A program made the translations under genes and the position numbers. A DNA stretch of 34,320 nt from contig SIRX01000185.1 of NCBI GenBank assembly GCA_004563715.1, positions 1-34,320 of the forward strand, read 5' to 3'. Source of the stretch: Actinomycetota bacterium (GTDB taxonomy: Bacteria; Actinomycetota; Rubrobacteria; Rubrobacterales; Rubrobacteraceae). Positions 1 through 34,320 of this stretch are shown piece after piece; position 1 is the stretch's first letter; each line of letters begins with the position of its first letter. Below the pieces are notes generated by a model. That model searched no databases and was not told the origin of the DNA. It saw only the letters and a program-made list of their open reading frames with translations.

Positions 1-45
1 CAAACTTCAGACCCATAAAACCTTATGTTCGCCGGTTTACGTGAA

Positions 46-71
46 GAAAAAGGCGCCCCCGGAAGGGCGCC
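46..71 (-). terminator. Rho-independent terminator of the pilin gene
   Basis: GGCGCCC at 52-58 pairs perfectly with GGGCGCC at 65-71 around a 6-nt loop. On the minus strand the stem is followed directly by TTTTTCTTC. It lies about 30 nt beyond the stop codon of the pilin gene, which is where its transcript should end. Confidence 0.88.
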
Positions 72-99
72 GCAACACTGCGATTATAGTGTAATCGGT

Positions 100-549
100 T
101 TACGGAGCAGTTGGCGCAGGTGCTCCACGCGTAGCTTCCGTAACCTGTCCGTTAGCAGTGGTAAACGTATAGGCAGAGCCCCCATTGGCGTGTTGCATGG
201 AAGCGGTCCAGCCGTTGGCGCTTGAGTTCATGCCGTTAATGGTCATATCTGCTGATGGGTTGAAGCCATTGTCTTGAAGCACCGCAAGGGTAGCGCAGTC
301 ATCTGGAGCGTTATAAGCACCACCGTTCTCCGATGAGCACGATGTGGCGGCAGCAGCGGCGTTCCGAACGTCGCTCCTGGCCGTTGCTTCCCAGCCCCTC
401 TCGCGCTGCGCCAAAAATACCGGTATGGCGATGGCCGCCAGTATCCCGATGATTATGATAACGACAAGCAACTCGATTAGGGTGAAGCCTCGCTCGTCCC
501 TTTTTACCTCCTGGAGCTTTCTAAGCTCCTTCGAGAACCAGTCAAGCAT
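100..549 (-). CDS. pilA: Type IV pilin (PilA-like major pilin)
   Basis: This is a structural subunit of a type IV pilus, 149 aa, made as a prepilin that a PilD-type peptidase should cleave. A 21-residue charged leader ends in RDERG, followed by FTLIELLVVIIIIGILAAIAIP. Cleavage falls after Gly21, the mature protein starts with Phe, and Glu is at position +5, all class IVa features. The long hydrophobic helix is followed by a short globular domain. Two cysteines (in TSCSSE and DDCATL) bracket a loop and could form a disulfide. The ATG is preceded by AAAGGAG at good spacing, and a strong terminator follows the stop, so it is probably monocistronic. No assembly ATPase or platform gene lies beside it. 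Length, leader and helix fit a major pilin better than the minor pseudopilins at 20646-23983. Confidence 0.93.
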   Translation of the reverse strand: MLDWFSKELRKLQEVKRDERGFTLIELLVVIIIIGILAAIAIPVFLAQRERGWEATARSDVRNAAAAATSCSSENGGAYNAPDDCATLAVLQDNGFNPSADMTINGMNSSANGWTASMQHANGGSAYTFTTANGQVTEATRGAPAPTAP

Positions 550-994
550 CCGTGTCTCCTTTCTTTGTTTTATGGGGGGTTACGGATCTCGCCGGGATAT
601 TCGGAACAGGAGCCGCAAGACTTTAGCCTTCCGGGAAAGAATCTTTTCGAGGATGCCGTATGCGAAAGCCGGACGAACCCTGGCCGGAGCTTCGCGGGCC
701 GGCGTAAGGAGGCTCAGGAAGCTTCCGAAAACGGAGCTGTTGACTTCAGCCTACGCCGTCGAAGAAGCGCGGAGGAACCTTGGCCCGGCCGGGCGGCGCT
801 CCGAACTCGAGGAGCTTCTCGCGGTCGTCCGCGTCTCGAACTTGCTGGCTGACCCCGCCGGGAATTCCGAGGCCGAAGGCTCGGGGCTGCCGGAAAAGGA
901 CCTGCCGATCCTGCGCGCGGCGGACCACCCGGCCGGCTCGGCCCGGGCCTCAAGGCTCAGCGGCTTACCGAGGGCTTACGGGCGAGGCGAGACG
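550..994. other. 445-bp gap with no supported gene
   Basis: This stretch lies between two minus-strand genes and includes the leader of the pilin gene. Only the AAAGGAG ribosome-binding site just upstream of 549 is clear. An imperfect hairpin (AGCTTCCG, AAAA loop, CGGAGCT) lies at 720-738, and CGGAA/TTCCG arms bracket about 22 nt near 604-635. A 60-codon minus-strand frame (746-928, GTG start) has GC-rich third positions but no ribosome-binding site and no recognisable protein, so I do not call it. I could not match a c-di-GMP riboswitch core here, although one would be plausible upstream of a pilin. Confidence 0.5.
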
Positions 995-1399
995 TTAGCC
1001 TTCCGCGTCGGCCCAGCCCAGGAACTCCGTCTTCTGGGTGTCGTTTTTCTTGTCGTCCACGATCCGGAAGACCCTGGTGGGCGTGGGGTTCTTTATAAGC
1101 TCCATGTTCCCCTTGCCGTCGTAGACCTGAATCGCCACGCAGATGTAGTCTCCGGGCTCGTGTACGTCGGCGACCTGGAGCTCGGCCTCCACGACGGCGT
1201 GCCTCTGGTTGTCCCCGTTGCCCCGCAGCTCCACCACGTGGTTGGGGTCCAGGCCCCGCGGGCCTTTGGTCCCCGGCTCCAGCATGCGCTTGAAGACCGC
1301 CCGTACGTGGGCCACGCCGTCCTCGTCCCTCAGCTCTATGGGGACCCGGATCACGTCGTCTATGGTGTAGGTTTGGGACTCGATGTTTCTGGCCGGCAA
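995..1399 (-). CDS. Conserved-looking hypothetical protein, 134 aa
   Basis: I do not recognise a family. The protein is soluble, acidic and cysteine-poor apart from one Cys (DYICVAIQV), with no signal peptide or membrane segment. Alternating hydrophobic stretches (VIRVPIEL, HAVVEAELQVADV, YICVAIQVYD, TRVFRIVDD) suggest an all-beta sandwich, possibly Ig-like or ligand-binding, but that is inference. The start is TTG at 1399. It is supported by GAGGAGG four bases upstream, the strongest ribosome-binding site nearby, and no ATG lies close. The next upstream gene on this strand (RDD protein) ends 180 bp away with a hairpin between, so this gene is probably transcribed on its own. Confidence 0.72.
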   Translation of the reverse strand: MPARNIESQTYTIDDVIRVPIELRDEDGVAHVRAVFKRMLEPGTKGPRGLDPNHVVELRGNGDNQRHAVVEAELQVADVHEPGDYICVAIQVYDGKGNMELIKNPTPTRVFRIVDDKKNDTQKTEFLGWADAEG

Positions 1400-1534
1400 A
1401 TGTCCTCCTCTTTGAGCTTGCTCACCCTAATTATCTCCCAGGCGCGTCGGGGATCAAACTACCAGCAGCCTACCGGCGCGCGCCGGAGAGCTCCGGGAGG
1501 GCTTCGCCGGTCTTTCTCCATCCGGCAACGAAGA

Positions 1535-1560
1535 GGCCGGGGCCCCGAAAGGCCCCGGCC
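1535..1560 (-). terminator. Strong hairpin after the RDD gene, probable terminator
   Basis: GGCCGGGGCC (1535-1544) and GGCCCCGGCC (1551-1560) form a perfect 10-bp stem with a 6-nt loop, 20 nt past the stop codon of the RDD-family gene. The minus-strand continuation (TCTTCGTTGCC) has only a weak U-tract, so intrinsic termination is likely but not certain. Confidence 0.6.
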
Positions 1561-1579
1561 CGCCAGACTGTGTCCCGCG

Positions 1580-2032
1580 CTACTTGTGGACGACCAGGGT
1601 GCCTGCGGCCATGTCTCCCAGCCGCCGGTTGTTGGCCGAAGCGACCGCCGCTACAAACGCCACCAGGTAGAAGAAGAGGCCGTCCACGAACCGCAGCAGC
1701 GTCCGCACGGCCGCCTTGCCCAGGCCCGGCGCCTCGTCGGTGCCGGCCCGGACCACCTTTATGCCCAAAAGCATCTTGCCCACCGTCTGGCCCCAGCGCC
1801 CTTCCATAACCACGTAGTAGCCGAACACCAGCACGAAGAACAGCAGCGCCCAGCCGCCTTCCAGCGACAGGCTCACGGAGCCTCCGCCGCCGGAGGCCGT
1901 GCCCGCCATCGAGGAGAGGGCGAACGAGAGGAGCGAGAACAGGACCAGGTCCACAACCGTTGCCAGGACCCGGCGCCCGATAACGTTGACCCTGGGTGCC
2001 GAAAGGTTCTCCGGAGCTGCCTGGATAGTCAC
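1580..2032 (-). CDS. RDD-family integral membrane protein
   Basis: This is a 150-aa inner-membrane protein of the RDD family, named for conserved Arg and Asp residues in its helices. Their transport role is known for only a few members (cation/proton exchange, osmolyte handling), so the substrate here is unknown. VIGRRVLATVVDLVLFSLLSF carries the Arg and Asp of the first helix. WALLFFVLVFGYYVVMEG forms the second helix and is followed by the family motif GQTVGKMLLGIKVV. FVDGLFFYLVAFVAAV forms the third, and the tail RRLGDMAAGTLVV is typical of the family. The start is GTG at 2032, with AAAGGAGG seven bases upstream. A Gly/Ser-rich linker (SGGGGS) separates the first two helices. It is divergent from the helical-protein gene at 2239. 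Confidence 0.88.
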   Translation of the reverse strand: MTIQAAPENLSAPRVNVIGRRVLATVVDLVLFSLLSFALSSMAGTASGGGGSVSLSLEGGWALLFFVLVFGYYVVMEGRWGQTVGKMLLGIKVVRAGTDEAPGLGKAAVRTLLRFVDGLFFYLVAFVAAVASANNRRLGDMAAGTLVVHK

Positions 2033-2101
2033 TTGCTGGCCTCCTTTGGGTATCGTGTCCCCCAGGCCGAATTATCACTCCGGACGCGGCCTCCCCGTAT
2101 C

Positions 2102-2189
2102 CCCCAAATGAGTGATTTACTCGGGGAGGAGCGGCTTTTGAGAGGCCGGGGACGTCCGGGGCGGGCCGGGAGCTTTTAGTGCTCCCCGG
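2102..2189. promoter_or_regulatory. Inverted repeats in the divergent intergenic region
   Basis: Between the divergent genes at 2032 and 2239, GAGT-GATTT-ACTC (2110-2122) is flanked by CCCC and GGGG. Further on, CCGGGAGC (2166-2173) pairs with GCTCCCCGG (2181-2189) across TTTTAGT with one bulge. The first resembles a small operator; the second could form a leader hairpin for the 2239 gene. A GATAAT-like -10 for the RDD gene is the reverse complement of 2071-2076. No convincing -35 box is visible. Functions are inferred only from symmetry and position. Confidence 0.3.
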
Positions 2190-2238
2190 AAGCGGGTAGG
2201 CAAGAGGTGAAGCACGACGGCAAAACGAGGAGGCTACG

Positions 2239-2808
2239 TTGACTGATAGAGGAAACACCAGGATGACGCAGCAGGAGGCGCGGCAGGCCGCCCAGGAGGG
2301 CGCCCGGGAGTGGCTCGGCATGTTGCAAAACCTGGCGGAGCAGATCCAGAAGCAGCAGCAGACCTCCCAGCAGATGAGCCAGGAGCTGATGAACACCTAC
2401 ATCCAGCTCTTGAACACCCCGGGCTCCTACCTTTCCGGCCAGGCCGAGCAGCAGCGGCAGACCCTCCAGCAGGTGGCGCAGCGCTGGATGGAGCAGGCCC
2501 AGGAGCAGCAGCAGACCTTCCGGCAACAGGCCCAGGAGCAGCAACAGACCTTTCAGCAGATGGTTCGGGATTCGCTGGACACCTACGCGCAGCTCCTGAA
2601 CATCCCGGTCTCCTACGCCCAGAAGGGCCTGCGGGAGGCCCGTCTCCCCATCGAGGGTTATGACGACCTGAGCGCCGAGGAGGTCTCCAAACGCCTCGAC
2701 GGCCTCTCCCCCGAGGAGCTCCGCGCGGTCCGCGACTACGAGGAGCGGACCAACAACCGCTCCACGGTGTTGCAGGAGCTAGACCGCAAGATCCGGGGCG
2801 GGTCTTAG
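2239..2808 (+). CDS. Gln-rich helical phasin-like protein with hendecad repeats
   Basis: This 189-aa protein is predicted to be almost entirely helical. Residues 10-110 are rich in Gln, Glu and Ala and contain an exact-register 11-residue repeat, QAQEQQQTFRQ then QAQEQQQTFQQ, encoded by a 33-bp tandem repeat at 2494-2559. The motif TYxQLLNxPxSY occurs twice (residues 53-64 and 115-126), so the helical part is itself duplicated. The C-terminal 45 residues (YDDLSAEEVSKRLDGLSPEEL then RAVRDYEER, NNRSTVL) resemble a small helical module I associate with other actinobacterial proteins. Hendecads make amphipathic helices that coat lipid or polymer surfaces, so a phasin-like or membrane-surface role is plausible but unproven. 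The start is TTG with GAGGAGG five bases upstream. A perfect terminator follows, so the gene is monocistronic. Confidence 0.8.
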   Translation: MTDRGNTRMTQQEARQAAQEGAREWLGMLQNLAEQIQKQQQTSQQMSQELMNTYIQLLNTPGSYLSGQAEQQRQTLQQVAQRWMEQAQEQQQTFRQQAQEQQQTFQQMVRDSLDTYAQLLNIPVSYAQKGLREARLPIEGYDDLSAEEVSKRLDGLSPEELRAVRDYEERTNNRSTVLQELDRKIRGGS

Positions 2809-2827
2809 GGAACACCCGCGACCGCAG

Positions 2828-2868
2828 GGGCCGGGACCCCGGAGCAATACCGGGGTCCCGGCCCTTTA
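2828..2868 (+). terminator. Rho-independent terminator with a perfect 15-bp stem
   Basis: Bases 2828-2842 pair without mismatch with 2850-2864 around the loop AGCAATA, followed by TTTAT. It starts 20 nt after the stop codon of the helical-protein gene and separates it from the CNNM pair. Confidence 0.92.
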
Positions 2869-2910
2869 TCCGTGCGTGGCGGCTGGCCTGTTCCCGGGGC
2901 CGTCACGCGG

Positions 2911-2940
2911 TTACTTCTCCCGGCCGGCCGGCTGTATACT
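2911..2940 (+). promoter_or_regulatory. Possible promoter of the CNNM operon
   Basis: TATACT (2935-2940) is a good -10 match. TTACTT (2911-2916) is a weak -35 match with an 18-bp spacer. It lies after the terminator and about 100 nt upstream of the first CNNM gene, giving a plausible start site near 2947. Confidence 0.42.
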
Positions 2941-3041
2941 TGCCGGGTGAGCAGAACCGCGACGACCCAGCCTGTTGACGACCCCGGTGTCCTCATTGAG
3001 AGAGAAGAAGGACCCCCGGATGGGGGCCGCGGCGAGGCGTG

Positions 3042-4400
3042 ATGGCCGTAGTGCCGATCTTCGCGGTGATCTTGTTCCTGATCTCCGTCAACGCCCTGTA
3101 CGTTGCGGCGGAGTTCGCGGCGGTCGGCGCGCGCCGCGCCCGGGTGCGGGACCGGGCCGAGGAAGGCGACCGGCTGGCGCGCCAGTTGCTGCCCGTACTC
3201 GAGGACCGCGCCCAGCTCGACCGGTACATCGCGGCGTGCCAGATCGGCATAACGCTCTCGAGCATCGTCGTCGGCTTCTACGGTCAGGCGCAACTCACGC
3301 CCCTCGTGAGCCCGCTCCTGGTCACCCTGGGGTTCGGCGAGAGGGTTGCCACCTCGGCGGCGGCGACCGGCCTGCTTCTGGGGCTCACCTTCGGGCAGGT
3401 GGTGCTCGGGGAGTTGTTTCCGAAATCCCTAGCCATCCGCTACCCGGAGCGGATAGCGCTCGCCACCATGCTGCCGATGCGCTGGTCGCTCGTGGTGCTC
3501 GGGCCGTTTATCGCGGTGCTGAACGGCTCCGGGCTCTTCCTGATGCGCGTGCTGGGGCTCCGGGCCGGGGCGGAGCACCGCAACGTACACTCGCCGGACG
3601 AGCTCGAGATGCTCTTCCGGGAGAGCGCGCGGGGAGGCCTGATCGACGCCGGGGAGCGCGAGATGCTCGAGAACGTGCTGCATCTGGAGGAGCGGGTCGC
3701 GCGCCAGGTGATGGTCCCCCGAAACCGGCTCGTCGCCGCGCCGCTCGAGACCCCGCCCGGGGAGCTTCTCACGAGGCTCGTCGGCTCGCCGCACACCCGG
3801 TTCCCGATTTTCGACGGCAACATAGACAACATCGTCGGCATGGTGCACCTGCGCGACCTCTACCTCTTCGCGCGTGAGAACCCGGGGGGCGGCGACCTCG
3901 ACGAGATCCTGCGCGAGGTTCCCCTCGTACCGGAGTCCACGCCCGTCTGGGAGTTGTGGCGGAAGATGGGCGAGCAGCGCAGCTACGTTGCGGTTATCTT
4001 CGACGAGCACGGCGGCACCGCTGGGATGGTAACGGTCGAAGACCTCGTCGAGGAGGTCTTCGGCGAAGTACGCGACGAGTTCGACCTCGAAGAACCCGAT
4101 ATGGTCCGCGAGGACGACTCCGGGCGCACCCGCCTCCGGGGTGACATGCTGGTCCCGGTGGCGAACAGCCGCCTCCTGCTAGACCTCCCCAAGGAAGCCG
4201 ACACCGTTGGCGGGCTCGTGCTGGAGCGGCTCGGGCAGCCGCCCGAGGTCGGTGACGAGGTCGCCGTCGGCGGCACGAAGCTGCGCGTCGAGGCCGTGCG
4301 TGAGGGCGGCGTCGAGGAGGTCAGCGTCCGGCGGCCCGACCGGCCAGCGGACGAGGCCCTCTACCAGCCTCCGGACGGCCCGGGAGATGACGAGGGATGA
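3042..4400 (+). CDS. CNNM/CorC-family membrane protein (DUF21-CBS-CorC_HlyC), copy 1
   Basis: This inner-membrane protein of about 452 aa belongs to the family linked to Mg2+ efflux and divalent-cation homeostasis and often annotated as hemolysin. The N-terminal DUF21 transmembrane domain (about 1-190) begins with LFLISVNALYVAAEFAAV and carries the conserved GELFPKS near residue 125, part of the ion path. A CBS pair follows (about 210-330), from VMVPRNRL through the second CBS segment, then FDEHGGTAGMVTVEDLVEEV and a C-terminal CorC_HlyC transporter-associated domain. CBS pairs in this family bind Mg-ATP. GTG at 3039 directly precedes the ATG at 3042; I chose the ATG. The ribosome-binding site is weak (GCGAGG). 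The stop codon overlaps the next start as ATGA, so the two copies should be made together and may form a heterodimer. Confidence 0.92.
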   Translation: MAVVPIFAVILFLISVNALYVAAEFAAVGARRARVRDRAEEGDRLARQLLPVLEDRAQLDRYIAACQIGITLSSIVVGFYGQAQLTPLVSPLLVTLGFGERVATSAAATGLLLGLTFGQVVLGELFPKSLAIRYPERIALATMLPMRWSLVVLGPFIAVLNGSGLFLMRVLGLRAGAEHRNVHSPDELEMLFRESARGGLIDAGEREMLENVLHLEERVARQVMVPRNRLVAAPLETPPGELLTRLVGSPHTRFPIFDGNIDNIVGMVHLRDLYLFARENPGGGDLDEILREVPLVPESTPVWELWRKMGEQRSYVAVIFDEHGGTAGMVTVEDLVEEVFGEVRDEFDLEEPDMVREDDSGRTRLRGDMLVPVANSRLLLDLPKEADTVGGLVLERLGQPPEVGDEVAVGGTKLRVEAVREGGVEEVSVRRPDRPADEALYQPPDGPGDDEG

Positions 4401-5776
4401 GCGAAGTCCTTCTGCCGCTCCTGGTCGTCGCGTTCCTCATTTTGATAAACGGGCTGTTCGTCGCGGCCGAGTTCGCCATCGTGGGGGCGAGCCAGACCCG
4501 GGTGGAGGGGCTCGCCGAGGGTGGGAGCCGCTCGGCGCGCTACGTGCGGCGCGTGCTCGAGAACCCGTCCAACCAGGATCGCTACATCGCCATAGCCCAG
4601 TTCGGGATAACGCTCGCGACGATCGGCCTCGGTATGTACGGCGAGCCGGCTATCGCGGGCTGGCTCTACGGCCCGCTCGAGGAGGGGCTCGGGATAGGGA
4701 CGGCCCTCGCCCACACGGTAGGCACGGTCCTCGCGGTCTCCGTAATGACCTACTTCCACGTCGTTATCGGGGAGATGATCCCGAAAGCCCTCGCGATCCA
4801 GACGCCGGAGAAGACGGCCCTCCGGGTCTCGCCGGCGATAAGGATCGTCGGGCTCGTCTTTCTCCCGGCGGTCGCGCTTCTCAACGGGGTCGCAACCGGG
4901 CTGCTGAAGCTCCTGGGGGTGCCGGCCGCCGGGGAGGCGACCCAGTTCTACTCGCCCCGGGAGCTGGAGCATCTCGTAGAGGAGAGCACCGAGGGGGGGT
5001 CTCTCGAAAAAGACCAGCAGCGCCTAATCTCGGGTATCTTCGACTTCAGCGAGCGGGAAGTCCGGCAGGTGATGACGCCACGTACCCGGGTGGTGGGCGT
5101 GCCGCTCGAAAGCGGTCCCGAGGATATAGAGCAGACTATCCGGGAGTCCAAGCACACCCGCCTGCCGGTCTACAACGGCGACCTGGATCACATAGTGGGC
5201 ATCCTGCACGTGAGGGACTTTATCCAGTGGCAGCTCCAGAGTGGCGGCTTCGGGGACGAAAGCTCCGGAGACCCAGACGCCGGCTTCGACCTCGGAGACC
5301 TGATCCGGCGCGCCCCGCGGCTGCCGGAGAACACGCCGGCGGACCGGCTGCTCGAAGCCTTCGAGCGCCTCAGGGTGCACATGGCGGTCGTCATGGACGA
5401 GTACGGCGGCACCGCGGGTATCGTGACTATGGAAGACTTGATCGAGGAGGTCGTGGGTGAGATCCGCGACGAGTTCGACCGCGGTGAGGAGCCGGAGCTC
5501 CGGACGCTCGCCGACGGGAGCGTGATCGCCGACGGCCTGGTGCTGCTCGAAGAGATAAACGAACGCTACGGAACGAACCTCGACTCGGAGGAGTTCGACA
5601 CGCTCGCGGGCCTGATGATCCAGGAGCTCGGCCGCCCGCCAGAGGAGGGCGACGTGGTCCAGGTGAACGACACCCGGCTCGAAGCGGCGCGCGTCGAGGG
5701 GCTCGCGATCTCCCGCGTCAAGGTCGTCCCCGCCCCCCGGGACCCTGAAAACCAGGGGCCGGAGAGCGGAGAGTAG
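4397..5776 (+). CDS. CNNM/CorC-family membrane protein, copy 2
   Basis: This 459-aa paralogue has the same order of domains as its upstream neighbour: DUF21 membrane domain (about 1-190; LFVAAEFAIVGA at its start and GEMIPKA at 125-131), a CBS pair (about 215-340; VMTPRTRVVGVPL), MDEYGGTAGIVTMEDLIEEVVGEI, and a C-terminal CorC_HlyC domain. The predicted role is divalent-cation (Mg2+ or Co2+) transport or homeostasis. The substrate cannot be read from sequence. Its ATG overlaps the previous stop by four bases (ATGA), behind GAGGG, which indicates translational coupling. Compared with copy 1 it has an insertion between the CBS repeats (QSGGFGDESSGDPDAGFDL). Its last 59 bp overlap the convergent oxidoreductase gene on the other strand. 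Confidence 0.92.
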   Translation: MSEVLLPLLVVAFLILINGLFVAAEFAIVGASQTRVEGLAEGGSRSARYVRRVLENPSNQDRYIAIAQFGITLATIGLGMYGEPAIAGWLYGPLEEGLGIGTALAHTVGTVLAVSVMTYFHVVIGEMIPKALAIQTPEKTALRVSPAIRIVGLVFLPAVALLNGVATGLLKLLGVPAAGEATQFYSPRELEHLVEESTEGGSLEKDQQRLISGIFDFSEREVRQVMTPRTRVVGVPLESGPEDIEQTIRESKHTRLPVYNGDLDHIVGILHVRDFIQWQLQSGGFGDESSGDPDAGFDLGDLIRRAPRLPENTPADRLLEAFERLRVHMAVVMDEYGGTAGIVTMEDLIEEVVGEIRDEFDRGEEPELRTLADGSVIADGLVLLEEINERYGTNLDSEEFDTLAGLMIQELGRPPEEGDVVQVNDTRLEAARVEGLAISRVKVVPAPRDPENQGPESGE

Positions 5777-6785
5777 CCGCCGTATCAGCGCCCGGCCGGG
5801 CCTCTCTACCGCTCTCTAGCGAGATGAGGACCTTCCCCCGGGCGCGGCCCGCTTCCAGGTACCGCATGGCCTCGGGGACTTCGGCGAGAGGGAACGTCCG
5901 GTCTACGGTCGGCGTCACCTTTCCGGCTCCGGCGAGCTCTCCCAGGACGAGCATGTCCTCGTGGTTCTCCGAGGAGACGAACGGGCGGAGTTCGTGTCCC
6001 ACGAACGGAGAGAGGATCATCGCCCGGAGAAGCCGCGGGACGACCCCAAAAAGCCGTCCGCCCCCTTCACCCCCGACGAGGACGATGGTCCCCTTCGGGG
6101 TGAGGGCTCGCCGGAGGCGCGCGAAAGGCGAGGTTCCGGCGATGTCGAGGATGAGGTCGTAGCGTTCTCCCCTCTCGGTGAAGTCCTCGCGGGTGTAGTC
6201 GATGACCTCGTCCGCGCCGATGGAACGCACCATCTCCGTTTTCTCCGGGCCGCTCACGCCGCTCACGCGCGCTCCGAACGCTTTTGAGATCTGCACGGCG
6301 TACGTCCCCACACCGCCCGAAGCGCCGACTACGAGCACGTTTTGCCCCGGCCCGACGCGCCCGTAGTCGCGCAAACCTTGAAGGGCGGTGAGGCCGGAGA
6401 CGGCGAGGACCGCCGCCTCCTCGAAGGAGAGGTTCGCGGGCTTCGGGGCGAGCTTGCCCTCTGGTGCGCGGGCATATTCGGCGAACGTCCCCTTGCCGAT
6501 GCCGAACACCTCGTCGCCGGGACGAAATCGGGTCACGTCCTTACCGACCTTCTCCACCACCCCAGCCACGTCCAGGCCCGGGACGGGGTTCTTCGGGGCG
6601 CGGAGGCCGAAGCCGAAGAGGCGTACCAGGTAGGGCAGGCCCATCATGAGGTGCCACACGCCCCGGTCCACGCCGGCCGCCCGGACGCGCACGAGGACCT
6701 CGCCGGCCCCGATCTCCGGCTTCGCGATGTCCGCAAGTTCGAGGACGTCGGGAGGACCGTATTTCGTTTGAACGATTGCCTTCAT
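5718..6785 (-). CDS. Zinc-free medium-chain NAD(P)-dependent oxidoreductase (quinone reductase-like)
   Basis: This 355-aa protein is a member of the MDR superfamily, close to NADPH:quinone reductases. The GroES-like domain spans about 1-120 (EVLVRVRAAGVD, GLDVAGVVEKVG, RPGDEVFG). The Rossmann domain carries the nucleotide-binding motif GASGGVG at 154-160, followed by IGADEVIDY. The catalytic zinc ligands of true alcohol dehydrogenases are absent (GVDRGVWH where Cys would sit), so a zinc-independent reductase is likely; the substrate is unknown. I use ATG 6785, nine codons inside the longest frame, because AAAGGAG lies just upstream. The family normally ends near RGKVLISL. Here about 30 extra Gly/Pro/Arg-rich residues follow, the last of them antisense to the end of CNNM copy 2, which suggests loss of the ancestral stop. 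It lies 57 nt after the frameshifted gene, probably in one transcript. Confidence 0.9.
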   Translation of the reverse strand: MKAIVQTKYGPPDVLELADIAKPEIGAGEVLVRVRAAGVDRGVWHLMMGLPYLVRLFGFGLRAPKNPVPGLDVAGVVEKVGKDVTRFRPGDEVFGIGKGTFAEYARAPEGKLAPKPANLSFEEAAVLAVSGLTALQGLRDYGRVGPGQNVLVVGASGGVGTYAVQISKAFGARVSGVSGPEKTEMVRSIGADEVIDYTREDFTERGERYDLILDIAGTSPFARLRRALTPKGTIVLVGGEGGGRLFGVVPRLLRAMILSPFVGHELRPFVSSENHEDMLVLGELAGAGKVTPTVDRTFPLAEVPEAMRYLEAGRARGKVLISLESGREARPGADTAATLRSPAPGFQGPGGRGRP

Positions 6786-6842
6786 TAGAGACTCCTTTCT
6801 CTTCGGCTGCATATGCCGCGCGGCATAACGGTTCGGGGCTCT

Positions 6843-7068
6843 CTATGGAATCCTCGCCAGGCCGCGTACCTTCCACCCCACGACGAGGTGGAAGATAATG
6901 AGCGCGAAGACGACGGCTGCGGCGATGAGAGAGACCTCGACCAGATGGGTGGAGGCCGCCACGAGCCCGACCACTCCGAGCGCCACGCTCAGCCCACCGC
7001 CAGGAGGCCCACACCGCGGTATCGAGGCAGATGGCTCCGAACAGGACGGGGACTGCTCTTGGGTTCAC
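6843..7068 (-). pseudogene. Frameshifted small membrane protein gene
   Basis: GTG at 7068 overlaps the stop of the DUF6326 gene as GTGA, a coupled start. The first frame reads NPRAVPVLFGAICLDTAVWA, a membrane helix, and then degenerates into Arg/Gly-rich nonsense. From about 7000 the +1 frame instead reads GLSVALGVVGLVAAS, then VSLIAAAVVFALIIFHLVVGW, and stops at TAG 6843-6845. A single extra base near 6990-7008, in a G-rich run on the coding strand, would join them into a three-helix protein of about 74 aa. I do not recognise the family. It could be a true frameshift mutation, a sequencing error in a G-rich run, or programmed frameshifting; no slippery heptamer or pseudoknot is evident. Confidence 0.62.
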
Positions 7069-7556
7069 GCTTGCTGCTGGGTGCGAACGGCTTCACGATC
7101 CGAGCTGGTCGTCATGGTCGCCGACGGTGCGGTGCGGGGCCAGGTCCAGGCGTACCGTATGATGAGGGCGAGAAGGATCACTTCCAGTACGATGCCCAGG
7201 CCGTAGAAGTACAGCCAGGACTCGCCCACCGCATTGAATGCCGTGACGGGGACGTAGAGCGAGGCCACGATGAGGTTCGCGATGCGGTTCACCCGGGCGG
7301 GCAGCGTCATAGACAGCACGACCATGAGGATCGGGATGGCCACGAGGGTCAGCGCCGTGGTCGAAAAGGTCTGGGAGAGGTCGAATTCGAAGACCCTGCC
7401 GTCGAGGATGTCTTCGATGACGCCGGGCGTGAAGAAGTTGAGAATGTCCACGTAGGCGTACAGGAACATGAAGCTTGTCCACGCTGCGGCGAGCTTGGCT
7501 CTCACCGGCATCCGCTGTTCTTCCAGTGTGGTGGTGGGTTGACGTGTTCTCATCAT
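7065..7556 (-). CDS. DUF6326-like four-helix membrane protein
   Basis: This is a 163-aa integral membrane protein with about four helices: AAWTSFMFLYAYVDILNFF, TALTLVAIPILMVVLSMTL, IANLIVASLYVPVTAFNAVG and LYFYGLGIVLEVILLALII. The opening VRAKLAAAWTSFMFLYAY and the Asp in YVDI match my recollection of the DUF6326 family, which has no known function. The start is ATG 7556 behind AAGGAAGGAG. Its last codon overlaps the next gene's start (GTGA), so it is the upstream partner of the frameshifted small membrane gene. It lies 75 nt downstream of the interrupted membrane gene and may be the fourth gene of the LAL1-linked operon or have its own promoter. Confidence 0.82.
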   Translation of the reverse strand: MMRTRQPTTTLEEQRMPVRAKLAAAWTSFMFLYAYVDILNFFTPGVIEDILDGRVFEFDLSQTFSTTALTLVAIPILMVVLSMTLPARVNRIANLIVASLYVPVTAFNAVGESWLYFYGLGIVLEVILLALIIRYAWTWPRTAPSATMTTSSDREAVRTQQQA

Positions 7557-7631
7557 TTGTCTCCTTCCTTTGAACGGTGGATAAGGCTCGCTGAATCGAA
7601 CTTGGATAAAACTACGGACACCTCCTTGTCG

Positions 7632-8177
7632 CTATGACTCACCCCGCGTTGGCGTAAGATCCTGCGTGGTTGCTACTCGCTTCCCGGATCCAACCGCGAA
7701 GAACGAGCACAATTTTCGCGCCGCCGCGCTTCGGCTAGCGCGGAACCAGACGATCCCCAGCCATACAAGCCACACGAGCTCACCCAGCCTAAAACCAATC
7801 CCCAACACGTCGAGAGCCGGGACAACCGCGAGGACGCACGCCAAACCGATCACCACGCCAAGGTAGTTCAGTGCTCTGGGAAGCCTTCCTGCCAGCAAAG
7901 CTGCCTAAGTTACCAGCAGGATCCATATGCCGCCCACAACCTCGACCCTGCCGACCAGTTCCTCGAACACGGGGCCGATCGCCACCCACACCGTCGCAGC
8001 GTGAGACGGGTCTGTGGGAACATAAAACATGCTCAAGGGAGCGAATACATCGGTAAATACAATGTTCAGATCAACGGTGAATACAATGTACAGATCGAGG
8101 AATCCGAACAGTAGCCCTGCGCTCCACCCTGTATACCTGATCGTCCTAATCGAGTTCAGCTTTTTAATTGCCCCCAT
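7632..8177 (-). pseudogene. Membrane protein gene interrupted by an in-frame amber codon
   Basis: From ATG 8177 (AGAAAGGA upstream) the frame runs 90 codons to TAG at 7905-7907, then continues in the same frame for 90 more codons to 7632. The two halves look like one membrane protein: GWSAGLLFGFLDLYIVF and VEVVGGIWILLV before the stop, AALLAGRLPRALNYLGVVIG and ELVWLVWLGIVWF after it. The amber triplet sits inside a helix, where Trp would fit (TGG to TAG). The first half also has an 8-residue tandem duplication (DLYIVFTV, DLNIVFTD). The start overlaps the 106-aa gene by 14 nt, so it was the third gene of the LAL1 module. Readthrough, or re-initiation at the TTG at 7898, cannot be excluded. Confidence 0.72.
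8051..8098. repeat. 24-bp tandem duplication, two copies
   Basis: Units 8051-8074 and 8075-8098 match at 21 of 24 positions. In the minus-strand gene they encode DLYIVFTV and DLNIVFTD. The unit is AT-richer than its surroundings. Confidence 0.9.
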
Positions 8178-8484
8178 CTTGTTTCCTTTCTAAGGTGCTG
8201 TCCTTGATTGGCTGTTTGAAATCTGGCCCGCCTATCTGGTCGGTTTGGGCGCGCGTGACTGAGATGAGTGGTAGGCCCAAGTCGCGCACTTTCCTTAGCA
8301 GCCCGTGAAGCGCTGCCTGATCCTCCACCGGGCCGGTCAAGAGCGTGTCGCCGTGCTCTTCCAGCGTGATCGCCATTCCTCCAAACCAGTCGGTCCACCG
8401 GCGATCCAAGTGGCCCTTGACCTTGATCTGATAGACCAGCGGTTCGCCTGGAGCCGTTTTCGGGTCGCGGTCGTTTGCGCTCAT
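8164..8484 (-). CDS. Small soluble protein with GHLD and DQAALHGLLRKVRDLGL motifs (106 aa)
   Basis: This is a small cytosolic protein of unknown function. The core YQIKVKGHLDRRWTDWFGGM, then TLLTGPVEDQAALHGLL, then KVRDLGLPLISVTR, is shared with the 90-aa protein at 13140-13412, which occupies the same place beside the other LAL regulator. I recall this compact alpha/beta type as common in actinobacteria and Chloroflexi and usually annotated only as hypothetical. The spacing suggests beta strands, one amphipathic helix with the QAALHGLL segment, and a final strand. ATG 8484 overlaps the DUF4386 stop by four bases (ATGA), and the 3' end overlaps the next gene by 14 nt. It is therefore the middle gene of a tightly coupled set. 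Its C-terminal 20 residues are polar and not shared with the paralogue. Confidence 0.85.
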   Translation of the reverse strand: MSANDRDPKTAPGEPLVYQIKVKGHLDRRWTDWFGGMAITLEEHGDTLLTGPVEDQAALHGLLRKVRDLGLPLISVTRAQTDQIGGPDFKQPIKDSTLERKQDGGN

Positions 8485-9275
8485 CGCGCCCCGGCAGTCG
8501 GGTCTTCGTGGTGCCCTGAGTCGCCCAACGTGAGCCTGCGACCCCGGATCACGAGCCAGAGCGCCAACAGGAACTCACCGACGAACGTGAACGTGGAAAC
8601 TTCGATCAAGGGGCTTGAGGAAAACACCGCAACGACGCTGTCGAACGTATAGCCGAAGCCCGCAATGCCGAGCAGGACACCCAGTAGCTTGGGGACATAA
8701 CCTGATCTGTACGCCAGAAACCCGATGACGAGCAGGTGAAGGCCGAAGAGGAAGAGGCCGGCGTCCCAGATATCGGTGAATGCGCTGAATCTCAAGAGCG
8801 CCTGAGCCTGCAACTGCTCTGCACCGAATGCCGCGAGGTAGTCGTCGTTTCTCAGCAGGCGAGGCACGCCGACGAGCTGGCCGACGGCGACCATGAAGAT
8901 CCCGGCGAACACGATCCTCAGCCACGCCGCGAGCAGCGAGAGGCCCCGGCTCACCGGCTCGAACACCCGGTATAGCCCCCACGCGACAACGACGTCGAGT
9001 GCGATCACCAGAAATAGACTCAAGATGCCGAGCCGGAACAAACCCTCGGACGCTGTGACGTCCCTGGCCGTCCGCGCGGCGTCGCCCGGTGTCACCAGCC
9101 CTTCCACGGCAACGAAGTAGCCGAAGCCCGCGAGCACGGACATTAGTAGAAGCCCGACTCCCGCGATGAGGCCGGCGTTGCGGATCGCCCGGTTCGGGTC
9201 CGTCTCGAATCCGTCGGGTGATAGCGCATCGCCCGCGTAGCGTTGTCTGGGTGGTTGCCAGGTTCGGTTCATCAT
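8481..9275 (-). CDS. DUF4386-type integral membrane protein
   Basis: This 264-aa polytopic membrane protein has about six helices: NAGLIAGVGLLLMSVLAGFGYF, LFRLGILSLFLVIALDVVVAW, LSLLAAWLRIVFAGIFMVAVG, GLFLFGLHLLVIGFLAY, VPKLLGVLLGIAGFGY and FVGEFLLALWLVIRG. The pattern matches the DUF4386 family: an Asp in the second helix, WLRI in the third, a DIWDAGLFLFGLHLLVIG-type helix, then YVPKLLGVLLGIAG. The family's function is unknown. ATG 9275 lies behind AAAAGGAG. It is the first gene after the LAL1 regulator. The 138-bp intergenic region holds a candidate promoter and inverted repeats, so it is the likely first gene of the LAL1 target operon. The next gene starts on its stop codon (ATGA). Confidence 0.88.
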   Translation of the reverse strand: MMNRTWQPPRQRYAGDALSPDGFETDPNRAIRNAGLIAGVGLLLMSVLAGFGYFVAVEGLVTPGDAARTARDVTASEGLFRLGILSLFLVIALDVVVAWGLYRVFEPVSRGLSLLAAWLRIVFAGIFMVAVGQLVGVPRLLRNDDYLAAFGAEQLQAQALLRFSAFTDIWDAGLFLFGLHLLVIGFLAYRSGYVPKLLGVLLGIAGFGYTFDSVVAVFSSSPLIEVSTFTFVGEFLLALWLVIRGRRLTLGDSGHHEDPTAGAR

Positions 9276-9315
9276 CGCTCGTTCTCCTTTTCGCGCCGCT
9301 CACTCACGTGCAAGG

Positions 9316-9373
9316 AGAATAGCTACGGCATGGTGTTGTCGAACAGACACCAAAGTGTCGTTCGTGGTGTTGT
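9316..9373 (-). promoter_or_regulatory. Candidate regulated promoter with inverted and direct repeats
   Basis: Reading the minus strand, TCGACA (9342-9337, five of six -35 matches) and TATTCT (9321-9316) are separated by 15 bp, which is short. The -35 is embedded in a symmetric block: GACAC (9346-9350), CAAA, GTGTC (9355-9359), extended by GAAC and GTTC, and flanked by direct copies of GGTGTTGT at 9332-9339 and 9366-9373. It lies between the LAL1 stop and the DUF4386 gene. An activator site overlapping and upstream of -35 would suit LAL1, but binding is inferred only. Confidence 0.45.
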
Positions 9374-9413
9374 TTCGGGCGCTCGAAGGGGAGGACGCCG
9401 GGAGAACCGACGT

Positions 9414-12125
9414 TTACAGCAAGCCGAGCTTGCGTGCGCGAGCCACCGCTTCGGTGCGGCTACGAACTCCCAGCTTGCCGAAGATTTTCCGGTTGTGTCC
9501 CTTGACGGTATCGAGAGCGAGGAAGAGACGGCCCCCGATCTCAGCGTTCGAGAGGCCTTGGGCGATGAGCCGCAGCACCTCCAGCTCGCGCGGGCTCAAC
9601 GGCTCGACGAGGGGCTGATGGAGCTCGTCTTCGCTCTCTCGCTCTCTGGCGTCGAACGCGGCCAGCAGCCGGCCCGTGTAGCCCGGCGTGATCCCGCGAG
9701 AGGCCGCCTCGGAGAGTAGCCGAGCCATCGGCGCGCCTTCGTCCACGAAGGCCCTGACGTAGCCCTCGGGCTCGGCCAGCTTCAGGGCGCGTCCCAGCGG
9801 CGCGAGGGCGTGGGGGAGGTCGTCCCGCGCCTCGTGGGCGAGCGCCTGAAGCACGAGGATCTCGACGACGCTTCCCGTACGCTCTCCCTCTTCGGCCGCT
9901 CGCCGCAGGCGCTCCAGTAGCCCCACTGCCTCGCGGACGAGGTGTTCTTTCCTTTCGTTCTTGTAACGAGCGATGAGAACTCTGGCGAGGGTGATGTGCT
10001 CGAACTCGCGCAGGTAAGCGAGGTCGTCGCGGTCGGAGAGGCCCCGCTCGCGCGCCCAGTCCGAGGCTTCGTCCAGCCTGCCCTGCCTGATCCGCACCCG
10101 CGCCTTCAACGCCGCGATGGGACGCACGTCGGGGTCGGGACTCTCGATATGCCAGCGCTCCGCCTCGTCGAGCAGGTCGAGGGCGGCGTCGAGGTCTCCT
10201 TGCGCCTCCTTGATCCGCGCCATGGCGACGTACCAGCGATAGCGCGTCTCCGGTAACCCGACGTGCTCGCCCAGCTCCTTGCTTCTCATCAGAAGCTCCG
10301 TGGCGGCTTCCAGATCGTTGCGCTCGCGGTGCAGCTCACTCAACCCCACATACAGGTCCGTCGTTCCCCAGACAAGCCCGCCATGCTCCTCCACAATCCG
10401 CAATGACTGCTCGTAGGTTCTTACCGCCTCGCGCAGACGTCCTTGCGCTATCCTGATGTCCGCCAAGATATGTGCGCCGACTATCTGGAAACGGGTGTGG
10501 CCCGCCGCCTGCTGATGAGCCACACCTTCGGCAAAGCTCCGGTAGGCTGCTTCGAGGTCTCCGAGAGTCCAGTAAGCGATCCCCAGTAGCGCGGCGGCGG
10601 CTCCACGCCACAGGTGGTCGTCCCCGGGCAAGAGTTCGAGCGCCCGCCGGGCATGGTCCGAAGCTCCGAGCACGTCGCCCAGCGCCCCGGCATGGTAGGC
10701 CCGGGCGATGGCGATCGTTCCCGGCAGAGACCTGAATGCCACCTGGTCCACGACGACCATCTCGACCGAAGAGGCTTCCTCTTTCTCGCCCGTTTCCACC
10801 GTTGTATCGAGCCACCTTTCGGCGTCCCGGAGGCGGACGGCGACGGCTTCGAAGCCGCGGCGACCGAAGAGCGTGAAAGCGTAGTAGACGCTGAGCACGG
10901 GCCGGGTGGCGACCAGCTCGTTGGGCAGCGCCTCCAGCCAGCCAAAAAGCGTGTCCTCCCGACCACTACCTAGCATTTCGAGCGCCGCCGGCTCGACCAG
11001 GTCTGCTGCCCGCCCGAAGTCCCCGGCGGCCAGCGCGTGGCGAATGGCCTCGGAGGACAGACCGTTCCGCTCGTACCACTCGCTCGCCCACCGGTGCAGC
11101 GCCGGTGCCTGATCCGGCCGCTCCCTCATTAAATGCGCCTGGAGAACTTCGGCAAAGAGGTGGTGGTAGCGGTACCACCGGCGCTCGTCATCCAGCGGGA
11201 CGACGAACAGGTTGCCCCGCTCCAGGGCCTCCAGGGTCCTGCTACCACCTCCCTGGCCGGTGAGAGCATCGCACAGCGGGCCGCTCAACCGGTCGAGGAT
11301 GGAGGTCTGCATCAGGAAGGTACGGATGCTTTCGGGCTGACGCCGGAGGACCTCCTCGACCAGATAGTCCAGGACGTAGCGGTTGTCCCCGGCGAAAGCC
11401 CCGATAAAAGCGGAGGTGTCCTCTCTCCCGCGCATCGAGAGCGCGGCCAGTTGCAGGCCGGCGATCCAGCCTTCGGTGCGGCTCTCCAGCGCACCGACTT
11501 CCTCCACCGAGAGGCCGAGGCCCATCACGTCATTGAGGAACTCGGCGGCTTCGCCGGGAGCAAAGCGCAGGTCGGCGGCGCGCAGCTCGGTCAACTGGCC
11601 CCGGGCGCGTAGCCGGGCGAGGAGCAGGCGTAGGTCTTCCCGGGTGGCGATTACCAGGTGCATCCGCGGCGGCAGGTGCTCGATCAGGAAGGTGAGAGCA
11701 TCGTCCACGGCCCCGGCATCAATAACGTGGTAGTCGTCGAGGACGAGGAAGAAATCTTCCTCGACGGTGGATATCTCATTGAGTAGGGCCGTCAGAAGCG
11801 ATTCGGTCGGCGGCGGTTGAGGGGATCGGAGCGCACTCGACGCCGCTTCTCCGATATCCGCCGCAACCGTCTGCAAAGCGGTGACTAGATAAACTAGAAA
11901 GCGGGTGGGGTCGCTATCCTCTTCGTCCAACGACAGCCAGGCAACCGGTCGACCGCAACCGGCGGCCCACTCGCCCAGCAGCGTGGTCTTGCCGAAGCCA
12001 GCGGGGGCGGAGACGAGGGTGAGTTTCCGGCCCTCGTTCATGCGCTCGATCAAACGCGGCCGAAGCACGGCTCCGGCCTGCGGCGGAGGGACGAAAAGTT
12101 TCGTGGTCAAAACCGGCGTGGACAT
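9414..12125 (-). CDS. LAL (MalT-type) LuxR-family ATP-dependent transcriptional regulator, copy 1
   Basis: This 903-aa regulator is a STAND NTPase of the LAL class, in which ATP and a small inducer usually trigger self-association and promoter activation. Order: a short N-terminus (TTKLFVPPP), Walker A SAPAGFGKTT at 39-48, Walker B FFLVLDDYH near 130, an ARC-type region (RTEGWIAGLQLAALSM), a winged-helix region (RWYRYHHLFAEVLQAHL), TPR-like helical repeats (about 430-800) that should bind the inducer, and a C-terminal LuxR helix-turn-helix (SPRELEVLRLIAQGLSNAEI then TVKGHNRKIFGKLGV). The inducer is unknown. ATG 12125 has no Shine-Dalgarno. TACTCT lies 11 nt upstream, so the mRNA is probably nearly leaderless. 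It is a close paralogue of 13570-16308, with near-identical ATPase DNA but a different recognition helix. It probably controls the membrane genes downstream. Confidence 0.94.
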   Translation of the reverse strand: MSTPVLTTKLFVPPPQAGAVLRPRLIERMNEGRKLTLVSAPAGFGKTTLLGEWAAGCGRPVAWLSLDEEDSDPTRFLVYLVTALQTVAADIGEAASSALRSPQPPPTESLLTALLNEISTVEEDFFLVLDDYHVIDAGAVDDALTFLIEHLPPRMHLVIATREDLRLLLARLRARGQLTELRAADLRFAPGEAAEFLNDVMGLGLSVEEVGALESRTEGWIAGLQLAALSMRGREDTSAFIGAFAGDNRYVLDYLVEEVLRRQPESIRTFLMQTSILDRLSGPLCDALTGQGGGSRTLEALERGNLFVVPLDDERRWYRYHHLFAEVLQAHLMRERPDQAPALHRWASEWYERNGLSSEAIRHALAAGDFGRAADLVEPAALEMLGSGREDTLFGWLEALPNELVATRPVLSVYYAFTLFGRRGFEAVAVRLRDAERWLDTTVETGEKEEASSVEMVVVDQVAFRSLPGTIAIARAYHAGALGDVLGASDHARRALELLPGDDHLWRGAAAALLGIAYWTLGDLEAAYRSFAEGVAHQQAAGHTRFQIVGAHILADIRIAQGRLREAVRTYEQSLRIVEEHGGLVWGTTDLYVGLSELHRERNDLEAATELLMRSKELGEHVGLPETRYRWYVAMARIKEAQGDLDAALDLLDEAERWHIESPDPDVRPIAALKARVRIRQGRLDEASDWARERGLSDRDDLAYLREFEHITLARVLIARYKNERKEHLVREAVGLLERLRRAAEEGERTGSVVEILVLQALAHEARDDLPHALAPLGRALKLAEPEGYVRAFVDEGAPMARLLSEAASRGITPGYTGRLLAAFDARERESEDELHQPLVEPLSPRELEVLRLIAQGLSNAEIGGRLFLALDTVKGHNRKIFGKLGVRSRTEAVARARKLGLL

Positions 12126-12142
12126 GGATCAATTCTAGAGTA
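12126..12142 (-). promoter_or_regulatory. -10 element and near-leaderless start of LAL1
   Basis: On the minus strand TACTCT (12142-12137) is followed by AGAATTGATCC and then ATG. TTGGGG lies 16 bp upstream as a weak -35. There is no ribosome-binding site. LAL2 has the same arrangement: TACACT, 11 nt beginning AGAATT and ending CC, then the start codon. Confidence 0.5.
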
Positions 12143-12314
12143 CACACGTACTCGGCACCCCCAACCGCCTCCGTCCGAATACCTCCTCATCCCAACCCCC
12201 GACCGGGGATGAACCGGGGGTTCGGCTGGGCCTGTACATCAGGTACGCCACCAGTACCGGACTCGTTCCGCAGACGAGGCCGGGTCCGAGAAGGCGCCTC
12301 CAGTTGTGGATGCC

Positions 12315-13004
12315 TTACTCGGCTGCGGTTCGGCGGAGTCTGGAGCTTCCCCCGTCAGGTACGGGATCTGAGGCTTGCTCTCGCCGTTCGGACCAGAGCG
12401 CGTAGCCCAGCCAAGCCAAAGCCAACCCCACCGGGATCGCCGCCAGCCGCTGGAACTCGTGCGGGAGCAGCGCAGCCGCGGGGGTCAACGTGGCTGCGAC
12501 GGCGAGCAGAGCGGCTGGCCAGCGCGGCAGGATGCCAGCGCGAAGCGTCGCGATGCCAAACAGCAGGCCGCCGAGCATGTACAGGATCCCGACTACCGCG
12601 AATGCCGGTACGAGGGCGCCGACGTCCATGTCGCCCGGGGACCCGTTGATGATCCCCAGGAAGCTCTCCACGAACGCCGGGGCCGCGGTCGCCAACGGCG
12701 GCAAGATAAAGACCTCGGCGAAGACGTAGCCTGTCAGGAGCCACCAGGAGAGGCTCAACAAGAGAAAGCCGGACAGACCCAGCCACCCGGCCTTCTCCGC
12801 TTGCCGGGCGTAGATCCCTGTGATGCCGATGAGGAAAAGGAGGCACATGGCCAGCTTCAAGGGCATTATGATGGCCCATGCGCCGGTGGTGACCGACGAA
12901 AGGACGTCCGGCGGATGGATCGGCTGAATGCCCGCGAAAATAATCCCCGCCGCCATAGCCGCCAAACCGGCCCAACGGATGAGGCTCGACACTGTAACCT
13001 TCAT
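12315..13004 (-). CDS. Polytopic membrane protein of unknown function (229 aa)
   Basis: This is an integral membrane protein with six to seven helices: LIRWAGLAAMAAGIIFAG, WAIIMPLKLAMCLLFLIGITGIY, GWLGLSGFLLLSLSWWLLTG, LVPAFAVVGILYMLGGLLFGI, WPAALLAVAATLTPAAALL and AIPVGLALAWLGYALW. I do not recognise a named family; it resembles DUF4386-type proteins only in general build. A conserved-looking loop (IQPIHPPDVLSSVTTGAWAI) follows helix 1. It is the distal gene of the LAL2 module. ATG 13004 has only AAAGAG upstream, and a 15-codon frame stops exactly at its start, so translation may depend on coupling. The soluble C-terminal tail is Arg/Ser-rich. Confidence 0.84.
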   Translation of the reverse strand: MKVTVSSLIRWAGLAAMAAGIIFAGIQPIHPPDVLSSVTTGAWAIIMPLKLAMCLLFLIGITGIYARQAEKAGWLGLSGFLLLSLSWWLLTGYVFAEVFILPPLATAAPAFVESFLGIINGSPGDMDVGALVPAFAVVGILYMLGGLLFGIATLRAGILPRWPAALLAVAATLTPAAALLPHEFQRLAAIPVGLALAWLGYALWSERREQASDPVPDGGSSRLRRTAAE

Positions 13005-13052
13005 TTATACTCTTTTCTCTTTGACGATCGTCGTCTGGCGGTTGGCGTTCAT
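13005..13052 (-). CDS. Possible 15-codon coupling ORF upstream of the membrane gene
   Basis: ATG 13052 opens a 15-codon frame (MNANRQTTIVKEKRV) whose TAA directly abuts the ATG of the membrane gene at 13004. GGAGA about 12 nt upstream could serve as a loose ribosome-binding site. The downstream gene lacks a good site of its own, which is why I list this as a possible coupling ORF. A chance ORF is the main alternative. Confidence 0.28.
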   Translation of the reverse strand: MNANRQTTIVKEKRV

Positions 13053-13139
13053 GTCTCTGTCTTCTCCACTTTCTGCTTTCCGTCTATCGGTGTTCGGTTG
13101 GCATTCGTGCGTTCGTCTCTTGGGCTGGTGTGTTGCGCG

Positions 13140-13412
13140 TCAGGGTTCGCTATCCGCCTCCTCCGCCTGGTCGGGTTCAACGCGAGTAACCGAGACCAAC
13201 GTCAGTCCCAGGTCGCGTACTCTCCTGAGCAAGCCGTGCAACGCGGCCTGATCGACCACCGGACCGTAGAGGCTCGTCGTCCCGTCGCTCTCGTGGGTGA
13301 AGCTCAGACCCTCGAACCCGTCGGCCCACCGGCTGTCAAGGTGTCCCACGATGCGAACCTCGTAAAGTCCCGGCTCGTGATGAGCCCCGCTCGATGTATG
13401 TGTCTCCTTCAT
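13140..13412 (-). CDS. Small soluble GHLD / DQAALHGLL protein, copy B (90 aa)
   Basis: This is the paralogue of the 106-aa protein at 8164-8484. The core YEVRIVGHLDSRWADGFEGL, then TTSLYGPVVDQAALHGLL, then RVRDLGLTLVSVTR, aligns without gaps. Trp, His and the Asp of GHLD are conserved in both. Function is unknown. Its place beside a LAL regulator in both modules suggests it is a conserved part of the module rather than a chance neighbour. ATG 13412 is the only start in frame; AGGAGG lies 13 nt upstream, which is long, so initiation may be weak. The N-terminus (KETHTSSGAHHEP) and the acidic tail (DQAEEADSEP) differ from copy A. Confidence 0.8.
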   Translation of the reverse strand: MKETHTSSGAHHEPGLYEVRIVGHLDSRWADGFEGLSFTHESDGTTSLYGPVVDQAALHGLLRRVRDLGLTLVSVTRVEPDQAEEADSEP

Positions 13413-13474
13413 CTGTCCGGATGAACCTCCTCGTTCTCTTCGTTCCTGGCTCCGACCCCAAGATACGAACGAAC

Positions 13475-13502
13475 GTGGGGAGGTGTCTTCCCCACATGTG
13501 GG
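13475..13502. promoter_or_regulatory. Triple half-site inverted repeat upstream of the LAL2 target genes
   Basis: GTGGGGA (13475-13481) and TCCCCAC (13489-13495) form a perfect inverted repeat around GGTGTCT. The right arm also belongs to the 12-bp perfect palindrome CCCACATGTGGG (13491-13502). The result is three alternating GTGGG/CCCAC half-sites within 28 bp, 63 nt upstream of the 90-aa gene and downstream of LAL2. On the minus strand AAGACA within the block and TATCTT 18 bp later could be -35 and -10. It is a likely operator; LAL2 is the obvious candidate binder by position. Confidence 0.5.
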
Positions 13503-13569
13503 TATTTATCCGGGACGTGTGTGAAGATGTTTGAGGGAGGATGCCCGCTCGGGCAACGTTGTGGAGCGG

Positions 13570-16308
13570 CTATATCAACCCCAGCTCCGCGGCGCGTCTG
13601 ACGGCTGCCCGGCGACTCTTGACGCCGAGCTTGCGATAGATGCTCTTGGTATGGGTGCGGACGGTGCTCAAGGCGACCACGAGCTCATTGGCGATCTCCG
13701 GGCCGGAGAGTTCGGTTCCGAGCAATCGGAGCACTTCGAGCTCGCGCCTGCTTAGAGACTCGATCGGGGGCTGCGAAGCGGGAGAGGCGGGGAGAGGAAG
13801 TTCGCCCCCATTCCTCCGGGCCTCAGCTTCGAATGCTGCCAGCAGCTTGCCTGTATAGTCCGGCGCGATCCCGCGGGCGGCCGCTTCGGAGAGTAGCCGC
13901 GCCATCGGGGCGCCTTCGTCGATGAAGGTCCGGACGTAGCCCTCGGGCTCGGCCAGCTTCAGGGCGCGTTCCAGCGGCGCGAGAGCCATAGAGATGTCGC
14001 CCCGCGCCTGGTGAGCGAGCGCCTGCAGCACCAGGACCTCGATGACGCTACCCGTACGCTCACCTTCTTCCGCCGCTTCGAGGAGGCGATCCAGCAGTCC
14101 CAGTGCCTCGTGGATGGAGCGTTCTGTAAGGCCACTCTCGTATCGGGTGATGAGCACCCTCGCCAGGGTAATGTGCTCGAACTCGCGCAGGTAGCTTAGG
14201 TCGTCGTTGGGGGAGAGGCCCCGCTCGCGTGTCCAGTCGAGCGCTTCACCCAGCCTGCCCTGCCGGATCCACATCCGCGCCTTCAGCGCGGATATGGGAC
14301 GCACGTTGGGGTGGTAGTCGCTTACGTATAGGCGCTCTGCCTCGTGGAGCAGTTCGAGGGCGCCGTCCAGATCTCCTTGAGCTTCCCGTATTCGGGCCGT
14401 CGCCACGCGCGAGCGATACGGGTTTTGCGGTAGCCCGGCGCGCTCGCCCTGCTCTTTGCTTCTCAGTAGGTGTTGTGTTGCCGCGTCCAGATCGTTCCGC
14501 TCACGGTAGAGTTCGCTCATTCCCACGTGCATGTCCGCCGTTCCCCGCATTGTGGGGTCGCCCTGCTCTTTTGCGAGCTGTAATCCCCGCTCGTAGGTAC
14601 GCATCGCCTCGCGGAGACGACCCTGCGCGATCCGTATAACGGCCAGGGCGATCGCGCACCCGATTGCGTCCGAGACGTTACCGGCCGCCTGCAAGTGGGC
14701 CATGCCACCGGCATACGTCCGGCGTGCTGACTCGAGATCCCCGCTCGCCCAGTAGGCGAGCCCCAGGAGGCCCGCTGCCGCTCCGCGCCCGAGATGGTCG
14801 TCTTCAGCCATGAGGTCGAGCGCCCGCAGGGCGTATTTCACGGTGTCTGGTACGTCCCCCCGTGCCAGGGCGCTTGCGGCCCGGTACACGGCGATCGAAG
14901 CCGGGAGACGGCGAAATTCCTCTTCGTCAACGACGACCATCTCAGCAGATGGGGGTTCCGGTCGCGCAGGGTTTGCCGCCGTGTCCAGCCACCTTTCGGC
15001 GTCCCGCAGTCGGGCGTGTGCGCCCTCGATCTCGCCGCCAAGCAGCAACGCCCCGGCGTACCCCACACTGAGTACGGGCCTTGTGTGGAACAGTTCGTCG
15101 GGGAGAGCCCTCAGCCAGCCCAGCAACGTGATCTCCTGCCTACTCTGGCGCATGGCTGGCACTGCCCGTTCGACCAGGGCCGCCGCCCGCCCGAAGTCCC
15201 CGGCGGCCAGCGCGTGGCGAATGGCCTCCTCCGGCAAACCCTCCTGCTCGTACCACTCGCTCGCCCGCCGGTGCAGCGCCGGTGCCTGATCCGGCCGCTT
15301 CTCCATCATACGCGCTTGCAGAACGTCCGCGAAGAGGTGGTGGTAGCGGTACCACCGACGCCTGTCATCCAGCGGGACGACGAACAGGTTGCTCCGCTCC
15401 AGGGCCTGCAGGGTCCTGCTACCACCTTCCTGGCCGGTGAGGGCGTCGCACAGCGGCCCGCTCAACCGGTCGAGGATGGAGGTCTGCATCAGGAAGCTCT
15501 GGACGCGTTCGGGCTGGTGCTGGAGGACCTCTTCTACCAGGTAGTCCAGCACGAATCGGTGGCTGCCGGTGAAAGATTCTATGAAACCGGCGGTATCTGC
15601 CCGGCTCCGCATCGAGAGCGCGGCCAGTTGCAGGCCGGCGATCCAGCCTTCGGTGCGGGCTTCCAGCGCAGAGATGTCTTTCTCTGAGAGGCTTAGACCC
15701 ATCACCCCTCCGAGGAACTCGGCGGCTTCGGAGGGGGTGAAGCGCAGGTCGGCGGCGCGTAGCTCGGCCAGTTGGCCCCGGGCGCGCAGGCGAGCCAGGG
15801 GCAGGCGCGGGTCCTCGCGGGTGGCGACTACCAGGTGCATGTTTGGCGGCAGGTGCTCGATCAGGAAGGTGAGAGCATCGTCCACGGCCCCGGCATCAAT
15901 AACGTGGTAGTCGTCGAGGACGAGAACGAAGTCTTCCTCGACGGAGGAGACCTCATTGAGCAAGGCCGTCAGAAGTGATTCGGCCGGCGGGGGCTGGGGG
16001 GATTGGAGCGCACCCGACACCCCTTCTCCGATATTTGCCGCAACCGTCTGCAAAGCGGCGACTAGATAAACCAGAAAGCGGGTGGGGTCGCTATCCTCTT
16101 CGTCCAGCGACAGCCAGGCAACCGGTCGTCCACAACCGGCGGCCCACTCGCCCAGCAGCGTGGTCTTGCCGAAGCCAGCGGGGGCGGAGACGAGGGTCAG
16201 CCTGCGTTGCAGGTTCTCGTTCAGGAGCTCTACCAGGCGGGGGCGGAAGACGACTTCAGGCCTGGGAGGGGGGACGTAGAGCTTGGTGTTCAGTATCGGT
16301 GTGGGCAC
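13570..16308 (-). CDS. LAL (MalT-type) LuxR-family ATP-dependent transcriptional regulator, copy 2
   Basis: This is a 912-aa LAL regulator with the architecture of copy 1. Walker A SAPAGFGKTT is at 41-50, Walker B FVLVLDDYH is near 132, and the ARC and winged-helix segments follow (TEGWIAGLQLAALSM; RWYRYHHLFADVLQARM). TPR-like repeats run to about 830, and a LuxR helix-turn-helix closes the protein (SRRELEVLRLLGTELSGPEI then TVRTHTKSIYRKLGV). The recognition helix differs from copy 1 (STVRTHTKSIY against DTVKGHNRKIF), so the two probably read different sites. The DNA for the ATPase core is nearly identical, including an 80-nt perfect match (15845-15924 with 11668-11747). Start is GTG 16308, no Shine-Dalgarno, with TACACT 11 nt upstream. 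The inducer is unknown. The likely targets are the 90-aa and membrane genes downstream. Confidence 0.94.
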   Translation of the reverse strand: MPTPILNTKLYVPPPRPEVVFRPRLVELLNENLQRRLTLVSAPAGFGKTTLLGEWAAGCGRPVAWLSLDEEDSDPTRFLVYLVAALQTVAANIGEGVSGALQSPQPPPAESLLTALLNEVSSVEEDFVLVLDDYHVIDAGAVDDALTFLIEHLPPNMHLVVATREDPRLPLARLRARGQLAELRAADLRFTPSEAAEFLGGVMGLSLSEKDISALEARTEGWIAGLQLAALSMRSRADTAGFIESFTGSHRFVLDYLVEEVLQHQPERVQSFLMQTSILDRLSGPLCDALTGQEGGSRTLQALERSNLFVVPLDDRRRWYRYHHLFADVLQARMMEKRPDQAPALHRRASEWYEQEGLPEEAIRHALAAGDFGRAAALVERAVPAMRQSRQEITLLGWLRALPDELFHTRPVLSVGYAGALLLGGEIEGAHARLRDAERWLDTAANPARPEPPSAEMVVVDEEEFRRLPASIAVYRAASALARGDVPDTVKYALRALDLMAEDDHLGRGAAAGLLGLAYWASGDLESARRTYAGGMAHLQAAGNVSDAIGCAIALAVIRIAQGRLREAMRTYERGLQLAKEQGDPTMRGTADMHVGMSELYRERNDLDAATQHLLRSKEQGERAGLPQNPYRSRVATARIREAQGDLDGALELLHEAERLYVSDYHPNVRPISALKARMWIRQGRLGEALDWTRERGLSPNDDLSYLREFEHITLARVLITRYESGLTERSIHEALGLLDRLLEAAEEGERTGSVIEVLVLQALAHQARGDISMALAPLERALKLAEPEGYVRTFIDEGAPMARLLSEAAARGIAPDYTGKLLAAFEAEARRNGGELPLPASPASQPPIESLSRRELEVLRLLGTELSGPEIANELVVALSTVRTHTKSIYRKLGVKSRRAAVRRAAELGLI

Positions 16309-16325
16309 GGGTAAATTCTAGTGTA
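16309..16325 (-). promoter_or_regulatory. -10 element and near-leaderless start of LAL2
   Basis: On the minus strand TACACT (16325-16320) is followed by AGAATTTACCC and the GTG start. The spacing of 11 nt and the AGAATT core match LAL1 exactly. Just upstream, GCCCGG (16332-16337) and CCGGGC (16350-16355) form a hairpin that could end the ABC1-like gene's transcript; it has no U-tract. Confidence 0.5.
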
Positions 16326-16366
16326 TGTGTTGCCCGGAGCCCCGGGTTGCCGGGCCGTCTGTGGGA

Positions 16367-17974
16367 TTAAAGCCGGCCCGATCGGATAATGCCGACGAGG
16401 AGTGCCAGACCCAGGATGGCAGCGAAGACGAACCCGATGAGGCCGAAGACGCTGACCCCCAGGACGCGCACGCCGGCCTCGGCAAAGATGCCGAGCATGG
16501 AGGAGCCCACGATCAGGGCGGCGATGAGCAGGGCGAAGACGAGCCGGTTGGCGAGGATGTCCACCTTGGAGATCAGGTCGTCCAACCCCCCGTGCTGGAA
16601 GCGGACCTCGATCTCGCCGTCTTTCAGCTCTCCGAGCAGGGCGTGTATCTGGCGCGGGTAGTCGGCGTAGGTGTCGGGCTGGGCGAGCCGCCGGGCGGTG
16701 CGGGCGGCCACGTAGGCCGGGTCGCGGTAGCGGGATATTGTGGCCTCCGCCGCTTCCGCCGCCACGACGGTCCCGACGTGGCGCGTTCCCGGGCGGCCTT
16801 TTTCGGAACCCTGCCCGAGCTGCTCGGCGGCCACGAGCGAGGCCATCAGCTGGGGAACCTCCGTCTGCAGGCGGGTGTCGCCCCGGCGCAGGGCGTCCAG
16901 GCTGCGGTCCCGGATCTCCTCCAGCGAATGCTCCGGCCAGAGCGGGCCGCCGAGCGCGCCGAGCGCCTCGCGCAGCTCGCGACGCAGGGCGGAAGCTTCT
17001 TTGGGCACGGCGGCTCCGGCGAGCCGCAGGCTGCGCTCCGTGCCGTCCACGTCGCCCCGCCGCACGGCGGCCAGGATCTCGGCGAGGCCCCGCAGCCGCT
17101 CCGGGTCGAGGGCGAAGATCTCGGTCGGGTCCGCGAGCCAGACCTCGCCGTCTGCGGCCACGAGGCGTTCCGGTGCGGGGTTGGCGAGAAAGATTCCTTC
17201 CTCGATGGCGAGCCGCACGAGGGCCTCGGAGGCTTGCCGGTACTGGCCTTCCTCCGGCGGTCCCGGGAGTTCGGGGGCCTCGAAGGTTATGCAGCGGGCG
17301 GTGGAGTAGTCCCGGTAGACCTCCGGGACGCGCAGGCCGAAGCCGTCCATCTCGCGCAGCCGGCGGGTGGTCTGGGCGGTAAAGTGCATGTCCCGCCGGT
17401 GGGCGACGTGGGCCACGAACTCCGAGACCATCTCCGAGGGGTCGAGCGGGAGGCGGTCCCCGATCCGGCGCCGCACCAGGTCGGCCACCGGCCGCATCGC
17501 CAGCAGGTCGCCCCGCACCCCGGGCCGGGCTACCACCACGAGCGCCGCCCGCCCGCCCGGCAGCACCGCCCGGTGCGCCTGGGTAAAGGAATCCACCCGC
17601 TCGGGCCGCTCCTCGAAGACCGGAAACAGCCGCTCCAGCGTGTTGCCCAGGTCCCGCTCGACGATGGCCCGGACCGCCGGTGGCGCGTCGGGCTTAGGGG
17701 GCGCGGAGGCCCGGGCCAGCTCCGCGGCTACGTCAGGCGGCAGCAGGTCGCGCCGGGCGGCGAGAAAGTAGCCCAGCTCGACGAAGTTCGGACCCAGCTC
17801 CTCGAACGAGCGCCGGAGCCGGTCCCCGACCCGTCCCGGCTCCGGCCTCCGGCGGCGGCCCACGGGCCGCCGGAACACGAAGCCGAACCCGTAGCGCGCC
17901 CCGACCCGCGTGATAGCCGCCACCCGCCGGGCCGCCCCTTCCGGGAGCCCCCGTGTAATCCTCTGAAAGACCAC
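16367..17974 (-). CDS. ABC1/UbiB/AarF-like membrane protein, apparent pseudokinase
   Basis: This protein of about 535 aa has the layout of the UbiB/ADCK atypical kinase family: an N-terminal extension, a kinase-like core, and two C-terminal helices (LVFALLIAALIVGSSMLGIF and VFGLIGFVFAAILGLALLVGII). Landmarks align, but catalytic residues are replaced. LGPTFxKxGQ-type becomes LGPNFVELGYF. The AVKV lysine becomes Val (ALVVVARPG). The HADPHPGN loop becomes LANPAPER. DFG becomes DPT. It therefore probably cannot phosphorylate or hydrolyse ATP in the known way and may act as a scaffold or lipid-binding protein. I place the start at GTG 17974: TATGCT lies six bases upstream and FQRITRGLPEGAARR then follows as in the family. 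The longer frame to 18067 would overlap the divergent glyoxalase gene's leader and has no start signal. Confidence 0.8.
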   Translation of the reverse strand: MVFQRITRGLPEGAARRVAAITRVGARYGFGFVFRRPVGRRRRPEPGRVGDRLRRSFEELGPNFVELGYFLAARRDLLPPDVAAELARASAPPKPDAPPAVRAIVERDLGNTLERLFPVFEERPERVDSFTQAHRAVLPGGRAALVVVARPGVRGDLLAMRPVADLVRRRIGDRLPLDPSEMVSEFVAHVAHRRDMHFTAQTTRRLREMDGFGLRVPEVYRDYSTARCITFEAPELPGPPEEGQYRQASEALVRLAIEEGIFLANPAPERLVAADGEVWLADPTEIFALDPERLRGLAEILAAVRRGDVDGTERSLRLAGAAVPKEASALRRELREALGALGGPLWPEHSLEEIRDRSLDALRRGDTRLQTEVPQLMASLVAAEQLGQGSEKGRPGTRHVGTVVAAEAAEATISRYRDPAYVAARTARRLAQPDTYADYPRQIHALLGELKDGEIEVRFQHGGLDDLISKVDILANRLVFALLIAALIVGSSMLGIFAEAGVRVLGVSVFGLIGFVFAAILGLALLVGIIRSGRL

Positions 17975-17986
17975 CCCGAAAGCATA
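17975..17986 (-). promoter_or_regulatory. Possible leaderless promoter of the ABC1-like gene
   Basis: TATGCT (minus strand, 17986-17981) sits six bases before the GTG start, with no ribosome-binding site between. That spacing would put transcription and translation starts at the same base. The -35 is not evident. Confidence 0.35.
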
Positions 17987-18008
17987 GCAGAGAGCCGGAC
18001 GCGCCCTG

Positions 18009-18014
18009 TAGAAT
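18009..18014 (+). promoter_or_regulatory. Possible -10 element for the glyoxalase-fold gene and downstream genes
   Basis: TAGAAT matches five of six -10 positions and lies 80 nt before the GTG start of the glyoxalase-fold gene, in the divergent region. No clear -35 is seen. It could drive the gene and the c-di-GMP enzyme behind it. Confidence 0.35.
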
Positions 18015-18093
18015 GCGCCCGAGCGAGGAAACCAGCAAGCCAGAGCCACGCGTCGCCCGGTCCGCAAGCGGGCCGGGCCGGGAAAGGAGCGCC

Positions 18094-18474
18094 GTGCAGT
18101 ACGTACACACCTGCTACCGGGTACTCGACCTGGAGCGGAGCAAGGAGTTCTACCGGGACAAGCTGGGGCTGGAGCTGGTGCGCGAGAGCCCCGTCGGGGG
18201 TGACGCCACCAACGCCTTTTTCGGCGTCCCCGGCGACCCGGAGCCGCGCCTGGAGTTGACCCTCAACCACGGCCGCGAGGAACCCTACGCTCTGGGCGAG
18301 GGCTACAGCCACGTCGCCTTCGCCGTCGCGGACCTCGACGCGCTCGCCGAAAGGCTGGAGCAGGCCGGCGGCGTGGACTTCGAGAGCAAGCCGCACGCCA
18401 TGAGCAGCGGGACCCGTCTCTTCTTCGTCCGGGACCCCGACGGCTACCGCATAGAGTTCATCGAGCGGCGGTGA
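18094..18474 (+). CDS. VOC-fold metalloenzyme, glyoxalase I-like
   Basis: This 126-aa protein matches lactoylglutathione lyase (glyoxalase I) in length and motifs. That enzyme isomerises the thiol hemiacetal of methylglyoxal. The four expected metal ligands are present: His in QYVHTCYRV, Glu in RLELTLNH, His in GYSHVAFAV and Glu in YRIEFIER. The paired beta-alpha-beta-beta-beta units are also visible (DLERSKEFYRDKLGLELV; DLDALAERLEQAGG). The cofactor thiol is uncertain, because actinobacteria often use thiols other than glutathione. I chose GTG 18094 because AAAGGAG lies four bases upstream. An in-frame ATG at 18013 overlaps a -10-like TAGAAT and has no ribosome-binding site. The c-di-GMP enzyme starts 33 nt after the stop, so the two may share a transcript. 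Confidence 0.88.
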   Translation: MQYVHTCYRVLDLERSKEFYRDKLGLELVRESPVGGDATNAFFGVPGDPEPRLELTLNHGREEPYALGEGYSHVAFAVADLDALAERLEQAGGVDFESKPHAMSSGTRLFFVRDPDGYRIEFIERR

Positions 18475-18507
18475 GCACCGCGGGCGGCCAGCCGTGAGCG
18501 CTTCGTT

Positions 18508-20613
18508 ATGAGCGCTTCGCTGCGGGTCCTGATCGTGGAGGACTCCGAAGACGATACCCTGCTGCTGCTGCGCACGCTGCGGCAGGGGGGCTACGAGCCG
18601 GAGCACGAGCGGGTCTCCACCGCCCTGGAGATGGAGACCGCCCTGGAGGAGCGGGAGTGGGACGTGGTCATCTCCGACCACTACCTGCCGCGCTTCGACG
18701 GGTACGGGGCGCTCGGGCTCGTGCGGAACCGGGGGCTCGACGTGCCGTTTATCGTGGTCTCGGGCACGCTCAGCCAGCGGCGGGCGGTGGAGATGATGCG
18801 GGCCGGGTCCGACGACTTCCTCTCAAAGAGCGACCTCTCCCGGCTTACGGCGGCCATCGCGCGGGAACTGCGCCAGGCGGAGGTGCGGCGCCGGCGCCGG
18901 ATGGCGGAGGAGGAGCTGCACAACAGCGAGCAGCGTTTCCGGGCCCTGGTGCAGAACGCCTCGGACATTATCACGCTCGTGGGGGCCGACGGGACCATCC
19001 GCTACCAGAGCCCGGCCGTCGAGCGGGTGCTCGGCTACAGCCCGGAGGAGATGACCGGCCGGGACGCCTTCGCCTACGTCCACCCGGAGGATGCCAGCGA
19101 CCTGCGTGGCATCCTCGTCGGAGACCTGCGCGAAGCCGGCAGCGGACGCCGGGTGGAGATCCGGGTCCGCCACCGGGACGGCTCCTGGCGGTACCTGGAG
19201 GCCATCGCCAACAACCTGCTCCACGAGCCGGCCGTGAACGCGGTCGTGGTCAACTCCCGCGACATTACCCGGCGCAAGACCCTGGAGGAGCAGCTCGCCC
19301 ACCAGGCGTTTCACGACCCGCTCACCGGCCTCCCGAACCGGGCGCTGCTCATGGACCGGCTGCAGCAGGCGCTGGCCCGCCGGAGGGAGGGCGACCACAC
19401 CGCCGCCGTGCTGTTTATGGACCTGGACCATTTCAAGCTCGTCAACGACTCGCTGGGCCACGACCTGGGCGACAGCCTGCTCGTGGCGGTGGGCCGGCGG
19501 CTCGTGGACGCGGTACGTTCGGGCGACACCGTGGCGCGGCTGGGGGGCGACGAGTTTACCGTGCTGCTGGAGGACGTAAACGGCCTCGGGGGGGCTATCC
19601 GGGCCGTGGAGCGGATCACGAAGAAGCTCTCCGAGCCTTTCGAGGTGGACGGCAACCGGCTCTTCGTGACGGCCAGCACGGGCGTCGCCCTCGGGGTCCG
19701 CAAGACGGACGGCCCCCAGGAGCTGCTGCGCCACGCGGACGTGGCGATGTACCGGGCGAAGGCCGCCGGCGGGGACCGCTTCGAGGTCTTCGAACAGGGT
19801 ATGGGGCTCGGGCTCCGGGAGCGCATCGAGCTGGAGAAGGACCTCCGCCGGGCCGTCGCGGGCGAGCAGTTCCGGCTCCACTACCAGCCGAAGGTCCGCC
19901 TCGAAGACCGCCGCGTCATCGGCCTGGAGGCGCTGGTGCGCTGGGAGCACCCGACAAAGGGCCTCATCTCCCCGGCGGAGTTCATCCCGTTCGCCGAGGA
20001 GACCGGTCTAATAGTGCCCATCGGCCGGTGGGTGCTCGGGGAGGCGTGCCGCCAGGTCCGCGAGTGGCAGGAGCGTTTCGCGGGCGGCACCCCTCTCGGC
20101 GTCGCCGTCAACCTCTCCGCCCGGCGTCTCAGGCAGCGCGAGCTGGTCGAGGAGGTCGAAGAGGTCCTGGAGGAAACCGGCCTCGACCCCACCTGCCTGG
20201 AGCTGGAGATCACCGAGAGCATGGTGCTCGGAGACCTGGAGTCCGCCGTCGCCGCCCTGCGCCGGCTCAAGGACCTGGGGGTGCGCGTCGCGGTGGACGA
20301 CTTCGGCACCGGCTACTCCTCTCTGAGCTACCTCGAAACCCTTCCTGTGGACACCCTCAAGATAGACCGCTCCTTCATCCGCAAGCTCGACCGGCACGAA
20401 AAGGGCGCGGCGATCGTGGAGGCCGTGATCTCGCTCGCCGCCATCCTGGATCTGGAGGTCGTCGCCGAGGGCGTGGAAGAGCCCTGGCAACTGCGCCGCC
20501 TGCGCGCGATGCGCTGCCACCTGGCCCAGGGCTATCTCTTCTCCCGCCCGCTTCCACCCGAAGAGACCGCGCGCCTCCTCTCCCGCTACGCCGGAGGTTC
20601 GGCCATCCGCTAA
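18508..20613 (+). CDS. REC-PAS-GGDEF-EAL c-di-GMP synthase/phosphodiesterase
   Basis: This 701-aa cytosolic response regulator turns over cyclic di-GMP. The REC domain (about 5-125) has acidic pocket VEDSEDD, phospho-acceptor Asp57 (SDHYLP) and SKSD lysine. The PAS domain (about 140-265) ends in DGSWRYLE and RDITRRK. In the GGDEF domain (about 275-430), GGDEF at 346-350 is intact, and RSGD at 337-340 stands five residues before it, the inhibitory product-binding I-site. In the EAL domain (about 445-690), EAL at 474-476, DDFGTGYSS from 597 and AEGVE are intact. Both activities are therefore possible, and the partner kinase is probably one of the hybrid kinases nearby. ATG 18508 follows a 14-nt duplication of the start region. 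No terminator separates it from the pseudopilin genes that follow, consistent with c-di-GMP control of pili. Confidence 0.95.
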
Positions 20614-20645
20614 AGCGTTCGCGGCGGGACGCCGATACCTCCGGC

Positions 20646-21290
20646 GTGAGACGCGCACGACCGATAGGCGGCCGCTTCCGCGGGGACCAGCGGGGATTTA
20701 CCCTGCCCGAGGTGCTGACGACCATCGCCATCCTCGGCATCCTGATCGCGATCGCGGTGGCGATCTGGCTCAGCCTCATCGAGGCCCGCCGGGTGGACGC
20801 CGCCGCCAACCAGCTCGCCTCGGACCTGCGCCTCGCCCACACCCGCGCCACCAACCAGCTCGCCGACTGGCGGGTGGTGCTGGCACCGGAGCGGGCCGGC
20901 GAAGAAGAGGGACCGGACTACTACCTGATGCCCCTGAACGGGGTGTACGACGGGTCCGGTAGCCCCCCAGCCCCGGAGGTAGACGAGGTCATTCCACGCA
21001 CCTTCGAGGGAAACGTCAGGATACAGGACCACAGCGACACCCTGCACGACGACCAGGGAGCCGGTTGGTGGGTGAACCCGGAGGCCCCGCAAACTTCCGA
21101 TCTTGATGTTCCCGACACGCCCGCTCCGTCGCGCACCCTGGAGTTCAACTCGGACGGGACCATGCTGGCCTACTCGGGACCCAGCGGCACCGTGTGCGTC
21201 ACGGTCAGCGGCGACTGCGTAGAGGGCGGTGGCGGCCCGGTGCGCGAGATAACCTTCCTCTCCGCCACGTCGAGGATCAGCGTTGATTGA
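20646..21290 (+). CDS. FimT/GspH-like minor pseudopilin
   Basis: This 214-aa prepilin-like protein is the first of four pilin-type genes. The leader MRRARPIGGRFRGDQRG is followed by FTLPEVLTTIAILGILIAIAVAI: cleavage after Gly17, Phe +1, Glu +5. The hydrophobic helix and the segment AANQLASDLRLAHTRATNQL are typical of the GspH/FimT group, which forms the pilus-tip or priming complex. The C-terminal domain ends with two Cys (TVCVTVSGDCVEG) that may form a disulfide, then REITFLSATSRISVD. GTG 20646 is the only start that leaves a normal leader. A ribosome-binding site is not obvious, so it may depend on the c-di-GMP gene ending 33 nt upstream. The stop overlaps the next start by 8 nt. Confidence 0.86.
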   Translation: MRRARPIGGRFRGDQRGFTLPEVLTTIAILGILIAIAVAIWLSLIEARRVDAAANQLASDLRLAHTRATNQLADWRVVLAPERAGEEEGPDYYLMPLNGVYDGSGSPPAPEVDEVIPRTFEGNVRIQDHSDTLHDDQGAGWWVNPEAPQTSDLDVPDTPAPSRTLEFNSDGTMLAYSGPSGTVCVTVSGDCVEGGGGPVREITFLSATSRISVD

Positions 21291-21753
21291 GCGGCTCAGA
21301 GACCAATCGGGCTACTCGCTGGTGGAGGTGATGGTCGCCATCATGATCCTCGCCCTCGCCATACTCCCGATGGTCTCAATGTTCGACGCCGGGCTGCGGG
21401 CGGCGGTTCTGGGAGGGAACTACGACACGGCGCGGGCGCTGGCCAACAAGCAGCTCGAACGGGTGCAGAGCCTGTCTTATGCCGCGGCCCAGAACAGCTA
21501 CCCGAGCCCACCGGCCTCGGGTACGGACGAGGAGTTCGATACGAACGGACGGTCGCTGTACACGAACCGGGCCGATCCCGACCCGCTGTTCGACGGCTTT
21601 ACCTACGACGTGGAGAAACAGTTCATGGAGGCCCCAGAACCCGGTGACACCGTGTTTGGCACGGCCAACGAAGACAACGGCCTCATGCGGGTGACCGTAA
21701 CCGTCCGGTGGGACGGCAAGCGGTACGAGACGAACGGGCTCAAGGCGAGATGA
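21283..21753 (+). CDS. PilV/GspI-like minor pseudopilin
   Basis: This is a 156-aa minor pilin. The short leader MIERLRDQSG is followed by YSLVEVMVAIMILALAILPMVS, giving cleavage after Gly10, Tyr +1 and Glu +5. The text after the helix (FDAGLRAAVLGGNYDTARALANKQLERVQSL) is the usual PilV/GspI pattern of a continuing helix with ANKQLERV. The remaining domain is small, with no Cys. The TTG start at 21283 lies inside the end of the upstream gene (8-nt overlap), so translation is coupled. The stop overlaps the next start as ATGA. It probably joins the FimT-, PilW- and PilX-like products in one tip complex. Confidence 0.86.
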   Translation: MIERLRDQSGYSLVEVMVAIMILALAILPMVSMFDAGLRAAVLGGNYDTARALANKQLERVQSLSYAAAQNSYPSPPASGTDEEFDTNGRSLYTNRADPDPLFDGFTYDVEKQFMEAPEPGDTVFGTANEDNGLMRVTVTVRWDGKRYETNGLKAR

Positions 21754-22430
21754 GAAGACCGGCGGCAGAACGGCTCCTGCGGGAAGAGAGAGGGTTTACC
21801 CTCGTCGAGGTGCTCGTCACGATGGTCATGATGATCACGGTGATGTTCGCCCTGTACTCCATCTTCGACATGAGCCTGCGGGTCTTCAGCTTCGGCAACG
21901 ACAAGGTAGAGGCCGTAGAGAACGCCCGGCTCGGCCTGGCCAAGATGGAGCGGGAGTTGCGGGCCTCCTACCCGGTGGACAAGATCCGGGGCCAGCGCCA
22001 CCTCTTCTTCTCCCCGGGTTCTCCGGCGACGCCGGCCCGGCCGGGCGAGGACGAGATCACCTTCGGCAACGACCTGCCGCAGCCTCCGGACCCGCCGAAC
22101 CGGTATATAGCGGACACCTCTGTGGCTGCCCCCCAGGCCGATCCGGGAGAGGAGATTACCTACAGGCTGAACAGCGCCTGTCCCGCCTCTGGCACCGAGG
22201 GCGTGTGTACCCTGCAGAGGATGAACAACGGCGTGTCCTCCCCGGTCGTGGAGCACGTGGTGCCCGGCGGACTGAGCTTTACCTACCTGGAGGGCGACCT
22301 CGGCCCCAACGACGCGGCGAACGACCCGAACGGCACCCGCATAGCGGTGGTGCGCGTGACGCTGCGGATAAACAAGGACGGGCGGGAGCAGACCCTGACC
22401 ACGGATGTAGACCTGAGGAACCGGGGCTAG
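21750..22430 (+). CDS. PilW/GspJ-like minor pseudopilin
   Basis: This is a 226-aa minor pilin. The leader MRRPAAERLLREERG is followed by FTLVEVLVTMVMMITVMFALYSIF, giving cleavage after Gly15, Phe +1 and Glu +5. NARLGLAKMERELRAS after the helix is typical of the PilW/GspJ class. A pair of Cys (NSACPASGTEGVCTL) could make a disulfide loop. The C-terminus ends in a beta-rich segment (IAVVRVTLRINKDGREQTLTTDVDLRNRG) common to actinobacterial pseudopilins. I start at ATG 21750, which overlaps the previous stop as ATGA; the frame extends 14 codons further upstream, but that would add an unusually long leader inside the neighbouring gene. The next gene begins 2 nt after its stop. Confidence 0.88.
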   Translation: MRRPAAERLLREERGFTLVEVLVTMVMMITVMFALYSIFDMSLRVFSFGNDKVEAVENARLGLAKMERELRASYPVDKIRGQRHLFFSPGSPATPARPGEDEITFGNDLPQPPDPPNRYIADTSVAAPQADPGEEITYRLNSACPASGTEGVCTLQRMNNGVSSPVVEHVVPGGLSFTYLEGDLGPNDAANDPNGTRIAVVRVTLRINKDGREQTLTTDVDLRNRG

Positions 22431-22432
22431 CT

Positions 22433-23983
22433 GTGCGCCGATTCATGAGAGACGAGTCGGGTATGGCTATGGGCCTGGCCGTCATGGTGGTGCTGCTCGT
22501 GGGGGTAATGGGCGCGGGCCTCCTGGTCTTCGTGCGCAACGACCTGGAGGCCGTCGTGGAGGTCAACCGGGGCCAACAGGCGCTGAAAACGGCGGACGCC
22601 GGCATCGAGGCGGGCCGGAGGCACCTGAGAACCGTTGACGCCACCCCAGCGAACTACGACGGGGACCCCGGTAACGACACCGACCCAAGCCACGCGGCCT
22701 GGTCCGAACTTGAAGGCGGCCGAGACCTGAGCTTCGACGGCAACGAGATAAACGTCGAGATCCGGTACCTCTTGCCTTCCAGAAACGAGAACGAGGCCTC
22801 CCAGCCGGACCGGGCCCCCGAAGTCCTCGCCACCGGCGCCGACTGCCCGGACCCCGCCGACCGCGAGGACCCGGACTGCCTCTACCCCAACGACCGGAAC
22901 TACTTCCGGGTGACCGCGGAGGGAGTCGCGGGGAACGCCCTGCGCAAGGTCCAGGCGATATACAGGACCCAGAACTTCGACATCCCCGTCGCCTACTTCG
23001 CGACCCGGGACATAAATTTCAACGGCAACGCCACCTCGGTGGACGGCCTCAGCCTCTTCGCCAACCGCTGCATAGAAAACCTGCGGGCCGAGAACATAAC
23101 CGGGCGGGACCGGGTGTACGGCGACTGGGCGACGGACCCCATTACGGGATCGCCCAACGAGCACAACGAGGTGCCCCGCGCGAACGACCGGGCCGGCGCC
23201 GCCGCGCTCGGCGGGGCGGTGTGCGACTCCCCCAGCGGCATCGACTACAATCCCACGAGCAACAACAACCAGCAGAAAAGCGGCACCGCCAACCCGCAGC
23301 GCTACGGGCTCCGGGACTTGGACAGCGCCTCCCTGCTGACCAGCGTGTCGGGCAGCAGGCGCTTCGCGGAGGACACCTGGAGTGAGGCCAACGCCCCGCA
23401 GCCCCCGGACACCGTTACCTTCCCCTTCGCCACGGGCGATGAGGCGGCGGACAGCGAGCTGCTGGCCCAGCTAAAGCAGAGGGCCATAGACCAGGGCAAC
23501 TACGTCAGGCGTCCCAGCGGAGACAAGAACTTCAAGATCGACGACGGCACCGGGGATAACCGCTATCCCCGGGCCTCCACCCTGGACACGGTGTTCTTCG
23601 TGGAGTTCGCGGAGGGTGACACCGACAACCCCGTGTACGGGGCGTTGGGCTCCGCCGAGTACAGGGCGCGGACGAGCAACTCGGACCGCTTTACGAGGGG
23701 CACCCTGGTGGTCGTGAACGGGGACTTGAAAACAAGCTCTTCCGCGGACGACTTCGAGGGCGCTATGTTGGTCCGGGACGGGAACGGCGGCGACAACAAC
23801 CTCCCGGTATTCGACAACGGCGGTAACCTGGAGATCCGCGGTTTCGTAAACGTGGAGGGCGACATGTCGCTCAGAGGCAACGTCGGGGGCGTGCTGCCGG
23901 GGGAGTTGATCAACGGTATCCCCGGCGCGTACACCGTGAACCTCTGGAGCTGGCGTGAGTGCTATAGTGAGGACTGTAACTGA
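22433..23983 (+). CDS. PilX-like pilus assembly protein, large (516 aa)
   Basis: This is the last gene of the pseudopilin operon. The N-terminus MRRFMRDESG, then MAMGLAVMVVLLVGVMGAGLLVF, then LEAVVEVNRGQQALKTADAGIEAGRRHL, matches PilX-type proteins: one N-terminal helix, then an A-D-A-G-I-E-A-type stretch. Position +5 of the putative mature form is Leu, not Glu. The rest is a long extracellular domain of about 450 residues rich in Asn, Asp and Gly, with beta-prone repeats near the end (FDNGGNLEIRGFVNVEGDMS and LRGNVGG), reminiscent of a beta-helix or adhesin. Five Cys are present, including two in the last nine residues (ECYSEDC). GTG 22433 is the natural start, 2 nt after the PilW-like gene; ATG 22445 is an alternative. 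It is probably a surface-exposed tip subunit, by analogy. Confidence 0.84.
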   Translation: MRRFMRDESGMAMGLAVMVVLLVGVMGAGLLVFVRNDLEAVVEVNRGQQALKTADAGIEAGRRHLRTVDATPANYDGDPGNDTDPSHAAWSELEGGRDLSFDGNEINVEIRYLLPSRNENEASQPDRAPEVLATGADCPDPADREDPDCLYPNDRNYFRVTAEGVAGNALRKVQAIYRTQNFDIPVAYFATRDINFNGNATSVDGLSLFANRCIENLRAENITGRDRVYGDWATDPITGSPNEHNEVPRANDRAGAAALGGAVCDSPSGIDYNPTSNNNQQKSGTANPQRYGLRDLDSASLLTSVSGSRRFAEDTWSEANAPQPPDTVTFPFATGDEAADSELLAQLKQRAIDQGNYVRRPSGDKNFKIDDGTGDNRYPRASTLDTVFFVEFAEGDTDNPVYGALGSAEYRARTSNSDRFTRGTLVVVNGDLKTSSSADDFEGAMLVRDGNGGDNNLPVFDNGGNLEIRGFVNVEGDMSLRGNVGGVLPGELINGIPGAYTVNLWSWRECYSEDCN

Positions 23984-24078
23984 GGTGGGTGTCCGGCATC
24001 AGACGTGGCCGAGCGTCGATGAGCGGGGAGGGAAACCATTCCTACGTGCTTTTCGCCCGTGGAGCGTAGCGGGCTGTC

Positions 24079-27000
24079 GTGACTAGGATGCTGAGCGGCA
24101 AACGGATACTGCTGGCTGGGGTGGCGCTGGCTGTTTTCTACTGGCTCTTCGAGACCCTCGTCGTAGACGTCTTGATCTTCCGGGAGGGCACGGTCGCCGA
24201 CCGGTTGTTGCCTCCTCCGGCTGAGGAGGGGCACGAGCTGTGGATGCGGCTCACGACGGTGGCCTTGATCTTGGGGTTCGCCGGGGTGTTGCAGGTCCTG
24301 TCTAACCGGGACGAGCGGCGGCGGGCGGCGCTGGGGGAGAGCGAGGCCCGTTTCCAGGCGGTGATAGATACGGCGCCGAACGCGATCGTCACGATTGGAC
24401 GTGATGGCCGGATCCGGTCGTTCAACGCCAGCGCGGAGCAGATGTTCGGCTACGCGGCGGAGGAGGCCGTCGGGGAGCCGCTGCGGATGCTGATGCCCGA
24501 GCGTTTCCGGGAGCCGCACGAGCGGGCCTTCCGCCGCTACCTGGAGACGGGCGAGGAACGCATTATAGGTCGGGGCCCGGTGGAGCTGGCCGGGCTGCGC
24601 AAGAACGGCGAGGAGTTCCCCGTCGAGCTTTCTCTGGGGGAGACGGAGGGGAGAGAAGGGACGCTCTTTACCGGTGTCATCCGGGACATCAGCGGGCGCA
24701 AGCGGACCGAGAGGGAGCTGCGCGAGGCGGAGGAGCGCTTCCGCAGCGCCTTTGACGAAGCTCTTACCGGTATGTCCCTGAACGCTCTCGATGGGCGATT
24801 TTTGCGGGTCAACCGCGCCCTGTGCGAGATCCTGGGTTACCCGGAGGAGAAGCTGCTTTCCTCTACGTATCTGGACATAACGCCCGAGGACGAACGAGAA
24901 GCGGGCGCCGAGCGTGTCCAGCAGCTGATCGAAGGCCAGAACGACGGCTACACCGTCGAGCGGCGCTACGTCCACGGCGAGGGGCACACGATCTGGGTCT
25001 TCTTGAGCATCTCGCTCGTGCGGGACGCGGATGGCCGCCCGCTCTACCTGGTCACCCAGACGCAGGACATTACGGACCACAAAAAGAATGAAGAGACCCG
25101 GGCGCTGCTGGCGGCCATCATCGAGTCCTCCGAGGACGCCATCTTCAGCAAGACCCTGGACGGCACCATCACCACCTGGAACCGGGGCGCGGAGCGGCTC
25201 TACGGCTACTCCGCCGGGGAGGCCATCGGAAAATCCGTATCCATGCTCGTCCCGCCCGACCGGCCGGACGAGATCCCGGCCATCCTGGACAAGATCCGGC
25301 GGGGCGAGACCGTCAGCGGCTACGAGACCGAGCGCGTGACCCGCGACGGCGCGCGGCTGAACATCTCGCTGGGCGTCTCCCCGATCCGGGACGCGGCGGG
25401 CAGGATCGTCGGCGCCTCGACCATCGCCCGCGACGTGACCGCCATAAAGCGGGCCGAGAAGACGCTCCGAATGCAGGCCACGGCGATGGAGGCTTCCATA
25501 GAAGGCATCGCCATCTTCGACAGCGAGGGTAAGATCACCTACGCCAACGAGACCTACGCCCGGATGTATGGCTACGACGGGCCGCAGGACCTCGTCGGCG
25601 AGAGCTGGCAGGCTCTCCTCGCCGAGGGCGAGGCCGAGAGGTTCGAGCGGAGCTTCGGCCCCTCGATAGCGGAGACCGGTAAGTGGTCCGGGGAGGTTAC
25701 CGGCCGCCGGTGGGACGGCAGCACCTTCCCCCAAGAGGCTTCCGCTTCCATCCTGGAGGAAGACAGCGGCTGGGTCGCCGTGGCGCGGGACGTAACCGAG
25801 CGGCGGGCGGCGGAGGAGCGAGAAGCCCGACAGAGAACCAGGGAGATGTTCCGGGCAGAGGTGGACGTTGCCCTCGGCAGTGAGGGGGCGCTGCCGGAGA
25901 TACTGCAGGGTTGCGCCGAGTCCGCGGTGCGCCACCTCGACGCGGCGTTCTTCCGCGTCTGGACCCTAAACGAAGAAGAGCAGATCTTGGAGCTACGGGC
26001 CAGTGCGGGCATGTATACCCACCTCGACGGTCCGCACGGGCGCGTACCCGTCGGTCAGTACAAGATCGGGCTTATCGCCCAGGAGAAAGAGCCGCGCCTG
26101 ACCAACGACGTTCTCCAGGACCCCCGGGTCGGCGATAAGGAGTGGGCGCGGAGAGAGGGTATGGTTGCCTTTGCCGGGTACCCGCTGATGGTCGAGGGTC
26201 GGCTGGTGGGCGTGATGGCCATGTTCTCCCGCGCCCGGATCTCCGAAGAAACCGAGGAGTTGCTCGCCACCGTAGCGGATACGGTGGCCCAGGGGATCGA
26301 GCGCAAGCAGACCGAGGTGGCGCTGCGCGAGGCCGAGGAGCGGTTCCGGGCGCTGGTCCAGAACGCGATGGACCTGATCGTGGTCCAGAGACCTGATGGA
26401 ACCCTGTCTTACGTGAGCCCCTCGATAGAGTGGATGCTGGGCTACCGTCCGGAGGAGGCAATAGGAGCCGAGGCCCGAGAATACATCCACCCCGAGGACC
26501 AGGAAGAAGCCCGCGAGGCTTTCTTCGAAACTCTTTCTGGTTCCGGTCCCCTGCAGACCAGGACCTTCCGCTACCGGCACAAGGACGGCTCCTGGCGCTA
26601 CCTCGAAGTGGTGGGCAATAACCAGCTCGATAACCCCAGCATCGGGGGCGTGGTGTTCAACTGCCGGGACGTAACCGAGCGGAGGATGTTGGAGAAGCGG
26701 CGGCGCGAGGCCGAGGAGCGCTACCGGGTGCTGGTGGAGCAGATGCCGGCCCTCGTCTACACGGAGGCCCGGGACGAATCCGGCACGACGACTTACATGA
26801 GCCCGCAGTGCATAGACATTCTCGGTTACACGGCGGAGCAGTGGACCTTCACCCCCGGTTTCTGGAAAGAGGTCGTCCACCCCGAAGACCGGGAGCGGGT
26901 GCTGGCCGAGGACGAGCGCACCCACGAGACCGGCGACCCCTTCCGGGCCGAGTACCGGGTCATCACCGGCGGCGGGCGCACCGTGTGGGTACGCGACGAG

Positions 27001-30000
27001 GCGGTGCTGGTGCGGGACGGGGGCGGAGACGGCGGTTTCTGGCAGGGCGTCATACTGGACATCACCGACCGAAAGGCGGCTGAGGAGGAGGTCCGGGAGC
27101 TAAACCGGGATCTAGAGCGGCGGGTCGTGGAGCGCACCGGGCAGCTGCGAGAGAGCGAGGAGCGCTACCGGCTCGTGGTGGACGGCTCCAACGACGGCAT
27201 CTGGGACTGGGAGGTGGACACCGGTAAACTCTACTGGAACGACCGGTTTTTCGAGGTGCTGGGTCTGTCCCGATCCGAGACCGAGCCGTCGTTCGAGCTG
27301 TTTGTGGAGCTGCTCCACCCGGACGACCGCCAGAGGGTGCTCGACGCGGTACAGGTGCACCTGGAGGAGGATGAGAGGTACGAGGAAGAGTTCCGGATGC
27401 GGCATGCCGGCGGCGGTTACCGGGAGTTGCTGGGCCGCGGCAGGGCCCTACGCGATGAGAACGGGGCCCCCGTGCGGATGGCCGGGACCGTGGCGGACAT
27501 AACGGAGCGTAAGGAGGCGGAGCGGCGGCTGCGGGAGAGCGAGGAGCGGTTCCGGTCGCTGGTGCAGAACGCCTCGGATATCATCACCGTCCTCGATCCC
27601 CACGGCGACATCCGCTACGAGAGCCCGGCGGTGGAGCGGATACTGGGCCGCAAGCCCCGGGAGCTCGAAGGTGAGAGCGCCTTCGACTACATCCACCCGG
27701 CCGACGTGGGCCGGGTGCGGGAGGTCTTCGCCGCGTTGCTGGGCGAGCCGGGCGGGACCCAAACGGTAGAGTTCCGGTTCCGGCACGCGGACGGCTCCTG
27801 GCGGTACCTCGAAGCCGTCAGCAGCAACCTGCTCGACGAGGAGAGCGTAGGGGGGATAGTCGTCAACTCCCGCGACGTGACGGAGCGCAAGAAGGCCGAA
27901 GAAGAGGTGCGGGAGCTGAACGAGAGCCTCGAAGCGCGGGTGGCGGAGCGCACCGGGCAACTGCGCGAGATCGTGGCCGAGCTGGAAGCCGCCCGCGAGG
28001 CCGCCGACGCCGCCAACAAGGCCAAGAGCGAGTTTCTGGCGAACATGTCCCACGAGATCCGCACCCCCATGAACGGGGTCATCGGGATGACGGAACTGCT
28101 GTTAGACACACAGCTCGACGCCGAGCAGCGGGAGTTCGCCCGGACGATCCGCTCTTCGGGCGAGGGCTTGCTGACGATCATCAACGACATCCTGGATTTC
28201 TCCAAGATAGAGGCCGGACACCTGAAGCTTGAGTTCGTGGAGTTCGAGCCCGGGGAGGTGGTCGAGGAGGTGGTGGGACTCCTGGCCGAGAAGGCCCACA
28301 CCAAGGGCCTGGAGCTTGCGAGCTTCGTGGAGGCCGGGGTGCCCGCGCTGGTGCGGGGCGACCCGGGCAGGCTGCGCCAGGTGCTAACGAACATCGTGGG
28401 CAACGCCATCAAGTTTACCGAGGAGGGCGAGGTGGTGGTCAAGGCCAGCCTCGCGCGCGCCGGCCACGCTACCCCCGCGGACCGGGGAGCCCATGCGGGA
28501 GCCCAGATGGTTGCGGTGCGCTTAGAGGTGCGCGACACGGGCATCGGGATGACGGAGGAGGAGCGGGGCAGGATATTCCGCTCCTTTACGCAGGCGGACG
28601 CATCCACCACCCGCCGCTACGGGGGGACGGGGCTGGGGCTCGTCATCAGCAAGCAGCTCGTGGGGTTGATGGGCGGCGAGATCGGCGTACACAGCGAGCC
28701 CGGTGTGGGCTCTACCTTCTGGTTCACCGTGGGGCTGGAGCAGCGGGAGCCGGCCCCGGGCGGCACGCCAGCGCCCCCGGGATCGAAAGCGGGGGGAGGG
28801 AATAGCGGGGAGGGTTTCCAGGAGAACCTAGAAGGGTTGCGGGTGCTCATCGTCGACGACAACGCGACGAACCGCCAGATACTGCTGAAACAGACCGCCT
28901 CCTGGGGAATGTCCTCCCGGGCTGTCGGGTCCGGTCCCGAAGCCCTGGCGGAGCTCCGGCGGGCCGCCGAGAACGGACCCTCCGGCTACCCCCAGGATCA
29001 CCCGCGCGGCTACGACGTGGCCGTGCTGGACATGCAGATGCCCGGCATGGACGGCCTGGAGCTCGCGGAGGAGATAAAGGGCGACCCCGCCATCTCGAAG
29101 ACCCGCCTGGTGATGCTCACCTCCATCGGCAACCGTCCCGGTCCCGTCAGGACCGGGGCCCTGGAGGCGGGTGTAGAAGCGTACCTCACAAAACCCGTGC
29201 GCCAGTCGGAGCTGTACAATACCCTGGTCGCGCTGGTATCCGGCGGGGCCTCGGACGCAGATGGCTCGGGAAGCACGCAGGACAGGCCCCGGCGAGACCG
29301 GCGTGGGGGAGAGGCCGCACCGTCCGGGGAGGTTGCCGGGAGCAGCCCCGCGGGGCGTATCCTGCTGGCCGAGGACAACGCCGTAAACCAGAAGGTGGCC
29401 GTAAAGATGCTCCAGAGGCTCGGTTACGAGGTAGACGTCGTTGCCGACGGGGGGGAGGCCCTGGAAGCCCTCCGAAACGCCTATTATGGAGCGGTGTTGA
29501 TGGACGTGCAGATGCCCCAGATGGATGGCTACGAGGCCACCGCCGAGATAAGGCGGCGCGAGGAACGTGTTAGCGAAGAGCGGGTGGCGCGTGTCCCGCG
29601 TGTCCCGCGTGTCCCGATCATAGCGATGACGGCCAACGCCCTGGAGGGGGACCGGGAGCGGGCGCTGGAGGCTGGTATGGACGACTATATCTCGAAGCCG
29701 GTGAAGTCCGAGGACCTCGACGCCGTTCTGAGCCGGTGGGCGGTTGCGGGCGGTCCCGGAGAGACCAGCGAGCAGGAAAAGGTTGCGGAAGAACCCGGGA
29801 AAGACCCCGCAGACCAGAACCTGCTCCAGGACTTGCAGGAGATCGGGGACGAGACCTTACTGGCCGAGATCGTGGATCTCTTTTTGGAAGACACGCCTCC
29901 GAGGCTCGCGGCCCTGCGCGAGGCCATAGAGTCGGGCGAAGCGGAGGCCCTGGATCACGCGGCCCACACCCTCCGCGGTTCCAGTGGCAACCTGGGCGCC

Positions 30001-30153
30001 GCCCGGATGGCCGCGCTATGCGGCGAGTTGCAGGGCGCGGCCGACGCGGGGGACCTGGACCGGGCCGCGGCCCTGCTGAACGGGCTCGAAAAAGAGTTCG
30101 ACCGGGTGCGGACGTTGCTCCGGCGCCGGGTAGAAGCCGGAAGGACCGGGTAA
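24079..30153 (+). CDS. Giant membrane hybrid histidine kinase: 8 PAS, GAF, HisKA, HATPase, 2 REC, HPt (2024 aa)
   Basis: This multi-sensor phosphorelay kinase has two N-terminal helices (about 9-34 and 55-74), then a long cytoplasmic sensor array. PAS domains begin near residues 91, 221, 341, 465, 756, 882, 1030 and 1157, and a GAF domain lies at about 591-740. Coiled coils (RELNxxLExRVxERTGQL) join the last PAS domains to HisKA, whose phospho-acceptor is His1325 (MSHEIRTPMNG). HATPase spans about 1425-1553 (GNAIKFTEEGE, DTGIGM, YGGTGLGL). REC1 has Asp1651 (LDMQMPGMDG), REC2 Asp1809 (MDVQMPQMDG), and the C-terminal HPt His1963 (AHTLRGSSGNLGA). All relay residues are present, so a full His-Asp-His chain is possible. 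The last PAS is very close to that of the c-di-GMP enzyme. GTG 24079 or ATG 24088 could be the start; no strong ribosome-binding site is visible. Confidence 0.95.
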   Translation: MTRMLSGKRILLAGVALAVFYWLFETLVVDVLIFREGTVADRLLPPPAEEGHELWMRLTTVALILGFAGVLQVLSNRDERRRAALGESEARFQAVIDTAPNAIVTIGRDGRIRSFNASAEQMFGYAAEEAVGEPLRMLMPERFREPHERAFRRYLETGEERIIGRGPVELAGLRKNGEEFPVELSLGETEGREGTLFTGVIRDISGRKRTERELREAEERFRSAFDEALTGMSLNALDGRFLRVNRALCEILGYPEEKLLSSTYLDITPEDEREAGAERVQQLIEGQNDGYTVERRYVHGEGHTIWVFLSISLVRDADGRPLYLVTQTQDITDHKKNEETRALLAAIIESSEDAIFSKTLDGTITTWNRGAERLYGYSAGEAIGKSVSMLVPPDRPDEIPAILDKIRRGETVSGYETERVTRDGARLNISLGVSPIRDAAGRIVGASTIARDVTAIKRAEKTLRMQATAMEASIEGIAIFDSEGKITYANETYARMYGYDGPQDLVGESWQALLAEGEAERFERSFGPSIAETGKWSGEVTGRRWDGSTFPQEASASILEEDSGWVAVARDVTERRAAEEREARQRTREMFRAEVDVALGSEGALPEILQGCAESAVRHLDAAFFRVWTLNEEEQILELRASAGMYTHLDGPHGRVPVGQYKIGLIAQEKEPRLTNDVLQDPRVGDKEWARREGMVAFAGYPLMVEGRLVGVMAMFSRARISEETEELLATVADTVAQGIERKQTEVALREAEERFRALVQNAMDLIVVQRPDGTLSYVSPSIEWMLGYRPEEAIGAEAREYIHPEDQEEAREAFFETLSGSGPLQTRTFRYRHKDGSWRYLEVVGNNQLDNPSIGGVVFNCRDVTERRMLEKRRREAEERYRVLVEQMPALVYTEARDESGTTTYMSPQCIDILGYTAEQWTFTPGFWKEVVHPEDRERVLAEDERTHETGDPFRAEYRVITGGGRTVWVRDEAVLVRDGGGDGGFWQGVILDITDRKAAEEEVRELNRDLERRVVERTGQLRESEERYRLVVDGSNDGIWDWEVDTGKLYWNDRFFEVLGLSRSETEPSFELFVELLHPDDRQRVLDAVQVHLEEDERYEEEFRMRHAGGGYRELLGRGRALRDENGAPVRMAGTVADITERKEAERRLRESEERFRSLVQNASDIITVLDPHGDIRYESPAVERILGRKPRELEGESAFDYIHPADVGRVREVFAALLGEPGGTQTVEFRFRHADGSWRYLEAVSSNLLDEESVGGIVVNSRDVTERKKAEEEVRELNESLEARVAERTGQLREIVAELEAAREAADAANKAKSEFLANMSHEIRTPMNGVIGMTELLLDTQLDAEQREFARTIRSSGEGLLTIINDILDFSKIEAGHLKLEFVEFEPGEVVEEVVGLLAEKAHTKGLELASFVEAGVPALVRGDPGRLRQVLTNIVGNAIKFTEEGEVVVKASLARAGHATPADRGAHAGAQMVAVRLEVRDTGIGMTEEERGRIFRSFTQADASTTRRYGGTGLGLVISKQLVGLMGGEIGVHSEPGVGSTFWFTVGLEQREPAPGGTPAPPGSKAGGGNSGEGFQENLEGLRVLIVDDNATNRQILLKQTASWGMSSRAVGSGPEALAELRRAAENGPSGYPQDHPRGYDVAVLDMQMPGMDGLELAEEIKGDPAISKTRLVMLTSIGNRPGPVRTGALEAGVEAYLTKPVRQSELYNTLVALVSGGASDADGSGSTQDRPRRDRRGGEAAPSGEVAGSSPAGRILLAEDNAVNQKVAVKMLQRLGYEVDVVADGGEALEALRNAYYGAVLMDVQMPQMDGYEATAEIRRREERVSEERVARVPRVPRVPIIAMTANALEGDRERALEAGMDDYISKPVKSEDLDAVLSRWAVAGGPGETSEQEKVAEEPGKDPADQNLLQDLQEIGDETLLAEIVDLFLEDTPPRLAALREAIESGEAEALDHAAHTLRGSSGNLGAARMAALCGELQGAADAGDLDRAAALLNGLEKEFDRVRTLLRRRVEAGRTG
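29590..29616. repeat. Three exact tandem copies of a 9-bp unit inside REC2
   Basis: CGTGTCCCG occurs three times in tandem and encodes RVPRVPRVP in the REC2 domain, just before the strand IIAMTANA. The length is a multiple of three, so copy-number change would keep the frame. Confidence 0.93.
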
Positions 30154-30248
30154 GCTGCCGTGGACCGAAGCGTCTTTCGCGGTTCGCGGGACGCCGGGGC
30201 GTGCCGCAAGGCGGAAGACCGGGTTTGGGGAACCCACCGGGTTGACTC

Positions 30249-33200
30249 GTGAATAAGCCAGCTCGCAGTCCTGCTCGGAGGGTTCTGGCGCGCGCCTGGC
30301 TACTCTACCTGACGCTGGCCGCCGCCGCCGCGGTGGGGTACGTTTTCCTCGCCGACGCGATCCAGAACGCGCTCTACGTTCTCGTCGGCGTGTCGATGCT
30401 GGCCGCGATCCTGGCCGGCATACGCTGGCGGCGTCCCGCGCCCGCCTGGCCGTGGTACGTGGTCGCTTTCGGCCTGTCTTTCTTTGTCGCCGCCGACGCG
30501 GTTTTCTTTATCGTGTACGAGAACCTGTTTGGGGTAGCGGCGCCTTTCCCCTCGCCCGCTGACGCCCTCTACCTGGGAAGCTACGCCATCACCGCCGTCG
30601 GGCTGTTCTTCCTGGTTGGTTTCACCCGGGAGCGCGACTGGGGGAACCTGATCGACGTCGGGATCGTCACCACGGCGCTGGGCTTGATCTTGTGGGAGCT
30701 CCTGATAAAGACTTACGTCGAAGACCAGGCCGCCGCCTTGTTTCCGACCGTCATCCTGGCGGCTTACCCCCTCGTGGCATTGCTGTGGTTGGCCCTGGTG
30801 GTGCGGATCGCGTTCCTCTCCGTCCCGCGCCCGGCGGTCTTGTATCTGCTCCTGGCGGGCGTCGTTCTCCAGCTCGCGGGGGACACGGCCTACGGTGTTC
30901 TTGCCCCCCAGGACGCCTACCAGAGCGGGACGGCGCTGGACCTCTGCTGGCTGCTCTCGTACGCGTTCTTCGGCGCCGCCGCGTTGCACCCTTCGATGGC
31001 GGAGGTGTACGCGAGGGAGCACGCCGTCGGGGAAAGGGTGCCGCGGTGGCGGTTGGCGATGCTCGCGCCGGCGGCGTTGGTGCCACCGGCGATCTTCGTG
31101 TTCGACGCGGCGCGAGGCGCCGGTATAGACCTCGTCGTAAACGCGGGGACGTTCATCATATTCGGGCTCGTGATCTCCCGCCTCTGGCTGCTGTTCCGCG
31201 ACAACGAGCGGGCGGTGGCCAGCGTCCGTCGCCTCAACCAGTCGCTGGAAGAGCGCGTCAGCGAGCGTACGGCGCAGTTGCAGAATACCGTAGAAGACCT
31301 CCGAGAGAGCGAGGAGCGGACCAGCCTGGTGCTGGACGCGGCCACCGACGGTATCTGGGAACGGGACCTGCGCACCAACGAGGAGTACTGGAACGACAGC
31401 CTCTACGAGCTGTTGGGTTACTCGCCCGGCGAGATCGCCCCCAGCCTTGAGGCGTTCCTGGAGATGGTTCACCCGGAGGATAAGCCCCGGGTACTGGAGA
31501 ACCTGAACCACTACCTGGAGCACGGCGGGGAATTTCACGAGGAGCTCCGGATGCGGCACGCGGGTGGCGGGTATCGTTTCTACGCCGCCCGCGCGGAGCT
31601 TCGGCGCGACGAGACCGGTGCGTTGGTGCGCGTGGCGGGCACCGTGGTGGACATCACCGGGCGCAAGCGGGTGGAGCAAGAGAAGGCTCTGGAGGCGCGC
31701 CGGGCGCGGTTGCGGGCCGAGGTGAGCGAGGCCCTCGGCGGAAGGGGTAGCCTGGAAAAAGCTTTGCAGCGTTGCGCCGAGGCCCTGGTGGGGCGTCTGG
31801 ACGCGGCCTTCGCCCGCGTCTGGACCCTGGACGAAGACGAGGAGGTCCTGGAGCTTCGGGCCAGCGCGGGCCTCTACACCCACAAGGACGGGGCCCACGC
31901 CCGCGTGCCGGTGGGGCGGTACAAGATCGGCCTCATAGCGCACGAGAGACGGCCGCACCTTACCAACACGGTCGCCACCGACCCCCGGGTGAGCGATAAG
32001 GAGTGGGCGGCGCGGGAGGGGATGGTGGCGTTCGCGGGCTACCCGCTCCTCGTCGGGGACAAGCTGGTCGGCGTCGTGGCGATGTTTGCCCGCCACGAGC
32101 TTTCCGAAGATGCCGTCGAGACGTTGGGGACCATAGCTCCCGTTATCGCGCAGGGCGTCGAGCGCAAGCATTTCGAGAAGAGGCTCCGCCAGCTCAACGA
32201 GACGCTGGAGCGGCGCGTCGAGGAACGCACCGCCGAGCTGCGGCAGGCCCTCGCCAGGAACGAGCGGGCGCTCGTGCGGGAGAGAGCCCTGCAGGACGCC
32301 AGCGCCGCGCTCGTCGCGGCCCCGGACCGGGAGGGTGTCTACGCGGCCGCCCTGGACGGCGTCGGCCCTTCGTGGAAGAAGCCTCCAGGGACCCGGGTGA
32401 GCATCTGGTCGGGCTCGGCCGAGAAGGACGTCTGCGTGGGCGCCGCGGGCGATCGCGCCGCGGAGATCCGGGGTAGAGAGACCTACATCAGCGAGTTCCC
32501 GGACCCGGTGCGCCTTCCCCTGCTCGAGGGAAGCCCCGCCGAGCTTCAGCCCGGCGAGGCCGCCGGGTTTCAGGACGCGTTCAGGTTCCAGACCAAGCTG
32601 GGCGCGCTCTTCATGATCCCGCTGTTCGTACAGCAGAGGTTCGCGGGCCGGGTCGTGGTCGCCAGCGACTCGTCCCTGCCTGGCGAGATCAAGTACGCGC
32701 TGGAGACGCTCGGCTCCCAGATCGCGCTGGCGCTGGAACGCGCGAGCCTCATCGAGAACCTCCGCCAGCTCAACGAGACGCTGGAGCGGCGCATCGAGGA
32801 GCGCACCGCGCAACTGGAGCAGACCGTCTCGGACCTGGAGGATGCCCGGGTGCAAGCCGAGGCGGCCAACAAGGCCAAGAGCGAGTTTCTGGCGAACATG
32901 TCCCACGAGATCCGCACCCCCATGAACGGGGTCATCGGGATGACGAGCCTGCTCCTGGACACGGATCTCGCCCGCGAACAGCGCGAGTTCGCCGAGACTA
33001 TCCGCATCTCGGGCGAGAACCTCCTCACCATCATCGACGATATCCTGGACTTCTCCAAGATAGAGGCCGGCAGGCTCGAGCTCGAGACCATAGGGTTCGA
33101 CCTGCGCAGCACGGTGGAGGAGGCTCTCGGGCTCTTTGCCGGGCGGGCGCACGCGAAGGGCCTGGAGCTGGTGAGCTTCGTGGAGTACGACGTGCCGGAT

Positions 33201-34320
33201 GCGCTCCGGGGCGACCCGGGCCGCCTCACGCAGGTACTCACCAACCTCCTCGGCAACGCCATCAAGTTCACCGAGAAAGGCGAGGTGTTCCTGAGGGCCC
33301 TCCTGGCGGAGGAGAGCGCGGGCGCCGCCACCGTTCGCTTCGAGGTGGCGGACACCGGCATCGGGATGGGCGAGGAACAGCGGAGAAGGCTTTTCGAAGC
33401 CTTTTCCCAGGCGGACGCCTCGACCACCCGCCGCTACGGGGGCACGGGCCTGGGGCTGGCCATCTCGAAGCAACTGGTGGGCTTGATGGGCGGCGGGATC
33501 GGCGTTCAGAGCAAGCCGGGAGCGGGCTCGACGTTCTGGTTCGAGGTCTCCTTCGAGAAGCAGGCGGGGCAGGCGCGGTCCGCTCTCCCGCCGCGGAAGC
33601 ACCTGGACGGCCTGCGGGTGCTGGTGGTGGACGACAACGACACGAACCGGGAGCTCGTGCACCAGCACGTCCTCTCCTGGGGCATGAGGAGCGGCACCGC
33701 GGCGGACGCCCGGGGCGCCCTGCGTATGCTCGGGCTGGCCGTGCGGGACGGGGATCCCTACGACGCGGCGATCCTGGACATGCACATGCCGGAGACAGAC
33801 GGCATAGAGCTTGCGAGAGAGATCCGGGCCGATCCCGCCCTCTCCCACACCCGCCTGATACTCCTGACCTCCCTGGGGGAGCGCGGAGAGGCGGGGAAAG
33901 CCGGGGAAGCCGGTTTCTCGGCCTACCTGACCAAGCCGGTGCGTCCCTCCCAGCTCTACGACACGCTCGTCACGGTAATGGGCGCTCCGGGGACGACGCG
34001 GGAGGAAAACAGGCCCATCATCACCCGCCACGCCCTCCCGAAGGAGAGGCCCCGCCCGAAGGCGCGCCTGCTCATCGCCGAGGACAACCCGATAAACCAG
34101 AAAGTGGCGATCAAGATGGTGGAGAGCCTCGGATACCGGGTAGACGCGGCCGCAAACGGCCTGGATGCCGTCGAGGCGCTCTCGCGCGTTCCGTACGCGG
34201 CCGTCTTGATGGACGTGCACATGCCTGAGATGGACGGTTACGAGGCCACCCGGGAGATACGCCGGCGCGAAAAGGAGACCGGAGGGCACACCCCGATCAT
34301 AGCCCTAACCGCGAGCACCA
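30249..34320 (+). CDS. Second hybrid histidine kinase, truncated by the window end
   Basis: At least 1357 aa are in the window. The N-terminal part (about 1-317) holds around ten helices, from AWLLYLTLAAAAAVGYVFLA to FIIFGLVISRLWLLF, a membrane sensor unlike the two-helix anchor of the kinase before it. Then come a coiled coil, PAS (about 357-475), GAF (485-638) very similar to the GAF of the first kinase (LELRASAGLYTHKDG), and a second, divergent GAF (675-835). HisKA has His886 (MSHEIRTPMNG), HATPase spans about 988-1101, REC1 has Asp1177 (LDMHMPETDG), and REC2 with Asp1322 (MDVHMPEMDG) is cut off. Whether an HPt follows is not visible. The GTG at 30249 has no clear ribosome-binding site. 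The 95-nt spacer after the first kinase holds only a small hairpin (GGGTT/AACCC, 30221-30235), so co-transcription is likely. Confidence 0.93.
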   Translation, partial: MNKPARSPARRVLARAWLLYLTLAAAAAVGYVFLADAIQNALYVLVGVSMLAAILAGIRWRRPAPAWPWYVVAFGLSFFVAADAVFFIVYENLFGVAAPFPSPADALYLGSYAITAVGLFFLVGFTRERDWGNLIDVGIVTTALGLILWELLIKTYVEDQAAALFPTVILAAYPLVALLWLALVVRIAFLSVPRPAVLYLLLAGVVLQLAGDTAYGVLAPQDAYQSGTALDLCWLLSYAFFGAAALHPSMAEVYAREHAVGERVPRWRLAMLAPAALVPPAIFVFDAARGAGIDLVVNAGTFIIFGLVISRLWLLFRDNERAVASVRRLNQSLEERVSERTAQLQNTVEDLRESEERTSLVLDAATDGIWERDLRTNEEYWNDSLYELLGYSPGEIAPSLEAFLEMVHPEDKPRVLENLNHYLEHGGEFHEELRMRHAGGGYRFYAARAELRRDETGALVRVAGTVVDITGRKRVEQEKALEARRARLRAEVSEALGGRGSLEKALQRCAEALVGRLDAAFARVWTLDEDEEVLELRASAGLYTHKDGAHARVPVGRYKIGLIAHERRPHLTNTVATDPRVSDKEWAAREGMVAFAGYPLLVGDKLVGVVAMFARHELSEDAVETLGTIAPVIAQGVERKHFEKRLRQLNETLERRVEERTAELRQALARNERALVRERALQDASAALVAAPDREGVYAAALDGVGPSWKKPPGTRVSIWSGSAEKDVCVGAAGDRAAEIRGRETYISEFPDPVRLPLLEGSPAELQPGEAAGFQDAFRFQTKLGALFMIPLFVQQRFAGRVVVASDSSLPGEIKYALETLGSQIALALERASLIENLRQLNETLERRIEERTAQLEQTVSDLEDARVQAEAANKAKSEFLANMSHEIRTPMNGVIGMTSLLLDTDLAREQREFAETIRISGENLLTIIDDILDFSKIEAGRLELETIGFDLRSTVEEALGLFAGRAHAKGLELVSFVEYDVPDALRGDPGRLTQVLTNLLGNAIKFTEKGEVFLRALLAEESAGAATVRFEVADTGIGMGEEQRRRLFEAFSQADASTTRRYGGTGLGLAISKQLVGLMGGGIGVQSKPGAGSTFWFEVSFEKQAGQARSALPPRKHLDGLRVLVVDDNDTNRELVHQHVLSWGMRSGTAADARGALRMLGLAVRDGDPYDAAILDMHMPETDGIELAREIRADPALSHTRLILLTSLGERGEAGKAGEAGFSAYLTKPVRPSQLYDTLVTVMGAPGTTREENRPIITRHALPKERPRPKARLLIAEDNPINQKVAIKMVESLGYRVDAAANGLDAVEALSRVPYAAVLMDVHMPEMDGYEATREIRRREKETGGHTPIIALTAST

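Follow-up and report, generated by a model that had tools for sequence, protein, structure and literature searches.

A putative UbiB-derived pseudoenzyme clade with a dismantled ATP site in the Rubrobacteraceae

The stretch of DNA analysed here (the window, 34,320 nucleotides in all) belongs to a draft genome of 3.47 Mb in 176 contigs. Its minus strand carries a gene for an atypical UbiB-like protein, divergent from a gene for a glyoxalase I-like protein (Table 1) that matched the NCBIfam lactoylglutathione lyase models at scores under their cut-offs. Prepilin-like genes lie beyond the glyoxalase gene, and many relatives have CruF-family and CrtI-like genes on the downstream side. Besides the gene under study, the genome holds two intact UbiB-like genes (L001 and L002) and five weaker ABC1 matches, which cover the profile only in part and, from the profile range matched, look like ordinary Ser/Thr kinases.

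Table 1. Features of the window, with positions counted from its first letter.
Feature	Positions	Strand	Evidence or remark
Tandem CNNM/CBS/CorC proteins	3039..4400 and 4397..5776	(+)	Four-base overlap
Two large MalT-like LuxR regulators	9414..12125 and 13570..16308	(-)	TPR_MalT, GerE; downstream of the UbiB-like gene, same strand
Putative UbiB-derived pseudoenzyme gene	16367..17974	(-)	Open frame, 535 codons (535 aa); GTG start 17974, stop 16369-16367; ORF and translation, PF03109 E 5.2e-12
C-terminal membrane hairpin, residues 472-535	16370..16561	(-)	Hydropathy, identity by region, model helices
DFG plus the following residue, here DPTE, residues 282-285	17120..17131	(-)	Asp, Pro and Thr each 32/32; metal-binding Asp D282 kept
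Catalytic loop, LANPAPER for HGDPHPGN, residues 263-270	17165..17188	(-)	Alignment to orthologues
ExD position (COQ8A E405), here R193-R-D195	17390..17398	(-)	Glu to Arg 32/32; Asp kept 32/32
ATP-binding Lys position (COQ8A K358), here V147	17534..17536	(-)	Val 29, Leu 1 of 30; Lys 21/21 intact paralogues
KxGQ position, here E66-L-G68-Y69	17768..17779	(-)	Glu for Lys 29/29 orthologues; Lys 21/21 intact paralogues
Short divergent promoter region	17975..18093		
Extended -10 promoter-like element TGCTATGCT	17981..17989	(-)	6 bases before GTG 17974; leaderless layout
Glyoxalase I-like protein, divergent neighbour	18094..18474	(+)	PF00903 E 3.4e-24; GTG start 18094 inferred from orthologues
Response regulator with PAS, GGDEF and EAL domains	18508..20613	(+)	
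Prepilin-like genes	~20.7-21.9 kb		N_methyl motifs; flanked by the response regulator and histidine kinase frames
Hybrid histidine kinase frame	24079..30153	(+)	2024 residues, many PAS domains
Open frame of 1329 aa	30300..34289	(-)	Without a Pfam hit at E 0.001; possibly a shadow frame, the DNA being GC-rich

Judged by its sequence, the protein is a member of the UbiB/ABC1 family by descent, as a preliminary description of this DNA had it. It scored 45.9 bits against Pfam ABC1 (PF03109; cut-off 22.9), covering profile positions 13–148 of 244 only, and its profile aligned with intact UbiB (L002) and its orthologues over 520 columns at probability 100 (hhalign, profile-profile). Its score against the NCBI UbiB model, 109.7 bits, was far under the cut-off of 487.55. 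The pair of C-terminal helices described earlier was also borne out, with hydrophobic stretches at residues ~470–500 and 500–531 that are helices in the model, and the resulting hairpin resembles that of bacterial paralogues in hydropathy and sequence comparison.

Orthologues, at 57–73% identity, occur in 33 of the 39 genomes sampled from the window's bacterial family, with a readable gene in 32 and a broken one in the last. The gene is a full-length open frame in 26 genomes spanning 12 genus codes, is cut by a contig end or frame-broken in six, and is broken in R. marinus; G005, G015, G021, G028, G032 and G033 are non-carriers. Of the 22 genomes with completeness of 90% or more and contamination of 5% or less, 20 carry it, counting one broken and one contig-end-cut copy, and G005 and G015 are without it. 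Although rated at 100% completeness, G015 yielded only partial or weak ABC1 matches and not one full-length UbiB, so it is uninformative on absence of the gene. In R. marinus (NZ_CP045121.1, L047:5998-7593) the orthologue is split between several reading frames and interrupted by stops, and the intact UbiB paralogue is whole; this copy is a pseudogene or lost gene, or else a poorly read stretch. Two cut or frame-broken copies occur on different contigs in both G026 (C39, C97) and G030 (C99, C150), reflecting either duplication or mixed strains in the assembly. The protein is probably dispensable, because six of the 39 genomes lack it and the R. marinus copy is broken.

The search beyond the family covered the sampled phylum, with at most three candidates scored per genome. 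Among the matches listed for 357 other genomes of the phylum there was no such relative, the best reaching 314 bits compared with at least 839 for full-length clade members. All 13 non-family matches that were fetched (L115–L127) keep the Lys, the catalytic Asp and D-F-G or D-L-G.

All 21 loci examined (of 33 carriers) have a glyoxalase I-like gene upstream on the other strand, 101–226 bases away in 17, ~3.9–4.1 kb away in three and 1.6 kb away at a single locus with a frame-broken 5' part. Within the 17 short head-to-head regions, the promoter pattern TGnTANNNT, picked after viewing the region alignment, is aimed at the UbiB-like gene in 14, against 1.6 expected from shuffles; it is also aimed at the glyoxalase gene in seven. 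Every one of the 14 elements is followed after 6–7 bases by an in-frame ATG or GTG (worked out by hand), which we take to be the layout of a leaderless transcript. In the window, TGCTATGCT stands six bases before GTG 17974 and so supports the start site of the preliminary description.

Motif residues were tabulated from 33 orthologue rows representing 32 genomes, with gapped rows dropped per position (n = 29–32), and set against two reference groups, the intact paralogues of the family (21) and further UbiB-like proteins (20). Loci representing one record twice (for example L014 and L040) were entered once, and the broken R. marinus copy, the second G026 copy and a 26-residue G035 tail are absent from the table. 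We take COQ8A K276 to be the KxGQ Lys and N493 the catalytic-loop Asn, and these offsets agree with the alignment. For A339, K358, E405, E411 and D488 we used the COQ8A numbering in passages of PMC4718504.

The intact paralogues have the canonical letter at every one of these motif positions (21/21). In the clade, the replacements of Table 1 are joined by others: the Gln position of KxGQ holds Arg in 24 orthologues, His in three, Gln in one and Tyr in one (Tyr in the window); the Ala of the Ala-rich loop (A339), present in 21/21 paralogues, gives way to Gly in 29 of 30 orthologues and to Asp in the window protein; the alpha-C Glu (E411) is Ala in 28, Ser in three and Thr in one of 32 (T199 in the window); and the loop Asn is Arg in 32/32 (R270). 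The LLDFG of intact UbiB aligns to LADPT in the window protein. Retained positions are the KxGQ Gly (29/29), the Gln after the Ala-rich loop (30/30) and, in 28 of 32 orthologues, the catalytic Asp (D488), which is Asn in two, the window protein included, and Glu in two. D195 and D282 are invariant in the clade, and the third site Asp is usual. With D282 invariant and the catalytic Asp so widely kept, some nucleotide or metal binding may remain.

The preliminary description had called the protein one without any of the kinase residues, with the AVKV Lys, KxGQ, the HADPHPGN loop and DFG all replaced. In the window frame these motifs are indeed altered, the DFG Asp and the KxGQ Gly excepted. Losses of the ATP Lys with its Glu partner, of the KxGQ Lys and ExD Glu, of the loop Asn and of the DFG Phe-Gly stand, and the word 'any' does not, given D282 and D195 in 32/32 orthologues and the catalytic Asp in 28/32. 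The same substitutions recur in the 29–32 aligned orthologues, which together with the purifying selection described below speaks against chance. An alignment slip as the source of the losses was ruled out: the profile-profile alignment runs through the motifs, and 24 aligned orthologues contain no invariant or near-invariant Lys. We read the losses as real and fixed across the clade.

Measured by alignment against the features of a UbiB ATPase, the protein fails at KxGQ, the Ala-rich loop, the ATP Lys/alpha-C Glu pair, ExD and the catalytic loop/DFG. It also falls within a broad definition of pseudokinases, given in PMC4718504, as kinase-like domains lacking one or several conserved nucleotide-binding or catalytic motifs. 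The UbiB motifs and their role are set out in passages of the same paper, and our protein lacks most of the residues that UbiB proteins are known to require for their function. Because it is UbiB by descent yet fails the UbiB ATPase features, we class its orthologues as a UbiB-derived pseudoenzyme clade and not as UbiB kinases.

Structure prediction gave two AlphaFold2 models with mean pLDDT of 51.1 (five alignment rows) and 54.4 (13 rows, nine of them partial); the second was mostly above 70 at residues ~241–420 only, and its N-lobe is unreliable. The first ten PDB matches of the first model (Foldseek) were all COQ8A, MSMEG_1954 or Rv3197, none at E < 0.001. For the second model (VIA-align), the first 11 entries were all UbiB-family (Z 10.9–7.5, rmsd 4.6–9.1) and other kinases followed from Z 6.8 down, values to be read with the tool's warning that Z < 8 (13 for helical bundles) may mean little; model blocks within 241–420 had mean pLDDT of 51–88. 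The comparison with COQ8 and UbiB advised in the preliminary description was only partly informative: the C-lobe probably keeps the UbiB fold, and at these pLDDT values the models resolved neither the N-lobe nor the pocket.

Substitution rates were estimated by the Nei-Gojobori method from 18 orthologues and 12 paralogues. The dN/dS ratio of the pseudoenzyme gene was 0.18–0.23 in three pairs at dS 0.21–0.46, compared with 0.08–0.12 for the intact paralogue in its four closest pairs (dS 0.17–0.60); outside the quoted range lie the closest orthologue pair (dS 0.02, ratio 0.05) and a pair at dS 0.58 (ratio 0.34). Median ratios over pairs with dS < 1.3 were 0.29 (127 pairs) for the pseudoenzyme and 0.23 (66 pairs) for the paralogue. 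By this comparison the pseudoenzyme gene is under purifying selection, weaker than that on the intact paralogue. A sequencing artefact or decay as the source of the altered motifs was ruled out by the intact orthologues and the dN/dS ratios.

Identities were also compared by region in 18 genomes with both genes (153 non-independent pairs), with region borders picked after viewing the alignment; the partial or frame-broken L024, L028, L029, L035, L036, L037 and L134 were omitted here and from the trees. In the kinase C-lobe, mean identity was 0.56 among pseudoenzymes versus 0.79 among paralogues at residues 236–330 and 0.59 versus 0.82 in the second part (331–388), the pseudoenzyme being higher in 0/153 pairs both times. 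Values for the N-lobe were 0.70 and 0.69 (pseudoenzyme higher in 74/153), for the membrane-proximal stretch 0.77 and 0.69 (118/153) and for the hairpin, the clade's most conserved region, 0.77 and 0.69 (138/153). Constraint has shifted away from the kinase C-lobe and towards the membrane-proximal stretch and the hairpin. Pseudoenzyme and paralogue are 53% identical to each other in the membrane-proximal part and hairpin and ~21–22% identical in the C-lobe. In the membrane region, identity to eight UbiB proteins of other families was 35–46% for the pseudoenzyme and 29–40% for the intact paralogues. Identity between pseudoenzyme and intact UbiB did not rise within genomes relative to across genomes (0.53 and 0.53).

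Such conservation of the membrane region, and its closeness to that of the paralogue, would be expected were the membrane-side surface a working part, and for this reason we favour pairing with the intact UbiB or a membrane partner common to both. Against this stand the equal identities within and across genomes. Nor is the membrane region the sole constrained part: the N-lobe is conserved as in the paralogue, which fits a rebuilt pocket equally well.

Trees were built from 17 orthologues and 15 of the 21 intact paralogues. In the full-length tree the pseudoenzymes form a single clade (support 100/100; stem 1.55 changes per column) and the intact paralogues a separate one (100/100). This tree, which carried warnings about long branches and residue composition, places the pseudoenzyme clade beside UbiB of other families (87/71); union of the clade with the paralogue was not rejected (AU p 0.226). 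The C-terminal tree (108 columns, bootstrap not settled) instead united clade and paralogue (98/98), with intact copies nested inside the pseudoenzyme group; there too the alternative topology was not rejected (p 0.425). Compared region by region, the pseudoenzymes resemble the paralogue more closely in the membrane part, whereas their KxGQ extension and N-lobe are slightly closer to UbiB of other families. On an origin by duplication of the family's own UbiB the trees conflict, neither topology being rejected.

Most sampled members of the family keep the dismantled site alongside a normal copy, from which we infer that the protein probably works other than as the usual enzyme. We think it fairly likely that this UbiB-derived pseudoenzyme makes no use of Mg-ATP in the UbiB way and serves as a non-catalytic membrane scaffold or regulator, most likely pairing or competing with the intact UbiB. 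The kinase-like domain of this third UbiB-like protein in the genome would no longer bind or hydrolyse Mg-ATP in UbiB style, and the protein would have been retained for a non-catalytic job at the membrane, as scaffold or regulator. That it pairs or competes with the intact paralogue is our guess from the 53% identity of membrane part and hairpin. The preliminary description had suggested a scaffold or lipid-handling role from a complete loss. A dismantled site and a likely non-catalytic membrane role are supported by the fixed losses, the purifying selection and the shift of constraint; 'complete' overstates the case, with D282 invariant, the catalytic Asp in 28/32 and an N-lobe as conserved as the paralogue's.

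The same residues permit another reading, in which the protein is a nucleotide-sensing switch without catalysis that still binds nucleotide or metal through D282, usually the loop Asp, and Arg replacing Lys. Residues of this kind are at hand (D282, R193 and R270 in 32/32, the loop Asp in 28/32), the N-lobe is conserved as in the intact paralogue, and passages of PMC4718504 describe nucleotide binding in some pseudokinases. We nevertheless consider such a switch unlikely: the ATP Lys, its Glu partner and the loop Asn are all gone, the window protein has Asn at the loop Asp, and the C-lobe is less constrained than that of the paralogue.

Alternatively, the site may have been rebuilt. Glu66, Thr131, Arg193, Met196, Arg270 and Pro283-Thr284 are clade-invariant, and together with the retained Asp195 and Asp282 they could form a new pocket for another ligand (a lipid head group, carboxylate or phosphate) or support new chemistry, as in some kinase-like proteins with altered sites. 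The N-lobe bears half of the pocket, and its conservation at the level of the intact paralogue speaks for this idea, which we rate as quite unlikely.

Gene neighbourhoods bear on a further proposal, that the protein serves the synthesis of bacterioruberin, a C50 carotenoid. Of the 33 carriers, counting R. marinus with its broken copy, 22 have a CruF-family gene (PF04240) within 5 kb on the same contig, and a CrtI-like gene is present in 12 of 19 neighbourhoods. In the window genome, however, the CruF gene is on another contig; four carriers, three of them 92–99% complete, have no CruF match; the non-carriers G005 and G015 do have CruF; and wherever strand was tabulated the CruF gene is on the other strand. 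The linkage may also be plain family synteny, which alone shows little because sharing is even greater around the intact UbiB (5.36 shared neighbour families per genome pair in 17 genomes, versus 4.31 for the pseudoenzyme). The carotenoid link is weak, and a bacterioruberin role seems to us very doubtful. CruF-family and CrtI-like genes occur within a few kb of the pseudoenzyme gene in G029 (C11, C99), G004, G016 and others; in G029 a further contig holds a second pair of these genes.

That the gene is a decaying duplicate without function, as the R. marinus copy broken in several frames and a close-pair dN/dS roughly double the value for the intact paralogue might suggest, is disfavoured to the point of being hardly credible, given full-length frames in 26 genomes of 12 genus codes, clade-specific invariant residues, dN/dS of ~0.2 in close pairs and a conserved promoter.

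We return to the non-catalytic scaffold or regulator as the preferred reading. UbiB proteins belong to isoprenoid-lipid biology and their mechanism is unsettled; a dismantled paralogue that a bacterial family retains, with an intact copy elsewhere in its genomes, amounts to a natural separation-of-function experiment and offers a direct way to learn what the UbiB membrane part does without the ATPase. The clade would add UbiB to the kinase-like families that have stable bacterial pseudoenzyme clades. Among the open-access papers that we searched, no description of such a UbiB pseudoenzyme clade turned up, and the text of a 2025 review of bacterial pseudokinase families (PMC12599244) mentions none of UbiB, ABC1 and ADCK.

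Among known systems, the closest is the intact UbiB paralogue itself (L002 and orthologues), which shares 520 alignable columns, the same N-terminal extension and a similar C-terminal hairpin, usually with an R-S-x-R-L-like tail, and differs in keeping the K, KxGQ, ExD, loop Asp and Asn, and DFG (21/21). Structures of human COQ8A (ADCK3; PDB 4PED, 5I35, 7UDP, 7UDQ) are the best fold matches of the model (Z 7.5–10.9 over 215–241 residues, rmsd 6.1–8.7), but ADCK3 has all the traditional catalytic residues and is stabilized by nucleotides, by ADP before ATP, according to passages of PMC4718504. The mycobacterial ABC1 proteins Rv3197 and MSMEG_1954 (MABP-1) probably share the ABC1 fold, as far as our models tell; unlike the window protein they keep the Lys and DFG in the alignment, and PDB titles record ADP-bound structures and, for Rv3197, an AMPPNP-bound one. 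The pseudokinase domain of MviN (ActPs3 family, Mycobacterium) offers a parallel in an actinobacterial membrane protein, where a kinase-like domain with degraded motifs has a recruiting role (PMC12599244), although it stems from the Ser/Thr kinase lineage and not from UbiB. Yeast Cqd1 and Coq8 are UbiB proteins that act on coenzyme Q, a membrane isoprenoid lipid; the function of Cqd1, similarly to that of Coq8, needs the core kinase-like and UbiB motif residues (PMC8346625).
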